From Leclercia adecarboxylata (GTDB lineage Bacteria; Pseudomonadota; Gammaproteobacteria; Enterobacterales; Enterobacteriaceae), in NCBI GenBank assembly GCA_002360945.1, contig DERO01000007.1:175501-239500 (forward strand): a DNA stretch of 64,000 nucleotides, written 5' to 3'. Shown piece after piece: positions 1 to 64,000 of this stretch. The notes beneath the pieces were generated by a model. That model was not told the DNA's origin. It worked only from the letters and a program-made list of their open reading frames with translations, and did no database searches. The position numbers and the translations under genes were made by a program. Numbering within the stretch: the stretch's first letter is position 1; the number at the start of each line of letters is the position of its first letter.

Positions 1-1
1 G

Positions 2-1561
2 GGGATGCTGGAAAAACTGGCCCCGACCTGGCTGGCGGGGATGCCGGCAATCATCAAACCGGCCACCGCCACCGCCCAGGTGACCCAGGCGATGGTGAAA
101 GCCATTGTCGACAGCGGCCTGGTGCCGGACGGCGCTATCAGCCTGATCTGCGGCGGCGCAGGGGATCTGCTCGACCAACTCGACAGCCAGGACGTGGTGA
201 CCTTTACCGGCTCCGCCGTCACCGGCCAGATGCTGCGCGTCCACCCGAACATCGTCGCCCGATCGATTCCGTTTACCATGGAGGCCGACTCCCTGAACTG
301 CTGCGTGCTGGGGGATGATGTCACCCCGGAACAGCCGGAGTTTGCCCTGTTCATCCGCGAAGTGGTGCGGGAGATGACGGCCAAAGCCGGACAAAAATGT
401 ACCGCCATCCGCCGCATCATTGTGCCGCAGGCGCAGGTGGAGGCCGTCAGCCAGGCCCTGATCGCCCGGCTGGAAAAAGTGCCGTACGGCGACCCGAGCC
501 AGGAAGGGATCAAGATGGGTTCGCTGGTCAACGCCGAACAGCGTGCCGACGTGCAGGAGAAGGTGGATGCTTTAGTGACCGCGGGCTGCCAGGTCCGTCT
601 GGGCGGGAAAGCCGACCTGAACGCCGCCGGGGCTTTCTTCCCACCGACGCTGCTGTTCTGCCCGCAGCCGGACGAAACCCCGGCCGTCCACGCCACCGAA
701 GCCTTTGGCCCGGTGGCCACCTTAATGCCGTATCAGACCCGCGAACACGCCATGGCCCTGGCCCGCGCCGGGGAAGGTAGCCTCGCCGGGACGCTGGTCA
801 CCGCCGATCTGCGTCTGGCGCGTCAGTTTATCGCCGGCGCCGCGCGTGCCCATGGGCGTATCCAGATCCTTAACGAAGAGTCGGCCAAAGAGTCTACCGG
901 CCACGGCTCCCCGCTGCCGCAGCTGGTGCACGGCGGTCCGGGCCGCGCCGGGGGCGGTGAAGAGCTGGGCGGCCTGCGGGCGGTGAAACACTACCTGCAA
1001 CGTACGGCGATCCAGGGCAGCCCGAGCATGCTGGCCGCCATCAGCCAGCAGTGGGTGCGCGGCGCGCAGGTCCAGGAGGATCGCGTCCATCCGTTCCGCA
1101 AATATTTCGAGGAGCTGCAGCCGGGCGACAGCCTGCTGACCCCGCGCCGTACCCTGACCGAGACCGACATCGTCAACTTTGCCTGCCTGAGCGGGGATCA
1201 TTTCTACGCCCACATGGACAAGATTGGCGCGGCGGAGTCGATTTTTGGCGAGCGCGTGGTGCACGGTTACTTCCTGATCTCCGCTGCCGCCGGGCTGTTC
1301 GTCGATGCGGGCGTCGGGCCGGTGATCGCCAACTACGGCATGGAGAACCTGCGCTTTATCGAGCCGGTCAAACCGGGCGATACCATCCAGGTGCGTCTGA
1401 CCTGTAAGCGCAAGACGCTGAAGAAACAGCGCACGGCGGAAGAGAAACCGACCGGCGTGGTGGAGTGGTCGGTTGAGATCTTCAACCAGCACCAGCAGCC
1501 GGTGGCCCTCTACTCGATCCTGACCCTCGTCTCCCGTCAGCACGGCGATTTTGACGCCTGA
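2..1561 (+). CDS. paaZ: PaaZ, oxepin-CoA hydrolase / semialdehyde dehydrogenase, 3' part
   Basis: C-terminal ~519 codons; the reading frame is open to the left edge, and about 160 residues are missing compared with the 681-aa E. coli protein. PaaZ opens the oxepin ring of the phenylacetate pathway and oxidises the resulting semialdehyde. Counting from the ATG at 5, the aldehyde dehydrogenase part shows the general base Glu93 (EADSLN) and nucleophile Cys132 ([10 protein letters not shown]). The MaoC-like hydratase part, roughly residues 355-518, shows the D-x4-H pair (GDHFYAH, Asp398 and His403). It lies upstream of tynA, feaB and feaR, so amine oxidation, aldehyde oxidation and phenylacetate degradation are side by side, as in E. 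coli. The rest of the paa cluster would lie outside the window. Confidence 0.95.
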
Positions 1562-1572
1562 GCCCCTTCCCT

Positions 1573-1599
1573 CCGGGTAACGTCGCGCACGTTACCCGG
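1573..1599 (+). terminator. Hairpin downstream of paaZ
   Basis: A perfect 10-bp inverted repeat (CCGGGTAACG / CGTTACCCGG) with a 7-base loop starts 12 bases after the paaZ stop. No T-tract follows, so it may be a weak terminator or an mRNA-stabilising hairpin. Confidence 0.5.
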
Positions 1600-1737
1600 C
1601 TTCTGGCACATCTGACAAAACATCTGGCAAATGCAGGCAAACGGTACGCACAGCGTTATTGCTATGTTGGCAATGAATAAACCGCGCGCAGAACAGCGGT
1701 CCCGAGTGGATAACAACACATACAACAGAGGTTAATC

Positions 1738-4005
1738 ATGGGAAGCTCCTCAATCTTTTCTCCACGTAAAACGGTGCTGGCGTTGGCCGTTGCTTGTCTC
1801 TTTTCCGGTCAGGTGCTGGCTCACGGTGGTGAAGCACATATGGTCGAGATGGATAAAACCCTGACCGAGTTTGGCGCGGATGTGGCCTGGGACGACTACG
1901 CCCAGATCTACACCATCACCAAAGACGGGGCCTTTATCAAAGTGAAGCCGGGCGCCAAAACCGCCATCGTCAACGGCAAGTCGCTGACCCTGCAGGTGCC
2001 GGTGGTGATGAAAGACAATAAGGCCTGGATCTCCGATACCTTTGTCAACGATGTGTTCCAGTCCGGCCTTGATCAGACCTTCCAGGTGGAGAAGACCCCG
2101 CACCCGCTGAACGCCCTGACCGCAGATGAAATTAAACAGGCCGTCGAGATTGTGAAAGCCTCGCCGGACTTCAAACCGAACACCCGTTTTACCCAGATCG
2201 CGTTAGCCGAGCCGGAAAAAGCCAAAGTGTGGGACTTCGTGCTGAACGGTACGGCGGTGGATGCGCCGCGTCAGGCCAGTATCACCATGCTGGACGGTAA
2301 ATATGTTGTCGAAGCGCTGGTGGACCTGAAGGACAAAAAAATCATGCACTGGGAGCCGATCAAGGACGCCCACGGCATGGTGCTGCTGGATGATTTTATG
2401 GCGGTGCAGAAGATCGTCATCGGCAGCCAGGAGTATATCGACGCGCTGAAAAAGCACGGTATCAACGACCCGAGCAAGGTGATGACCACGCCGCTAACCG
2501 TCGGCTACTTTGACGGCAAAGATGGCCTGAAGCAGGAAGACCGCCTGCTAAAAGTGGTGAGCTATCTGGATACCGGCGACGGCAACTACTGGGCGCACCC
2601 GATTGAAAACCTGGTCGCGGTGGTGGATCTGGTCGAGAAGAAGATTATTAAAATCGAAGAAGGCGCGGTTGTTCCGGTACCGATGGAACCCCGCCCTTAT
2701 GACGGCCGCGACCGCGAGCCGGTCGTGCATAAGCCGCTGGATATCACCGAGCCGGAAGGTAAGAACTACACCATCACCGGCAATATGATCCACTGGCAGA
2801 ACTGGGACTTCCACCTGAGCCTGGACTCGCGCGTGGGGCCGATTATCTCTACCGTCACCTTTAACGACAACGGCAAAAAACGCCAGGTGATGTACGAAGG
2901 ATCGCTCGGCGGGATGATCGTGCCTTACGGCGACCCGGACGTGGGCTGGTACTTCAAGGCCTATCTGGACTCCGGCGACTACGGCATGGGCACCCTGACC
3001 TCCCCGCTGGTGCGCGGCAAAGACGTGCCGTCCAACGCCGTACTGCTGAATCAGACCATCCCGGATTACACCGGTGCGCCAATGGAGATCCCGCGGGCGA
3101 TAGCGATTTTCGAACGCTACGCCGGGCCGGAGTATAAGCATCAGGAGATGAATCAGCCGAACGTCAGCACCGAACGCCGTGAACTGGTGGTGCGCTGGAT
3201 CAGTACCGTGGGCAACTATGACTATATCTTTGACTGGATCTTCCACGAAAATGGCACCATCGGCATCGATGCCGGGGCGACCGGTATCGAAGCGGTGAAA
3301 GGCGTAACGGCGAAAACCATGCACGACCCGAGCGCCAAAGAGGATACCAAATACGGTACCCTGATCGACCACAACATCGTCGGCACCACTCACCAGCACA
3401 TCTATAACTTCCGTCTGGATATGGACGTGGATGGCACTAACAACAGCCTGGTGGCGATGGATCCGGAGGTGAAGCCGAACACCGCCGGCGGCCCACGTAC
3501 CAGTAGCCTGCAGATCAACCAGTACAATATTGATACCGAGCAGCAGGCGGCGCAGAAATTTGACCCGGGCACCATTCGTCTGCTGAGCAACACCAGCAAA
3601 GAGAACCGCATGGGCAACCCGGTCTCCTATCAGATCATCCCGTACGCGGGCGGTACGCATCCGGTGGCGACCGGCGCGAAATTCGCCCCGGACGAGTGGA
3701 TCTATCACCGTCTGAGCTTTATGGATAAACAGCTCTGGGTGACCCGCTACCATCCGAACGAGATGTACCCGGAAGGGAAATTCCCGAACCGCTCCACCCA
3801 GGACACCGGTCTGGGCCAGTTCAGCAAGGATAACGAGTCGCTGGATAACCAGGATGACGTGGTGTGGATGACCACCGGCACCACCCACGTGGCGCGTGCC
3901 GAGGAGTGGCCAATTATGCCAACCGAGTGGGTGCATACCCTACTTAAACCCTGGAACTTCTTCGACGAAACCCCGTCGCTGGGTAAGAAGAAAGACGCGC
4001 AGTAA
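1738..4005 (+). CDS. tynA: Primary-amine oxidase (copper, topaquinone), periplasmic
   Basis: 755 residues against 757 in E. coli TynA. The enzyme oxidises tyramine, phenethylamine and similar amines to aldehydes, releasing ammonia and H2O2 in the periplasm. A signal peptide with a hydrophobic core ends near VLA-HGGEAH. The cofactor site NYDY is at residues 493-496, with Tyr494 the expected topaquinone precursor. The catalytic-base region YLDSGDYGMG and the copper-ligand motif HQH (in GTTHQHIYNF) are present. An SD-like AGAGG precedes the ATG. The product aldehyde is the substrate of FeaB, and FeaR is the known activator of both genes in E. coli. Downstream are a REP element, a ~98-bp repeat and a terminator. 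Confidence 0.97.
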   Translation: MGSSSIFSPRKTVLALAVACLFSGQVLAHGGEAHMVEMDKTLTEFGADVAWDDYAQIYTITKDGAFIKVKPGAKTAIVNGKSLTLQVPVVMKDNKAWISDTFVNDVFQSGLDQTFQVEKTPHPLNALTADEIKQAVEIVKASPDFKPNTRFTQIALAEPEKAKVWDFVLNGTAVDAPRQASITMLDGKYVVEALVDLKDKKIMHWEPIKDAHGMVLLDDFMAVQKIVIGSQEYIDALKKHGINDPSKVMTTPLTVGYFDGKDGLKQEDRLLKVVSYLDTGDGNYWAHPIENLVAVVDLVEKKIIKIEEGAVVPVPMEPRPYDGRDREPVVHKPLDITEPEGKNYTITGNMIHWQNWDFHLSLDSRVGPIISTVTFNDNGKKRQVMYEGSLGGMIVPYGDPDVGWYFKAYLDSGDYGMGTLTSPLVRGKDVPSNAVLLNQTIPDYTGAPMEIPRAIAIFERYAGPEYKHQEMNQPNVSTERRELVVRWISTVGNYDYIFDWIFHENGTIGIDAGATGIEAVKGVTAKTMHDPSAKEDTKYGTLIDHNIVGTTHQHIYNFRLDMDVDGTNNSLVAMDPEVKPNTAGGPRTSSLQINQYNIDTEQQAAQKFDPGTIRLLSNTSKENRMGNPVSYQIIPYAGGTHPVATGAKFAPDEWIYHRLSFMDKQLWVTRYHPNEMYPEGKFPNRSTQDTGLGQFSKDNESLDNQDDVVWMTTGTTHVARAEEWPIMPTEWVHTLLKPWNFFDETPSLGKKKDAQ

Positions 4006-4006
4006 A

Positions 4007-4044
4007 CCCGTAGGCCCGTGCAAGCACAGCGCCGCCGGGCATTG
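4007..4044 (-). repeat. REP-like palindromic element
   Basis: Read on the minus strand this is a GC-rich imperfect palindrome ending in GGGCCTACGGG, the usual tail of enterobacterial REP/PU elements. It directly follows the tynA stop. Confidence 0.65.
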
Positions 4045-4050
4045 CCAGGG

Positions 4051-4148
4051 CACTGTGCGACCTGATGCCCTCACCCCGGCCCTCTCCCACAGGGAGAGGG
4101 TGCAAACATAAAAAACGGTCACCTCCGGTGACCGTTTTGCTTTTACCT
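4051..4148. repeat. ~98-bp intergenic repeat, copy 1
   Basis: About 90% identical to 6351-6447. It contains the CCCTCTCCC-ACA-GGGAGAGGG palindrome and then a terminator hairpin. A shorter version of the same palindrome occurs after ldhA (14015-14036), so this looks like a dispersed element of the genome. Confidence 0.85.
4112..4144 (+). terminator. Intrinsic terminator after tynA
   Basis: 12-bp perfect stem AAAACGGTCACC / GGTGACCGTTTT with a 3-base loop, then GCTTTT. The A-rich left arm would let it work in both directions. Confidence 0.85.
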
Positions 4149-4333
4149 TGCCGCCGGGCAAATACCAACTCCTGCTATTTAATTTCGGTTAAGTGATTTA
4201 TTTGCTGAATAGATTTCCTTGCATATAGTTATTCATACCCATGCCGTTCGGGTTGCCTTTCTTTAAACGTTTTTCTGGACATCACGCGAAGTTTTCCCCT
4301 ACGCCGCTGTATGCACATTGAGAGGTTTTCAGG

Positions 4334-6310
4334 ATGAGATTCAACTTGATAGCAAGAAGCCTTGCGCTCGCCGGGCTTTTTATTTCTGCTGGCATTCCTG
4401 CGTTTGCCGCAGAAGCGCCAAAAGACGCCGCCGCCGCTACCCAGCAAGCCAATAACGCCCTCTTTAGTCAACTGCCCTTCTCCGATAACACCGACTTTAC
4501 CGATGCCCACAAAGGCTTTATCGCCCCGCTTCCTGCCGAGGTGATCAAAGGCGAACAGGGCAACGTGGTCTGGGATCCGCAGCAATACGCGTTTATTAAA
4601 GAGGGCGATAAAGCGCCGGACACCGTCAACCCCAGCCTGTGGCGTCAGGCGCAGCTGATTAATATCAGCGGCCTGTTTGAGGTGACGGACGGGGTGTATC
4701 AGATCCGCAACCTCGATCTGTCGAACATGACCATTATTGAAGGCACCACCGGCGTCACCGTGGTGGACCCGCTGGTATCGGCGGAAACGGCGAAAGTCGG
4801 GATGGATCTCTATTTTAAAAACCGCGGGCAGAAGCCGGTGGTGGCGGTGATCTACACCCACAGCCACGTCGACCATTACGGCGGCGTGCGCGGGGTGGTG
4901 GATGAGGCCGATGTCAAAGCCGGTAAGGTGAAAATCTACGCCCCGGCCGGCTTTATGGAAGCCGCGGTGGCAGAGAACATTATGGCCGGTAACGTAATGA
5001 GTCGCCGCGCCAGCTACATGTACGGCAACCTGCTGAAACCGGATGCTAAAGGCCAGGTGGGTGCCGGGCTGGGTACCACCACCTCCGCCGGGACCGTGAC
5101 CCTGCTTGCTCCGACCAACATCATCGAAAAAGACGGTCAGAAGGAGACCATCGACGGTCTGACCTATGACTTTATGCTGGCCCCGGGCTCGGAAGCGCCG
5201 TCGGAAATGCTGTGGTTTATCGAAGAGAAAAAGCTGATCGAATCCGCCGAGGACGTGACCCACACCCTGCACAACACCTACTCCCTGCGCGGGGCGAAGA
5301 TCCGCGAGCCGCTGCCGTGGTCGAAATACATCAACGAAGCCATTGTGCGCTGGGGTGATAGAGCCGAGATCCTGATGGCCCAGCACCACTGGCCGACCTG
5401 GGGTAAAGAGAACGTCAATAATCTGCTGAAAAGCCAGCGCGACCTCTATCGTTACATCAACGACCAGACCTTACGCATGGCGAACCAGGGGCTGACCCGG
5501 GATGAGATCGCCGCCAACTTCAAGCTGCCGGATTCACTGGCGCACACCTGGGCGAACCGCGGTTATTACGGATCGGTGAGCCACGACGTGAAGGCTACCT
5601 ACGTGCTTTATCTCGGCTGGTTCGACGGCAACCCGGCGACCCTGGATGAGCTGCCGCCGGAAGAAGGCGCGAAGAAATTCGTTGAGTATATGGGCGGCGC
5701 GGACACCATTCTGCAGAAGGCCAAAACCGACTTCGACCAGGGGAACTACCGCTGGGTGGCGCAGGTGGTAAGCAAAGTGGTGTTTGCCGATCCGAACAAC
5801 CAGGCGGCGCGCAACCTGGAAGCGGATGCGCTGGAGCAGCTGGGCTATCAGGCGGAATCCGGCCCGTGGCGTAACTTCTACCTCACCGGCGCGCAGGAGC
5901 TGCGTAACGGCGTGGTGAAAGGCCCGACCCCGAACACCGCCAGCCCGGATACGGTGCGGGCGATGACGCCGGAGATGTTCTTTGACTATCTGGCGGTACA
6001 CATTAACGGTGAAAAAGCCGGCACGGCGAAATCGGTATTTAATATCGATCTGGGCAGCGACGGCGGGAAATACAAGCTGGAGCTGGAGAACGGGGTGCTG
6101 AACCACACCGCCAATGCCGAAGCGACTGATGCGGATGCTACCATTTCCCTCAATCGCGACACGCTGAACAAAATCATCCTGAAAGAGACCACCCTGAAAC
6201 AGGCTGAGGACAGCGGTGCGGTGAAGGTGACCGGCGATGGCACGAAACTGGACGCCATGCTGGGTTATATGGATAAGTTTGAATTCTGGTTCAATATAGT
6301 GACACCGTAA
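4334..6310 (+). CDS. Secreted metallo-beta-lactamase-fold alkyl sulfatase (YjcS/SdsA family)
   Basis: 658 residues, close to the 661-aa E. coli YjcS. The family hydrolyses primary alkyl sulfates such as dodecyl sulfate to alcohol and sulfate. A signal peptide (cleavage near AFA-AEA) directs it to the periplasm. The dizinc motif HSHVDH lies near residue 175, within TRHSH-type spacing for the family. The middle region matches the alkyl-sulfatase dimerisation domain, and the last ~120 residues look like the SCP2-like substrate-binding domain. The start is chosen from the signal peptide and GAGAGG eight bases upstream. In E. coli K-12 tynA and feaB are adjacent and yjcS lies elsewhere, so this gene is an insertion here, bracketed by two copies of a ~98-bp repeat. 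Confidence 0.9.
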   Translation: MRFNLIARSLALAGLFISAGIPAFAAEAPKDAAAATQQANNALFSQLPFSDNTDFTDAHKGFIAPLPAEVIKGEQGNVVWDPQQYAFIKEGDKAPDTVNPSLWRQAQLINISGLFEVTDGVYQIRNLDLSNMTIIEGTTGVTVVDPLVSAETAKVGMDLYFKNRGQKPVVAVIYTHSHVDHYGGVRGVVDEADVKAGKVKIYAPAGFMEAAVAENIMAGNVMSRRASYMYGNLLKPDAKGQVGAGLGTTTSAGTVTLLAPTNIIEKDGQKETIDGLTYDFMLAPGSEAPSEMLWFIEEKKLIESAEDVTHTLHNTYSLRGAKIREPLPWSKYINEAIVRWGDRAEILMAQHHWPTWGKENVNNLLKSQRDLYRYINDQTLRMANQGLTRDEIAANFKLPDSLAHTWANRGYYGSVSHDVKATYVLYLGWFDGNPATLDELPPEEGAKKFVEYMGGADTILQKAKTDFDQGNYRWVAQVVSKVVFADPNNQAARNLEADALEQLGYQAESGPWRNFYLTGAQELRNGVVKGPTPNTASPDTVRAMTPEMFFDYLAVHINGEKAGTAKSVFNIDLGSDGGKYKLELENGVLNHTANAEATDADATISLNRDTLNKIILKETTLKQAEDSGAVKVTGDGTKLDAMLGYMDKFEFWFNIVTP

Positions 6311-6315
6311 CGTAA

Positions 6316-6350
6316 TGCCGGGTGGCGGCTGCGCCTACCCGGCCTACGGG
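6316..6350 (+). repeat. REP element
   Basis: GC-rich imperfect palindrome starting TGCCGGGTGGCGGC and ending ACCCGGCCTACGGG, the standard enterobacterial REP form. Its orientation is opposite to that of the REP at 4007-4044. Confidence 0.75.
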
Positions 6351-6447
6351 CATTGTGCGGCCTGATGCCCTCACCCCGGCCCTCTCCCACAGGGAGAGGG
6401 TGCAAATACTAAAAACGGTCACCGAGGTGACCGTTTTGCTTTTACCT
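6351..6447. repeat. ~98-bp intergenic repeat, copy 2
   Basis: Direct repeat of 4051-4148 with a handful of substitutions and one indel. It lies between the convergent alkyl sulfatase and feaB genes and overlaps the feaB stop codon by two bases. Confidence 0.85.
6412..6441. terminator. Bidirectional terminator between alkyl sulfatase gene and feaB
   Basis: Stem AAAACGGTCAC / GTGACCGTTTT with a CGAG loop. U-runs follow in both directions, which suits two convergent genes. Confidence 0.85.
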
Positions 6448-7945
6448 AATACCTCACGCACACCGATTTGGTTTCGCACCAGCCGTCCAGCCAGTCCGGG
6501 CCGAAATCGCGGCCGGTGCCGGACTGCTTCATGCCGCCGAACGGCAGGTTGGCGTCTATCAGGGTGTGGCTGTTGATCCACACCGTGCCCGCCTGCAGGC
6601 GATCGGTATACTCCAGCGCTTTGCTGATATTTTGCGTCCAGACGCTGGCGGTCAGACCGTATTCGGTGTCATTTGCCAGGCGCAGGGCCTCTTCGCCGTC
6701 GGCGACGCGCACCAGGTTCACCACCGGGCCAAACACCTCTTCGCGGGTCAGGCGCAGGCTGGCGTCCGGGTTAACCACCAGGGTCGGCGAGACGTAGTAC
6801 CCCTCGCCGTTCGGCCCGCGATTACCAACGATCAGCTCGGCCTGACGCGACTGCGCCTCGTCGAGGAAGGTCTGCACTTTATCGCAGTGGGCGCGGGAGA
6901 CCAGCGGGTTGATGTGCGCCTCCTGGGACATACCCGGCCCGACGCTCAGGGATTTCACCGCCTGCTCAAAACCGCTCACGACAGTATCAAACAGCGGCGC
7001 TTCGATATAAATCCGCGAGCTTGCCGCACAGACCTGGCCCTGATTCAGGAAGCTGCCGGTCATCAGCCCTTCGATCACCCATGCCGGATCCGCATCTTTC
7101 AGGACGATGGCCGGGTTTTTACCGCCCAGCTCCAGGGTCACGCCCATCAGGCGGTCGGCGGCAGAGCGCGCAATCTGTTTCCCGGTGGCGGTTGAGCCGG
7201 TGAAGCTCACTTTGGCGATATGCGGATGGTTGGTCAGCGCGGCGCCACACACCGCCCCGCTGCCGGTCACCACGTTGAAGACACCGTCCGGGATCCCGGC
7301 TTCGCTTGCCAGCTCCGCCACCCGCAGCAGGGTCAGCGGCGTGGTTTCCGACGGTTTGATCACGATAGAGCAGCCCGCGGCCAGAGCAGGCATTACTTTC
7401 CACATGCCGATCAGCAGCGGGAAGTTCCACGGCACGATCCCGGCCACCACGCCAATCGGCTCTTTGCGGGTCCAGGCCTGATAGCGGGCACCCTGCGGCA
7501 TCGGAATGGAGAGATCCAGCGTCTTACCGGAAATTTTAGTGGTCAGCCCGGCGGTATAGCGCATCCAGTTCAGGGTGCAGCCCACTTCAAAGGCGCGGGA
7601 GATGTTAATGGATTTACCCTGCTCCAGGGTTTCGAGCTGGGCCAACTCCTCGGTGTGCTGCTCCACCAGATCGGCGAAACGCAGCAGAATACGTTCACGT
7701 TCCGCAGGCAGTTTGCCTGACCAGCTGCGGGCAACAAAGGCGCGCCAGCCGGACATTACCGCGCGATCCACATCCTGCGCGCTGGCATCGGCCGTCGAGG
7801 CAATCACCTGGCCGGTAGCCGGGTTAAAGATCTCCAGACGCTTTTCGCTGTCGGAGGCGGACTGGCGTCCCTCAATCCAGAGGCCATGTTGGCGATCCAG
7901 AAATTGCTGCACGCTGTGCAGTACGGCGACCTGTGTATCAGACAT
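6446..7945 (-). CDS. feaB: Phenylacetaldehyde dehydrogenase
   Basis: 499 residues, the length of E. coli FeaB. It is an NAD-dependent aldehyde dehydrogenase that converts phenylacetaldehyde, made by TynA, to phenylacetate, the entry point to the paa pathway. It has the family general-base motif LELGGKNPA and the nucleophile motif [11 protein letters not shown]. The C-terminal [14 protein letters not shown] segment is the usual oligomerisation/active-site closing region. It is transcribed divergently from feaR. The ~235-bp gap between them should hold the FeaR-controlled promoter, but no operator could be assigned by eye. Confidence 0.95.
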
Positions 7946-8181
7946 AGCGATTCCTTATTATTCGCAGGGTGTCAACGCAGTCTAAGATGGCTTTGCCGAA
8001 TACGCTTTTATCTCTGTGACATTCGCTTTGCCCGCTGTGACAGGCACCGCAAAACGCGACAATAACGCCGTTTCGCTCAGTTGTATGGCGGAGTTTTTTC
8101 CGGGATTTCGCCCCAGGTCACGGGTAATTGGCAACATAAATGCAACAATGTTTAAACATTGACGACGTAGCGGGTAAGACG

Positions 8182-9090
8182 ATGGCATGTGCAAACGAAC
8201 AGGACAAATACCAGCACTGGCTGGCGCAGATTAATCAGGTGTGCGGCAGTTTTGCCGCGCGGCCGATGAGCGGCGAGTTTTATGGCGAGCTGGAATCGAC
8301 CTGGACCGGCAACCTGAAACTGAGCACCGTCACCGCCGGCGGCGTGAACCTGTTTCGCACTCGCCAGGAGATCAAAACCAGCAACGACGCCTGGTTCTAC
8401 ACCGTGTTTCAGCTGGAAGGCGAAGCGGGTCTGGAGCAGGACGATCGCCAGATTGTGCTGAACGCCGGGGATATCACCCTAATTGACGCCTCCCGTCCCT
8501 GTTCGATCTACTGGCCGGAAAAATCACGCCAGATCTCGCTCCTGCTGCCGCGTCAGATCCTCGAGCAGCAGTTTCGTTTCCAGGAAGTGACCTGCGCGCA
8601 GAAGCTCTCCCACAGCCTGCCCACCGTTCAGCTCAGCTATCGCCTGCTGCAGGACAGCATGAACAACCCGGCGTTAAGCGAAACCGAAAGCGAAGCGGCG
8701 CTGGAGGCGATGGTGTGCCTGCTGCGCCCGGTGTTGCAGCAGCGGGAAAGCGTGCAGCCGCGCAAGGCGCGCCAGTTTACCAACGTGCTGACCCTGATCG
8801 ACGACCATATTCAGGCCGAACACCTGCGCCCCGAGTGGATCGCCTCGGAGTGCGGGATGTCAGTGCGTAGCCTGTACCGGATGTTTGCCGAAAAAGGGCT
8901 GGTGGTGGCGCAGTACATTAAAAATCGTCGTCTGGATCTGTGCGCGCAGATGCTGCGCGGCACCCGCGACGATGAAAAACTGGCGGGCATAGGCTACAGC
9001 TGGGGATTTACCGATCACAGCCACTTCTCCACGGCCTTTAAACAGCGCTTTGGCGTGTCGCCAGGCGAATACCGCAAACGCCACCGCTGA
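8182..9090 (+). CDS. feaR: FeaR, AraC-family activator of tynA and feaB
   Basis: 302 residues from the chosen ATG (E. coli FeaR has 301). The frame is open 14 codons further upstream, but the E. coli alignment and a GGTAAG site support the ATG at 8182. The N-terminal half is the effector/dimerisation domain (cupin-like, with GDITLIDASRPCS). The C-terminal ~100 residues form the double HTH of AraC proteins (WIASECGMSVRSLYRMF, then SHFSTAFKQRFGVSPGEYR). It is divergent from feaB. Its stop codon abuts the stop codon of the convergent ydbL with no intervening base. Confidence 0.95.
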   Translation: MACANEQDKYQHWLAQINQVCGSFAARPMSGEFYGELESTWTGNLKLSTVTAGGVNLFRTRQEIKTSNDAWFYTVFQLEGEAGLEQDDRQIVLNAGDITLIDASRPCSIYWPEKSRQISLLLPRQILEQQFRFQEVTCAQKLSHSLPTVQLSYRLLQDSMNNPALSETESEAALEAMVCLLRPVLQQRESVQPRKARQFTNVLTLIDDHIQAEHLRPEWIASECGMSVRSLYRMFAEKGLVVAQYIKNRRLDLCAQMLRGTRDDEKLAGIGYSWGFTDHSHFSTAFKQRFGVSPGEYRKRHR

Positions 9091-9411
9091 TCACTTCTGC
9101 ATCCATTTGCCGTTGATCCCCTGGACATACTCCCCGGGGTTGGCGCGCGCGACCAGTTTCGTCCCGGCCATTTTTGCCACTTCATCCACCGGAATGTTAT
9201 TGCTGTCGGCCAGCTTCTGATAGCTGTCGGTGCGGGCCTTATTAATCTGCTCGACCAGCGCCAGCGTCTCGCGATCCTGACTGCGCGGCGCAATATAGCC
9301 GCTCAGAGTTTCGCCCACCCGCCCGGTACTGCGGGCCTCGTTGAGAGTCAGCGCCAGCGCGGGGGCGCAGAGCATCAGGGTTAATATCATCAGCGAAATG
9401 CGTTTTATCAT
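9091..9411 (-). CDS. ydbL: YdbL, periplasmic DUF1318 protein
   Basis: 106 residues with a signal peptide (MIKRISLMILTLMLCAPALA). It belongs to the DUF1318 family and ends GEYVQGINGKWMQK. It is the third gene of a ydbH-ynbE-ydbL operon, 7 bases after ynbE. In E. coli, YdbH and YnbE form an inter-membrane bridge that moves phospholipids to the outer membrane, and YdbL is reported to act like a chaperone for that assembly. Function here is by homology. Confidence 0.92.
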   Translation of the reverse strand: MIKRISLMILTLMLCAPALALTLNEARSTGRVGETLSGYIAPRSQDRETLALVEQINKARTDSYQKLADSNNIPVDEVAKMAGTKLVARANPGEYVQGINGKWMQK

Positions 9412-9418
9412 GGCAGCC

Positions 9419-9610
9419 TCAGAACAGATCGCTGCGTGATTTCAGCAGCGTCTCTACGTCTTTATCCACTTTGATGTGGATTTCATGTTCAATTTTGACG
9501 TTCATGTTGATGGTGATCGGCTCCTTCGACGCCGCCACTTCGATCCTTGGCGTGCAGCCTGTCAGGGTCAGTATCACAATCGCGGTGAACCCACCGGCCA
9601 GCTTTTTCAT
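9419..9610 (-). CDS. ynbE: YnbE, small outer-membrane lipoprotein
   Basis: 63 residues with the lipobox LTGC, giving a ~45-residue mature lipoprotein with alternating beta-like stretches (ITINMNVKIEHEIHIKV). That fits stacking as added beta strands onto YdbH. Its ATG overlaps the ydbH stop by four bases (ATGA), so the two are translationally coupled. Confidence 0.93.
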   Translation of the reverse strand: MKKLAGGFTAIVILTLTGCTPRIEVAASKEPITINMNVKIEHEIHIKVDKDVETLLKSRSDLF

Positions 9611-12246
9611 GGTTGTTCCTTACATTCCTTGCCTGTCGGGCAGCGGTTATCCGGTAATGCTGCATGTTGCTCCAGCCAGGTCTGCAGATTGTCGCCAAAA
9701 CGCAGGCTGCGCCAGAGGGTGAACAGGTTCTCCTGATGGGTATAGTTGAGGTTGACGGCTTGCGTCTGGTCCTCAACGCGGCTGGCGCCACGGAGGGTCG
9801 ATGCCAGAGTGAGTTCACCCAGGTTATCTACATTGAGTGTCGTCCACGACTGCGAAATTTCCATATAGCGAAGCCAGTTAATCGCCCCCGCCGCCGACCC
9901 GTTCTCTTTGGCCAGCGCATCGGCGGTGTCTTTGTCGAGGCGCAGGGTCATCGGCCCGGCGTTAGTCAGCCAGCCATCTTTGATGATCCACCTGTCGTTG
10001 TCCAGCCAGAACGGCAGCGCCCCGCTGAACGGCCCGGACAGGGCAAACTGTTTCGGATTGACGGCGCTAATGAGCTCGCTGGAGGAGATATTGCTGACCC
10101 GCAGCAGGGCCGCGTCGTGCTGCGGCATCCGCAGTTGCTGCATGGTCACTTCGCCGCCCAGCAGATCGACACTGACATTGGTCAGCAGCAGCGGATTCGC
10201 CTCGCTCCAGGGGTAGTCCCCCTGCAGATCGGCGGTGATATTGCGGGCCGTGACCTGATTGATCACTTCGCCAATGCGCAGCGTTACCGGGCCATGGGTG
10301 CCCAGCGACCAGGTGCCCTGGCTGAAGCGGAACGGCAGAACAAAATCAACGCCGTTCACTTTGTTATCCGGCATCCAAACGCTGCCGCTTTTCACAACCC
10401 CGTGGCCTCCGGCCTCAAAGCCCTGATCGGCCGCCGCGGAGAACGCCACCTGGGCATACAGCTCCCCTTCGCGCAGGGTCATTTTCCAGTCCGGCGGGAC
10501 CAGCGGCTGGAAGACGGTCAGGGATTGCTTCGGCCACCAGGCCTGGCCGCGCAGACGCTCCCCGTCCCAGCGGCCGTTTAGCTGCACCGGGCCGATCGCT
10601 TTAGCGTTGAGGGTACCTTTGAACTGGAACAGGGTCGGATCGCTGCCCTCGACGCTGAATTTAACCGTCGAGGGCGGTAATACGCTGCCGCCGGTGAAGG
10701 TGGTTTCTCCGGCGTCAAAAGATAATGCGCCGCTAAAATGTGGTCGGGCGGGATCGCGCTGCCAGCGGATCGGGCTGTCCAGCACCATGCGCGGCGTGCT
10801 GGCATGCATAGTGCCGTACTTCAGCTGATCGAACCCGGTCGAGAGTTCGCTGAGTTCAATCACGCTGTCGCGCCACTCGCCCCTGCCCGCCACGTCCCAG
10901 CGGGCCTGCATCGGGGTGAAGTTGCCCTCGCCCCAGTAGCGCCACTGCCACAGGCCGCGATCCGGCAGGAAGTCACTGGCCCGGCCGTCGAGATGCAGGG
11001 TGAAATCCCCCATCTCCTTTTCATGGGCCTTTAATATCGCCTGTAGACGACCGTCGATGCCGTTGCGGGTCAGCGCCACGCCGGCCAGCGGCCAGCGCAC
11101 CTCGTCAATATTGAGAGAATCAATGATCCGCCCACGGGAACGCAGCAGCGCCCCGGGCGCGAACGCCAGACGGGGCTCAGCAAGGCTGCCGGTCAACATC
11201 GCGGGAAGCTTTGCATACAGAATAAGATCATTCTGTTTGGCCACGCCGGTAAGCTGCATCGGCATGGCGCTGTTATCCACGCTGAGCTTGCCGGGACCAA
11301 AGGTGAGCACCGCGTTGCCTTTTCCGGCATCGCCCTGAGTCAGAACGTTCATCCGTCCGCTGATAACGGCCTTCTCCGTGCCCTGCTGCCAGTTTTCGAT
11401 CTTCAGCCCCAGGCGTCCGCTCAGGGGAATACCGGCCTGATCCCAGCGCCAGCGCCCGTCGCTGATGGTCAGCTGTTCAGAGGTGATCTGCCAGGGGAGA
11501 TCCAGCAGCGGCTCGCGGCTCTCCCGCTCAACCAGCACCAGCTGGCCCTGATTGTCCTGCCACGCCAGATCGGCATCCACCAGCGACGGGATCTGCGGTA
11601 CCGAGAAGGTCGCCACCGCATGCCCCTGCACCGGCAGGCCGTCCGGCACCAGCGGCAGGGTAAAGTCCCCCACCAGCGTCACCGGCTGCGGGTTATCGGG
11701 CAGATTGAGCGTGACGTCGCTGACGGTCAGGGAACGTCCCCGAAGTGTGCCGCGCAGGCTAAACTGATCCCCATGGTAAGTGATATCCTGGCGCGACGGC
11801 GTCAGCGAGGCGGTTAATTTCCCCTGCCACTGCTGCCAGGGAGAGAGCGTCAGGCGATCGATGGTCAGCCAGGTATTGGGCAGCAGCGACTGCCACTCGG
11901 CCAGGGTACGCGGCGCGGCGGGCGTGGACTCGCTGGCAGGGATTTTACTCAGGCAGGCGCTATTGAGATCCAGCCCGGCGATGTCGATTTTCCAGCGGCT
12001 CGGGTGGCTGAGCGTGGCGTCTTCCACGCGGGCGATTTCGCAGTCGTCAACCAGATAGCGCAGATCGGCGATCACCAGGGCGTTGCGCGTCAGGCGCGGA
12101 CTTTTTTCGAAGGCGATCCGGGTGCCCGCGGGCAGCCAGATACCGGCAAGCGTGGGAACCCACTGCGCAAGGGTCAGCAGCAGCGTCAGCGGCAAAAGAA
12201 CGATCAGCAGCAGTAGCGCGATTGCGGCTTTGTATTTACCCCTCAT
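9607..12246 (-). CDS. ydbH: YdbH, AsmA-like inter-membrane phospholipid transporter
   Basis: 879 residues, the same length as in E. coli. The N-terminus has one membrane anchor (about residues 6-32, very Leu-rich), followed by a long periplasmic beta-rich region typical of AsmA-like proteins (TamB, YhdP, YdbH), which form a hydrophobic groove for lipid movement. It is first in the ydbH-ynbE-ydbL operon. The promoter should lie in the ~160 bases between its start and the terminator of the small-protein pair at 12404. Confidence 0.93.
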   Translation of the reverse strand: MRGKYKAAIALLLLIVLLPLTLLLTLAQWVPTLAGIWLPAGTRIAFEKSPRLTRNALVIADLRYLVDDCEIARVEDATLSHPSRWKIDIAGLDLNSACLSKIPASESTPAAPRTLAEWQSLLPNTWLTIDRLTLSPWQQWQGKLTASLTPSRQDITYHGDQFSLRGTLRGRSLTVSDVTLNLPDNPQPVTLVGDFTLPLVPDGLPVQGHAVATFSVPQIPSLVDADLAWQDNQGQLVLVERESREPLLDLPWQITSEQLTISDGRWRWDQAGIPLSGRLGLKIENWQQGTEKAVISGRMNVLTQGDAGKGNAVLTFGPGKLSVDNSAMPMQLTGVAKQNDLILYAKLPAMLTGSLAEPRLAFAPGALLRSRGRIIDSLNIDEVRWPLAGVALTRNGIDGRLQAILKAHEKEMGDFTLHLDGRASDFLPDRGLWQWRYWGEGNFTPMQARWDVAGRGEWRDSVIELSELSTGFDQLKYGTMHASTPRMVLDSPIRWQRDPARPHFSGALSFDAGETTFTGGSVLPPSTVKFSVEGSDPTLFQFKGTLNAKAIGPVQLNGRWDGERLRGQAWWPKQSLTVFQPLVPPDWKMTLREGELYAQVAFSAAADQGFEAGGHGVVKSGSVWMPDNKVNGVDFVLPFRFSQGTWSLGTHGPVTLRIGEVINQVTARNITADLQGDYPWSEANPLLLTNVSVDLLGGEVTMQQLRMPQHDAALLRVSNISSSELISAVNPKQFALSGPFSGALPFWLDNDRWIIKDGWLTNAGPMTLRLDKDTADALAKENGSAAGAINWLRYMEISQSWTTLNVDNLGELTLASTLRGASRVEDQTQAVNLNYTHQENLFTLWRSLRFGDNLQTWLEQHAALPDNRCPTGKECKEQP

Positions 12247-12403
12247 GGGCAGTTAATATCCTGATTTAGCGAAAAAATTAGCCGACAGTATCGAATATTG
12301 TGGCATGTTTCGTCAGGCAGGTGAAGCGAAGGCCTGTTTAAGGATAGATGCGATGCCCCTGAATGTAAGCGTTTTTATTGTTTGCTCAATCTCTTTCAGG
12401 GCA

Positions 12404-12432
12404 ACAAAAAACCGCCCGCAGGCGGTTTAAAA
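12404..12432 (-). terminator. Intrinsic terminator after the small acidic protein gene
   Basis: Stem AAACCGCC / GGCGGTTT with a CGCA loop, flanked by A/T runs. Read on the minus strand it ends in TTTTTTG, 15 bases after the stop of the 54-aa gene. Confidence 0.85.
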
Positions 12433-12446
12433 AAGGCGTTCTAACC

Positions 12447-12611
12447 CTATCTTCTGATCACGTCAGGGTCATCAGGATCCAGCGGGTCATTCACATCAGG
12501 TATGTCATCGCCAGGGAGAAGTGGATCGGTGTCACCTGGCAGGGGATCGCTGCCACCAGGAAGCGGTTCGTCATCAGGAATGGGATCAATGTAATCTGGA
12601 CGATCAGCCAT
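12447..12611 (-). CDS. Small acidic Pro/Asp-rich protein, 54 aa, unknown
   Basis: Translates as MADRPDYIDPIPDDEPLPGG followed by three more P-x-P-G-D/N-D-P-like units and ending DDPDVIRR. More than half the residues are Asp, Pro or Gly, with no hydrophobic stretch and no Cys, so it is probably disordered. GGAGG five bases before the ATG is a strong ribosome binding site, and an intrinsic terminator follows directly, which supports a real gene. It lies 30 bases downstream of the Lys/Gln-rich 32-aa gene in the same direction. I do not recognise the family. Confidence 0.7.
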   Translation of the reverse strand: MADRPDYIDPIPDDEPLPGGSDPLPGDTDPLLPGDDIPDVNDPLDPDDPDVIRR

Positions 12612-12641
12612 AAAGCCTCCGTCAAACTGTGTTAAGAGAGG

Positions 12642-12740
12642 TTATTTCGATTTACCCGGTTTCTGTTTGCTCTTCTCATCTTGATTCTTTTGCGGCTGCT
12701 TAGGTTGCTCTTTAGAGACATGTTGTACGGTGGATTTCAT
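12642..12740 (-). CDS. Small basic Lys/Gln-rich protein, 32 aa, unknown
   Basis: Starts MKSTVQHVSKEQPKQPQKNQ and ends KPGKSK, with about ten lysines and six glutamines and no membrane segment. GGAG sits seven bases before the ATG. It is followed after 30 bases by the acidic 54-aa gene, and one terminator after the second gene suggests a two-gene transcript starting near 12780-12830. Function unknown; nucleic-acid binding or pairing with the acidic neighbour are guesses. Confidence 0.65.
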   Translation of the reverse strand: MKSTVQHVSKEQPKQPQKNQDEKSKQKPGKSK

Positions 12741-13013
12741 TTTGAAACTCCAGTTGTAGATGCAGCACATCGCCACTGTGAAACTATAAGTTACGCTTAT
12801 AGTTATATCGAGCGGGACGGCAACAGATTATTTTTATACTGATGTTTTATATAGGTTTGTTGCGAGATGAAAAGCGCGCTTTCTCTGTCTCCCTCCGGGA
12901 GGCAGGATGGTGTAAAATCATTATCAGAACTTATTGAATTCAATAATTTTTTATAATTTGTATGATTATTTTAATCATGCTAACGTAGTTTCAAAACCAC
13001 TGGAGAAAGTCTT

Positions 13014-14003
13014 ATGAAACTCGCGGTATATAGCACAAAGCAGTACGACAAAAAGTATCTGCAACATGTTAACGAGGGATATGGATTCGAACTTGAATTT
13101 TTCGACTTTCTGCTTAACGAAAAAACAGCCAAAACCGCGCACGGCTTTGATGCGGTCTGTATTTTCGTTAACGATGACGGCAGTCGTCCAGTGCTGGAAG
13201 AGCTTAAAAAACAGGGCGTGAAGTACATCGCTCTGCGCTGCGCGGGCTTCAACAATGTGGATCTCGACGCGGCTAAAGAGCTGGGTCTGCAGGTGGTACG
13301 CGTTCCCGCCTACTCCCCGGAAGCGGTGGCGGAACATGCCATCGGCCTGATGATGTCGCTGAACCGTCGTATTCACCGTGCTTATCAACGCACCCGTGAT
13401 GCCAACTTCTCGCTGGAAGGGCTGACCGGCTTTACGATGTACGGCAAAACCGCTGGGGTGATCGGCACCGGTAAAATCGGCATCGCGGCGCTGCGGATCC
13501 TGAAGGGCTTTGGCATGCGCCTTCTGGCATTTGACCCGTATCCAAGCGCCGCCGCGCTGGAGCTGGGTGTGGAGTATGTCGATCTGAAGACCCTGTACGC
13601 TGAGTCAGACGTGATCTCCCTGCACTGCCCGCTGACCGCAGATAATTACCACCTGCTGAACCAGAGCGCGTTCGATCAGATGAAAGATGGCGTAATGATC
13701 GTCAACACCAGTCGCGGTGGCCTGGTGGATTCCCAGGCGGCGATTGAAGCCCTGAAAACGCAAAAAATCGGTGCGCTGGGGATGGACGTGTACGAGAACG
13801 AACGCGATCTGTTCTTTGAAGATAAGTCTAACGACGTAATTCAGGATGACGTGTTCCGTCGCCTGTCCGCCTGCCACAACGTACTGTTTACAGGCCATCA
13901 GGCGTTCCTGACCGCCGAGGCGCTGATCAGCATCTCCGAGACCACGCTGGGTAACCTGAGCCAGCTCGAGAAAGGCGAAGCGAGCCCGAACGCGCTGTTC
14001 TGA
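13014..14003 (+). CDS. ldhA: D-lactate dehydrogenase, fermentative
   Basis: 329 residues, the E. coli length. It reduces pyruvate to D-lactate with NADH during fermentation. It is a member of the D-2-hydroxyacid dehydrogenase family: Rossmann motif GVIGTGKIG near residue 150, the substrate Arg region NTSRGGLVD, and the catalytic His in GHQAFLTAEAL near residue 296. The start ATG is preceded by GGAG. The upstream gap is AT-rich and probably holds its promoter. A CCCTCTCCC-type hairpin follows the stop. Confidence 0.97.
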   Translation: MKLAVYSTKQYDKKYLQHVNEGYGFELEFFDFLLNEKTAKTAHGFDAVCIFVNDDGSRPVLEELKKQGVKYIALRCAGFNNVDLDAAKELGLQVVRVPAYSPEAVAEHAIGLMMSLNRRIHRAYQRTRDANFSLEGLTGFTMYGKTAGVIGTGKIGIAALRILKGFGMRLLAFDPYPSAAALELGVEYVDLKTLYAESDVISLHCPLTADNYHLLNQSAFDQMKDGVMIVNTSRGGLVDSQAAIEALKTQKIGALGMDVYENERDLFFEDKSNDVIQDDVFRRLSACHNVLFTGHQAFLTAEALISISETTLGNLSQLEKGEASPNALF

Positions 14004-14014
14004 GTGAACATTCC

Positions 14015-14036
14015 CCCTCTCCCTCATGGGAGAGGG
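14015..14036 (+). terminator. Hairpin after ldhA
   Basis: CCCTCTCCC-TCAT-GGGAGAGGG, followed by AATAAAG. It is the same palindrome family as in the repeats around 4085 and 6385, and a possible terminator with a weak U-tract. Confidence 0.55.
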
Positions 14037-14138
14037 AATAAAGCCCACCCTGTTTTCAGATTATCCCGCAAGACAATTCCCGCCAGCGCAATAGACTATG
14101 CATTAGCTATTTATGAAGTGAATATATTGAGAAGAACC

Positions 14139-14552
14139 ATGAAAACGCTCGTCGCAGTAACGATCCTCAGCATGGCGCTGGCAGGCTGTGTCAATCCAGG
14201 GAAAGCCTCTGTTCAGGAAGAACAGCTTCAGCAGCACCGCTTTGTGCTGCAGAGTATGAATGGCACCGCCATTAACCCGGCCACTACGCCACCAGAGATT
14301 GCCTTTGGTGAAGATCTGGCGGTATCAGGCGTGATGTGTAACCGCTTCAGCGGCCAGGGCAAGCTGTCTGATGGCGAGCTCAAGGTGAAAGCGCTCGCCA
14401 TGACGCGTAAGCTGTGTACCGAGCCACAGCTCAATGACCTGGATCACGCCATCGGCACCATGCTGCGTAACGGGACGCAGGTCGACCTGACGGAAGACGT
14501 ATTAACTCTGGCGACGGCTGAGACGACGCTGGTCTTTAAACGTGCAGAGTAA
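14139..14552 (+). CDS. hslJ: HslJ, heat-inducible META-domain lipoprotein
   Basis: 137 residues from the chosen ATG. The frame runs 45 codons further up, but only this start gives a lipoprotein signal (lipobox LAGC), and GAGAAG lies in front. The META domain contains the SGVMCNRFSGQGKLSDGELKV-type core and the pair of conserved cysteines (VMCNRF and KLCTEP). In E. coli HslJ is linked to novobiocin resistance and heat shock; its biochemical role is not settled. It ends directly against the convergent ydbJ stop codon. Confidence 0.93.
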   Translation: MKTLVAVTILSMALAGCVNPGKASVQEEQLQQHRFVLQSMNGTAINPATTPPEIAFGEDLAVSGVMCNRFSGQGKLSDGELKVKALAMTRKLCTEPQLNDLDHAIGTMLRNGTQVDLTEDVLTLATAETTLVFKRAE

Positions 14553-14819
14553 TCAGTAAGCGCCGCAGGACCCGACGGCGAGCGACTGTTCACTGCAGCG
14601 TTTGCCGTTAGGCAGCGCGCACATGCCGATGGCCGAGCCATCCAGCTGACGCGCAACGGACAGCGACCCGCCAACCATGGCGCAATTTGCCTGCCCGGAA
14701 CTGGACATCGCCGCCCTTATCCCCGGCGCGACGTGCGCGGCGGTAGCCTGCTGAACAGGTTCATTGCTGCAGGCCGACAGTAACAAAGCGGCACACCCAA
14801 CCCAAAATGCTGCGCGCAT
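14553..14819 (-). CDS. ydbJ: YdbJ, DUF333 lipoprotein
   Basis: 88 residues from the ATG at 14819, matching E. coli YdbJ. The upstream extension of the frame is rejected because the lipoprotein signal (MRAAFWVGCAALLLSAC) starts here and GGGGAGAG precedes it. The C-terminal half has the Cys-rich DUF333 motif (ANCAMVGGSL, GMCALPNGKRC, SCGAY). Function unknown. It is convergent with hslJ, with no base between the stop codons. Confidence 0.92.
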   Translation of the reverse strand: MRAAFWVGCAALLLSACSNEPVQQATAAHVAPGIRAAMSSSGQANCAMVGGSLSVARQLDGSAIGMCALPNGKRCSEQSLAVGSCGAY

Positions 14820-15086
14820 AATCTCTCCCCATGTTGAATTGCAAAACCTATGCATAATAGGCATCCCACGTCCTGCCGTCGAGGGCCGAAGAACGGTTTT
14901 CTGCGCTGTCAAAATATTTGCAGACTATTTTCAGGCAAAAGTTTGATCAAACCATTGATGGCATTAATAAGCAGGACACAAAAGCGAAAATCGTTTCAGC
15001 GACCCTTTGCTAAAATAAAAAGATAACTACAGGACTCGTCGAGGTGTTACGGGTCCCTCTTTCTTTGCGCAATGTAAGGGTGTCAT

Positions 15087-18000
15087 ATGCAAACTATTGA
15101 CGGGAATGGCGCTGTCGCGTCCGTCGCGTTTCGCACCAGTGAAGTGATCGCCATCTATCCCATCACACCCAGCTCGACGATGGCTGAACAGGCTGATGCC
15201 TGGGCCGGAAACGGGCTGAAAAACGTCTGGGGCGATGTCCCTCGCGTGGTCGAAATGCAGTCTGAAGCCGGGGCGATTGCTACCGTTCACGGCGCGCTGC
15301 AGACCGGGGCGCTGTCCACCTCCTTTACCTCGTCGCAGGGGCTGCTGCTGATGATCCCGACGCTGTACAAGCTGGCGGGACAACTCACTCCGTTCGTACT
15401 GCACGTCGCGGCGCGTACCATCGCCACCCACGCCCTGTCGATTTTTGGCGATCACTCTGACGTGATGGCCGTGCGCCAGACCGGCTGCGCAATGCTCTGC
15501 TCCGCCAGCGTGCAGGAGGCGCAGGATTTTGCCCTGATCTCCCATATGGCGACCCTGAAAAGCCGGGTGCCGTTTATCCACTTCTTTGACGGTTTCCGCA
15601 CCTCGCACGAAATTAATAAGATTGTGCCGGTTTCCGATGACACCATCCGCAGCCTGCTCCCGCAGGCGGAGATCGACGCCCACCGCGCCCGCGCGCTGAA
15701 CCCGGAACATCCGGTGATCCGCGGCACCTCCGCTAACCCGGATACCTACTTCCAGTCCCGCGAGGCCACTAACCCGTGGTACAACGCGGTCTATGACCAC
15801 GTCGAGCAGGCGATGGCCGATTTTGCCGACGCCACCGGACGCGAGTACAAACCGTTCGAGTACTACGGCCATCCGCAGGCAGAGCGCGTGATTGTGATCA
15901 TGGGTTCCGCCATCGGCACCTGTGAAGAGGTGGTGGATGAACTGCTGAGCCGCGGCGAGAAAGTGGGCGTGCTGAAAGTGCGCCTCTACCGCCCGTTCTC
16001 CGCGAAGCATCTGCTGGCGGTATTGCCAGAGAGCGCGCGGTCGGTGGCGGTGCTGGATCGTACCAAAGAGCCCGGCGCCCAGGCCGAGCCGCTCTATCTG
16101 GACGTGATGACCGCCCTGGCCGAGGCCTTTAACGGCGGCGAGCGCGAAACGCTGCCGCGGGTGATTGGCGGACGCTATGGCCTCTCCTCCAAAGAGTTTG
16201 GCCCCGAATGCGTGCTGGCCATCTTCAACGAGCTCAGCGCCGCGAAGCCGAAGCCGCGCTTCACCGTTGGCATCTATGACGATGTCACCAATCTGTCGCT
16301 GTCGTTGCCGGAAAATACCCTGCCCTCCACCGCCAAGCTGGAAGCCCTGTTTTACGGCCTGGGCAGCGACGGCAGCGTGTCGGCCACCAAGAACAACATT
16401 AAGATCATCGGTAACTCCACGCCGTGGTATGCCCAGGGCTATTTCGTCTATGACTCGAAAAAAGCCGGTGGTCTGACGGTATCCCACCTGCGCGTCAGTG
16501 AGCAGCCGATCCGCTCGGCGTATCTGGTGTCGCAGGCCGATTTCGTCGGCTGCCACCAGCTGCAGTTTATCGACAAATACCAGATGGCCGAGCGCCTGAA
16601 GCCGGGCGGGATTTTCCTGCTCAACACCCCGTACAGCGCCGATGAGGTCTGGGGGCGTCTGCCGCAGGAAGTGCAGGCGGTGCTGAATCAGAAAAAAGCG
16701 AAGTTCTATATTGTTAACGCGGCGAAAATCGCTCGCGAATGCGGCCTTGCTGCACGCATCAACACCGTCATGCAGATGGCGTTCTTCCATCTGACGCAGA
16801 TCCTGCCGGGCGACAGCGCCCTGATGGAGCTGCAGGGGGCGATCGCCAAAAGCTACAGCAGCAAAGGTCAGGAGCTGGTGGAACGCAACTGGCAGGCGCT
16901 GGCGCTGGCCCGGGAATCGCTGGCAGAAGTGCCGTTGCAGCCGGTGAATGCCCACAGCCCGAACCGCCCGCCGGTAGTCTCCGATGCGGCGCCGGACTTT
17001 GTCAAAACCGTGACCGCGGCAATGCTGGCCGGTCTGGGAGATGCCCTGCCCGTCTCCGCATTGCCGCCGGACGGGACCTGGCCGATGGGCACCACCCGCT
17101 GGGAAAAACGCAATATTGCCGAAGCGATCCCAATCTGGAAAGAGGAGCTGTGCACCCAGTGTAACCACTGCGTAGCCGCCTGCCCGCACTCCGCGATCCG
17201 CGCCAAAGTTGTCTCTCCAGAGGCGATGGAGAACGCCCCTGCCAGCCTGCACTCGCTGGATGTGAAATCCCGCGACATGCGCGGCCAGAAATATGTTCTG
17301 CAGGTAGCACCGGAAGACTGCACCGGCTGTAACCTCTGCGTAGAGGTCTGCCCGGCGAAGGATCGCCAGAATCCGGAGATCAAGGCTATCAATATGATGT
17401 CGCGCCTTGAGCATGTTGAAGAGGAGAAAGTGAATTACGACTTCTTCCTCGACATGCCGGAAATCGATCGCAACAGCCTCGAGCGTATTGATATCCGTAC
17501 CTCCCAGCTGATCACCCCGCTGTTCGAATACTCCGGGGCCTGTTCCGGCTGCGGCGAAACGCCGTACATCAAGCTGCTGACCCAGCTGTACGGCGACCGG
17601 ATGCTGATCGCCAACGCCACCGGCTGTTCGTCGATTTATGGCGGTAACCTGCCGTCCACGCCGTACACCACCGACGCCAACGGACGCGGCCCGGCGTGGG
17701 CGAACTCGCTGTTCGAGGATAACGCCGAGTTTGGTCTGGGCTTCCGCTTAACGGTGGATCAGCACCGGGTGCGCGTGATGCGCCTGCTGAAGCAGTTTGC
17801 CGATAAGATCCCGGCAGAGCTGAACAGCGCTCTGCACAGCGAGGCCACACCGGACGTGCGTCGTCAGCAGGTGGCGGAGCTGCGTCAGCATCTGACGGGC
17901 GTTGAAGGAGCAGAACAGCTGTTAACCGATGCCGATGCGCTGGTCGAGAAATCGATCTGGCTGATCGGCGGTGACGGCTGGGCGTATGACATCGGCTTTG

Positions 18001-18611
18001 GCGGTCTCGATCACGTCCTCAGCCTGACCGAGAATGTCAATATTCTGGTGCTGGATACCCAGTGTTACTCCAATACCGGCGGCCAGGCCTCGAAAGCGAC
18101 CCCACTGGGGGCGGTAACCAAGTTTGGCGAGCACGGCAAACGCAAGGCGCGCAAAGATTTGGGCGTCAGCATGATGATGTACGGTCATGTTTATGTGGCG
18201 CAGATCTCACTGGGGGCGCAGCTGAACCAGACGGTGAAGGCGATTCAGGAGGCGGAAGCTTATCCAGGCCCGTCGCTGATCATCGCTTACAGCCCTTGCG
18301 AGGAGCATGGTTACGATCTGGCGCTGAGTCACGATCAGATGCGCCAGCTGACAGCCACCGGGTTCTGGCCGCTGTACCGCTTCGACCCGCGTCGTGCCGA
18401 TGAAGGTAAGCTGCCGCTGGCGCTGGATTCCCGTCCACCGTCGGATGCGCTGGCAGAGACGCTGATGCAGGAGCAACGCTTCCGTCGTCTCAACGCCCAG
18501 CAGCCTGAAGTGGCAGAGCAGCTGTGGAAGGATGCCGCCGCCGATTTGCAAAAACGCTACGACTTCCTGGCGCAGCTAGCAGGAAAAGCTGAAAAATCAG
18601 TCAGCGAGTAA
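15087..18611 (+). CDS. nifJ: Pyruvate:flavodoxin/ferredoxin oxidoreductase
   Basis: 1174 residues, identical in length to E. coli YdbK. It decarboxylates pyruvate to acetyl-CoA and passes electrons to flavodoxin or ferredoxin. Domains in order: pyrimidine-binding domain I with the IYPITPSSTMAEQ motif near the N-terminus, domains II-III, a two-[4Fe-4S] ferredoxin-like insert (CTQCNHCVAACP near residue 689 and CTGCNLCVEVCP near 745), and a C-terminal TPP domain with cluster cysteines in CSGCGETPY (near 818) and the GDGWAYDIGFGGLDHV motif (near 962). In E. coli it is induced by oxidative stress through SoxS. No soxbox could be placed here by eye. A terminator follows the stop. Confidence 0.97.
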   Translation: MQTIDGNGAVASVAFRTSEVIAIYPITPSSTMAEQADAWAGNGLKNVWGDVPRVVEMQSEAGAIATVHGALQTGALSTSFTSSQGLLLMIPTLYKLAGQLTPFVLHVAARTIATHALSIFGDHSDVMAVRQTGCAMLCSASVQEAQDFALISHMATLKSRVPFIHFFDGFRTSHEINKIVPVSDDTIRSLLPQAEIDAHRARALNPEHPVIRGTSANPDTYFQSREATNPWYNAVYDHVEQAMADFADATGREYKPFEYYGHPQAERVIVIMGSAIGTCEEVVDELLSRGEKVGVLKVRLYRPFSAKHLLAVLPESARSVAVLDRTKEPGAQAEPLYLDVMTALAEAFNGGERETLPRVIGGRYGLSSKEFGPECVLAIFNELSAAKPKPRFTVGIYDDVTNLSLSLPENTLPSTAKLEALFYGLGSDGSVSATKNNIKIIGNSTPWYAQGYFVYDSKKAGGLTVSHLRVSEQPIRSAYLVSQADFVGCHQLQFIDKYQMAERLKPGGIFLLNTPYSADEVWGRLPQEVQAVLNQKKAKFYIVNAAKIARECGLAARINTVMQMAFFHLTQILPGDSALMELQGAIAKSYSSKGQELVERNWQALALARESLAEVPLQPVNAHSPNRPPVVSDAAPDFVKTVTAAMLAGLGDALPVSALPPDGTWPMGTTRWEKRNIAEAIPIWKEELCTQCNHCVAACPHSAIRAKVVSPEAMENAPASLHSLDVKSRDMRGQKYVLQVAPEDCTGCNLCVEVCPAKDRQNPEIKAINMMSRLEHVEEEKVNYDFFLDMPEIDRNSLERIDIRTSQLITPLFEYSGACSGCGETPYIKLLTQLYGDRMLIANATGCSSIYGGNLPSTPYTTDANGRGPAWANSLFEDNAEFGLGFRLTVDQHRVRVMRLLKQFADKIPAELNSALHSEATPDVRRQQVAELRQHLTGVEGAEQLLTDADALVEKSIWLIGGDGWAYDIGFGGLDHVLSLTENVNILVLDTQCYSNTGGQASKATPLGAVTKFGEHGKRKARKDLGVSMMMYGHVYVAQISLGAQLNQTVKAIQEAEAYPGPSLIIAYSPCEEHGYDLALSHDQMRQLTATGFWPLYRFDPRRADEGKLPLALDSRPPSDALAETLMQEQRFRRLNAQQPEVAEQLWKDAAADLQKRYDFLAQLAGKAEKSVSE

Positions 18612-18619
18612 TCATCCAG

Positions 18620-18643
18620 GCCCGGTATGTCCGGGCTTTTCTT
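18620..18643 (+). terminator. Intrinsic terminator of nifJ
   Basis: GCCCGG-TATGT-CCGGGC followed by TTTTCTTT, nine bases after the stop codon. Confidence 0.85.
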
Positions 18644-18650
18644 TGGCCAT

Positions 18651-18764
18651 AAAAAAACCCGCCAGTAATGTACTGGCGGGCAATCCTGTTCCGTAAAAAA
18701 TAACTGTTACGAATTAAAAAACGGGTAATTAAATAAGCGGATAAAAATACTACAGGCATATAAC
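18651..18764 (-). ncRNA. micC: MicC, Hfq-binding small RNA
   Basis: ~114 nt on the minus strand between nifJ and ompN, the same place and orientation as E. coli micC. The 5' end GTTATATGCCT matches the MicC 5' end, the part that pairs with ompC mRNA in E. coli (and ompD in Salmonella). The middle is AT-rich and differs from E. coli. The 3' end is a 10-bp hairpin (CCCGCCAGTA / TACTGGCGGG, 18658-18680) followed by seven T residues, the Hfq-type terminator. The transcription start is inferred from the conserved 5' end and the spacing to the promoter. Confidence 0.88.
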
Positions 18765-18771
18765 GAGGCTG

Positions 18772-18801
18772 AGTCTACTGATTTTATTAAGAAATGAGTA
18801 A
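18772..18801 (-). promoter_or_regulatory. micC promoter (-35/-10)
   Basis: On the minus strand TTACTC (18796-18801) and TAGACT (18772-18777) are separated by 18 bases. Seven bases lie between the -10 and the inferred +1 at 18764. Confidence 0.55.
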
Positions 18802-19012
18802 TTTTTGTTTTGTATGGATTTAATTAATATATTCACTGAACTTATGACTATTTCTTTGGCAGCAAATCCTTGAGATTTCACTTAATTGGTAACAATTATG
18901 CTTTTTCGCTGGGGAAGAGAGTGATTTAGCATGTGACCACTTTCCACAGCAGAAAGTTCCATGGAAAGTTTAAAAATATTAAATATAAAAAACAGCATAA
19001 GGAATAGTCACA

Positions 19013-20122
19013 ATGCAAAGAAAAGTACTGGCTCTGATGATCCCTGCCCTGTTAATGGCAGGCGTGGCAAATGCAGCCGAAATTTATAATAAGGACGGCA
19101 ACAAATTAGATCTGTACGGTAAAATCGACGGTCTGCACTATTTCTCCGACGACAGCGGCGCTGACGGCGACCAGACTTATATGCGTATCGGCTTTAAAGG
19201 CGAAACCCAGATTAACAATACGCTAACCGGTTACGGTCAGTGGGAATATAACATCCAGGCCAATAACACCGAAGGTTCTTCCAACCAGTCCTGGACCCGT
19301 CTGGCGTTTGCCGGTCTGAAATTCGACCAGTACGGCTCATTCGATTATGGCCGTAACTACGGCGTGCTGTACGACGTGGAAGCCTGGACCGATATGCTGC
19401 CAGAGTTCGGCGGCGACTCCTACACCAAAGCCGATAACTTCATGACCGGCCGTGCGAACGGCGTGGCGACCTACCGTAACACCGATTTCTTCGGCATGGT
19501 TGAAGGTCTGGACTTTGCCCTTCAGTACCAGGGTAATAACGAAGGCAGCGGTAACGGTAATGAAGGCACCAACAACGGCCGTGACGTGCGTCATGAGAAC
19601 GGTGACGGCTTCGGTATCTCTACCTCTTACGACTTCGGGATGGGTATCAGCGCTGCCGCGGCTTACACCTCTTCTGACCGCACCAACGCCCAGCAGAACG
19701 AAACCACTGCAGGCGGCGACAAAGCTGACGCCTGGACTACCGGTCTGAAGTATGACGCCAACAATATCTACCTGGCGGCTATGTACTCTGAAACCCGCAA
19801 CATGACGCCATACGGCAACGACGAACATGCGGTAGCGAACAAAACCCAGAACTTTGAAGTGACGGCTCAGTACCAATTCGATTCCGGTCTGCGTCCGGTG
19901 GTCTCTTATCTGCAGTCTAAAGGTAAAGACCTGGGCAACGGTCAGGACGATCAGGATCTGGTTAAATATGCTGAAGTGGGTGCGGTTTACTACTTCAACA
20001 AAAATATGTCCACTTACGTTGATTATAAAATCAACCTGCTGGACGAAGACGATCAGTTCTACAAAGACAATGGCATCGGCACTGATGACATCGTTGCGGT
20101 CGGTCTGGTTTACCAGTTCTGA
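19013..20122 (+). CDS. ompN: OmpN-type outer-membrane porin
   Basis: 369 residues with a signal peptide ending [19 protein letters not shown]. It is a trimeric general porin with 16 strands, ending in the required C-terminal aromatic residue (GLVYQF). The constriction loop L3 shows [10 protein letters not shown]. Position next to nifJ and micC, plus detailed similarity ([25 protein letters not shown]-like loop), favour OmpN (OmpK37 in Klebsiella) over OmpC/OmpF. AAGGAAT precedes the ATG. In E. coli ompN is weakly expressed and is co-regulated with the divergent micC. Confidence 0.93.
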
Positions 20123-20127
20123 TCAAA

Positions 20128-20153
20128 TTAGCCCGCGTTACGGCGCGGGCTAA
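20128..20153 (+). terminator. Terminator after ompN
   Basis: TTAGCCCGCG / CGCGGGCTAA, a 10-bp perfect stem with a 6-base loop, followed by CGCTTTAT, just past the ompN stop. Confidence 0.75.
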
Positions 20154-20258
20154 CGCTTTATATCCCTTTCAACATTGCGTTCAAATTTTGTTGCACCGCT
20201 CTGCCTTTCTGATACAAGATAAATCTCATGTCTGACGGGCTGTAGAGGACTCGCTATT

Positions 20259-20471
20259 ATGAACCATCATGTTGTTAAATCTTCTCGCATCGCCTCGATT
20301 GCCTACGATAAATACAACGAAACGCTGGAAGTCCGTTTTCGGGATCGCAGCGCCTGGCAATATCACCCCGTACCTGTGCGAATTTTTAACGATTTCCTGA
20401 ATGTGGTTTCTAAAGGACGTTTCTATGACGGCGTGGTGAAAGGCAAATTCAAAGAGAGAAAAATTGCCTGA
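20259..20471 (+). CDS. KTSC-domain protein, 70 aa
   Basis: The whole protein is one KTSC domain: V-K-S-S-R-I at the start (the family's KTS-type motif), IAYDKYNETLEVRFRD, WQYHPVPVRIFNDFL, and the SKGRFYDGVVKGKF end. KTSC domains are found alone or fused to lysyl-tRNA synthetases and phage proteins, and their function is unclear. An AGAGGA site precedes the ATG. It is not adjacent to ompN in E. coli K-12, so it is an accessory gene of this lineage. The 41-aa membrane protein gene follows 41 bases later. Confidence 0.85.
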   Translation: MNHHVVKSSRIASIAYDKYNETLEVRFRDRSAWQYHPVPVRIFNDFLNVVSKGRFYDGVVKGKFKERKIA

Positions 20472-20512
20472 GCGCACATCCCCTGTGCCCATGCAACGAC
20501 GGAGTTAAACCC

Positions 20513-20638
20513 ATGATCAATCGTTTCGCGCTCTTTGCTTTGGCGCTCCTGACCTGCCTGTGGTTCGCCCTTATTTTTGATGTCGCCAACATCGTCGGCC
20601 ATCTTGGTGACGTCCTGCTGATCCTGGATAAAGATTAA
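20513..20638 (+). CDS. Small membrane protein, 41 aa, unknown
   Basis: Begins MINRFALFALALLTCLWFAL, continues with a second hydrophobic stretch, and ends LLILDKD. One N-terminal membrane segment is clear (residues 4-22); a second half is amphipathic. GGAG lies eight bases upstream. The stop overlaps the stop codon of the convergent GFA-fold gene (shared TTAA at 20635-20638). Probably co-transcribed with the KTSC gene. No function can be assigned. Confidence 0.7.
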   Translation: MINRFALFALALLTCLWFALIFDVANIVGHLGDVLLILDKD

Positions 20639-21057
20639 TCCTCTGATGTTCCCGTAGCACGATAGCTCAGCACACCGGCCACGCCGCCGCCCCCATCATT
20701 GGGATGATGTCTTCCCTCCATCACCAGCACCTCCGGGAAATCAAACGGCGAGACGCCTTCAATGCAGGCGACGTTGACGCCGTATTGATCCGGCCTGGAA
20801 CGCCGCTGGTGGAAGGTGTAAATCCCGCAAACCGAACAAAAATAGTGTACCGCCGCCTGGGTATTAAAACGGTATTCGGTCAGCAATGATTTGCCCTGAA
20901 TAATGTCGATCCCGGATAAGGGCGCGGAAACCGCTATTGCCCCACGCATCCGGCAAAATGAGCAGTTGCAGCGCCGGATGGTGCTGAACCCGTCCGAGAG
21001 TTCAACGGTAAACCTGACCGCACCGCAGTGACACTGGGCAGAAACTTTGTTCGCCAT
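20635..21057 (-). CDS. GFA-family (CENP-V/GFA fold) zinc protein
   Basis: 140 residues from the ATG at 21057, chosen because AAGGAG lies six bases upstream; the frame is open 36 codons further. Zinc-binding motifs of the GFA fold are present: CHCGAVRF (near residue 9), CNCSFC (near 35) and CSVCG (near 75). The family includes the enzyme that speeds glutathione-formaldehyde adduct formation, but most members have no tested activity, so a detoxification role is only a possibility. Confidence 0.85.
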   Translation of the reverse strand: MANKVSAQCHCGAVRFTVELSDGFSTIRRCNCSFCRMRGAIAVSAPLSGIDIIQGKSLLTEYRFNTQAAVHYFCSVCGIYTFHQRRSRPDQYGVNVACIEGVSPFDFPEVLVMEGRHHPNDGGGGVAGVLSYRATGTSED

Positions 21058-21130
21058 AACAGGCTCCTTTCCGATAAGCATGACCCACTCGGGCGGCGTG
21101 TCAGCACGCCGCGTACCGGCTAAGTGTAAT

Positions 21131-21646
21131 TCAGCCTCCCCCTCTGCGGCTAAATTCCTCTGCACTCTTTTTCAGCCAGGCTTCCTGAAAGAGTTGTTCC
21201 GAGTAGGTGAGTTTCATGACGGGCGCTAAATACGGAGCATCAAGCTCAATTAAATCATTTTCATTTTGGTATTTGGCGTATTTATCCCCGGCAAATGAGA
21301 TCTGCTTCTTCACCGCCACATATTTATGTTCCAGCATGCTCTGAACTTCATCAAAACGATTCTTATCCAGCTCAAGCATAATGGCGGTGATCTTTCCCGA
21401 CTTATTGAAGATCACCGCGTTATTTTTGGCACCCTCTAATCCCAGCTCGTTATTCGGAATAGAGAAAATATCGCCGTCACTCCACTTACTGCGCCCCTCG
21501 TGCTGGGCGGAGGGGTAGGCTTTAATAAACTGCTGCAGCGTGGTTTTACCTAACGTCAGACCCATCGCCGTGGTATTTGCCTTTGCGGATGAAAACACTG
21601 CCATTAAAACAAACATACCCACCAGTAATTGCCACTGTTTACTCAT
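21131..21646 (-). CDS. Secreted protein of unknown function, 171 aa
   Basis: The ATG at 21646 is preferred over a GTG nine bases upstream because GAGGTG is then well spaced. The N-terminus is a signal peptide (MSKQWQLLVGMFVLMAVFSS, cleavage near AKA-N). The mature part is about 145 residues, with a GLTLGKTTLQQFIKAYP stretch that resembles repeat-type periplasmic stress proteins. No catalytic motif is evident and no cysteines are seen in the mature part. It is separated by 73 bases from the GFA-fold gene downstream. Confidence 0.8.
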   Translation of the reverse strand: MSKQWQLLVGMFVLMAVFSSAKANTTAMGLTLGKTTLQQFIKAYPSAQHEGRSKWSDGDIFSIPNNELGLEGAKNNAVIFNKSGKITAIMLELDKNRFDEVQSMLEHKYVAVKKQISFAGDKYAKYQNENDLIELDAPYLAPVMKLTYSEQLFQEAWLKKSAEEFSRRGGG

Positions 21647-21837
21647 CGTTAGCACCTCATCGTATCAGTCGGGTTTTTGCTGACCATCGTCTTCAGTACC
21701 TGTCTCTTCTCAATCGTACCCAATTGATCTTCAACAACCCATGCGCCTTTTTGATGAGTGCGCAAGGCCGATACAGCACTACTTACTGAGCCCGGGAGGG
21801 GCGCCGTTAGGGGGGAGCGAACCGGTGGGAAGGCATG

Positions 21838-21864
21838 AAAAAGCCACCAGCAAATGCCGGTGGC
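21838..21864 (-). terminator. Terminator after the 25-aa ORF
   Basis: Read on the minus strand: GCCACC-GGCATTTGCT-GGTGGC followed by TTTTTC. It lies 21 bases after the stop of the small ORF at 21886-21963. Confidence 0.75.
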
Positions 21865-21885
21865 GTGGGCATGACGCACGGTCAG

Positions 21886-21963
21886 CTATTTTTTCACGGG
21901 TTGGGGCTTTTTATCGCCCGACTCCGGGGCCTCGCGCGGGTCATCTTTCTCAACATACTGCAT
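21886..21963 (-). CDS. Very small charged protein, 25 aa, unknown
   Basis: MQYVEKDDPREAPESGDKKP followed by a basic tail ending VKK. GGGAGG sits five bases before the ATG and an intrinsic terminator follows, so there is a complete small transcription unit. Acidic first half, Lys/Pro-rich end, no hydrophobic segment. The rest of the 529-bp gap between the 171-aa gene and ttcA shows no other supported gene. Confidence 0.6.
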   Translation of the reverse strand: MQYVEKDDPREAPESGDKKPQPVKK

Positions 21964-22175
21964 GACTACCTCCCGTTTTTATGGATGGACTACAACTATA
22001 GCCTTTGTTGCTTAAAACCAGCCAGGCGGCAGGCGTTTGCTGTAAAACGTGCTGACATTCACCGCCGTAATCCGTACCATACACGCCATACTTTTTCATG
22101 TTGACCTGCTGCCCCCCATCTTAACGGTGGGCCGCCTGGGCGGCTTTAGCCACAAACGAATTGAGCCACTATTAA

Positions 22176-23111
22176 ATGTCGCAAAATCAAGAAATTACCA
22201 AGAAAGATCAGTACAACCTCAACAAACTGCAAAAGCGTCTGCGCCGTAACGTCGGTGAAGCCATTGCGGATTTCAACATGATTGAAGAAGGCGACCGCAT
22301 CATGGTCTGCCTTTCTGGCGGCAAAGATAGCTACACCCTGCTCGAAATCCTGCGCAATCTTCAGCAAAGCGCGCCGGTCAATTTTTCGTTAGTGGCCGTC
22401 AACCTGGATCAGAAGCAGCCGGGCTTCCCGGCACATATTCTGCCGGAATACCTCGAGAAGCTGGGCGTTGAATACAAAATTGTCGAAGAGAATACCTACG
22501 GCATCGTTAAAGAGAAGATCCCGGAAGGGAAAACCACCTGCTCGCTCTGCTCCCGCCTGCGTCGCGGCATTCTCTACCGCACGGCCACCGAACTGGGCGC
22601 AACCAAAATTGCCCTCGGTCACCACCGCGATGACATTTTGCAGACCCTGTTCCTGAACATGTTCTACGGCGGCAAAATGAAAGGCATGCCACCGAAGCTG
22701 ATGAGCGACGACGGGAAGCACATCGTGATCCGTCCCCTCGCCTACTGCCGCGAGAAGGACATTGAGCGTTTTTCCGAGGCGAAAGCTTTCCCGATCATTC
22801 CGTGCAACCTGTGCGGTTCCCAGCCGAACCTGCAGCGTCAGGTGATTGGCGATATGCTACGCGACTGGGACAAACGCTACCCGGGCCGCATCGAGACTAT
22901 GTTTAGCGCGATGCAGAACGTGGTGCCTTCGCACCTGAGCGATATCAACCTGTTTGATTTCAAAGGGATTAAACACGGGTCGGAAGTGGTGAACGGCGGC
23001 GATCTGGCCTTCGATCGCGAAGAGATCCCGATGCAACCCGCGGGCTGGCAGCCGGAAGAAGATGACGCTCAACTGGACGAGATGCGTCTGAACGTTATTG
23101 AAGTGAAGTAA
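22176..23111 (+). CDS. ttcA: tRNA 2-thiocytidine(32) synthetase
   Basis: 311 residues, the same as E. coli TtcA. It thiolates cytidine-32 of certain tRNAs, using ATP to activate the base and an iron-sulfur cluster. It has the PP-loop SGGKDS near residue 48, [10 protein letters not shown] with the CxxC cluster ligands near residue 122, and the third ligand in IPCNLCGSQ near 222. In K-12 the Rac prophage is integrated at this gene; here ttcA is whole and faces dbpA directly, so the site is empty. A convergent hairpin lies between the two genes. Confidence 0.97.
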
Positions 23112-23117
23112 TCTTTA

Positions 23118-23145
23118 AGCGTCTCAGCGATGCCGCTGAGACGCT
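23118..23145. terminator. Hairpin between convergent ttcA and dbpA
   Basis: AGCGTCTCAGC / GCTGAGACGCT, an 11-bp perfect stem with a 6-base loop. There is no strong U-tract on either side. Confidence 0.6.
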
Positions 23146-23156
23146 CTCCCGCCCGC

Positions 23157-24530
23157 TTATTTCAGCAGACGAACCTTGCAGGTTTTGCCTTTAATCTTGC
23201 CGTTTTGCAGCTGTTTCCACGCTTTTTGCGCCACCGACTGACGCACAGCCACGTACACGTGCGCCGGATGCACCGCGATTTTACCGATATCAGCACCGTC
23301 CAGACCAATATCACCGGTCAGCGCGCCCAGCACATCACCCGGTCGCATTTTGGCTTTTTTACCGCCGTCGATACAGAGCGTCGCCATCTCGGCAGCCAGC
23401 GGCACAATGCTGACGTTGGCCGGGGCATCCACCCAGTTAAGCTTGATTTGCAGCATTTCTGCCAGAATGTTGGCGCGCTGCGCCTCTTCCGGCGCGCAAA
23501 AACTGATCGCCAGACCGCTGTTACCGGCACGAGCGGTACGACCGATGCGGTGAACATGCACTTCCGGATCCCAGGCCAGCTCGTAGTTCACCACCAGCTC
23601 CAGGGATTTGATGTCCAGACCACGGGCGGCGACGTCGGTGGCCACCAGCACACGGGCGCTGCCGTTGGCAAAACGCACCAGGGTTTGATCGCGATCGCGC
23701 TGCTCGAGGTCGCCATGCAGCGACAGCGCGCTCTGTCCGGCCTCGGCCAGGGCATCGCACACCGCCTGACAATCTTTTTTGGTATTACAGAACACCACGC
23801 AGGATGCTGGCTGGTGGACGCTCAGCAGCTTCTGCAGCAGCGGGATTTTGCCTCGCTGGGTGGTATCGAAGAACTGCTGCTCAATCGCTGGCAGTGCGTC
23901 GACGGTGTCAATTTCAATGGCAATCGGGTTTTGCTGCACGCGGCCGCTGATGGCGGCAATCGCCTCTGGCCAGGTAGCAGAAAAGAGCATGGTCTGGCGC
24001 GACGGCGGCGCAAAACGGGTCACCTCGTCGATGGCCTCGCTAAAGCCCATATCCAGCATCCGATCGGCTTCGTCCAGCACCAGGGTCTGCAGCGCATCGA
24101 GGGAGACAGTCCCTTTCTGCAGGTGGTCGAGCAGACGTCCAGGAGTGGCAACGATAATATGCGGCGCATGCTGCAAAGAGTCACGCTGGGCACCGAACGG
24201 TTGGCCCCCGCAGAGGGTTAAAATTTTGGTGTTCGGCAGAAAACGCGCCAGACGACGCAGCTCCGCCGCCACCTGATCCGCCAGCTCGCGCGTCGGGCAC
24301 AGCACCAGCGACTGCGTTTTATAGAGGCTAGCGTCAATATGCTGTAACAGCCCAAGGCCGAAGGTCGCCGTTTTGCCACTGCCGGTTTTGGCCTGCACGC
24401 GGACATCGCGTCCTTCCAGGATCGCCGGCAGCGCGGCAGCTTGTACAGGGGTCATCGTCAGATAACCCAACTCGTTGAGGTTATCGAGTTGGGCGGCAGG
24501 CAGTACGTTCAGCGTTGAAAAAGCAGTCAC
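23157..24530 (-). CDS. dbpA: DEAD-box RNA helicase DbpA
   Basis: 457 residues, the E. coli length. It acts in late assembly of the 50S ribosomal subunit and is activated by hairpin 92 of 23S rRNA. Helicase motifs: AKTGSGKT (I, near residue 46), PTRELADQ (Ia), DEADRMLDMGF (II), SATWP (III), and HRIGRTARAG (VI). The last ~75 residues are the RNA-binding domain specific to DbpA (ALTGDIGLDGADIGKIAV). It is preceded by a small Pro-rich gene in the same direction. Confidence 0.97.
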   Translation of the reverse strand: MTAFSTLNVLPAAQLDNLNELGYLTMTPVQAAALPAILEGRDVRVQAKTGSGKTATFGLGLLQHIDASLYKTQSLVLCPTRELADQVAAELRRLARFLPNTKILTLCGGQPFGAQRDSLQHAPHIIVATPGRLLDHLQKGTVSLDALQTLVLDEADRMLDMGFSEAIDEVTRFAPPSRQTMLFSATWPEAIAAISGRVQQNPIAIEIDTVDALPAIEQQFFDTTQRGKIPLLQKLLSVHQPASCVVFCNTKKDCQAVCDALAEAGQSALSLHGDLEQRDRDQTLVRFANGSARVLVATDVAARGLDIKSLELVVNYELAWDPEVHVHRIGRTARAGNSGLAISFCAPEEAQRANILAEMLQIKLNWVDAPANVSIVPLAAEMATLCIDGGKKAKMRPGDVLGALTGDIGLDGADIGKIAVHPAHVYVAVRQSVAQKAWKQLQNGKIKGKTCKVRLLK

Positions 24531-24558
24531 AGTTATTCTCGCGGTAAAAAACTCACAG

Positions 24559-24738
24559 TCAGCAGGCGCGTATCCTCGCAGATCTCCGCCTCTGATGCGA
24601 CATTTTAATCGGCACTTCGTCCGGCGGCGGATCCGGCATCGGCTGGGGACGTGGGATCGGTTCGGGAACAGGCACCGGATCGGTAGGTACCGGGTCAGAT
24701 TGCCGCGTTTGCAGCAGCAGCGTTAAGAGCATGGCCAT
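24559..24738 (-). CDS. Pro-rich small protein, 59 aa, unknown
   Basis: Starts MAMLLTLLLQTRQSDPVPTD. The centre is a proline-dense stretch of P-V-P / P-x-P dipeptides (about 16 prolines in 35 residues), followed by a basic Arg-rich tail ending RRSARIRAC. A short hydrophobic N-terminus may be a weak membrane anchor. GGAGGG is well placed before the ATG. It lies between the fnrS terminator (59 bases upstream) and dbpA (28 bases downstream), so it may be co-transcribed with dbpA. I do not recognise the family. Confidence 0.65.
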   Translation of the reverse strand: MAMLLTLLLQTRQSDPVPTDPVPVPEPIPRPQPMPDPPPDEVPIKMSHQRRRSARIRAC

Positions 24739-24796
24739 ATTACCCTCCAGGGGATCGGGTTGTCTCTTTTAGGGTAGTCGCTGCTGGGTTGCAGGC

Positions 24797-24918
24797 AAAA
24801 AAAAGCCGACTTATTTAAGTCGGCGTCGTACGAATCAATTTTGCTATGCAGTAATTCAAAAAAGGAAGTAAGACAATATGGAGCGCAACGCCCATCGCTT
24901 GACGTTGCATTCACCTGC
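24797..24918 (-). ncRNA. fnrS: FnrS, anaerobically induced small RNA
   Basis: A 122-nt minus-strand segment that matches E. coli FnrS nearly base for base by recall: 5' GCAGGTGAATGCAACGTC, the central CCATATTGTCTTACTTCC region, and a 3' hairpin GCCGACTT / AAGTCGGC with an eight-U tail. Only the terminator loop and a few bases differ. Its place between zntB and dbpA is the same as in E. coli. FnrS is an Hfq-dependent RNA that lowers expression of aerobic-metabolism and oxidative-stress genes under anoxia. Confidence 0.95.
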
Positions 24919-24953
24919 GGGAGAGATAGTGCACCTTATGGGTAAACGGTTTA

Positions 24954-24967
24954 TTGACTTCGCTCAA
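24954..24967 (-). promoter_or_regulatory. FNR box of fnrS
   Basis: TTGAC-TTCG-CTCAA on the plus strand, a close match to the palindromic FNR consensus TTGAT-N4-ATCAA. Its centre is about 42 bases upstream of the inferred fnrS start, the class II activator position. The -10 is weak (CACTAT), as expected for an activated promoter. Confidence 0.85.
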
Positions 24968-25013
24968 TTAAAATAGCGTTTCAGGTGCGTCAGAAAGCCA
25001 AAATAGTGCAAAT

Positions 25014-25997
25014 TTACAACCATTTACTGCGATGTAACCACCACGCAACACCACCGATTAAAACCACTAACATGATGCAGAATAGTGAGAAACCAAAGCG
25101 GAACTCTCCACCGGGGATCCCCCCAAGGTTGACGCCGAACAGTCCGGTCAGGAAGGTGCTGGGCAGAAACACCATTGCCATCAGGGACATGGTATAGGTT
25201 CTGCGGGAGAGCGACTCCTGCATCACCTGGGCGATTTCGTCGGTCAGGATCGCCGTGCGGGCAATACAGGCGTCAATTTCATCGAGCCCGCGTCCGAGTC
25301 GGTCAGCAATATCCTGCATTCTTCGACGTTGATCGTCATTCATCCAGGGGAGCCGTTCACTCGCCAGACGTGCATACACATCGCGCTGCGGAGCCATGTA
25401 GCGGCGCATCACGATCAGCTGTTTGCGCAGCAGCGCCAGAAATCCGCGAGGCGGAATAACCTGATCGATCAGGTTATCTTCCAGATCGATGATCTTGTCG
25501 TGCAGCTCTTCGATAAACTCGCTGGCGTGATCGGTGAGCGCATCGCAGACATCCACCAGCCAGCCCCCGCAATCTTCCGGGCCAGTGCCCTCTTTTAAAT
25601 CCCCGACGACATCGTCCAGCGCCAGCACCTTTCGCTGCCGGGTAGAGACAATCAACCGCTCATCCATATAGAGGCGCATAGCCACCAGCTGATCCGGCCG
25701 CTCATCGGTGCTGCCATTAATACAGCGCAGGGTAATGAGCGTCCCCTCCCCCATGCGGGACACGCGCGGGCGCAGGCTTTCCCCGGCCAGCGCATCGCGC
25801 ACGTTGTTGGGTAATAATGGGGTTGAGGCCAGCCAGTTGGCACTCTCCGGCTGGGTATAGTTCAGATGCAGCCAGCAGGGATGTTGCTGATCGATAATAT
25901 CGTTGTTGGTAAGCGGTCTAGCCCCGCCTTTACCGTCGAGTAACCACGCAAATACTGCGTCAGGAACGTTAACTTCCGATCCTTTTATGCCTTCCAC
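25014..25997 (-). CDS. zntB: Zinc transporter ZntB (CorA family)
   Basis: 327 residues, the E. coli length. The large cytoplasmic N-terminal domain (about 1-265) is followed by two C-terminal membrane segments. The loop carries GVNLGGIPG, the ZntB version of the CorA GMN signature. ZntB is described as a proton-driven zinc importer in recent work and as an exporter in older work. Unlike in E. coli, the next gene upstream is a chemotaxis receptor rather than dgcM. Confidence 0.95.
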
Positions 25998-26108
25998 AGC
26001 GCCTCCGCCAGTAGCTGTTCTTTGCTGTCAGTCTAGCCACCCAGGCAGCTTAAGCAACCATTTAACCCGCCATCGCGCTGAATTTGCACATAAAAGAGAC
26101 TTTTCCGG

Positions 26109-27236
26109 TCAGGCACGCGCGGGATAGGGTTGCCCGTGGTATAAAGTCGCAGAGGATAATGGTTCCAGATGGAAGTTTCGCGTGCGGGTCTGCAGTTCAA
26201 CTACCTGATTTTTCAACACCGCCGAGGAGCCGGACAGCTCTTCCACCATCCCCACGTTACTCTGGGTGACGTTTTCCAGATCGGACAGCGCCTGGGTAAT
26301 TTGCGCGATGCCCTTCTCCTGTTCATAGGTCGAGGTGGAAATTTCATCCATCAGCCGGCTGACCTGCCCGGAGCCGCTGACGATCTCCTGCATGTTTTTT
26401 TCGGCTTCAGCGACTATCATCGCCCCCTGGCTGACGTTGCTGCTGGTAACGGCGATCAGGGACTTGATGCTTTTTGCCGCTTCGGCACTGCGATGCGCCA
26501 GGCTGCGCACTTCCCCGGCCACCACCGAGAAACCTTTGCCATGATCGCCGGCACGAGCTGCTTCGACCGCAGCATTGAGCGCCAGGATATTGGTCTGAAA
26601 GGCGATACCGTCAATCATGGTGATAATCTCGGTCATCTGCTGGGCACATTCGGTAATGGAGTGCATGTTGTTGGCAACCTGCCCCATCAGCTCGCCGCCC
26701 TTTTGTGCCTGTCGGGTCGCCACGCTGGCTTTCTCGTTGGCGAGACGGGTGTTATCAGCGGTGTTTTTGGTCGTGGCGGCCATCTGCTCCATGCTGGCTG
26801 AGGTCTGGATCAGCGACGCGGACTGCAGCTCGGTTTTTGCCGCCAGCGCCGAACTGCGGGCGGCCAGCTGTTCAGAAAGGCTCATTGCCGTGGCTGAGGA
26901 GGAGCGGATCTCACGGACCAGGGTGGCAATATTGCTCGATAGCGTGTTGATTCCCGGGATCAGTCGCCCCGCGCAGTTATCACCAAATTCGGGGATCGTG
27001 ACGCCCAGATTGCCGGAGACGACCTCTTCAATGCTTCTTTTTACCGTATTGATGGGGACGACCAGGTATTGAGTCATGTAAAGGAGCAAGAACAGAAACG
27101 CGATGACAAATAAACTATTAAGTAGAATTAACAGAATGGCTTGCGGTGCCAAAAAAATGACCAGCCCATCAGTTAATAGAAATACAACCACCAGATAAGA
27201 AAGAATAAAAGTCCTTACGCTAATATTCTTGAGCAT
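26109..27236 (-). CDS. Methyl-accepting chemotaxis protein without periplasmic sensor
   Basis: 375 residues from the ATG at 27236; a GTG four codons earlier is less likely because GGGA is spaced for the ATG. Two membrane segments lie at about residues 8-29 and 32-54 with almost no periplasmic loop, then a HAMP linker. A signalling domain with the conserved hairpin tip (IDGIAFQTNILALNAAVEAA) follows. Methylation-helix segments are visible. The C-terminus lacks the NWETF-type receptor-docking pentapeptide. The sensor must therefore be intracellular or membrane-embedded, or depend on partner receptors. This gene is absent from this place in E. coli K-12. No sigma-28 promoter was found upstream on its strand. 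Confidence 0.88.
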   Translation of the reverse strand: MLKNISVRTFILSYLVVVFLLTDGLVIFLAPQAILLILLNSLFVIAFLFLLLYMTQYLVVPINTVKRSIEEVVSGNLGVTIPEFGDNCAGRLIPGINTLSSNIATLVREIRSSSATAMSLSEQLAARSSALAAKTELQSASLIQTSASMEQMAATTKNTADNTRLANEKASVATRQAQKGGELMGQVANNMHSITECAQQMTEIITMIDGIAFQTNILALNAAVEAARAGDHGKGFSVVAGEVRSLAHRSAEAAKSIKSLIAVTSSNVSQGAMIVAEAEKNMQEIVSGSGQVSRLMDEISTSTYEQEKGIAQITQALSDLENVTQSNVGMVEELSGSSAVLKNQVVELQTRTRNFHLEPLSSATLYHGQPYPARA

Positions 27237-27833
27237 AATATATCCCACAACGGTATTTTCAGATGATAGGAAATATATAGCATTCCGTTTTTAATTTTTC
27301 ACCCTCATTTCGTAGAGACAATTCATTTGCGTTAAAGAGTTTATAATTTAGCTTAAGGAGGTGTTAATGCCTGATTAGTGTGAAACCATCATGTATTACG
27401 GCTGATAAAAACACGATTAAACCCCTGACGCAATGAAAAACCGTTGCCATCATAAATTTTATAGTTAAGCCGTAAACCCACTCTTAAAGGGTATTGTTTA
27501 GCTGGGCTTAAACCGCTCAATAGTGAAAATGTTTTTCAGGCTTTATTAAAAAAAAGACTCATGTTTTTCAACGTAAATCCGATACTAACCATATTTTCTA
27601 TTAAAACAGCTTTTCCTTATCTCTGACCGGATCGCAGAGTTGATTTAATAATTCCTGTCGCGCCAGCGAAGAATAAAACTATTCCAGTTGGTAAAATTAA
27701 TACGAATTTCATACGAATATCACAAAAAAAACCTGCCTGACCCTATGAAGTAGAGTATGTTTCAAAGAAGCCCACGCGTGCCGCTCCGTCGTGGATCTCA
27801 GGCACCTCACGTGCTGATAACTGAGACTGGCCT
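27237..27833. other. AT-rich 597-bp gap between divergent MCP and dgcM
   Basis: No supported protein-coding gene. It contains many A/T runs, a TATAAT at about 27342 and a perfect Shine-Dalgarno AAGGAGGTG (27355-27363), followed after three bases by an ATG whose frame stops after three codons. Promoters for both neighbours are expected here. Confidence 0.6.
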
Positions 27834-29066
27834 ATGTCGCTTTCAGGGTTTGCTGCGCTGGATATGCTTAAAACGCCCGTCTGGGTCGTATCCCCGGTTT
27901 CGGAGGATATTCTGTTCGCCAATAAGGCAGCAAAAAAGATCATGCAGGACGCGACGCTGAATGATCTGCGTAAAGGCGTCTGCTCGGCACGTGCCCAGGC
28001 TACGCTTGCGATGTATGTACCCGATTTAAAAACCCCACAAGAAATTATTGAAATCTGGAGCGTGCAGGTAAATAACCAGCCGATTAGCCTCAGCTGTCGG
28101 CTTTCGCTGGCCGTTTTCGACACCTGCGGCGAGGTCATTATTTTTGAGGGCATTGCCCGCCAGGCGGTAACGGGCCTCAAAGCCACCAGCTCTGGCACCT
28201 ACCAGCGCAAAAAACAGGGGTTCTACGCCCGTTTCTTCCAGACCAACAGTGCGCCCATGTTGTTAATCGATCCTGCCCGGGACGGCCAGGTGGTTGATGC
28301 CAATCTCGCGGCCCTCAATTTTTATGGCTATACCCATGATGAGATGTGCAGCAAGCACACCTGGGAGATCAACACCCTCGGCCGCAATATTCTGCCGGTG
28401 ATGACGGAGATCGCGCGTTTACCTGGCGGCCATAAGCCGCTCAACTTTGTGCATCGACTGGCTGATGGCACCACCCGACACGTACAGACCTATGCCGGCC
28501 CGATTGAGATCTACGGCGACAAACTGATGCTGTGCATTATTCACGATATTACCGAGCAAAAACGGCTTGAACAGGAGCTTGAGCACGCTGCGCTGCGCGA
28601 TTCGTTAACCGGTCTGCTCAATCGCCGTCAGTTTTATAATCTTACCGATCAGACCTCGCCGAATCATCTTCCAGCCCAGCAGGAGTTCAGCCTGCTGCTG
28701 GTGGATACGGACCACTTTAAGCGCATTAACGACATGTTTGGGCATCAGAAAGGCGATGAGGTGTTGATTGCCCTCTCGCGAATGCTGGAAAGCTGTTGCC
28801 GGAAAGATGATTACGTTTTCCGCTGGGGTGGCGAGGAGTTTGTGCTGCTGCTGCCCCGCACGTCGCTGGACGCGGCGATGCAGATCGCAGAAACCCTGCG
28901 CGCGGCCATCGCCCGCATTGCCATCCCGGGACTGCCCCGCTTCACCGTGAGTATTGGGGTGGCGCGGCATAACCCGGATGAAAGTATCGACGATCTGTTT
29001 AAGCGCGTGGACGATGCGCTGTATCGCGCAAAGAATGATGGTCGTAATAAGGTGCTGGCGGCGTAA
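27834..29066 (+). CDS. dgcM: Diguanylate cyclase DgcM
   Basis: 410 residues, the same as E. coli DgcM (YdaM). A divergent N-terminal PAS-like part (1-120) is followed by a well-kept PAS domain (about 135-245, NSAPMLLIDPARDGQVVDAN and HVQTYAGPIEIYGDK). A GGDEF domain (about 260-410) has the active site RWGGEEF. It makes cyclic di-GMP. In E. coli it also contacts the activator MlrA to switch on csgD and curli. No RxxD inhibitory site is obvious in front of the GGEEF. Confidence 0.95.
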   Translation: MSLSGFAALDMLKTPVWVVSPVSEDILFANKAAKKIMQDATLNDLRKGVCSARAQATLAMYVPDLKTPQEIIEIWSVQVNNQPISLSCRLSLAVFDTCGEVIIFEGIARQAVTGLKATSSGTYQRKKQGFYARFFQTNSAPMLLIDPARDGQVVDANLAALNFYGYTHDEMCSKHTWEINTLGRNILPVMTEIARLPGGHKPLNFVHRLADGTTRHVQTYAGPIEIYGDKLMLCIIHDITEQKRLEQELEHAALRDSLTGLLNRRQFYNLTDQTSPNHLPAQQEFSLLLVDTDHFKRINDMFGHQKGDEVLIALSRMLESCCRKDDYVFRWGGEEFVLLLPRTSLDAAMQIAETLRAAIARIAIPGLPRFTVSIGVARHNPDESIDDLFKRVDDALYRAKNDGRNKVLAA

Positions 29067-29110
29067 TGTCGCCTTCTGTCTTTCAATTTATTCCTTGAGG
29101 AGTGGTTAAG

Positions 29111-29677
29111 ATGAGCAAGAAGATTTTGATGCTGGTCGGGGATTACGCTGAAGATTACGAAACCATGGTGCCGTTTCAGGCATTGCAAATGATTGGTCAT
29201 CAGGTTGACGCGGTCTGTCCTGACAAAGCTAAAGGCGACTTTATCATGACGGCAATTCACGATTTTGACGGCGCCCAGACCTATAGCGAAAAACCCGGCC
29301 ACCGCTTTATTCTCAACGCCGATTTTGCTGAGGTGAAAGAAGAGGATTATGACGCCCTGTTAATTCCGGGCGGACGGGCACCGGAATATCTGCGCCTGAA
29401 TGAGCAGGTAATCAAACTGGTGCAGGCCTTTGACCAGGCGCGTAAGCCGATTGCCGCCGTGTGCCACGGCGCTCAACTGCTGGCGGCCGCTGATGTCCTG
29501 AAAGGACGCACCTGCAGCGCTTATCCTGCCTGTGCGCCAGAAGTCCGACTCAGCGGCGGATATTATGCAGACATCGGTATCGACGAGGCGTATGTCGATG
29601 ACAATCTGGTTACGGCTCCCGCCTGGCCTGCGCATCCGCAGTGGCTGGCGAAATTTGCTGAGCTGTTGCAGAAGTAA
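29111..29677 (+). CDS. DJ-1/PfpI-family protein, 188 aa
   Basis: The ATG at 29111 is used because GAGGAG is eight bases upstream; a GTG nine bases earlier is in frame but has no site. Class I glutamine amidotransferase-like fold with the nucleophile elbow [10 protein letters not shown] (Cys near residue 120) and the conserved Glu region [10 protein letters not shown]. It resembles YhbO/PfpI-type stress proteins, which have been described as proteases, chaperones or deglycases; the real activity is uncertain. It is the last gene before the secretion locus and is convergent with it. Confidence 0.85.
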
Positions 29678-29703
29678 GATCGGTTCTGGACAGGCTCGTC
29701 GGG

Positions 29704-30183
29704 TCAGGCCAGCCTGTCAACCGCATCAAAAAAGCGCTCTTCGGTCATGATCGTGTTCTCTTTTGCGCTCTGATACTCACGCCGAATAAACCAGCCCGAT
29801 TCTGGTGCCATGCTCAGATAACAAATCTGCCTGATACCCGGCGCATCGACATGCAGGGTCACAATGCCCGTCTCGGTGCCATTCCACAGCTGTTCAGGAA
29901 GAAGTTGGACGCTACGGTCGCCGTTCTGCAACCGGATGGCGGTTATATCATAACGGCATATGCCGCTGTTCAGGCTGTAGCCTACCGCACTGAGATCATG
30001 CAGATGTCTGGTGGATAACGTCACCTCAATGCCGGAACCTGCAAACCACTGGCTTATTTGCTGCGCAAGTTCATCCATTCGCGAGCAGAATGCCCTGACC
30101 TCGGCGTCAGCGGATTTTTTGCCGGACGTTACTCTGTCGTTTTTGTGCTGCACTTTTTTAAAAAAACGTTCTCTGGCTGACAC
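29704..30183 (-). CDS. Unknown protein at the end of the T6SS locus, 159 aa
   Basis: GTG start supported by AAGGA at good spacing. A soluble protein with a basic N-terminus (MSARERFFKKVQHKNDRV), no signal peptide and no membrane segment. It starts 28 bases after tagA ends, so it is probably the last gene of the operon. No family recognised; an accessory T6SS role is inferred only from position. Confidence 0.75.
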   Translation of the reverse strand: MSARERFFKKVQHKNDRVTSGKKSADAEVRAFCSRMDELAQQISQWFAGSGIEVTLSTRHLHDLSAVGYSLNSGICRYDITAIRLQNGDRSVQLLPEQLWNGTETGIVTLHVDAPGIRQICYLSMAPESGWFIRREYQSAKENTIMTEERFFDAVDRLA

Positions 30184-30210
30184 GTTGCAGTCCTTGTCAT
30201 TTATTCGGCT

Positions 30211-31473
30211 TTATTCAGTCTGGATTGATTTCAGCGCAGCCCAGGAGGCAATTAGCTGCTGCAGATGCTGTTCCACCTGGCGTTGCCGGACGGCGTTACT
30301 CTCCTGCTCTGCGGGGAGTTCAGAGAGCTGGCGCAACTTTTCCTCCACCGGCACGGTGTGATTAAGCGACTGCATGATGGCGAAAACCGCCGATTTAAGT
30401 TCGCTGACCGTCAGGTATTTACCCTTCTGCTCATCCAGGGCGTTAAGCCGGTTCGCCAGTTCCTCAAGCTGCGTTACCCCCTGATGCCAGCCGGTCAGGT
30501 TTTCCGGTGCCAGGGCAATGGCCGCCTTCTGCTGTTGCCACTGCTGCGCCAGGGGTTTGCCCTGCTCAGGCCACAGCCTCAGCGCCTGCTGTACCAGGTT
30601 ATCGCCATAGCTAAGAGCCCAGTCCGGCTTTAACTGCAATAACTGCTCTGTCTGGCGAATAACCGCCTCAGGTGACTGAGGAAGCCGATCGGCGGAAAGC
30701 GTTGTGACAAACTGTTCCTGGGCAGGGTCAGGCTGGCGCATCGTCTGCCATCCCCACGCCAGGGTTCCGGCCAGCACCAGCATGGTTATCATACCGGCGG
30801 CAAAAGGCTTCCAGGGTTTCGCGGGTTGCGGGTATACCAGCAATGGTTCAGGCTCAGGGACATCTGGTCTTTTAACGCACTCAGGTCCCTTACCCGGCGT
30901 GTCGCCTTGAGGGATTAATACTTTAGCCGGTGCCTTATCATGCCCGTGTTTGCAGGTTTCTAAGTGTACCGCCGCGCTGTGGACATGATTGCACAAGGTT
31001 TCAAGCTGGCTGAGGGGCGTTAACTCCAGCCGTTTTAATGTCTCATCCAGAACGAGCAGGTGTTCTTCCACCTGGTTCAGTTGGCTCAGGTCGGCAGAGG
31101 TCAGGATCCGGGAGCGCAGATCCTGCCTCAGCCGTTTGCTGAGCGTACCGAGGATTTCCATCCGGGCATGCACCGGTTGCGGCCACAGATTGCGCCATTG
31201 TCGGGTGACCAGTGAGTTCACCATCGTCAGCCCTTCGTTCAGGCCAGACAGCCCGACCAGGTGTGTACGAGCCAGGGTATACCAGGCGGCGGTCTGGAGT
31301 TCCACGCCGTTGTGTTCAAACAGCGCCAGGCAGAGTTTTTCCACCTGTTGCCAGTTCACATCCGGACGCGCCGGATGCGTCAGCTTGTTCATTTCATTAC
31401 GCAGAGCGACATAATCCGCAAGCGTGCGCGGGTCGCCGCCGGGTTCAAAGCGGCGTTCAGAGTGTCTTGTCAT
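30211..31473 (-). CDS. tagA: TagA-like protein (ImpA_N + membrane segment + VasL domain)
   Basis: 420 residues. The ImpA N-terminal domain (about 10-160) is shared with TssA (WYTLARTHLVGLSGLNEGL). It is followed by a Pro-rich linker, one membrane segment near residues 222-243 (AAGMITMLVLAGTLAWGW) and a helical VasL-type C-terminal domain (about 250-420). In enteroaggregative E. coli, TagA sits at the membrane opposite the baseplate and stops and holds the extended sheath. The same domain order supports that role here. It lies 23 bases downstream of tssE. Confidence 0.85.
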   Translation of the reverse strand: MTRHSERRFEPGGDPRTLADYVALRNEMNKLTHPARPDVNWQQVEKLCLALFEHNGVELQTAAWYTLARTHLVGLSGLNEGLTMVNSLVTRQWRNLWPQPVHARMEILGTLSKRLRQDLRSRILTSADLSQLNQVEEHLLVLDETLKRLELTPLSQLETLCNHVHSAAVHLETCKHGHDKAPAKVLIPQGDTPGKGPECVKRPDVPEPEPLLVYPQPAKPWKPFAAGMITMLVLAGTLAWGWQTMRQPDPAQEQFVTTLSADRLPQSPEAVIRQTEQLLQLKPDWALSYGDNLVQQALRLWPEQGKPLAQQWQQQKAAIALAPENLTGWHQGVTQLEELANRLNALDEQKGKYLTVSELKSAVFAIMQSLNHTVPVEEKLRQLSELPAEQESNAVRQRQVEQHLQQLIASWAALKSIQTE

Positions 31474-31496
31474 GAGGATTCTGCCAGAGGTGAAGA

Positions 31497-31952
31497 CTAT
31501 ATTGCGGAGCGGGCGTCCAGGTACTGCTGCTGTTTTAAATGACGGATGAGCACCCGGCCCTCGGGCACAAAGTCGGTACCGTAGCGCACCAGGCCGATGC
31601 CTTTGAGTTCGGCGTCGATGGCGTAACGCAGTTCGCCGGGCTGCGTCTGCTCCAGCATCACTACCGTGATCCTGCTCAGGCGCGGTTCGTACTTCAACAG
31701 TACTGCCGACAGCGTGGTGATCAGCTGATGCGCCGAACCCGGCATCCCTTGCAGGATTTTAGTCATATCAGGCAGGCCATAATCCGGTAGATGCGCCAGC
31801 GTACCGGCGCGACAGTTGAGGATACGCTGCATATTATCCAGCACCGACAGAATGACCTGGTTTTGCTCGCTGACGCTGTGCAGGTCAAGACCACCGGCGA
31901 AATTGCCATACAGCATTTCATACAACGATGGCGTGTTGTGTCCCTGTGGCAT
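31497..31952 (-). CDS. tssE: TssE, gp25-like baseplate protein
   Basis: 151 residues with the lysozyme-like gp25 fold. The family glutamate motif is present (KYEPRLSRITV near residue 96), as is LPDYGLPDM. TssE forms the baseplate wedge with TssF, TssG and TssK. Its ATG overlaps the tssJ stop by one base (TGATG). Confidence 0.95.
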   Translation of the reverse strand: MPQGHNTPSLYEMLYGNFAGGLDLHSVSEQNQVILSVLDNMQRILNCRAGTLAHLPDYGLPDMTKILQGMPGSAHQLITTLSAVLLKYEPRLSRITVVMLEQTQPGELRYAIDAELKGIGLVRYGTDFVPEGRVLIRHLKQQQYLDARSAI

Positions 31953-32497
31953 CAGTCATCCTTCAACGGTTGTAACGTCAGGTAGTCATTCCCGGCTTCC
32001 AGAATACGAGGTTTATCCGGATCGAGCTCTTCCCGTTTGAGAACCTGCCTCCAGGTGTTATTGACCATATCCGGATGGCGGAACAGTCCAACCACCGCAA
32101 CAAACTGCGCACCTTCTTCCATGGGCATATCAAGATTCGCATCCCCGCCCGGTTTTACCACCACGTCGCGGGTCCCCAGCAGGTCGGCCTTCAGGATGGT
32201 GTCATCGTCTTTCAACAACTGTTGGTAGACCGTTTTGTCGAAGGTTTTACGGTCTTTCAGCTGGTAGACACGGACTACTAGCGGCTCAGACAGAGAGTTA
32301 CTTTCGCGGGAATCGGTGTTCAGCGCTTCGCGTGCAGTGAAATCCAGGTGCAGGACCTTTATCTTTTTATAAAACACGGCGTTAAAGGCCGATTTGGTAC
32401 CATCTGTGATGCCCTGTGTCACCCCGCAACCCGCCAGGCTGAAAGCCAGCAGGGGTAACAGCCAGCGTGCAGTTTTAGTTAAACTTGTACGTAACAC
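31952..32497 (-). CDS. tssJ: TssJ, outer-membrane T6SS lipoprotein
   Basis: 181 residues from a GTG at 32497, chosen because AAGGA is well spaced and the lipoprotein signal begins there (lipobox LAGC). Longer in-frame starts lie deep inside tssG. The transthyretin-like domain includes VVRVYQLKDRKTFDK, the family loop that contacts TssM. It overlaps the end of tssG by 23 bases. Confidence 0.92.
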   Translation of the reverse strand: MLRTSLTKTARWLLPLLAFSLAGCGVTQGITDGTKSAFNAVFYKKIKVLHLDFTAREALNTDSRESNSLSEPLVVRVYQLKDRKTFDKTVYQQLLKDDDTILKADLLGTRDVVVKPGGDANLDMPMEEGAQFVAVVGLFRHPDMVNNTWRQVLKREELDPDKPRILEAGNDYLTLQPLKDD

Positions 32498-33560
32498 GTC
32501 GGTTTCCTTGTTGTGGTATCGCAGGCGCCAGCCCGGTGTAGTAACCCAGTTCGGTGGTAAAGGTTTGCGGAATATCATCCGCAAGCTCATCACCTTCCGC
32601 CCCCAACACGCCATTCATCCCAAGCCATAAAGGGCCTTCGCCCAGCGGTGGCACGGCCAGCAGTCGGGTACTGATAGTCAGAGTGATTTTTGCCTTAAAG
32701 CGCCAGCCGAGATAGACCCGCAGCATCACCAGAAAGTCCTGATAAAGCAGACCATCCGGTTTCCAGCCCTGCGCCTCCTGTTCGTTATCGGTGGACAGCG
32801 CAATCAGCAACTGGCTGTTGGCATCCATCGCTTCGTCCCCTAGCGGCATGTTGCCGTCCAGCAGTAAATCATCATCGCCATAAAAGCCCAACGCCGGGCT
32901 GACTTCTACCGGCCGCAGGCAATACGGACTCACCTGCACCCTGGTATCGGTTGCCAGCAGGCTCACCAGTGCCTGCATACCCTCCTGAGTTTTTCCGGGC
33001 TGCTGCAGCACGCCAAGCAGCGACAGAAAGCGGGAAACCGGGGTGGCGATATGCTCTGCGGTGCCAGGTATGCCCAGCCCCACCAGACCCAACAGCGACT
33101 GCGAAATGCTGTCAGTCCCCCCGGCCTCAAACGTGGCCGGGTATGTGTATTTTCGCCAGATGCGATAATACTGCGTCAGGATGCGGTGGCCGAAAATATC
33201 CAGAAAGCCCTGCAGCGCCTCATGCCCTTCCCGGCGCTGGGAGATGTCATCGAGATAGGCGGTCGGCAGCGGCGAATCCACCCCGTACATTCCCATAAAG
33301 GTGGTGCGGATCATCGGTGGCTTGCTGTCATCACCCTCGTCATATTCGACTGCTTTAAGCTCACTCGCCGGGAAACCCATCCCCGGATGTGGTGCAAAGC
33401 GTACCGGATCATCCGCGGGATGGCTGGTTGAGCCCATCAGCGGCCTGCGAGGATTTCGCTTCTCCAGCAGCTGGCATAACCGGTAAAAGTTGATGCGGTG
33501 AAGGTCGGCTTCCAGCCGCGGAGTCAGCCGGGAATGCGGCGGTTGTGTTTTTCTTCCCAT
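32475..33560 (-). CDS. tssG: TssG, baseplate protein
   Basis: 361 residues. The N-terminal motif INFYRLCQLLE and the central FGHRILTQYYRIWRKY are hallmarks of TssG. It connects TssF2 to TssE and TssK in the wedge. It overlaps tssF by 37 bases and tssJ by 23. Confidence 0.95.
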   Translation of the reverse strand: MGRKTQPPHSRLTPRLEADLHRINFYRLCQLLEKRNPRRPLMGSTSHPADDPVRFAPHPGMGFPASELKAVEYDEGDDSKPPMIRTTFMGMYGVDSPLPTAYLDDISQRREGHEALQGFLDIFGHRILTQYYRIWRKYTYPATFEAGGTDSISQSLLGLVGLGIPGTAEHIATPVSRFLSLLGVLQQPGKTQEGMQALVSLLATDTRVQVSPYCLRPVEVSPALGFYGDDDLLLDGNMPLGDEAMDANSQLLIALSTDNEQEAQGWKPDGLLYQDFLVMLRVYLGWRFKAKITLTISTRLLAVPPLGEGPLWLGMNGVLGAEGDELADDIPQTFTTELGYYTGLAPAIPQQGNRRVTYKFN

Positions 33561-35278
33561 TCCAGGCGCTCTCCGGTCGGTTGCAGAATGATAATCAGGC
33601 GGTTGAAAAGATAGATGTCGGTATAGAGCGCAAAGAAGCGGCTCAGCATCTCGCCAAACAGGCAGATGTCGCCGCGCCCGGCAAAGCCGTGAACGTCCAG
33701 CGTGACGTCAATCTGTACGCCACGGACCAGATAGCCCTGCTCGAAGCGCTCCGTTTCACTGTGTTTCACGTCGAGGATCGCTTCCAGACGACGGCGATTC
33801 ATCTCGCTGTCTGTCCATTCATACAACGCCAGAGTGCCGCGCAGCACGTCGGCATTATCCATCATCGACAGAAACCCGCTGCCGAGGTGGCTGAGCACGC
33901 GCCAGTGGAAACGATCCCGCGCTGGTGGATAACAGGGCAGCGTCGGCGCACACAGGTTACGCACGGCGATACTGGCCGAGGTGGTTTTCATCACCGTATC
34001 AAGCACGGTGCTCTGCAGCGCACGTCGTGGCAATTGGCCATTGGTGCCGGTCAGCGTCAGCGAGAGGCTTTCATCCTCCGGCACGGTGTGATTATCAAAG
34101 GCTTCGCCACCGAGAATAAGCCAGGTGTTATGCAGCCCGGACGGACCACGGCGTACGCGGGTGTGGTAGTAATATTCCGGGGCTTCATGGCGCATCATTC
34201 CGCCTTTGTGGCGGAAACTCGAGAACGGCACGTAGGTATGCTGGCTCGATGATATTACCGAATCCACGGTATATATCTCGGTATGGCCATCCTGCACGCG
34301 CATCGGACGCAGGATGTATTCTGTCTGCAGGGAGTCGAGCGTCAGCGGATCGGATTCCAGCGGGAAAAGGTTTATCACCGGCACGCAGTTGAGACGCAGA
34401 TGTTTCTCGGTAAAGCTGAAGTCATGTTCCCAGCGCTCAGCCAGTACCACATCGATTTCAAACCATGACAGCTCAGCAGGGAATTCCACCGTCTCGAGTC
34501 CCAGCAAACCGGTGAACATGAATTTCTCGCGGAAGGTGAAGTACTCCAGCAGCAACTGATAACCGCTAAAGCTGCTGCTGCCTCTCGGCCACAGGTTGTC
34601 GTCATCGCCAAACCCCAGCGCGGTGAAATACCCGTCTAGTGGTCTTCTGTCCATGTCACCCGGCATCCGCAGCCAGAGGCGGGCAGTGTTCATGGTAAAG
34701 GCCTCATGCATGGCGCAGGCCAGCGGTGCGTCTGCGTTGAAGTAAAACGGGATCAGGCTGAGATCGACACGGCTCCAGTCGGCAAGATGGCTGCAGTTGA
34801 AGCGCAGACTGATGACCGAACGCCCGTCAGGATCAGTCGACAGGCGGGCGTACTCCAGCGACAGCGGCTGAAGGGTAATCTCTTTAGTGGTGGTGTACCG
34901 GCAGCGCGTACACTTCTCACCAATCGGCCGGGAATTCACCTCAAAGCCTTTGACGATGTGCATCTGCTCTTTCATCTCGCGCCAGTCAGGGGTAAATTCC
35001 ACCACCGACATTGACGGAATGGTGCGCAGGTAATGCGGCCATAGCAGGCTGACCAGCCCTTCGGTCAGTTCCGGCAGGTCGTCATCAAGCTTCTCACGCA
35101 GGCGGCCCATCAGGAAGGCAAAGCCCTCGAACAGGCGCTCTACATACGGATCGCGCGCGCCCGCTTTATCGAGATTGAGCATTGCCGCCTGCTCGGGGTG
35201 AGCACGGGCAAATTCTTCGCCGGCTTCCATTAGGTAGCGCATTTCAGCGTCGTAATAACGCAGGGTTAAGTCGTCCAT
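33524..35278 (-). CDS. tssF: TssF, baseplate protein
   Basis: 584 residues from ATG 35278. The upstream open frame (27 codons) is rejected because TssF proteins start with this YYDAEMRYLMEAGEEFARAHP block. Other typical parts are DPYVERLFEGFAFL and the RGVQIDVTLDVHGFAGRGDI C-terminal region. The Shine-Dalgarno site is weak, so expression may depend on read-through from genes upstream. Confidence 0.95.
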   Translation of the reverse strand: MDDLTLRYYDAEMRYLMEAGEEFARAHPEQAAMLNLDKAGARDPYVERLFEGFAFLMGRLREKLDDDLPELTEGLVSLLWPHYLRTIPSMSVVEFTPDWREMKEQMHIVKGFEVNSRPIGEKCTRCRYTTTKEITLQPLSLEYARLSTDPDGRSVISLRFNCSHLADWSRVDLSLIPFYFNADAPLACAMHEAFTMNTARLWLRMPGDMDRRPLDGYFTALGFGDDDNLWPRGSSSFSGYQLLLEYFTFREKFMFTGLLGLETVEFPAELSWFEIDVVLAERWEHDFSFTEKHLRLNCVPVINLFPLESDPLTLDSLQTEYILRPMRVQDGHTEIYTVDSVISSSQHTYVPFSSFRHKGGMMRHEAPEYYYHTRVRRGPSGLHNTWLILGGEAFDNHTVPEDESLSLTLTGTNGQLPRRALQSTVLDTVMKTTSASIAVRNLCAPTLPCYPPARDRFHWRVLSHLGSGFLSMMDNADVLRGTLALYEWTDSEMNRRRLEAILDVKHSETERFEQGYLVRGVQIDVTLDVHGFAGRGDICLFGEMLSRFFALYTDIYLFNRLIIILQPTGERLEWEEKHNRRIPG

Positions 35279-35362
35279 AATAACCAATATGATTGAGTGT
35301 TTTATAATGTTCAGGTATAAAGCGAAACCATGACAGCCTGCAACTCGTTGAGATCGCACCGA

Positions 35363-35614
35363 CTAATCTTTCTTGTTTAATCGCTTAAAAACCAGAAGAA
35401 AGACGACACAAATAACAACAAAAGTAATATTCGATGCACCATAGAATAACCAGACCATAGAGTAGATTTTGTCAACCAAATAATCCAGATGCGTTCCAGT
35501 TAACGCGGGTTCATACGTGTATTTGATATCCACAAATGAAAGGGAAAGAACCGCTGTACTGGCCAGTAAAAATAAGGATACAGGTGCACAAGCAAGCAAC
35601 AGACGCTTAATCAT
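35363..35614 (-). CDS. Small two-span membrane protein, 83 aa, unknown
   Basis: ATG at 35614 with AGGTAG upstream. Two hydrophobic segments (about residues 3-25 and 52-76) flank a short periplasmic loop (DIKYTYEPALTGTHLDYLVD). AT-rich compared with tssF. It lies in the effector/immunity islet between the PAAR effector's immunity gene and tssF, so an immunity or accessory role is possible but not shown. Confidence 0.7.
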   Translation of the reverse strand: MIKRLLLACAPVSLFLLASTAVLSLSFVDIKYTYEPALTGTHLDYLVDKIYSMVWLFYGASNITFVVICVVFLLVFKRLNKKD

Positions 35615-35738
35615 TCTCAACTACCTAGGGTTTCCTTTCAGGATTACCTGTATTTCAGCGCTATATTTTCGGGATTTCAAACGTAATTCACACAAGTTGT
35701 TATTTCCTTATCTCTTTGTTAATTAATAATTTTTATTT

Positions 35739-36176
35739 TTATGGTGATATATTTATTTTATTAAAACATAGAACATTCCTCAGTGGTGTAATAGTTTCCC
35801 TCTCTAGTCCAATGTACACATTGTATGAACAGTAACCAACATCTGTGTTAATATCAAAAATCGCCCCCCCGCTCACATTAGTTAATGAATCCTTCTGGTT
35901 TTTGGTCTTCCACCCAAGGTATAACTGGCCATTATTTAAATCAAGCTCCTGCCAGGATAGAATGATTTTCTCATGCTCATCGTTATTTATCACAATGGGC
36001 CTCATGGAACTATCAGCCTGTTCAATATCAGGTTCAACGTTTTTCACACCTGTACCTTTGTATAGATAAATAACACCACCCGACTTATTATATATATTTA
36101 AAGAAGGCTTAAGGCAATTCGCAAATACAACAAAAAAACACAACCCAAAGAAAATGACAACAGTATTTTTTATCAT
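35739..36176 (-). CDS. Probable immunity protein of the PAAR effector, 145 aa
   Basis: The N-terminal hydrophobic segment (MIKNTVVIFFGLCFFVVFA) is followed by NCLKPS. The residue before the Cys is Asn, so this is a poor lipobox; a cleaved or uncleaved signal anchor is more likely. The rest is a beta-rich periplasmic domain. Its ATG overlaps the stop of the PAAR effector by four bases (ATGA), the coupling typical of effector-immunity pairs. AT-rich. Unknown family; the role is inferred from position, and the export signal implies that the toxin is neutralised in the periplasm. Confidence 0.7.
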   Translation of the reverse strand: MIKNTVVIFFGLCFFVVFANCLKPSLNIYNKSGGVIYLYKGTGVKNVEPDIEQADSSMRPIVINNDEHEKIILSWQELDLNNGQLYLGWKTKNQKDSLTNVSGGAIFDINTDVGYCSYNVYIGLERETITPLRNVLCFNKINISP

Positions 36177-37261
36177 TGAAACTCCGCAGGTATATTAATT
36201 CGCTCAGAATTCTTCCCATTCCAGCACCAATGGTCGGTTCTGGATTCTGAAAAACCTTTCGTTGATGTATTTACAAGCGCATCAAGAATATGCTGAGAAG
36301 TAAGCTTTTCGGCATATTTACCAAAGCGATGGTATAACTCAAAACCAATCTTCATGCTTGTAACATCATCCAGAGTATCATCACCCATAGCACCCGGGGT
36401 CATATTTTGTTCCCAGGTAGAACCTTTCAATAATAGCTCTTCAGAAAACCCAACACTTAGCCCCACATATCCATAATGGATATTTGACCAGACATCCAAG
36501 TAAAAATCATACTCTTTATATTTATGATAGTAGCTTTCTGACATTTGTTTTGATTCCAAAGGCCGAGTTACCGCAACTGATTTAAATTTTTTCCTTATTA
36601 TTGGTTTATGGTCCCAGGTAGAGCCCGTTTTTACGGTCTGATACCAGACAGCCATTGCAGCAGGCAAATCCGGTTTTGGATATGGAGCCAACTTTGCATA
36701 AAAAGGGAGTTTATTCCACTCGACAAGCCTTTGGTTTAAAGTATCCTCGTCGATTAAATATCTGATTGTGTCTGCAGTCTGACTTCTGACGTTCGTCTTA
36801 ATTTCTTTGAGTATATAGTCAGCAACTTTTATCGCGCCATCAGTATGCTGACAATGCAGCTTACTCTTAAGATCTGACGATTGCCCGTTAGACGTTACTG
36901 ATGGAGTAGTTGTCGGTGAAGTTGCTGTAGATGTAGATGTGGCTGCCGTTGTTCCCCCTGCAGAATTAGCACTCCCTCCACTCTTCTCGTACGTATCATC
37001 CATCATTGACGGAATTAACTTCGCCTTACACGGACAGGTGCTGTAGCTGTCGAGAGTCCCGGCCATTCGTCTGCCGTGTATGGTATCGTTATCGATGCCA
37101 CCGGCTACCTTGTAAAGCCCTACAAATTGACCGCAGGTCACGCCGTCCTGTTCCCGGGCAACAGGTTTACCAAACAGAGTGTGATCTTCTGCGCCCGTGA
37201 TAATTCTCCCGCCGCAGGTCGTTTTGTCGCCCTGCACCAGATAAAAGCCTTTTGCTGGCAT
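36173..37261 (-). CDS. PAAR-tipped T6SS effector with C-terminal toxin domain
   Basis: 362 residues from ATG 37261 (AAGGA upstream; the longer frame runs into tssA). Residues 1-92 are a PAAR domain (GDKTTCGG, CPCKAKLIP) that caps the VgrG spike. Residues 94-127 are a Ser/Thr/Gly linker. Residues 128-362 are a separate domain with WDHK (216-219), DVWSNIHYGYVG (256-267) and DHWCW near the end. The NIHYGYVG block recalls the polymorphic toxin type 44 family (Ntox44), a match from memory. Coupled to a downstream gene encoding an exported protein, its likely immunity partner. Confidence 0.85.
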   Translation of the reverse strand: MPAKGFYLVQGDKTTCGGRIITGAEDHTLFGKPVAREQDGVTCGQFVGLYKVAGGIDNDTIHGRRMAGTLDSYSTCPCKAKLIPSMMDDTYEKSGGSANSAGGTTAATSTSTATSPTTTPSVTSNGQSSDLKSKLHCQHTDGAIKVADYILKEIKTNVRSQTADTIRYLIDEDTLNQRLVEWNKLPFYAKLAPYPKPDLPAAMAVWYQTVKTGSTWDHKPIIRKKFKSVAVTRPLESKQMSESYYHKYKEYDFYLDVWSNIHYGYVGLSVGFSEELLLKGSTWEQNMTPGAMGDDTLDDVTSMKIGFELYHRFGKYAEKLTSQHILDALVNTSTKGFSESRTDHWCWNGKNSERINIPAEFQ

Positions 37262-37293
37262 ACGTTTTTCCTTTTCGCTGAATTCAGTCCTGG

Positions 37294-38895
37294 TTACCCG
37301 CAAAGTACTGCACTGCCTGCCGGGTCAAGTGCAATCAGACCGGCCAGAAGTTGGTCCATCTCTGGCTGAAGCCATGCCTTATCGGTTTCACTGCGTGCGG
37401 CTTTCATGCGCAGCAGCCTGAGGCGTCGCGATTTCACTTCAAACAATAGCGCCGGCGTCCACTGCGTGAGGGTGATGGACTGTGCTGCGCCGTCAAGTTC
37501 ACCCAGCAGGTGCAGGGCCAGTTCATTTTTACCCTTCTGCTCCGCCACACGGGCCATTAACAAACGCAGCAACCATTTATCTTTTGTGGTGTCGGTGCCC
37601 GGGCGTGTCTGCAGCCAGTGAAGTGTGACATCCAGACCGTCAGTGTCCGCTTTCTCCAGCGCCTCTGGTTCAAGGGCCAGGATATCGTTGTCAGTCGTAC
37701 TGGAGACACTGACCGGCTTATCCCGCCAGCCGGTCATATCGTCCAGCACGCTCTGGTTTATCCAGTTCAGCGTAACCTCATCGGCAAACGGCGTACCGTC
37801 ATTAAAGGCCAGGGTTTCAAGCCCGGTGAGGCGGCGCAGCAGTCCTTTCAGGTCGGCGGTGATGATGTCAGCCAGCACATTCTGCCCCGACTTCATCAGG
37901 GCCTGATGGATATACCATTGCAAATCCAGCCAGAGGTGATTGGCGCCACGTGAGAAGGTGCTGTCCGCCTGCTCCAGTATCTCCAGCCAGCTCTGCTGTA
38001 AATACAGGCGTTTGAGCATAGCCCGCTGGTCAGCCCGCGGCGGTTCGATACGCGTTTTCCCTTCGGCATCCGGAGCCGGGATAGCACTCAGCGTGTCATG
38101 ACGCAGACTTTTCATCAGCCGATGCGCCGCAAGCCAGCCATCGGGTTGCTCACGAAGATACTCCGTCAGGGTTCGGGCCTGGGCCAGTAAATCCTGACCG
38201 GACGTGATGCGGCTCAGGACCGGTGCGTCATGCTCTGTCGTGAATGATGAACTTTGTGACTGAGCCTTGTTACCGATGTTCTGCGGTACAACCGCATCCA
38301 CACCACCGGCCTTTATCAGGCGGGAGACCAGCGCGCTGTAAAGGGCATTCAACTCCGGCCTTGACGCCTCCAGCTCTGTCCCTAGACTGTCGCGGATAAG
38401 CAGCAGCGCACCAACAGTGCGCAGGGCATCGTCACGGACCACTTCCGGCCAGAGTGACAGACTGTCGAGAACACGGGAGCCTGCGAGCCACTCCAGCGCC
38501 GGTTTACGGCTTCGCTCACGCTGCGGATGAAGCTGTGTTCCATAGCGCTGCAGCAATCCCGCCATTAGTTCAAGCCCTTCAGCAAAACCGGTTTCGCCGT
38601 CCTGATGCAGGCGCGCCCAGCAGTAGTAAGTGGCAACCCGGATATCTTTGGCCGCAGTGGTCAGCACCTTTTCAGCCAGCTGGCAAATCAGACCTGTATC
38701 GATGCCGGAAAGTTTATTAACTTCCTCGCGGATGCGCTGGAAGTCATCGTCATATCCCGGGTCTTCACCCGTCGGACGGGTATCGCTGACCGGGGCAAGC
38801 CAGGGCTGCCAGCTTTCCGTGCGTGACTGCGCCTGCTGTCGCAGCAGGGTTTCATCTGTCTGACAGGCGGAGACCAGATTCTGCAGAGTGCCCAT
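37294..38895 (-). CDS. tssA: TssA, T6SS cap/assembly protein
   Basis: 533 residues. The N-terminal ImpA_N domain (about 40-160; GEDPGYDDDFQRIREEVNKL) is followed by a middle domain and a C-terminal VgrG-independent helical domain (LEILEQADSTFSRGANHLWLDLQWY, LLRLLMARVAEQKGKNELALHLL). TssA coordinates baseplate and sheath growth. Its ATG shares one base with the tssM stop (TAATG). Confidence 0.93.
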   Translation of the reverse strand: MGTLQNLVSACQTDETLLRQQAQSRTESWQPWLAPVSDTRPTGEDPGYDDDFQRIREEVNKLSGIDTGLICQLAEKVLTTAAKDIRVATYYCWARLHQDGETGFAEGLELMAGLLQRYGTQLHPQRERSRKPALEWLAGSRVLDSLSLWPEVVRDDALRTVGALLLIRDSLGTELEASRPELNALYSALVSRLIKAGGVDAVVPQNIGNKAQSQSSSFTTEHDAPVLSRITSGQDLLAQARTLTEYLREQPDGWLAAHRLMKSLRHDTLSAIPAPDAEGKTRIEPPRADQRAMLKRLYLQQSWLEILEQADSTFSRGANHLWLDLQWYIHQALMKSGQNVLADIITADLKGLLRRLTGLETLAFNDGTPFADEVTLNWINQSVLDDMTGWRDKPVSVSSTTDNDILALEPEALEKADTDGLDVTLHWLQTRPGTDTTKDKWLLRLLMARVAEQKGKNELALHLLGELDGAAQSITLTQWTPALLFEVKSRRLRLLRMKAARSETDKAWLQPEMDQLLAGLIALDPAGSAVLCG

Positions 38896-41800
38896 TATTC
38901 CATCCCGTTCGTGTCATTGTTTCCGTTATCTGCCATCAGTGCCTGCGCAGTAGCGGCGCTGTCGACGCTGAATATCTGGTCCGGCAACGTGAACCCGCGA
39001 AGTGCCAGTAACGCCAGCGGACCGCTGCCAAGCTGTGAGCGCAGCACCCACTGCAGGGTACGACCATCAGGAGCAGTGAAGTTCATCATCCACTGGCTGC
39101 GGTCAAGCTGCTGGCGTTTGCCCTGATCCAGCCAGCGAATGAAGCCCCAGGTTCCGCTGTAATCCCCGAACAGGCGCGCCCCGGCGTTGACCGTAGTCCA
39201 GGTCAGCATTGTCCCCGGCCTGTACGTCTCTCCCGGCCAGCGGAAGCTCTGCCAGTCGGCCATCTGGTTGAAGTAATGCAGCTTTTGTCCATCGATGGTC
39301 AGCTGGGTTTCTACTACCTGCGGTACAGGGCGTGCCTGCAGCTCAAAGCTGATGCCCTGGCTTCCATCGGTAAACAGAATGTCTGACAGCTGGCTCAACT
39401 GGTTAACCGCCCGCAGGAAGGCCGGGTTAAAGCTCAGCCCCTGGCTGTTGACCTTATCCGGTATCCACTGGCTGCCCTCTTTGTGCAGCACGCCGCTGAG
39501 CTCTGTGGTCAGGAAGCGCTCTATACGCCCGCTGTCCTTGCGCACAAACTCCGCCAGCATCGGCAGGGAAGCATCACTTTTGCTGACCGCAAACGGGAAA
39601 CGTCCGTCAAAGGCAGTTTGCCAGTTCGCGACAACCGAGCGGCTCCATTTATCATTCAGGCTGGCTGCCGACGGCTGAAGCACGGTCTCCCAGGCCTGGG
39701 TCAGCGGCTGGACAAACATCGTGCTGCCAAAACCGCTCCACTCCTCACCGAGGCTTGCCGAAATCAGGCTGCCGTACTGCCGGGTGTCGATGAGGTCCAC
39801 GCTTTTGCCCTGGAACACGGTCTGCGCCAGGGTCTGCATCATCGCCTGCGGGTCTGAGGCGCTGGCCACCTGTTGAAGTCGCAGACGCACCCGGGTGATA
39901 CGGGTCAGCCAGGTCTGCAGGCTCAGTGAGTTATCCGCCGACATGACGTTGCTGCCTTTGTTCTTACCAAGCAGCTGAAGCAGCGGGCCGAAAGTTTCAT
40001 CCAGCGGCCCCTGCGGCCCTGACGCAGACTGGTCAATCGCAGGTTTATCTTTTCCGCCCACGAGATCTTTAGCCGATTTGATGATGGAGTCCGAAAGACC
40101 TTCGCTTTGCTGGCCGGTCTGTCCCTGCCAGGCGAGGGTATTCATCAGGGCAATCAGCGGCGACTGTCGCACATCACTCATTAGCGTAAGCTGGTCGGTG
40201 ACGTCAGCGATGGTGTTCGCCGGATTAAGTTGCAGGCTGTTGAGGAAACTCAGCCAGCTGCCGGCAAAGTCGGTGAAGTAACGTTGTGTCAGACGGGCTT
40301 TCAGCGCTTCCGGCGACAGGTCAGCTGATATCGATTTATGGGAATCACTTAATACCCAGTCGATTTCGTCCCGGCGGGAATTTGCTGCTTTCTCGATGGC
40401 CTGCTGAATCCCCCCTTCCCAGGCCTGGCGGGTGAACATGCCCGGTACCACCTCTTCGGTGGTGAACAGTCGCCGCGCGTCGGTACTGCTGGTCATATCT
40501 TCCAGAGAAACATCGGCAAAGTTACGACGCACGGATTTGAGCATGTTCTCATACAGGGTGGTTTCAGCATTACGTCGTCCAATTTGCTGTAACAGCACCT
40601 GACGGCTATGGCTGACCAGCTGTGTGTCCGGCGTGATTTTCCACCGTGGCTGTTCTGGCAGTCCGGAGATGTAGAAGGCCCACAAATCCGGGGACAGACT
40701 TTGCCATAGGCCGGTGGAAATGCCCGTTCGCGTCGGCTGAACGGCTTTCAGGGTCTGTGCATAGAATGCGCCGTCGGCTTTATCCGGACGGGCCATCATC
40801 AGCCAGGCTTTCAGCTGGTCATAGCCCGGTTTCGCCAGCTGTGCCCGCTGGTCGCTGTTAGGCGCAGAGTTTGCCAACGCGCTGAGCTTCTGCTTAAGCA
40901 CCTCATTTGCCGGGTCGCGTATCAGGCGATTGTTCGCCACGCCGTACCAGGGCAGCATCGCGTCGAGCAACTGCCGGTTATGGTCCAGACCGAAGCGTTG
41001 ATACCATGGCGCACCATTCTGAATACGGTCCCGCAGGCGGCCGGCATCATTACGCAGAGTATGCAGGGCCGTCAGCAGCTCATCCGATACGGAAGGATGT
41101 TCCACCAGAGCATGAGCCTGCTGTGCAACAGAGACTATCTGTGACCGGTTAACCGCAAACGACAGCAGCGTCCCTGCCCCCCAGACACCAATGATGGCCA
41201 TCAGCGTCCAGGCGAGCGTCTGCTCCCACGCCATACCGACACGGCGGCCACGCACGCGGGTACAATCATCAACAATACCCTGCCAGGTCACCGGCAGGGT
41301 CAGCGCATGGCGTTGTGACCCCGGGACATATTTCTCAGCATCGGCTGTCCCGTCTGACGAATGCGTGGGTTTATTCTCCGGCAGGCTGAACATCAGGCCC
41401 CGCAGCGGAACGCGCTGCTGGGAGGTATAGAGCCATGGCACCAGCTGCTGAGCCCGGCGGGCGATACCACCCTCTTTCAGGTGCTGGCCCAGGCGCAGCA
41501 GGAAGTCGTGGCGGTTGTCCTCAGCGATCTGACTCATTCCCTGCGACCGCAGGGCCGGCAGCATCAGCTCCAGCTGGCGGATAACATCGTTTTCATTTGC
41601 GCGCAGGGGAAAGCTTGCGCCTACCGCCTGCTCAGGACGCGTGTCCTGCGACCAGTGACTACTGCACAGCTGCCACAGCCAGACCGGGGCGGAATAACGC
41701 AGCAGTTCGCTGATTTTTTCCAGGCCGCGTAAATCATTGTCGCTGATTTGTGTGGTCAGCTTAAGCGACTCAGGCAGCACACGGATAATCCCGTCCAGCG

Positions 41801-42368
41801 GGCGTACGCGGCGCAGTTTGCGCAGCGCGGTGTATTTTTCGCGGTCAGGCTCTGATGTCAGGCTGCCGCCGTAAATCAGCACGGTGCGGTTGCCTTCAAG
41901 CCACTGCTGCTGTTGCAGGCCGGGAACCAGTTGTTCGATTGCCGCCTCATCGCCAGTGATTAACAGCAGACGGGTTTTGCTGCGCCAGTAAAGACTAATA
42001 CGGGAACGGAGATGCGTCCGAATCCTGTCACACATAGCCACCGCAGGGTGAACAGGGGCTCTATCATTTTCCCGCTTCTTTTTGTCATCATCACCACTGG
42101 TATCGTCGACAAGCGCATTAAACTCCTTTTTACCGGCACTGAGAGCAGCCCACAGGTGCACAACCAGCATGATAAATGTGCATCCGGAAATGCAGCCTCC
42201 GCCAATCAGCCAGTAAATTTGCTGCTTATTACCGTCTACCATTCCGGCCATTTCCGGATACTTCCAGACAATAAACGTCATTGCTACAAAGAGTAAAAAG
42301 AGAATGAATGCGACAAAAAGATAGCGGCCTTCCGTAGTCTTCGGTGCAAAAGCAAAAGGTAGCTTCAC
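38895..42368 (-). CDS. tssM: TssM, inner-membrane IcmF-type protein
   Basis: 1157 residues from a GTG at 42368, chosen for AGGAG at seven bases and the GTGA overlap with the upstream gene. Two N-terminal membrane segments (about 18-40 and 48-72), a cytoplasmic domain, a third segment (about residues 398-420, LAWTLMAIIGVWGAGTLLSFAV) and a ~730-residue periplasmic part that binds TssJ. The cytoplasmic domain has no Walker A (GxxxxGKS/T): where it should be, the sequence reads RLLLITGDEAAIEQL. With TssL and TssJ it forms the trans-envelope complex. Confidence 0.93.
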   Translation of the reverse strand: MKLPFAFAPKTTEGRYLFVAFILFLLFVAMTFIVWKYPEMAGMVDGNKQQIYWLIGGGCISGCTFIMLVVHLWAALSAGKKEFNALVDDTSGDDDKKKRENDRAPVHPAVAMCDRIRTHLRSRISLYWRSKTRLLLITGDEAAIEQLVPGLQQQQWLEGNRTVLIYGGSLTSEPDREKYTALRKLRRVRPLDGIIRVLPESLKLTTQISDNDLRGLEKISELLRYSAPVWLWQLCSSHWSQDTRPEQAVGASFPLRANENDVIRQLELMLPALRSQGMSQIAEDNRHDFLLRLGQHLKEGGIARRAQQLVPWLYTSQQRVPLRGLMFSLPENKPTHSSDGTADAEKYVPGSQRHALTLPVTWQGIVDDCTRVRGRRVGMAWEQTLAWTLMAIIGVWGAGTLLSFAVNRSQIVSVAQQAHALVEHPSVSDELLTALHTLRNDAGRLRDRIQNGAPWYQRFGLDHNRQLLDAMLPWYGVANNRLIRDPANEVLKQKLSALANSAPNSDQRAQLAKPGYDQLKAWLMMARPDKADGAFYAQTLKAVQPTRTGISTGLWQSLSPDLWAFYISGLPEQPRWKITPDTQLVSHSRQVLLQQIGRRNAETTLYENMLKSVRRNFADVSLEDMTSSTDARRLFTTEEVVPGMFTRQAWEGGIQQAIEKAANSRRDEIDWVLSDSHKSISADLSPEALKARLTQRYFTDFAGSWLSFLNSLQLNPANTIADVTDQLTLMSDVRQSPLIALMNTLAWQGQTGQQSEGLSDSIIKSAKDLVGGKDKPAIDQSASGPQGPLDETFGPLLQLLGKNKGSNVMSADNSLSLQTWLTRITRVRLRLQQVASASDPQAMMQTLAQTVFQGKSVDLIDTRQYGSLISASLGEEWSGFGSTMFVQPLTQAWETVLQPSAASLNDKWSRSVVANWQTAFDGRFPFAVSKSDASLPMLAEFVRKDSGRIERFLTTELSGVLHKEGSQWIPDKVNSQGLSFNPAFLRAVNQLSQLSDILFTDGSQGISFELQARPVPQVVETQLTIDGQKLHYFNQMADWQSFRWPGETYRPGTMLTWTTVNAGARLFGDYSGTWGFIRWLDQGKRQQLDRSQWMMNFTAPDGRTLQWVLRSQLGSGPLALLALRGFTLPDQIFSVDSAATAQALMADNGNNDTNGME

Positions 42369-43573
42369 GTATCCATCTCCTGTCGGGAAGCAATCGGGGT
42401 AATGAGCGTGCTCCACAGCACATTCTTTGTGGTATCGCCACAGATAACCATCTGTGGTAACTGTGTTTGTCGGGAGATTTCAGTGGCGGCAGCGATGGCC
42501 AGCCAGGGGGCTGCGGCTGCGGCACGTCCCATAGACATATCGAGTGAAATGACGGAGTCGTCCGCTACAGACTGCGCAGGATGTGCATTCTGACACGCGA
42601 TAACTTCTGCGTGCTGCTCACCCGTTAGTCCGGCAAGCCATAAATTTTTAACGATATTTCCTTTGAGCGGGACGTTATAGGCGGCCATGTTCATCCCCTC
42701 GCTCAGTTCACCTGGAGGGGAAGCATCTGGCCGGTGCAGCAGCGCGAGAGGTTCGAGTGCCTCCTGTGTCAGGCGGTTGCCCAGAAGCAGTGCAACAGCG
42801 GCTTCTGCAGTATTGCTTGATGCAACCGGATCAATCTGGATACCAACTATCAATAACATCACTTCATCTTTAATGCGGTGATCAAGCCAGTGGCTGACCA
42901 CTCCCGGCCCATTGCTGTCCAAATACTCAACAGCGCAGGTTAATCCACTTTCCTGCCAGGCTTCCTGCCAAATCTCCCGAACCGCAGCGAATGACAAAGA
43001 TGACGAGATATCAAGAATGACTGCCAGTGAGGCATTTTCCGGGAACTGACCAACTGGCAGATCAGCAATGAGTTCAGAAAACAGACGTGAGACAACCAGC
43101 CCAGGAGTCTCTCCTGGCTCTGTCGTAATACGGCTCAGTCTCTTGCCTTTTTCACCTTTCCAGTCCGACTGAGAAATGATAATGCTGTGGTTATTGAGTA
43201 TCTCAACAGCGACAGAACCCTGTTTGTCTTTCTGATGGGCAGTTATAAATGTCATATTCAGTATCTGAAGCGCGCGGCGTGCTTTACGGGTCTCACTTAA
43301 GATCCAATGTTCCCGGCGCCGATCAAAACTATTCGCTTTACTGTCATGTAATGACCAGGCCCACATGCGAAAACCGAAACTTACAATCCATACAACAACA
43401 GGCGTGCCAATAGCAAGTAACCAGAAGTGTCTGGTATCGATGTAGCGTCCGAATATACGCATGAGGATCACGCTAATAACCAACATTCCCGTCAGAACGA
43501 CAAACCAGCGGGATGTTTTTGGTGGAACTGGTCGTGGATAACATTCAGGAAGATGTTTAAGGGAATAGAACAT
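42365..43573 (-). CDS. T6SS-linked membrane protein of unknown function, 402 aa
   Basis: Two membrane segments near residues 23-42 and 50-70, then a ~330-residue soluble domain with no catalytic motif that I can name (LDISSSLSFAAVREIWQEAW; a late Ala-rich block AAAAAPWLAIAAATE). It is coupled to tssM by a GTGA overlap, so the two products are made together and may interact at the inner membrane. Similar genes sit next to tssM in related enterobacterial loci, to my recollection, without a tested role. Confidence 0.8.
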   Translation of the reverse strand: MFYSLKHLPECYPRPVPPKTSRWFVVLTGMLVISVILMRIFGRYIDTRHFWLLAIGTPVVVWIVSFGFRMWAWSLHDSKANSFDRRREHWILSETRKARRALQILNMTFITAHQKDKQGSVAVEILNNHSIIISQSDWKGEKGKRLSRITTEPGETPGLVVSRLFSELIADLPVGQFPENASLAVILDISSSLSFAAVREIWQEAWQESGLTCAVEYLDSNGPGVVSHWLDHRIKDEVMLLIVGIQIDPVASSNTAEAAVALLLGNRLTQEALEPLALLHRPDASPPGELSEGMNMAAYNVPLKGNIVKNLWLAGLTGEQHAEVIACQNAHPAQSVADDSVISLDMSMGRAAAAAPWLAIAAATEISRQTQLPQMVICGDTTKNVLWSTLITPIASRQEMDT

Positions 43574-43686
43574 ATTTTCTCATCCAACTGCGCACAATAA
43601 AACTTCAAACACTATACTTAACAAGTTCCAAATCAACTGCCCCAGCAAGAATATTACCAAGGGCACCTTTTATTTAAAATAGGAAG

Positions 43687-44154
43687 TTATAATGTTTTGA
43701 TTTTTTTACCGGATTTTGATAGTTGATACACTTCCTTAATTAAATATTTATTTTTCTCTAGGACTAAGTGATATTCAAAATGATCCATGTCATCATCTGT
43801 CTCTCCAAATCTAGACGGCACACCAGTTACGATTATGATTTCTTGGTTGTTTGTTTTTGTGCCAATTACTCTCTCCCCACCGGAAACATGCAAGGAATAT
43901 TGCCCATACGAATTATAACCAATTCTGCCAGAAGATTGAGTGCAATATTTATTCAGTAATTTAATATACTCTTCTTTTGCCTGAAAACCAGTATCTTCAT
44001 TTAAATTTTGCGTTGCAAATTGATTCCACTGCTCATAGTCACTTATAAAATCAATGACTGTTTGTTGAGGAGTTAGTTTTGAATTTGAACTCATTGCAAA
44101 AAATGAGAAGATGATTAATACAAATAATACGATTAACAACTTTATAGATTTCAT
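43687..44154 (-). CDS. Probable immunity protein of the GH19 effector, 155 aa
   Basis: An N-terminal membrane anchor or signal (MKSIKLLIVLFVLIIFSFFA) is followed by a domain that looks NTF2-like (TPQQTVIDFISDYEQWNQFATQN, then beta strands HFEYHLVLEKNKYLIKEVY). It starts two bases after the stop of the peptidoglycan effector and is AT-rich. Periplasmic location fits protection from a wall-degrading toxin. The immunity role is inferred from position. Confidence 0.75.
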   Translation of the reverse strand: MKSIKLLIVLFVLIIFSFFAMSSNSKLTPQQTVIDFISDYEQWNQFATQNLNEDTGFQAKEEYIKLLNKYCTQSSGRIGYNSYGQYSLHVSGGERVIGTKTNNQEIIIVTGVPSRFGETDDDMDHFEYHLVLEKNKYLIKEVYQLSKSGKKIKTL

Positions 44155-44156
44155 TT

Positions 44157-46262
44157 TTATTCCGTAATAGAAAAATATTCGGATTCTTGTTCTGTAGAAT
44201 CGTTAAGCACGTACCAGGCATGCTTAAACGCAGGCCATCTGACATCCTCAAACGCCATTCTTCCTGGATTTATTCTCCGTGTAACCTCTTCTGCATTATC
44301 ATGAGTTACTCCCTTATCAGCCCAAAAATTGATCCCTAACTTTCCTGAGGCCACTAATCGTCTATCTCGTCTTATATACTTTTGTTTGCTGGACCAATAA
44401 TAACCTCCAGCATCAAATGCAAAAAATGCATTCTCTACGATCAATTTATTATGGGGTTCTGTAGTAAAATAATTGGAACCTGAACCTTGTCTATATTCAC
44501 TGTAACTACCATAATTAGCCCTTCCAGTTAAATGAATAGATCCTCGCCCTTTAAATCGAGCCCCATCACCAATCAATGTATTCCCTAATTTACCACCCTG
44601 ATCAGTGCCAGGATCGTAGTGCTCAGCAAAATAGTTCGCAGTACCTAACTCGATTAAACTATCGAACCGCCCGGTTTCAGTTGCCATTTGCCCGAAGAAA
44701 TGTGCAATTCTGATTGATGTGTTAATTCCGTATTTATTTAGGATTTTAGGAAGAGCCTCATTTATGGCCGCTGGACGTTTAACATCCCCTGCGCTATTCG
44801 TTCCCTCTTCTGTTAAACGCTTTGTCAATTCATCAAAAGATAATGGATTTCGACGTTCATAAACAGTCACTGGTGATGCTTGATATTTTCTGACCAATTT
44901 AATAATATCGTTCAGACTTAGCCAACTGCAAAGTCTCATATGTGTAATAAAATCTACAGGATTGAAATACCACAACTTGCTACTACTGAGTGCCCCGGGA
45001 TCAAAGCACAACGCTTCTGCATGAGCCTTAAATTTTGCATAAGCTGCTTCCGTCATCGGAGCACGCTCATCATTCCCCGTTTTCAGCCATGAAAAACGGG
45101 TGTCGAAAGTACTTTTCTCCCGTTCAAACGGGAAATGACAGATTAACTTTCCACCCTGATTATTGTACTCCCCATCCTCCTGCAACTTCTTGATTATGGA
45201 TGAGTTACACTGACTATTACTGTCAGTATCGTCATCTACCAGTTGCCAGCCGGTCCAGTGTGGAAAATCAGCGTCACTGAATTTTTTAATATTCGTATCA
45301 GCGAGATTGACCACCCCTTTGCCACCCGGGTAACTGACCGTCATCCATAATGGCGCATCTGCCGGTACCAGCGTTTCATGCTCCGTATTGATCACCCGGC
45401 CAAAACGAAGCAGTTCAAACCCGGCGCTGGGGCTATCCTTATAATTCCGCATCGCGGTTTTATAGAGATTATATTCGTAGTCTTCACCGTCAGCATTAAC
45501 CAGGGGGTCACCCAGCAGATCATACTTCCCGTCAGTCTGCGTATTTTTCTGTCGGGTCACCATCGTGCAGTTGCCTTGTGCCAGAGTCATACTGACATAC
45601 AGGGGCGCACTGCTGGTATACAGCTCAGAAAGCCCGGTTATGGAAGTACCGTTATCTGCAGGTGCCTTGTCATAAAACTTCGTTCCGGTCGGAAGGTAAA
45701 AGTGAATATCGCCATAAACTGCATCGGTCCGGCCATCTTCCGATACGTCCAGTTCACGGGTCTTTCTGCCTGTCAGCTTGCTGATATTGTCGTCATCACA
45801 AAAAATCTGGAAATGGAATTCATTCTGACCATTGCACATTCCTGAAGAGCCCAGGGGCGCTTTACGGTAGATTTTTGCATCCTGCTTTATTTCTGCCTCC
45901 AGAAATTTCATATGCATACACAGTGAATAGAATACGACCTTCCCGTCTTCTCCGCTTCCTGTCTCCGTTTCATGCTTCAGCAACACATAGCCATTATCTG
46001 TCGCTCCGAGATAATTGAGCGGTTCTGCATTTTTCGAGGATGATGGCTGGCGGAAAGAAATCACCACGCCATCAGCAATTGCCCGTATTTTTTCATTAGG
46101 CGTTCCACTGTCTGTATGTGTAATGTGAACGCCACCATGCCAGGATTCTGCTCCGTTTAACGGGAATCCCTGAACTGAATTTACCGGCATCATTGCACCA
46201 GTCCAGTCCGCATCAGACTGGGATGCAGTTCTGTTTCTCAGAAATGGTGGGCTGATAATCAT
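44157..46262 (-). CDS. T6SS peptidoglycan effector: M23-like N-domain, GH19 C-domain
   Basis: 701 residues. Residues ~38-155 resemble an M23/LytM peptidase (WHGGVHITHTDSGTP, IRAIADGVV, EFHFQIF), but the canonical H-x3-D is H42-x3-H46 and the HxH is E148-x-H150. A middle part of unknown fold (about 160-500) includes a Cys pair. Residues ~515-690 are a GH19 (lysozyme/chitinase-like) domain: HFFGQMATETGRF with catalytic Glu529, then GDGARFKGRGSIHLTGRANY. It follows vgrG by 14 bases and precedes an exported immunity-type gene, so it is most likely VgrG cargo that attacks the cell wall in the target periplasm. Confidence 0.88.
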   Translation of the reverse strand: MIISPPFLRNRTASQSDADWTGAMMPVNSVQGFPLNGAESWHGGVHITHTDSGTPNEKIRAIADGVVISFRQPSSSKNAEPLNYLGATDNGYVLLKHETETGSGEDGKVVFYSLCMHMKFLEAEIKQDAKIYRKAPLGSSGMCNGQNEFHFQIFCDDDNISKLTGRKTRELDVSEDGRTDAVYGDIHFYLPTGTKFYDKAPADNGTSITGLSELYTSSAPLYVSMTLAQGNCTMVTRQKNTQTDGKYDLLGDPLVNADGEDYEYNLYKTAMRNYKDSPSAGFELLRFGRVINTEHETLVPADAPLWMTVSYPGGKGVVNLADTNIKKFSDADFPHWTGWQLVDDDTDSNSQCNSSIIKKLQEDGEYNNQGGKLICHFPFEREKSTFDTRFSWLKTGNDERAPMTEAAYAKFKAHAEALCFDPGALSSSKLWYFNPVDFITHMRLCSWLSLNDIIKLVRKYQASPVTVYERRNPLSFDELTKRLTEEGTNSAGDVKRPAAINEALPKILNKYGINTSIRIAHFFGQMATETGRFDSLIELGTANYFAEHYDPGTDQGGKLGNTLIGDGARFKGRGSIHLTGRANYGSYSEYRQGSGSNYFTTEPHNKLIVENAFFAFDAGGYYWSSKQKYIRRDRRLVASGKLGINFWADKGVTHDNAEEVTRRINPGRMAFEDVRWPAFKHAWYVLNDSTEQESEYFSITE

Positions 46263-46276
46263 GTTATGACTCCGTG

Positions 46277-48709
46277 TCAGGAAAAAAGGAAATAACTGGC
46301 TGACTCTGTTGCTTCCGGACCAACACCCGGGACATCTTCATCTTTGTCTGGTTTTTCTTGCTGGTTGTCACCGGAGCGGGCAGGCTCTGCAGCTACCGGG
46401 GCAATACTCGGAAAATCTTCTGGTTTATTTGCCTTCTGCTGCCGGTCATAAAATCCCGCCCGTGTCCGGTAATCCCCGAGCGTCGCCGCCTCAATCGCAT
46501 TCGCGTCCAGTGTGATATAACTCCCGCCACCGTTCAGCGTGATCTTTTTCTTCGCAAGGATTTTGATTTCATCTTCCGTGCTGACGATGCTGATTTCTTT
46601 ACGTGCCAGCAGTTCCATTAGGTCGTTCTGTGCCTGTACCTGCACCGGCCCCTGGTTCGCAATGAGCTTGATCCCCAGCTTGCGCACAAACACGCTCAGG
46701 GCACTGCCCACCCCGATGAACAGATTTTTCACCACGCTGACGTCCGCATTTTTACCCGCCGTGGCAATCAGGTTCTGGCCGGCAGATACCTGCAGATGTT
46801 GGCCGCTGGTCAGCGCCATACCGTCCGGGGCGCTCATCAGCAGCACCGATTTTTTAAGGTCCGTCAGCTGCTGCTCCAGCAGTTTAATTTGCGCCTGAAG
46901 GTCGGCCGGGTTCGCGGTCGCCTTCTGCGCGTCACCGGAGAGGGATGTCATCTGCTCCCGGGCGGCACCCAGATTGCTGACCGCAGGCTGCATCTCCAGC
47001 ACCTGGCCCTGCGCCTGCGTCTGCCCGTCCGCCGAGATGAATATTCCTTTCTGCGCACGAATAGCGCCCCAGCTGTCGGTCCTGAGCTCAAAGCCTTCCC
47101 CGCGCTGTTGTTTCTCGCTGTCGACCAGGTGTCCGAGGTTGAGCTGGCTCTTGCCGCCGTACTCCGTGCTGACCTTGATATGCTCTTTTCCCCGCTCATC
47201 GTCGAGGCGGATTTTGTTGTTCGCCGGGGTGCGCAGGACGTTACGTTTGTAGTTGCGGATGGTGACGTGGTCGCCGTGGGCCGAGTCGTGCAGCACCCCG
47301 GAGATGTACGGCCGGTCCGGGTTACCGTCCTCAAAGCCAATCGCCACTTCGGTGCCCGTCAGCAGCGGCAGGTGCAGACCGTAAGTGTCCCCGGCATACG
47401 GCCGGGACTGGCGGACCCACAGGCTCTCGAACCCGGACTCCCAGCTGTCGCGGTCGAACAGCATGTTGACGCGGTAGCGGCCGTCTTTATCGATATGGCT
47501 GTAGGTATCATTTTCAGTGGTGCTGGTGACGCGGGCCGGTAATGTGCCGGCCATCACCGGCCGTGGTCCGGGCTCCGGGCGGAAACTGAAATCAGCGCTG
47601 TCCGGGATACCGTCAAACCTGATGCCGAAGTCCTCATCACGCCGGGCATGGCTGTGCATCGCCGTTATCACCACACCCTGAGCAAACACCTCCGCCACTT
47701 CGTATCCGCCGGTGACTTTCAGAATCTGCCCCGGAGACAGGGTCGGACAGCTGGTGATGGCCCGGGTCCGGGTCTGGCCATTCAGGTAGCGCTCATGGCG
47801 GATGCGGGCGTAAAACGCCCCGGACTCCGGGGCCGGATTGCGGTCATGGGAAGTTCCCGCCGTCAGATAGTTATCGCCGTAGTGGTAGGCCTCACCACAG
47901 GTGGTGGCATCCCCGCGGGTCACATCCACAAGGGTGTTCATGTCTGCGGTAGCCTGGCGGTAGTTGTAGTCGCGGGTGCTGACCTGCTTCTGCACCACAT
48001 TATGATGGCTCTCCATGCCCCACACAGAGTCCACACCCTTTGAGTGCTGCCCGGACGGCGGCACCGACGGCAACGTCAGGCCTTGTTCATACCCCTGCTG
48101 ACCGTCGTAAAACTCCACCACGTCAATGTTCAGGCGCGTGTCTGTGGTAAAGCGGAACCAGATACCCACCTCACCCAGAAGACGGGTGATGAAGTGCAGG
48201 TCGTCCTCACCGTACTGCATCACCTGCTCACGGCGTGGATATTCTTTACTGAGCGAGAAGAGGAAATCCTGTCCTCTGAAGCTGTGACGCTCACGCAGGA
48301 TTTTTTCCACAATCTGCGGGACCGACATATCCTGGTAGATGGCGTTCTGGTGCGAGCGGTCAAGCAGCGCCAGGCGTGGCCGGAGCGTCAGGGCATAACG
48401 GGTTTCATCTTCTGAGGTGCTGAGACGTTCAAAGCCGGTCACCACACCCTGAATCACCCGCACCGGCAGCTGCAGCTTAATGCCGAAGCCCTGGTCCACC
48501 GGGGCCTGCAGCGTCAGGGAGGCCGCTTTCATCAGCATCATCTCTTTGCTGATGGCATGGTCACCACTGGTGAACTCAATCCGGTAGCTGAACGGCGTGC
48601 TCAGGGCTTCATCGCCCTCAAACGCCAGCACATCGAGCTCTGCTTCACATCCCTTCACCGAAAGCAGGTGATGGCTGTGGCTGAATCTTAGCGGCAGGCT
48701 GATGCTCAT
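46277..48709 (-). CDS. vgrG: VgrG spike protein
   Basis: 810 residues. The gp27-like N-terminal region (1-~380) and the gp5/OB region (ARVTSTTENDTYSHIDKDGRYRV-type, with WVRQSRPYAGDTYGLHLPLLTGTEV) are followed by a DUF2345 beta-helix region (SAGQNLIATAGKNADVSV). The Pro/Glu-rich tail (about 760-810) ends YFLFS and probably carries the downstream effector. Its ATG overlaps the clpV stop by four bases (ATGA). Confidence 0.95.
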   Translation of the reverse strand: MSISLPLRFSHSHHLLSVKGCEAELDVLAFEGDEALSTPFSYRIEFTSGDHAISKEMMLMKAASLTLQAPVDQGFGIKLQLPVRVIQGVVTGFERLSTSEDETRYALTLRPRLALLDRSHQNAIYQDMSVPQIVEKILRERHSFRGQDFLFSLSKEYPRREQVMQYGEDDLHFITRLLGEVGIWFRFTTDTRLNIDVVEFYDGQQGYEQGLTLPSVPPSGQHSKGVDSVWGMESHHNVVQKQVSTRDYNYRQATADMNTLVDVTRGDATTCGEAYHYGDNYLTAGTSHDRNPAPESGAFYARIRHERYLNGQTRTRAITSCPTLSPGQILKVTGGYEVAEVFAQGVVITAMHSHARRDEDFGIRFDGIPDSADFSFRPEPGPRPVMAGTLPARVTSTTENDTYSHIDKDGRYRVNMLFDRDSWESGFESLWVRQSRPYAGDTYGLHLPLLTGTEVAIGFEDGNPDRPYISGVLHDSAHGDHVTIRNYKRNVLRTPANNKIRLDDERGKEHIKVSTEYGGKSQLNLGHLVDSEKQQRGEGFELRTDSWGAIRAQKGIFISADGQTQAQGQVLEMQPAVSNLGAAREQMTSLSGDAQKATANPADLQAQIKLLEQQLTDLKKSVLLMSAPDGMALTSGQHLQVSAGQNLIATAGKNADVSVVKNLFIGVGSALSVFVRKLGIKLIANQGPVQVQAQNDLMELLARKEISIVSTEDEIKILAKKKITLNGGGSYITLDANAIEAATLGDYRTRAGFYDRQQKANKPEDFPSIAPVAAEPARSGDNQQEKPDKDEDVPGVGPEATESASYFLFS

Positions 48710-51348
48710 GCGTACACTCCACGATCAAACTCCAGTACGATACCCTCTCCTTCATCCCAGCCCAGCATCAGACTCTGCGGCTTCTGCCCTGCAGCCATAT
48801 AGCCCAGCAACTGCTGGCTCAGCACAGGCAGAATCTGCTGATTCAGCAGACTGTCGACGTTACGCGCACCGGTATCCGGCAACAGACAGGCATCGGTCAA
48901 CGCGTCATACAGACTTTCGCCGATCTCCGTCTTCATACCGTAGTGGCGAGCCAGTCGTTTGCTCACCTGGTTCAGTTTCATCCCGACAATGGTGCGCATC
49001 GCGGCTTGGGCCAATGGTCGATAAATCACCGTCTGGAAACGCGCCAGCAGCGCAGGCTGGAAGTGGTCCCGCAGGACCGGGCGCAGCAGCTCATGCAGGT
49101 CTGCTTCTGTGGCTTCCGGCTGCTCTTCCAGCAACTGCATGATGAGGTCACTGCCGAGGTTCGACGTCATCAGGATAACGGTGTTGCGGAAGTCGATTTC
49201 ACGCCCTTCGCCGTCGCGCATAAAGCCCCGATCAAAGACCTGATAGAACAAGTTCATTACGTCCCGGTGCGCCTTTTCCACTTCATCCAGCAGCACCACG
49301 CTGTACGGGCGTTTGCGAACCGCTTCGGTGAGAATGCCGCCCTGACCGTAGCCGACGTAGCCTGGAGGTGAGCCCTTTAGCTGGGAAACGGTGTGCGGCT
49401 CCTGGTACTCGGAGAGGTTGATGGTGATAAGGGATTTTTCGCCGCCAAAGAGTTCATCGGCCAGTGCCAGCGCGGTTTCGGTTTTACCGGTACCGCTCGG
49501 GCCGGTGAGCAGGAATACGCCCTGCGGACCGTTTTCCGGGGCAAGGCCGGTTTTTGAGGCGCGCAGACGTTGCGCGATGGCATTAAGGGCCGTGTCCTGA
49601 CCCACTACCCGTTTCCCGAGGCTTTCTTCCAGATTCAGCAGCTCCGTCTGCTCATCCTTCATTAATGAAGAGAGCGGCACCCCGGTCCAGTCGGCGATCA
49701 CAGTGGCGACGGTGCCTGCATCCACGTCCAGGCCCAGCAACGGGTTACCCTGCTGAACGGTGGTAAGCTGGCTCTGCAGGGCAGCGATTTCTGCCTGACG
49801 GGAGATGTCCGTACGACAGGCCATTAGTTCTCCGGTGAGTTTCAGCTCCTGGCCGTACTGCGTTTCCAGGATATCAAGCTCGAGGATAATGCGGATTTCT
49901 TCCTGCTCGATGATTGTCAGACGTTCGTTGCTAGTGCAATTGCCAAGGGCAATATCTTCCAGCAGCGCCTGCTTCTCCATATCCAGCGCAGTGAGCTGCG
50001 CCTTCATGCGGGTCAGCTGTTCAGGCACGGTATCGAGGCTCATGCGGATGCGGGCCGAGGCAGTGTCCAGCAGATCCACCGCCTTGTCCGGCAACTGGCG
50101 ACCTGTCAGGTAGCGTCTGGACAGCGTGACGGCGGCTTTAACGGCCTCATCGGTGATCTATACACCGTGGTGTTCTGCGTATCGCGATTTCAGACCTCGC
50201 AGCATCAGACAGGCGGTGTCGTCGTCCGGCTCGTCTACTTTCACCATCTGGAAGCGACGCTCGAGGGCGGCATCACGCTCAAAGTATTGTTTGTACTCGC
50301 TCCAGGTGGTGGCCGCGATGGTCCGGAGCTCGCCGCGGGCCAGCGCGGGCTTCAGCAGGTTGGCTGCATCCGCTCCGCCCGCCTGATTGCCCGCCCCGAT
50401 AATGGTGTGGGCCTCGTCGATAAACAGCAGGACCGGTGAAGGAGACTGCTGCACTGCTTCAATGATGTTTTTCAGCCGCTGCTCAAATTCACCTTTAACA
50501 CCCGCTCCTGCCTGCAACAGACCAAGATCCAGGGTGCGTACACTCACTGGCTTAAGGCTGTCCGGTACGTTACCTTCAGCAATACGCAGCGCCAGTCCTT
50601 CCACCAGCGCAGTTTTACCAACACCAGGCTCACCGACCAGAATGGGGTTGTTTTTGCGGCGACGGGAGAGAATATCCACCATCTTACGGATTTCATTGTC
50701 GCGACCAAACACCGGATCGATTTTGCCATCGCGGGCGCGAGCGGTGACGTCGAGGGTAAACTTATCCAGCGCGTTCTGCAGTGCCGGAGTCAGCTCGCCT
50801 TCTTTGATATCGGCATTGACCGGACGGCCTACAAACTCCACCTCTCCGCCGTGCGCCAGTTCCGCTTCCTGCTGTGCTTCCGGGCGCTCATCAGACTGCG
50901 CATCCAGCAACGGGCGCAGGCGCTCAAGCTGGCTTTGTCCCAGAGTCAGCAGCGGCCATAAACCGTCGCAGCGCACCTGTTTCGGTTTTTCCACCAGCGC
51001 CATCAGCAGGTGAACGCTGCGGATCTGTTCTTCACCCGCCAGCGAGGCACGCAGCCATGCGTCCTGCATCAGAACCTGAATGCTGTCCGAGAGCTGCGGG
51101 CGACTACGAACAGAGCGTGGAAGCGTATCCATATGTGCCAGTAAATCCTGCCATATCGCGTCCATATCCCACTCATAACGACGGGCCAGAACCGTCAGAT
51201 CGCCCTCGCCTTGCTCCAGCAGCTTAAGCAGCCAGTGCTCGGGCAGGATTTCCGCGTGAGCCCGGGTCTGGCATAGTGAGGCGGCGCCTTCCATGGCGCG
51301 GGCACAGTAGGGATTTAGACGGCGTAACAGGACGGCTGGATTTTCCAT
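48706..51348 (-). pseudogene. clpV: ClpV (TssH) AAA+ ATPase, interrupted by an in-frame amber codon
   Basis: The whole frame is 880 codons, normal for ClpV, which disassembles contracted sheaths. Codon 397 (50158-50160) is TAG, in GV-stop-ITDEAVKAA, where relatives have a Leu. The frame is otherwise intact on both sides. The N-piece (396 aa) has the N-domain and first Walker A (GEPGVGKTAL) and Walker B (LLFIDEAHT). The C-piece has the middle domain and the second ATPase (GPSGTGKTETAL, VVLLDEVEKAH). A TTG at 50094 could restart translation but has no convincing site. Truncation, rare read-through or a sequencing error are all possible. Confidence 0.9.
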
Positions 51349-51479
51349 GAGACTCTCTCTTTATCAGTTCCGGACACGCTACCGCCCATCGCTTTCCTGA
51401 AGACAGGAACCCAAGCGCATAAGGTCAGGCAGTCAGATTGTTTTTTCTTTGCTGAATACCCGTCAGCGCAGGGATTCAG

Positions 51480-51507
51480 CAAAAAAAGCAGACGGATAAC
51501 CGTCTGC
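51480..51507 (-). terminator. Strong terminator after hcp
   Basis: GCAGACGG / CCGTCTGC with a TTAT loop, followed by seven U residues on the minus strand. It begins eight bases after the hcp stop, within the 167-base gap before clpV, so expression of clpV and the genes beyond depends on read-through or a second promoter. Confidence 0.88.
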
Positions 51508-51515
51508 TCAGGAAA

Positions 51516-52007
51516 TCAGGCAGTGGCGCGTTCATTCCAGGAATCGGAATGAATGATGTTGCCGTCCTTATAGGTCCAGGTGATTTTTTCGTAGCGCAGC
51601 TCAATCTGTTCCAGATGGTTGTGCTTCTCTTTGGATGGATCCTTGATGTCATGCATCAGCGGATTGACCTTCACCACCTTCACGTTCTCAAGCTTGGTAT
51701 TGAAGTACTCCACTTCCTGACCGGCATCGTTGATTTTGTACCACTTAAATTCCGCAGATTTCAGGGTCTGGCCGGTAGTGACCGCCTTGTACAGGTATGG
51801 GCTGGAGGAGTCGATTTCCTTGGTGAACAGGAACGGCGTGTGAATACGCGTGCCGGTCAGCTTGCCGGTGTTGTTATCGGTTGGGATGTACAGGTTATGT
51901 TCCTGAGCAACCACTTCGATGCTGCCTTCACGGTCCTTCACGTCCACGGAACCTTTGATGTCCGCACCGCCGTCGTCCTTCAACCACAGATAAACGGGTA
52001 TTGCCAT
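51516..52007 (-). CDS. hcp: Hcp (TssD), T6SS inner-tube protein
   Basis: 163 residues of the Hcp1 family (MAIPVYLWLKDDGGADIKGS start, LENVKVVKVNPLMHDIKDP, ELRYEKITWTYKDGNIIHSD end). It forms stacked hexameric rings that carry effectors and is found in the medium as the usual marker of activity. GGAG is well placed before the ATG. Confidence 0.97.
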   Translation of the reverse strand: MAIPVYLWLKDDGGADIKGSVDVKDREGSIEVVAQEHNLYIPTDNNTGKLTGTRIHTPFLFTKEIDSSSPYLYKAVTTGQTLKSAEFKWYKINDAGQEVEYFNTKLENVKVVKVNPLMHDIKDPSKEKHNHLEQIELRYEKITWTYKDGNIIHSDSWNERATA

Positions 52008-52012
52008 GTTAA

Positions 52013-53710
52013 TTACTCCATTTCATTTTCTGGGACGTCATCATCCTGAGATGGCGCCAGGGTGTTGCCCGGTAGCTGACAGGCATTCGCCTGCGGCACC
52101 AGACTGATTTCGACACGGCGGTTCAGCGCCCGGCCTTCCGGCGTGTCATTGGTGGCAACAGGGCGGTTTTCGCCATAACCCTGTACCGCAAAACAGATCT
52201 CCGGAACGTCACCGGTCTCGCGCATCCAGTTGCGAACGGATTCGGCGCGTTTAAGGGAAAGCGCCTGGTTGGATTTGTCATCGCCCACACTGTCGGTATG
52301 GCCCGCAACGACAATCAGCCAGCCGGGCTTCGCCTTGATGCCCACCAGCGAGTTGACCAGTAGCCTTGTTGAGTCGGGTTTCAGTGCCCATTTGCCGGTG
52401 TCGAAGAGGGACATGCTGTCGAGACGGACGATTTTTGGTGAGACCTGTTGTTTTACTGGCAGTGGAGGCGGGACATATGTGCGAATAGCCTCAAGCAACG
52501 GCAGGCGAAGACGTTCTCCGTGATACAGACCGAGGCTCATCTTCATCGGCTCACCGTTACGTGCCCACAGATCCAACAACGCCGCATCCTCACGCAACAA
52601 CGCCACCGCATTAGCCTTTGGCGCGTAATTGTCCATCGCAATCTGGTTGTAATGCTGAATGTCGAAGCTCACCCGCTGCAGTAACTGTTGGTTGTTCCAG
52701 GCGCTGGTGCACAGCGCGATGACGGTTGCGAGGGAGAACATACAAAATGCCCTTTGCAGAGCGCGGCTTCGCGACGTGATTCCACCGCCCTGTGGCAACA
52801 GTGGCAGGATAAAATCAGGTAGCGGAGTGTCATCCGGTGTTGCAACAGATTGCCAATCTGGCAGCAAATTCAGTGTGGTATGGCGTGACAGCCAGCGCAG
52901 CCATAGGCTGTCACCCAGAGCGGCCGCGCCGGAAGCGGTCATGTGATAAAGCATCATCGACGGAATCACAGTCGGCATATCGTCTGATGCCGCTCCAAGC
53001 GCGCTCAGTGCGTACTGTTTCACAAAGCGAGCATGAGCACTCATCCTCACCAGCATGGCGAGGCGATCTTCGCTGCCTTTTTGGGAAAGCCATGTCCCGA
53101 TGCTGCACGGCGCTTCATCTGCCTGCCACACCTGCATTGCCTCTCCGTTCAGCACTGTCTGCCAGAGTGGCCTGGTGACTGTCACCCCTGCCACCGTACT
53201 GTTCAGCAGTAACGGCACCGCCCGGTGGGTATCGCGCCGCACCTGGCTCAGCTGCCAGCGCAGTTCATAAAGCCGGGCCGTCATCGCCGCTTCATCACTT
53301 TCCCGCTGCGGACAGATGCGGAACATCACCACCAGTTGCGACACCAGTTCCGGGCGTTTCCACAGAAGGTAACGCACCGTCGGCTGTAGTTCTGTTGTGG
53401 CGATCTTCAGCCAGCAGCCCTGTGCGGTACGATATATCGCACCCGTTCCCGGCCAGTCGGCCACGTTGCCGCACACCAGCACCACTGGCAGGCGGTACGG
53501 TGCATCCGGTAGAGCGTGCAACCAGATATCATCCTTGAGTGGCTCTCCCACTCTGCGCCCGCTATAAATCCAGCCTGCGATAACGACCGTAGCGATCAGC
53601 AAAAGCGCAACGAGGTGCCCTCCGGAACTCAGCGGCAGAAAGAGCAGGCAAACCAGGGCGGCAAGCAGCCCGCCCCAGAGCCATAACAGCCGAAGATGAC
53701 GCACACTCAT
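52013..53710 (-). CDS. OmpA-domain inner-membrane T6SS protein (TagL-like)
   Basis: 565 residues. Two N-terminal membrane segments (about 9-27 and 31-48), a ~270-residue middle domain, a third segment (about 327-347) and a C-terminal OmpA/MotB-like peptidoglycan-binding domain (about 420-545; VAGHTDSVGDDKSNQALSLKRAESVRNWM, GENRPVATNDTPEGRALNRRVEI). TssL of this locus is short and lacks such a domain, so this protein probably anchors the membrane complex to the wall, as TagL does in enteroaggregative E. coli. It overlaps the tssL stop by four bases. Confidence 0.85.
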   Translation of the reverse strand: MSVRHLRLLWLWGGLLAALVCLLFLPLSSGGHLVALLLIATVVIAGWIYSGRRVGEPLKDDIWLHALPDAPYRLPVVLVCGNVADWPGTGAIYRTAQGCWLKIATTELQPTVRYLLWKRPELVSQLVVMFRICPQRESDEAAMTARLYELRWQLSQVRRDTHRAVPLLLNSTVAGVTVTRPLWQTVLNGEAMQVWQADEAPCSIGTWLSQKGSEDRLAMLVRMSAHARFVKQYALSALGAASDDMPTVIPSMMLYHMTASGAAALGDSLWLRWLSRHTTLNLLPDWQSVATPDDTPLPDFILPLLPQGGGITSRSRALQRAFCMFSLATVIALCTSAWNNQQLLQRVSFDIQHYNQIAMDNYAPKANAVALLREDAALLDLWARNGEPMKMSLGLYHGERLRLPLLEAIRTYVPPPLPVKQQVSPKIVRLDSMSLFDTGKWALKPDSTRLLVNSLVGIKAKPGWLIVVAGHTDSVGDDKSNQALSLKRAESVRNWMRETGDVPEICFAVQGYGENRPVATNDTPEGRALNRRVEISLVPQANACQLPGNTLAPSQDDDVPENEME

Positions 53711-54372
53711 TTCCCGGCTCCCGGCAGCAGCGTTAAAATGAGCTGATCAAGCCAGTGGTTCAGCCCCAGCCACAGCGCGGCCACCAGAGCAAGCGACAGT
53801 CCGATACAAACCGGCCACTGGCGTAACCAGTCAGTCAGCCCGCTGCGCCCGGCAATATTCGCCAGCACGGGCTGATCCTGAGCAGTCTCAAAGGGTGGCA
53901 CGCGCTCAGTCAGCGCCCGGACCAACTGCTCCCTGGCCGGGTCCTTAAGGGAATATCCCCCCTTAAATCCCAGCATCAGCACCCGGTGAAAACAGGTCAG
54001 CACCACTCTATCTGGTGCGGGTTCCCGCAGTACCTGGCGCATCCGCTCATACAGCGCATCTCCGGCATCCATGGTGCCGAAGTATTTCGCCTGCAGCGGG
54101 CGGTGATACCACACGATACAGGCATCATCTTCCACCTGACGTCCCTTGGCCGTTTCATCCATTAGCGCGCACCATGCATACAAAATATGCTGACGACTGG
54201 CGTCACTGACGTCCGCCTGCTCAAGCTGCTCCATCACCTTCTCGATATCGTCCACGCAGCGCTGCCAGAGAGTTTCGCCTTCGCCCTCAACCAGACGAGC
54301 GCCGAAGCGCAGTTCCGTTACCGTCAGCCAGGCATCCGCCATGAGGGCATCGATATCTATATCCTGTTTCAT
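53707..54372 (-). CDS. tssL: TssL, DotU/IcmH-type inner-membrane protein
   Basis: 221 residues. The cytoplasmic hook domain (LYAWCALMDETAKG, CFHRVLMLGFKGGYSL) is followed by one C-terminal membrane segment (near 185-205) and a short tail. There is no peptidoglycan-binding extension. It is coupled to tssK and the next gene by ATGA overlaps. Confidence 0.95.
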   Translation of the reverse strand: MKQDIDIDALMADAWLTVTELRFGARLVEGEGETLWQRCVDDIEKVMEQLEQADVSDASRQHILYAWCALMDETAKGRQVEDDACIVWYHRPLQAKYFGTMDAGDALYERMRQVLREPAPDRVVLTCFHRVLMLGFKGGYSLKDPAREQLVRALTERVPPFETAQDQPVLANIAGRSGLTDWLRQWPVCIGLSLALVAALWLGLNHWLDQLILTLLPGAGK

Positions 54373-55706
54373 GATCGCAGCACCGCATACAGTTCAAGCT
54401 CAGGGTCGCCCAGCAAACCAGGCACATAAAACACGCAGCTGCCTTCCACCAGCATTGCCTGCGCAGCGGGATGAGTCATATCAAGCGTGAAATACTGGTT
54501 CTCCAGACGCAGCGGTATAGCTGCCGGAACATGGGTCATGGCCTTCAGCGGAATACCCGGGTGAGAACCGTTCACTACCCTGTCTACTTCATCCGGACTG
54601 CCAGCCTTACACTGCAGAGGGAACTGCTCCAGCAGTTTCGCCACCGGCAACGTAGAGCGGACCGAGAGATAGAAATCGGCATCCTCCCGCAATCGCGCAT
54701 CGTGCAGGCGCGCATGCCAGCGTCTGCGCCGTTCATCCCGGGTCATCTCTATCGCCAGTACCCGCGATGGCAGGCTGGCTTCCAGCAATACGCCCATCAG
54801 ATCAAACAGTGGCGGGAAAACCTCCGTTAATTGATCGTGACGATAAGACGGAATATTGGCCGTGGTGTGGTCAAGCGAAAATGTCAGCAGGCTGCCTGCA
54901 AGACCAGCCAGCACCTCGTAAAGGCGTTCAGGATGGACCTGCGGATGACGCAAGAAGTGATTCAATACCGGCTCTGCGCTATTCAACGCATTGAGCAGCC
55001 AAAACAGTGAAACGTCCGCCACCGCAAAATCGGCCATCCGATCGTTGCTCTCACGGCGCATTGCCATAAGGCGTTTAAGCCGTGCACGAAGCTGGCCCGT
55101 CAGTTGTTCGAGTTGCTCCATCAGCAAGCGGCTGGCCTGAACGCTCAGCAACGGCGGGATAAAAACATCATCCTGCGACCAGTTGCCCTGGCTGTCGCGG
55201 CGCAGACGGGCGACGGCAACGGTCTGGTAATTACCGTTGTCATCATCCGCCGCACGCAGCGTCAGTTCCGGCTGCATTACCGCAATCTGGCGGTTGTCAT
55301 CACCATAGCGGTTACGTACTTCCCGCCACACCAGACGCCAGCGCACAGGACGCTCCGCCTTCTGCTCCGGTTGCAGACAATTACCGCCATTTTCATGCTC
55401 ATGAGGCAACGCCAGCACCACCGTCAGTTCATGGCTTTCTGGTAGGGTCATCACTGGCGGTAGCGCATCCGCATTATCGGTGTCAGTCAGCGTGCCGTCA
55501 GCGAAACGTACCCGCAGATGACTGGCCTTCAGTTTTCCCTGCTTCAGCAAAGCAGCGTCAAATTCAGCACGGGCAACCCCCCAGGGGTGCATCGCCCCAA
55601 GACGGGCGATGCACTCGGTCTGCAAGGCGGTGTCAGCCACCTGTTGCTGAAAGTGTTGGGGGGAGACCATCTGACCTCGCCCCCACAGCGGACGATAAAT
55701 TTTCAT
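54369..55706 (-). CDS. tssK: TssK, baseplate-to-membrane adaptor
   Basis: 445 residues. Typical N-terminus (RPLWGRGQMVSPQHFQQQ), middle ALPHEHE-type loop, and C-terminal LPLRLENQYFTLD region. TssK trimers link the baseplate wedges to TssL/TssM. It starts 13 bases after the tssC stop. Confidence 0.95.
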   Translation of the reverse strand: MKIYRPLWGRGQMVSPQHFQQQVADTALQTECIARLGAMHPWGVARAEFDAALLKQGKLKASHLRVRFADGTLTDTDNADALPPVMTLPESHELTVVLALPHEHENGGNCLQPEQKAERPVRWRLVWREVRNRYGDDNRQIAVMQPELTLRAADDDNGNYQTVAVARLRRDSQGNWSQDDVFIPPLLSVQASRLLMEQLEQLTGQLRARLKRLMAMRRESNDRMADFAVADVSLFWLLNALNSAEPVLNHFLRHPQVHPERLYEVLAGLAGSLLTFSLDHTTANIPSYRHDQLTEVFPPLFDLMGVLLEASLPSRVLAIEMTRDERRRRWHARLHDARLREDADFYLSVRSTLPVAKLLEQFPLQCKAGSPDEVDRVVNGSHPGIPLKAMTHVPAAIPLRLENQYFTLDMTHPAAQAMLVEGSCVFYVPGLLGDPELELYAVLRS

Positions 55707-55719
55707 CCCTGCTACCGCC

Positions 55720-57255
55720 TTACGCTTTCGCTTTTGGCATCTGGGAAACCAGTGACAGATTCACATCCATCCCTTCAACCTGGAAGTGCGGTACCGCGTA
55801 CAGCCGCACGCGGAAGAAGCCCGGGTTGTCCTCGATATCTTCCACAACCACCTTCGCGTCGCGCAGTGGATGGGAGGCTTGCAGTTCATCGCCCGGATCG
55901 GTCATCTCGGTCACCAGACCGCGCACCCAGGTGTTGAGTTCCAGCTCCAGCAGGCGACGATCCTTAGTGGTACCGATATTTTCACGCTGGATCAGCTTCA
56001 GGTAGTGCGCGATACGGGACAGCAGGAAGATGTAGGGCAGACGCGCGTTGATGCGGCTGTTGGCCGTTGCATCTGCCGTGTCATACAGCGCTGGCTTCTG
56101 CGTCGAGTTGGCCGAGAAGAAACAGGCGTAGTCGCGGTTCTTGTAGTAGGACAGCGGAATGAAGCCGAGATTGGCGAATTCGAACTCGCGGGTTTCCGGG
56201 ATCATCACTTCGGATGGGATTTTCACCTGGTTGCCGGTGCCCAGGTCGTACAGATGGATCGGCAGGTCTTTCACTGCGCCACCGGCCTGCGGGCCACGGA
56301 TCTGCACGCACCAGCCATTGTTGATGAAGCTCTTCACCATGTTGGAGGCAAAGGCAAACGACGCGCTGGTCCAGAGGTATTTCTCGTGATCCGGGCCTTT
56401 CACCTGCTCAACGTAGTTAAAGCTGCGTACCGGCACGGTGTCCGGGCCATACGGCAGACGCCCCAGCACGCGCGGCATTACCAGCCCGATATAGCGGGAG
56501 TCGTCGGTATCACGGAAGGATTTCCATTTAATGTACTCGGCACGGTCGAAGTAGTTGCCGATGTCTTTAATGGCCGCCACTTCTTCCATCGACTCTTTCA
56601 GGAAGAATTTTGGTCCGACCGATCCGATAAACGGCATATGCGCCGCGGCGGAGACTTTGGAGATGTTGCGCAGCAGCGCCACGTCCTGCGGGCTGGCGTC
56701 AAACTCCCAGGAGGAGATCACCGAACCAATCGGCTCGCCGCCTGGGGTGTCGTACTCGGCGGTATAGGTGTGCCAGTAAAGGCCGCTCTGGATAAGCTCC
56801 GGCGCATCTTCAAAGTCCTGGCGCAGATCGTCTTTGGAGACGTCCAGAATTTCGGTTTTCACGTTCTGACGATAGTCGGTATTGTCGACCAGCTGTTTCA
56901 GGCCGCGCCACAGGGACTCGACCTTCTGAAATTCTTCATGATGCATCACCACATCCAGCTGGCGGCTGATTTGAAAATCCAGCTCCGCGATATGGTGGTC
57001 GATCAGCGTTTTGTCGAGCTTTTCCACCTGCTGGCCGGATTTACGGATGCAGTCCATAAAGACCTGCATCGCAGCCGTCAGGCGCTCGCCCGCAGGCGCA
57101 TCTGCCAGTGCAGCATCATCCAGAAACGCATTAATATCCCCGAGGCTGGACGCCGGGGTGAGGTTGATTTTTTCAAACAGGGAGGCGTAAACACCCTCTT
57201 TTTCCAGTACGGTGGTTTGCCCCTGAGCAGAGCCAGTTTCAGTATTTACAGACAT
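55720..57255 (-). CDS. tssC: TssC, sheath large subunit
   Basis: 511 residues from ATG 57255, preferred because GGGA is eight bases upstream; a nearer ATG at 57261 would be only two bases from it. VipB/EvpB family: WRGLKQLVDNTDYRQNVKTE, AHMPFIGSVGPKFF, FLLSRIAHYLKLIQRENIG. With TssB it forms the contractile sheath that ClpV recycles. The gap to tssB is 42 bases. Confidence 0.96.
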   Translation of the reverse strand: MSVNTETGSAQGQTTVLEKEGVYASLFEKINLTPASSLGDINAFLDDAALADAPAGERLTAAMQVFMDCIRKSGQQVEKLDKTLIDHHIAELDFQISRQLDVVMHHEEFQKVESLWRGLKQLVDNTDYRQNVKTEILDVSKDDLRQDFEDAPELIQSGLYWHTYTAEYDTPGGEPIGSVISSWEFDASPQDVALLRNISKVSAAAHMPFIGSVGPKFFLKESMEEVAAIKDIGNYFDRAEYIKWKSFRDTDDSRYIGLVMPRVLGRLPYGPDTVPVRSFNYVEQVKGPDHEKYLWTSASFAFASNMVKSFINNGWCVQIRGPQAGGAVKDLPIHLYDLGTGNQVKIPSEVMIPETREFEFANLGFIPLSYYKNRDYACFFSANSTQKPALYDTADATANSRINARLPYIFLLSRIAHYLKLIQRENIGTTKDRRLLELELNTWVRGLVTEMTDPGDELQASHPLRDAKVVVEDIEDNPGFFRVRLYAVPHFQVEGMDVNLSLVSQMPKAKA

Positions 57256-57297
57256 CAGCATATTCCCGGTTAATCCATTAAAAGAGATGCCCAAATT

Positions 57298-57789
57298 TTA
57301 TTTCGGGGCAAGCGCACTCATTTCGTCGCGTAATTCCTGAGACAGCGCCGGATCTTTAAGAATTTTCTCGAGTTCTTTTCTGAAAGTGGCGTTATCAAGA
57401 AGATTGGATTTCAGATCGCGTAATAAATTACGCATTGCCAGCATGGCGCGAAGTTGAGGAATTTGACGGGCAACCTGTTCGGGTTCGAAATCTTTCATGC
57501 TGGAAAATTGCAATCGGATATTTTCTTCTGAGCCCTCGCCGACCAACATATTTTGTACAGCCAGGTTAATTTCCGGGTTAAATTCTGAAAGTACACTATC
57601 GAAGTTATTTTTATTGACGTTAACCTTCTCCCGCTCTGATAACGGCCGGTTTTCTTTGCCATTACTGAAGTCACCAACGGTAAGGAGCTTAAGCGGCAAT
57701 TCAACTTTCTTTTGTGCGCCCCCCGTATGGAGAGCTAATTTGAGATTTATACGTGCCTTAGGCACTTCATTCTGAAATGTATCAGCCAT
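57298..57789 (-). CDS. tssB: TssB, sheath small subunit
   Basis: 163 residues of the VipA family (KVELPLKLLTVGDFSNGKENRPLSERE, NMLVGEGSEENIRLQF). The helix near the C-terminus (DLKSNLLDNATFRKELEKIL) is the region that ClpV recognises in partners. It is first in the locus, so the main promoter should lie in 57790-58097. Confidence 0.96.
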   Translation of the reverse strand: MADTFQNEVPKARINLKLALHTGGAQKKVELPLKLLTVGDFSNGKENRPLSEREKVNVNKNNFDSVLSEFNPEINLAVQNMLVGEGSEENIRLQFSSMKDFEPEQVARQIPQLRAMLAMRNLLRDLKSNLLDNATFRKELEKILKDPALSQELRDEMSALAPK

Positions 57790-58097
57790 AGCAGTCCCTT
57801 TTCCTTAAGGATGAGTTATTAATTAAAACTACATTTGTATACGAAGGCGATAGTAGAACAAGTAATTACCTTTAATCAACACACTCATGGTCCAAAATTA
57901 GACTTCCCTCAAACGCTTACCTTTAATTACCACCAATGAAAAATATTAAATAAGCGTTATATATTCGCGATAGTGATCATTCATACACACATAAAAACGG
58001 GCGTATCCATTAGCGAAACGGATATCATATTAATACCCAACAATTGCTTTAATGGAAATAGATAAAGGTTATGTATATACAGCAAATATAATAACAG
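57790..58097 (-). other. Leader region upstream of tssB
   Basis: About 310 bases of AT-rich DNA between tssB and the mppA terminator, without an ORF. AAGGG lies before the tssB ATG. The region should hold the T6SS promoter, but no -35/-10 pair or regulator site stands out by eye. Confidence 0.6.
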
Positions 58098-58126
58098 AAA
58101 AAACTGGCGCCGAAATTCGCGCCAGT
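58098..58126 (-). terminator. Terminator of mppA
   Basis: ACTGGCGC / GCGCCAGT with an 8-base loop, followed by TTTTTTC on the minus strand, 39 bases after the mppA stop. Confidence 0.88.
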
Positions 58127-58164
58127 TCTGGTTAATACATACGCATAAAGGGAGTCACGCCCTG

Positions 58165-59781
58165 TCAATGCTTCTCAATATACATCGTACGGCTGTACGC
58201 CACGTCTTCCGGGTTGTTGATGGGATACCCTTTCACCCAGGGTTTGATTAAGCGTCCATTGGTGTATTGATAGATCGGCGCAATCGGTGCTTTTTCCGCG
58301 AGGATTTTCTCCGCCGTATTGTAATCCGCGTTACGGGCCTTCGCGGTGGTCTCCAGCGATGCCTGATTGATTACTTTGTCATACGCCGGATCGTTGAAGC
58401 GGGAAATATTGCCGGTATGCGTGGAGGTCAGCAGCGAGAGGAAAGTCGACGGCTCGTTATAGTCCCCCACCCACGAGGCGCGGATCACATCGAAATTACC
58501 GGTGTTACGGCTGTCGATATAGGTTTTCCACTCCTGGTTTTGCAGCTTCACGTCGACGCCGAGGTTCTTTTTCCACATTGACGCCACCGCGATGGCGATC
58601 TTCTGGTGGTTTTCCGAGGTGTTATACAGCAGCGTCAGCTTGAGCGGTTTCTGCGCGTTATAACCAGCCGCCTGCAGCAGCGTTTTGGCCTGCGCGTTCA
58701 TCTCTTCCTGACTCATCTGCTCGAAGGGGGATGGCTCAGGGGTAAAGCCTGCAGTCACGTCCGGGGTGAAGTGCCATGCCGGTTTCTCACCGGTACCCAA
58801 CACTTTCTCGGCCATGATGCGCCGGTCGATAGTCATGCTCAGCGCCAGACGCACCCGGGCATCCGCCGTCGGGCCTTTCTGGGTGTTAAAGGCGTAATAG
58901 TAGGTGCCCAGCTGCGGCGGCGTATAGACCTGGCCCGGAATGTCTTTCATCAACTTCTGGTAGAGGTTTTTCGGGAATGACTCGGTGATATCGATATCGT
59001 TCGCCAGATAGCGCTTGGTGGCTGACGACTCCTGGTTGATCGGGATAAAGGTCACTTTCTGCAGCACCGTTTTATCGTTATCCCAGTAATGACTGTTGCG
59101 CTCAACCACTAGCTTCTCGTTAACCACCCGGTCTTTCAGGATGTATGCCCCATTGCCCACCAGCGCACCAGGGCGGGTCCACTCCGCGCCACTCTCCACG
59201 TTAGCTTTTTGTACCGGATAGAAGGCGAAGCTAGCCGTCAGGTTGGCAAACCACGGCAGCGGTTTATCCAACTGAACGCGCAGGGTTCTGTTATCCACCG
59301 CGGTCACGCCCAGCTTATCCGGCGTGGCCTTGCCATCGATGATGGCCTGGGCGTTGCTGATCCCGGCCAGCGCCGCAAACCAGGCGAATGGCGACGTGGT
59401 TTTCGGATCGACCAGACGCTGCCAGCTGTAGACAAAATCCTGTGCCGTGACGGGAGTGCCGTCAGACCATTGGGCGTTCTCGCGCAAGGTGAAGGTCCAG
59501 GCGCGGTTATCGTTACTCTGCCAGCGGGTGGCCACACCCGGCACGAGTTCGCCCTTTTCGTTCTGATTAACGAGGCCTTCGAACAGATCGCGGATCACCT
59601 GAATCTCGGGCAGCCCCACCGCTTTGGCGGGATCCAGTGAAGCGGGTTCATCTTTAATGTGACGCACCAGTTCCTGCTTTGGTGCCAGCATCGTCCCCGA
59701 AGGCACATCCGCAGCAAAGGTATAAGAAGAGAGGCCACACAACCACAGGGCAGAACAAATCAACGAAACCGGATGCTTCAT
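58165..59781 (-). CDS. mppA: MppA, periplasmic murein tripeptide-binding protein
   Basis: 538 residues from ATG 59781 (537 in E. coli). The upstream open frame is rejected because the signal peptide starts here (cleavage near TFA-ADVPSG) and AGGGG precedes it. It is an OppA-like solute-binding protein (SBP_bac_5 fold): LVRHIKDEPASLDPAKAVGLPE, TYYYAFNTQKGPTADARVR. It delivers L-Ala-gamma-D-Glu-meso-Dap to the Opp transporter for recycling. It is divergent from mpaA, which handles the same peptide in the cytoplasm. Confidence 0.96.
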   Translation of the reverse strand: MKHPVSLICSALWLCGLSSYTFAADVPSGTMLAPKQELVRHIKDEPASLDPAKAVGLPEIQVIRDLFEGLVNQNEKGELVPGVATRWQSNDNRAWTFTLRENAQWSDGTPVTAQDFVYSWQRLVDPKTTSPFAWFAALAGISNAQAIIDGKATPDKLGVTAVDNRTLRVQLDKPLPWFANLTASFAFYPVQKANVESGAEWTRPGALVGNGAYILKDRVVNEKLVVERNSHYWDNDKTVLQKVTFIPINQESSATKRYLANDIDITESFPKNLYQKLMKDIPGQVYTPPQLGTYYYAFNTQKGPTADARVRLALSMTIDRRIMAEKVLGTGEKPAWHFTPDVTAGFTPEPSPFEQMSQEEMNAQAKTLLQAAGYNAQKPLKLTLLYNTSENHQKIAIAVASMWKKNLGVDVKLQNQEWKTYIDSRNTGNFDVIRASWVGDYNEPSTFLSLLTSTHTGNISRFNDPAYDKVINQASLETTAKARNADYNTAEKILAEKAPIAPIYQYTNGRLIKPWVKGYPINNPEDVAYSRTMYIEKH

Positions 59782-59966
59782 GAGATCCCCTTTGAAATGA
59801 TGGGTAACGAGCAGATGCGTAATTATTTGTTTCAGAACAGGGAAATGCAAACAACTTCCGTCGGAAAGTTGAATTATGTTGGTTTTGTTTCGGCGCTGAA
59901 ACTATTTGATTAACCGTGTGTTTTGCACAACACTGCCAGTAGTATAACTCTGATTCAGGAACGTCT

Positions 59967-60680
59967 ATGTCCCTAACTCGCCCAAGAACGGAACGTGGCG
60001 CTTTCCCGCCTGGAACCGAACATTATGGCCGGTCATTCCTCGGCGCACCCTTGATCTGGTTCCCTGCGCCGCAGGCCGATCGCAACAGCGGCCTGATCAT
60101 TGCGGGCACCCATGGTGATGAAAACTCCTCCATTGTGACCCTCTCCTGCGCCCTGCGCACGCTGGCTCCTGAGCTGCGTCGTCACCATGTGGTGTTAACC
60201 GTCAATCCGGACGGCTGTCAGCTGGGGCTGCGCGCTAACGCCCGCGGAGTGGATTTGAACCGTAACTTCCCGGCGGCCAACTGGCGGGAAGGCGAGACGG
60301 TCTATCGCTGGAACAGCGCGGCGGAGGATCGGGATGTGGTGTTGCTGACCGGGGATAAACCCGGCTCTGAACCGGAAACGGAAGCCCTGTGTCACCTGAT
60401 CCACAAGCTGCATCCGGCCTGGGTAGTGTCGTTTCACGACCCGCTGGCCTGCATCGAAGACCCTAACCATACCGCACTGGGACGCTGGCTGGCGGATGCC
60501 TTTACGCTGCCGCTGGTCACCAGCGTCGGCTATGAGACGCCGGGCTCGTTCGGCAGCTGGTGTGCGGATTTAAGCCTGCACTGCATCACCGCCGAGTTCC
60601 CGCCGATCTCGTCCGACGAGGCCAGCGAGAAGTACCTGAGAGCGATGACCGATCTGCTGCGCTGGGAACCTCAAAGGTGA
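59967..60680 (+). CDS. mpaA: MpaA, murein peptide amidase A
   Basis: 237 residues (242 in E. coli). A zinc carboxypeptidase of the M14 type that splits the gamma-D-Glu-meso-Dap bond of the murein tripeptide. Zinc ligands are in THGDENS (His and Glu, near residue 51) and the later FHDPLACIED (near 152). VNPDGCQLGLRANARGVDLNRNFP contains the substrate-binding Arg. The catalytic Glu is in ITAEFPP. Its 3' end overlaps the convergent ycjG by 10 bases. Confidence 0.95.
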   Translation: MSLTRPRTERGAFPPGTEHYGRSFLGAPLIWFPAPQADRNSGLIIAGTHGDENSSIVTLSCALRTLAPELRRHHVVLTVNPDGCQLGLRANARGVDLNRNFPAANWREGETVYRWNSAAEDRDVVLLTGDKPGSEPETEALCHLIHKLHPAWVVSFHDPLACIEDPNHTALGRWLADAFTLPLVTSVGYETPGSFGSWCADLSLHCITAEFPPISSDEASEKYLRAMTDLLRWEPQR

Positions 60681-61639
60681 ACCACGCCGGTGGTGTAATG
60701 CAGCGCCGGTGAGACATCCACCGCCAGCCAGGTTGGGCCATCCAGATCGGCAAACTGCACCTCGCTCGCCAGCGGCAACGCCGCATTAATCGCCCGCGAG
60801 GTGCAGAGCATACAGCCGAGCATCAGCGCAAAACCGTTCTCACGCGCCTCGGCGGCCAAAGCCAGCGCCTCGGTGATCCCCCCGGTTTTATCCAGCTTAA
60901 GATTCACCATTTCGTAACGCCCTTTCAGGGCGGGCAGGCTTTCGCGCGTGTGGCAACTTTCGTCCGCGCAGATGGGCAACGGGTGAATGAAATTGGCCAG
61001 CGCGGCGTCGTCACCCGCAGGCAGGGGTTGTTCGAGCATCGCGACACCCAGATCTGCCAGCAGCTGACAGCGGGCGGCCAGTCCTTCGCTATGCCAGGAT
61101 TCATTGGCATCGACGATCAGCGTGGCCTCAGGCACCGCGCTGCGAATGGCGACCATGCGTTCGCTGATCAGGCGATCGTCCAGCTTCACTTTCAGCAGGC
61201 TCGCCCCGGCGGCATACAGAGCTTTGGCACTGGCGGCCATCTGCGCGGGCTCGCCGATCACCACCGTCTGCGCGGTCACCACCCTTTGCGGCAGCGTCGC
61301 TCCGGCCAGGGTGGCCAGCGGGATCCCCTGCTGGCGAGCGGCAAGATCCCACAGAGCGCAGTCAACGGCATTGCGCGCCGCCCCGGGGGGCAGTAGCGCC
61401 TGCAGCGCTTCCCGGCTAAGACCCCGCTCAAGTTCCGGCCCCAGCGCCATAATCTGCGCCATCACCGAGGCGATACTTTCACCGTACCGCGGATAAGGCG
61501 TACATTCCCCCACCCCTTTGACACCCTCTTCCTCTATTTCGACCACCACCACGCAGGCCTCGCTCCGGGCGCCCCGGGAGATCACAAACGGCGAATGCAA
61601 TGGCCAGGCTTCTTCATAAACCTTGAGGGTTCTCATCAC
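60671..61639 (-). CDS. ycjG: L-Ala-D/L-Glu epimerase
   Basis: 322 residues of the enolase superfamily (muconate-lactonising subgroup). Catalytic and metal residues: KVK (LLKVKLDD, near 151), VDANESW (Asp near 177), LEQPLP, CADESCH and the second acid/base Lys in NLKLDKTGG. It converts L-Ala-D-Glu to L-Ala-L-Glu in murein recycling, the step after MpaA. Convergent overlap with mpaA; divergent from tpx. Confidence 0.95.
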   Translation of the reverse strand: MMRTLKVYEEAWPLHSPFVISRGARSEACVVVVEIEEEGVKGVGECTPYPRYGESIASVMAQIMALGPELERGLSREALQALLPPGAARNAVDCALWDLAARQQGIPLATLAGATLPQRVVTAQTVVIGEPAQMAASAKALYAAGASLLKVKLDDRLISERMVAIRSAVPEATLIVDANESWHSEGLAARCQLLADLGVAMLEQPLPAGDDAALANFIHPLPICADESCHTRESLPALKGRYEMVNLKLDKTGGITEALALAAEARENGFALMLGCMLCTSRAINAALPLASEVQFADLDGPTWLAVDVSPALHYTTGVVHL

Positions 61640-61741
61640 TCACTCCTGTATAGCGGCTTCGCGTAAATAGGGTTTGCTGTGCTATTGGCTGATGACATAC
61701 ACTAACGGCGACGTTAACTATATGTAAACAGGAAGATAACT

Positions 61742-62248
61742 ATGTCACAACTCGTTCATTTCCAGGGCAACCCGGTTTCTGTTGCAGGATCCATTCCTCA
61801 GACTGGCAGCAAAGCGCAGGCGTTTACGCTCGTGGCAAAAGATCTGTCTGACGTCGTGCTGAGCCAGTTTGCCGGCAAGCGCAAAGTGCTGAACATTTTC
61901 CCAAGCATCGATACCGGCGTGTGTGCCGCATCTGTGCGTAAATTCAACCAGCTGGCGACTGAAATGGACAACACCGTTGTGCTGTGCATCTCCGCCGACC
62001 TGCCGTTCGCCCAGTCCCGTTTCTGCGGTGCCGAAGGCCTGAGCAACGTTATCACCCTCTCCACCCTGCGCAACCCGGAATTCCTGGAGCAGTACGGTGT
62101 GGGTATCGCTGAAGGCGCCCTGAAAGGCCTGGCTGCCCGCGCAGTGGTGGTGATCGACGAAAACGACACCGTCGTGTTCAGCCATCTGGTGAATGAAATC
62201 ACCACCGAGCCGGACTATGCTGCTGCGCTTGAAGCGCTGAAAGCGTAA
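61742..62248 (+). CDS. tpx: Thiol peroxidase
   Basis: 168 residues, the E. coli length. An atypical 2-Cys peroxiredoxin that reduces peroxides with thioredoxin. The peroxidatic Cys is in [11 protein letters not shown] (Cys near 61) and the resolving Cys in SRFCGAEGL (near 95). AGGAAG precedes the ATG. Confidence 0.97.
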
Positions 62249-62257
62249 GAGCAAAAA

Positions 62258-62287
62258 GAAAGCCTCCTTGCGGAGGCTTTCTTGTTT
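62258..62287. terminator. Bidirectional terminator between tpx and tyrR
   Basis: AAAGCCTCC / GGAGGCTTT with a TTGC loop. TCTTGTTTTT follows on the plus strand, and CTTTTTGC on the minus strand. Confidence 0.9.
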
Positions 62288-63829
62288 TTACTCGTCACCC
62301 TTCTTCTGGCTCAGACCATACTCGCGCAGCTTGTTGGCGATAGCGGTATGAGAAACACCCAGCCGTTTCGCCAGCTTACGCGTGCTGGGATAGTTACGAT
62401 AAAGCTGCGTCAGCACCGAGCGTTCAAAGCGACTGGTGATGTCATCCAGCGACCCTTCCATTGCCTCCTCGCCCACCGCCACCGTACCGGCGTCATAATC
62501 CGGCAGCAAAATATCCTGTGGTCGCAGCTCATAGCCTTCAAGCTGGGTCAGCGCCCGATAGATGGCGTTCTTCAGCTGACGGATATTTCCCGGCCAGCCG
62601 TAACGAGTGAGAACGTTATTGAGATCGGCTGAGAACTTCGGTCGTGGGATGCCCTGCTCATCGGCAAAGCGCGCCACAAACAGCTCGGTCAGCGGCATGA
62701 TATCCTGCGGACAATCGCGCAGCGGCGGGATATTCAGCGTCAGCACGTTCAGGCGATAATAGAGATCTTCACGGAAGACGCCCTTCTGCACCAGTTCCAC
62801 CAGATTCTTCTGGGTGGCGCAAATCACGCGCACATCGACATGCACCTCATGATCTTCCCCTACCCGGCGGAAGGTGCCGTCGTTGAGGAAACGCAGCAGT
62901 TTGGCCTGCATCCGCGGTGACATTTCGCCAATCTCGTCCAGCAGCACCGAGCCGCCATTGGCCTGCTCAAAGAAGCCTTTCTTGCCTTCCGGGGCGTGAC
63001 CGAACAGCTCGCTTTCAACGGCATCTTCCGGAATAGAGGCGCAGTTCAGCGCCAGATAAGGTTTCGCCGCGCGTGGCCCCGCCTGGTGTACCGCATGGGC
63101 CAGCAGATCTTTGCCGGTGCCGGTATCGCCGGTAATCAGCAGCGGCGCAGCCAGATTTGCCAGCTTGCGCGCCTGCTCTACTACGTGGCGCATTTTCGGG
63201 CTGACGGCAATAATCTGGCTGAAGGCCCCGACATCCTGGCTCGATAGGTTTTGCAGCTGGCGTCCCATGCGTACCGTCGAGCGCAGCATAATCACCGAGC
63301 CGGTCAGGGTGCGGTCGTCGTTATCACCCTGCAGGTAGACCGGAGTGATCTCCATCAGGAAGTTCTGGCCGTTGATGATCACATGTTCGCTGTGGGTCGA
63401 CCGCGGGTTACTCTCCAGCCAGCGCTGAAAATTGAAGCCGGGGATCAGCTGGGCGGCATTGTGGCTGCTTAGTTTGTCCTGCTCCTGGGCAAACAGCTGG
63501 CAGCTCGCCAGGTTGGCCCGGTCAATTTTGCCCTTCAGATCCAGGGATAAGAACGGCTCCGGCATCGCTTCCAGCAGCGCGCTCAGCGCCAGATGCTCGC
63601 GCTCGGAGGGCATCCACGGCACGGTGCGCACGTCCGTAACGCCAGCGATACGGCGAATTTCAGCCATTAAGCTGCTGAATGTATCGAATGCAATTTCGGC
63701 AAAGTTCAGGTAAATCTTCCCGATAGGGTCGATCTCAATTCCGCGCAGATCAATGCTACGCAAAACAAGGAGATCGAGTAACTCGCGAGTCAGGCCGAGA
63801 CGGTCCTTACAAAACACTTCCAGACGCAT
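62288..63829 (-). CDS. tyrR: TyrR, regulator of aromatic amino acid genes
   Basis: 513 residues, the E. coli length. An N-terminal ACT domain (1-~75) is followed by a PAS domain (~80-180). The central sigma-54-type AAA+ domain (~205-430) has GDTGTGKDLLA and LLDEIGEMSPRMQ but no functional GAFTGA loop (it reads GHAPEGKKGF). The C-terminal HTH is STRKLAKRLGVSHTAIANKL. It controls aro, tyr, aroP and mtr genes with tyrosine, phenylalanine or tryptophan as ligand. Confidence 0.97.
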   Translation of the reverse strand: MRLEVFCKDRLGLTRELLDLLVLRSIDLRGIEIDPIGKIYLNFAEIAFDTFSSLMAEIRRIAGVTDVRTVPWMPSEREHLALSALLEAMPEPFLSLDLKGKIDRANLASCQLFAQEQDKLSSHNAAQLIPGFNFQRWLESNPRSTHSEHVIINGQNFLMEITPVYLQGDNDDRTLTGSVIMLRSTVRMGRQLQNLSSQDVGAFSQIIAVSPKMRHVVEQARKLANLAAPLLITGDTGTGKDLLAHAVHQAGPRAAKPYLALNCASIPEDAVESELFGHAPEGKKGFFEQANGGSVLLDEIGEMSPRMQAKLLRFLNDGTFRRVGEDHEVHVDVRVICATQKNLVELVQKGVFREDLYYRLNVLTLNIPPLRDCPQDIMPLTELFVARFADEQGIPRPKFSADLNNVLTRYGWPGNIRQLKNAIYRALTQLEGYELRPQDILLPDYDAGTVAVGEEAMEGSLDDITSRFERSVLTQLYRNYPSTRKLAKRLGVSHTAIANKLREYGLSQKKGDE

Positions 63830-63891
63830 GGGAAAATCACTCTATAAACAGTAACTCTGAAATGATAAGCCAGATATCGGCAATCGGGAAG

Positions 63892-63919
63892 CAGGCTGTC
63901 AACAAATATTGACAGCCTG
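63892..63919. repeat. Inverted repeat between ycjF and tyrR
   Basis: An 11-bp perfect stem CAGGCTGTCAA / TTGACAGCCTG around CAAATA. It may be a weak terminator after ycjF or an operator; no U-tract follows. Confidence 0.5.
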
Positions 63920-63956
63920 TGAAGCGAGTGGCGGAATTATGTGCGAGGCGGGAAAG

Positions 63957-64000
63957 CTACTGCGGTTTTTTGTTGAGCGTTTCTTTCAGCTGACCGATTA
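63957..64000 (-). CDS. ycjF: YcjF, C-terminal end only
   Basis: The last 14 codons read IGQLKETLNKKPQ then TAG, matching the end of the inner-membrane protein YcjF (DUF697), which lies directly upstream of tyrR in E. coli. The rest is outside the window. Confidence 0.8.
   Translation of the reverse strand, partial: IGQLKETLNKKPQ

What the first reader, a model, noticed from the sequence alone, without database searches (positions are those of the whole stretch)
50158..50160. In-frame amber codon splits the T6SS ATPase ClpV
The clpV frame is open over 880 codons except for one TAG at codon 397, in the block GV-stop-ITDEAV where relatives carry a Leu (a TTG to TAG change would suffice). Both ATPase halves are intact, so the event looks recent or tolerated. 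ClpV recycles sheaths, and loss usually lowers but does not abolish firing. Because vgrG is ATGA-coupled to the clpV stop, the nonsense codon could also reduce vgrG. Amber read-through, a suppressor tRNA, a two-piece ClpV or a sequencing error are the alternatives.
Basis: seen in the sequence. Interest (0 to 1): 0.72.

Follow-up and report, generated by a model that had tools for sequence, protein, structure and literature searches.

The report
Stop codon breaks T6SS motor gene
One stop codon interrupts the gene for the motor that recycles a bacterial injection machine, and it looks like an ordinary recent loss in a machine that related bacteria often lose.

Summary
In detail: on the minus strand, TAG at 50160-50158 is codon 397 of an otherwise open 880-codon clpV/tssH. 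The break falls inside the D1 small (lid) domain, not at a domain joint. No CUA-anticodon tRNA was found in the draft genome, though the tRNA survey is incomplete. The other twelve core tss genes of the cluster are present and open. Of 44 copies of this clpV type listed in 61 genomes of the genus, only the window's has a stop in its body; one (G017) lacks its 5' end. A single-contig genome marked 'same species' keeps both flanks but holds only a decayed remnant without clpV. The locus fits T6SS-2 (T6SS-Eb2) of Enterobacter, reported incomplete in 39.5% of cases. The genome also carries another T6SS with an intact, divergent ClpV. Best reading: a young, ordinary loss-of-function mutation. Base error, read-through and a two-piece ClpV are not excluded but less likely. 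Interest is low.

The parts
50158..50160 (-). in-frame TAG, codon 397 of clpV/tssH
   Evidence: no other of the 44 copies has a stop in its body
50161..51348 (-). upstream clpV piece, 396 aa: Clp N-domain, NBD1 with Walker motifs, start of the D1 lid
   Evidence: Pfam Clp_N, AAA; PDB 4HH5 and ClpB matches; motifs
48706..50157 (-). downstream clpV piece, 483 codons plus TGA: rest of D1 lid, middle region, NBD2 with Walker motifs, D2-small
   Evidence: Pfam AAA_lid_9 from model position 24, AAA_2, ClpB_D2-small
46277..48709 (-). vgrG, start overlapping the clpV stop (ATGA)
   Evidence: Pfam Phage_GPD, T6SS_Vgr, DUF2345
51516..52007 (-). hcp/tssD, 163 aa
   Evidence: 96-97% identical to the Hcp next to clpV in 7 relatives; annotated hcp under the matches; not scanned with a family library
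51486..51509 (-). terminator-like hairpin plus T run between hcp and clpV
   Evidence: 8 such sites found in the region, 10.0 expected by chance, so the scan alone is no evidence; hairpin at the same place in 7 of 7 relatives, T run of 6 or more in 6 of 7
57298..57789 (-). tssB
   Evidence: TIGR03358
55720..57294 (-). tssC
   Evidence: TIGR03355
52013..55706 (-). tssK, tssL and an OmpA-like gene
30211..43573 (-). 402-aa ORF, tssM, tssA, PAAR-Ntox44 gene, 145-aa ORF, tssF, tssG, tssJ, tssE, TssA-like gene (below its model cut-offs)

Best explanation
A recent, ordinary nonsense mutation has inactivated the sheath-recycling ATPase ClpV of a T6SS-2 (T6SS-Eb2)-type cluster. SHOWN: one TAG inside an otherwise intact gene in an otherwise complete cluster; no CUA tRNA found in the draft; another T6SS with its own intact ClpV; a heavily decayed copy of the same locus in a genome marked 'same species'. 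INFERRED: translation ends after 396 residues, within the D1 lid and without NBD2, so no working hexamer forms and contracted sheaths of this system are not recycled; the system would fire rarely or not at all. Because translation stops 1.4 kb before vgrG, vgrG and the closely packed genes behind it may also fall through lost coupling or Rho-dependent polarity. The other ClpV is unlikely to stand in, because ClpV N-domains are specific for their own TssC.
For: Single TAG, frame otherwise open. Twelve other core genes open. No CUA tRNA: 61 of 62 Rfam tRNA places called by ARAGORN, none CUA; a CUA-tRNA pattern gave 2 places, one tRNA-Arg(TCT), one not a tRNA, while the same pattern form caught 38 of 38 distinct known tRNA sequences. 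The stop lies inside the D1 lid. Stop in the body in 1 of 44 copies of the genus, so not a conserved feature. Remnant locus in G061 and 5' deletion in G017. Eb2 loci incomplete in 39.5% of cases (PMC13185608, section 5). ClpV1/ClpV2 not interchangeable in EAEC (PMC5048182, passages); here the N-domains are 27% identical.
Against: Neither piece shows relaxed selection: dN/dS to ten relatives is 0.044 upstream and 0.092 downstream, no higher than among the relatives (0.064, 0.111). A young loss explains this, but so would a product still made by read-through. 14 flank ORFs have the same length as in G061 and the rest of the cluster is clean, so general decay of this copy is not seen. Raw reads and protein were not available. 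The tRNA survey lacks some standard tRNAs.
Confidence: 0.87

Rival explanations
1. Sequencing or assembly error: the living strain has an intact clpV.
For: The change is a single codon in a 52-contig draft; the stop is unique among the 44 copies of the genus; both pieces remain under purifying selection.
Against: Assembly is 99.96% complete with 0.02% contamination; the other 12 core genes are open and 14 flank ORFs keep the length they have in G061, so errors are not frequent here. That base errors are rare in short-read consensus is general knowledge, not tested.
Confidence: 0.08
2. Amber read-through or suppression makes enough full-length ClpV for a working, perhaps slowed, T6SS.
For: The downstream frame is intact and under purifying selection.
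Against: No CUA tRNA found; the stop is not conserved in relatives. Read-through context was not measured.
Confidence: 0.03
3. A two-piece ClpV: a second polypeptide starts behind the stop and assembles with the first.
For: In-frame start codons follow; TTG 50094 and ATG 49824 have 4-base Shine-Dalgarno-like matches upstream.
Against: The break lies inside the D1 lid, between ClpB residues 362 and 365; starting at TTG 50094 would lose 21 more residues. Short ClpV forms in the protein database end at many places; 19 of 120 listed end within 16 residues of the site, no more than in neighbouring stretches. Whether any of those has a downstream partner was not checked.
Confidence: 0.02

Closest known systems
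clpV2/tssH of T6SS-2 (T6SS-Eb2), Enterobacter cloacae ATCC 13047 (PMC7541819, PMC13185608; passages, one section read)
   Same: The published 3' cloning primer for clpV2 fits the start of the window's vgrG with 1 mismatch in 20, and the 5' one fits the OmpA-like gene upstream with 3 in 19; Eb2 is the type often incomplete.
   Different: The two 45-base clpV2 deletion arms do not match above background (17 and 19 mismatches). ATCC 13047 is said to lack the TssD of this locus; here hcp is present and clpV is broken.
ClpV1 of EAEC Sci-1 T6SS (PDB 4HH5, PMC5048182)
   Same: Best solved match of the N-domain, residues 1-158, E 3.5e-76.
   Different: Intact and active there; interrupted here.
T6SS decay by stops and deletions, Bacteroides fragilis GA3 (PMC9980007, passages)
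   Same: Point mutations giving premature stops, partial and whole loss of T6SS loci.
   Different: Other phylum; parallel loss shown across many strains, here one stop, one deletion and one remnant in different genomes.

Membership tests
TssH/ClpV, T6SS sheath-recycling ATPase | ClpV-type N-domain followed by two AAA+ modules | tested here: met
   met by the two pieces taken apart, not by one polypeptide
TssH/ClpV, T6SS sheath-recycling ATPase | one uninterrupted reading frame | tested here: not met
   TAG at codon 397
TssH/ClpV, T6SS sheath-recycling ATPase | located in a T6SS cluster with the other core genes | tested here: met
Enterobacter T6SS-2 / T6SS-Eb2 | match to published clpV2 locus | tested here: inconclusive
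   2 of 4 clpV2 primers fit at the right places, 2 do not exceed background; clpV1 arms fit neither the window nor the C33 cluster. Gene order of Eb2 (a figure) was not seen.
programmed stop read-through (recoding) | conservation of the stop in relatives | tested here: not met
   1 of 44 copies
amber suppression | a tRNA with CUA anticodon in the genome | tested here: inconclusive
   none found, but the draft survey lacks some standard tRNAs
nonsense pseudogene | loss of the full-length product | not testable with these tools
   needs protein data

The most novel reading that the evidence does not exclude
The amber codon is a tolerated dose control: low-level read-through supplies just enough ClpV for slow sheath recycling, turning this T6SS into a mostly single-shot weapon while the downstream half stays under selection.
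Probability: 0.03. Interest if true: 0.6.

Novelty: new member of a known kind. Interest (0 to 1): 0.15.

Why it matters
It is one more data point on how secondary T6SS clusters are lost: a single stop in the recycling ATPase, with every other core gene still open, looks like an early step of a decay that is far advanced at the same locus in a genome of the same species. It also warns that clusters counted as complete by gene presence may not work.

Tried and rejected
Stops flagged by the genus search in G077 and G065 first looked like independent nonsense alleles; they are the normal gene ends at codon 878 and were dropped. The stop flagged in G017 sits at the edge of a 5' truncation that also removed hcp, not a nonsense codon. 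Four partial copies (two each in G083 and G080) were left out of the 44; two of them start at a contig end, the other two were not checked.

The protein search with the upstream piece (120 best of 7557 listed) showed no near-identical form, best 94%. 11 of the 120 lie on contigs over 3.9 Mb. Over all 120 the match to an intact ClpV ends anywhere between about 250 and 710; 19 end between residues 380 and 412, including P0027 (408 aa, 143 members, ends at 399, longest contig 3.7 kb), which is no excess over neighbouring stretches. These were not followed to their DNA. The set is clustered at 90%, so it cannot show whether other strains of this species are intact.

E. coli and plasmid searches gave 76-83% DNA homologues in the listed rows (20 each) and none covering 80% of the 8-kb query. 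Rho polarity and read-through context were not computed. No structure prediction was run. Paper searches for a clpV/tssH nonsense allele: (12 of 55 listed; 15 of 15 listed; 1 listed), plus 54 on loss of ClpV; listings read, five papers opened in passages (one section in full). Nothing I saw there describes this allele; that is not proof of absence from print.

Full report
OBSERVATION. On the minus strand the ORF from 51348 ends in TAG at 50160-50158 after 396 codons. The same frame continues open for 483 codons to TGA at 48708-48706; the only stops of the 881-codon frame are codons 397 and 881. The two pieces were scanned apart. The upstream one has Clp_N and AAA matches; the downstream one has AAA_lid_9 from model position 24, AAA_2 and ClpB_D2-small. 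Walker A and B motifs are present in both (motif patterns are recalled). Against an E. coli-type ClpB structure (6og3) the upstream match ends at residue 362 and the downstream one begins at 365, so the break is inside the small (lid) domain of NBD1.

THE GENOME. The window is in a 4.84-Mb, 52-contig draft, 99.96% complete and 0.02% contaminated. The cluster runs from tssB (57789) to a TssA-like gene (30211), all on the minus strand: tssB, C, K, L, an OmpA-like gene, hcp, clpV, vgrG, a 701-aa ORF, a 155-aa ORF, a 402-aa ORF, tssM, tssA, PAAR-Ntox44, a 145-aa ORF, tssF, G, J, E and the TssA-like gene (hcp by homology). Of the thirteen core genes only clpV is interrupted.

TYPE OF T6SS. The 3' cloning primer for clpV2 of E. 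cloacae ATCC 13047 (PMC7541819, passages) fits the start of the window's vgrG with 1 mismatch in 20 (0.01 expected by chance at up to 3 mismatches), and the 5' one fits the OmpA-like gene upstream with 3 in 19; the two 45-base deletion arms do not match above background, and the clpV1 arms fit neither the window nor the other cluster. The gene is therefore probably clpV2 of T6SS-2, called T6SS-Eb2 in a pan-genome study of 4,805 genomes that reports 39.5% of Eb2 cases incomplete against 0.07% of Eb1 (PMC13185608, section 5 read in full; other passages). In ATCC 13047 a clpV2 deletion lowered biofilm formation and adherence. The best solved match for the N-domain is 4HH5, ClpV1 of EAEC Sci-1.

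RELATIVES. A search of 61 genomes of the genus, own included, with an intact relative's ClpV listed 44 copies at 80% identity or more (own included; 43 near full length, one 5'-truncated), in 40 genomes; lower-identity ClpV types and four partial copies were set aside. The tool flagged stops in 4 of 44: two are normal 3' ends at codon 878 (G077, G065), one is at the edge of a 5' truncation in G017 that also removed hcp, and one is the window's. So in this sample a stop in the body of this clpV is unique to the window. G061, a single-contig genome marked 'same species', had no ClpV match at the threshold. Its DNA is collinear with the window at 92.5% over 16691-31571 and 93.2% over 55903-64000, the ends being those of the DNA compared. 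Between lie about 5 kb with tssE, tssJ, parts of tssG, vgrG and tssK, and a tssC matching to residue 464 of 524; tssB and the TssA-like gene each match in two frames; neither clpV piece matches. The vgrG, tssJ, tssG and tssK fragments are only 36-54% identical to the window's proteins, so G061 probably decayed from another allele of the cluster and the two losses are most likely independent.

AGE. Nei-Gojobori dN/dS between the window's pieces and ten relatives averages 0.044 (upstream) and 0.092 (downstream); among the relatives, 45 pairs, 0.064 and 0.111. Neither piece shows relaxed selection, so a loss must be young compared with these divergences. dS is about 0.8 even to the nearest, so the bound is loose, and the result does not separate a young loss from read-through or a base error.

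SUPPRESSION. The tRNA family search gave 62 places, 150 of 152 candidates scored. ARAGORN on loci covering all 62 called a tRNA at 61, none with CUA; it called nothing at the lowest-scoring place, C1:13019. Trp, His and Glu tRNAs did not appear, so the list is incomplete. A pattern for a CUA tRNA found two places, a tRNA-Arg(TCT) and a stretch that ARAGORN does not call; the same pattern form with each tRNA's own anticodon caught 38 of 38 distinct tRNA sequences already found. A suppressor tRNA is unlikely but not excluded.

OTHER SYSTEM. Contig C33 holds another T6SS with an intact 894-aa ClpV (TIGR03345, 1221.9 bits, cut-off 884.95), tssB, tssC, tssJ, tssK, tssM, tagK, part of tssF at the end of the stretch taken, and an Hcp-like protein just under its model cut-off. 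Its ClpV is 43% and 46% identical to the two pieces, the N-domains 27%, TssC 40%. In EAEC two such ClpVs cannot replace each other, because each N-domain binds its own TssC helix (PMC5048182, passages); cross-rescue here is therefore unlikely (inference).

CONSEQUENCE. In V. cholerae a clpV deletion abolished Hcp secretion like other apparatus mutants but left clear killing of E. coli (PMC3166118, passages); in E. cloacae a clpV1 deletion resembled an hcp1 deletion in killing. So this T6SS may be silent or merely weak. vgrG overlaps the clpV stop and most genes behind it are closely spaced on the same strand, so lost coupling and polarity could lower more than ClpV. A hairpin follows hcp here and in 7 of 7 relatives, with a T run of 6 or more in 6 of 7, although the scan found no more such sites in the region than expected (8 against 10.0). 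If it acts, clpV is partly insulated from hcp and polarity would act from clpV onward. These steps are inferred.

VERDICT. It is most likely an ordinary inactivating allele in a T6SS type that is often lost, less likely a base error. Read-through and two-piece readings have no positive support beyond the intact downstream frame.

Noticed in passing
window 51486-51509 (-): Hairpin with T run directly behind hcp, at the same place in 7 of 7 relatives with differing stem sequences that still pair: a probable conserved terminator or attenuator that sets hcp apart from clpV-vgrG.
   Followed up: partly
window 52013-55706: tssK, tssL and the OmpA-like gene are only about 40-67% identical to those of 8 relatives although tssB, tssC (both sides 89-99%) flank them and, in 7 of the 8, hcp and clpV are 87-97%: a mosaic, probably by recombination.
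   Followed up: no
L198 1-7100 and L197 13589-15000 (G061): Decayed remnant of the same T6SS locus in a single-contig genome marked 'same species', with tssC running into a tssK fragment and tssB and the TssA-like gene frameshifted.
   Followed up: partly
L177 11585-15318 (G017): Deletion joining the OmpA-like gene to clpV from about residue 117, with hcp and the clpV start lost.
   Followed up: partly
L165 (G000:C33:37087-57086): Another T6SS cluster with intact ClpV and TagK; not assigned to a published Enterobacter type.
   Followed up: partly
window 36173-37303 (-): PAAR domain fused to a Bacterial toxin 44 domain, followed by a 145-aa ORF in the place of an immunity gene.
   Followed up: no
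window 43687-46262 (-): 701-aa ORF without Pfam match behind vgrG, then a 155-aa protein with a match just under cut-off to an NTF2-fold immunity family: candidate unknown effector and immunity pair.
   Followed up: no
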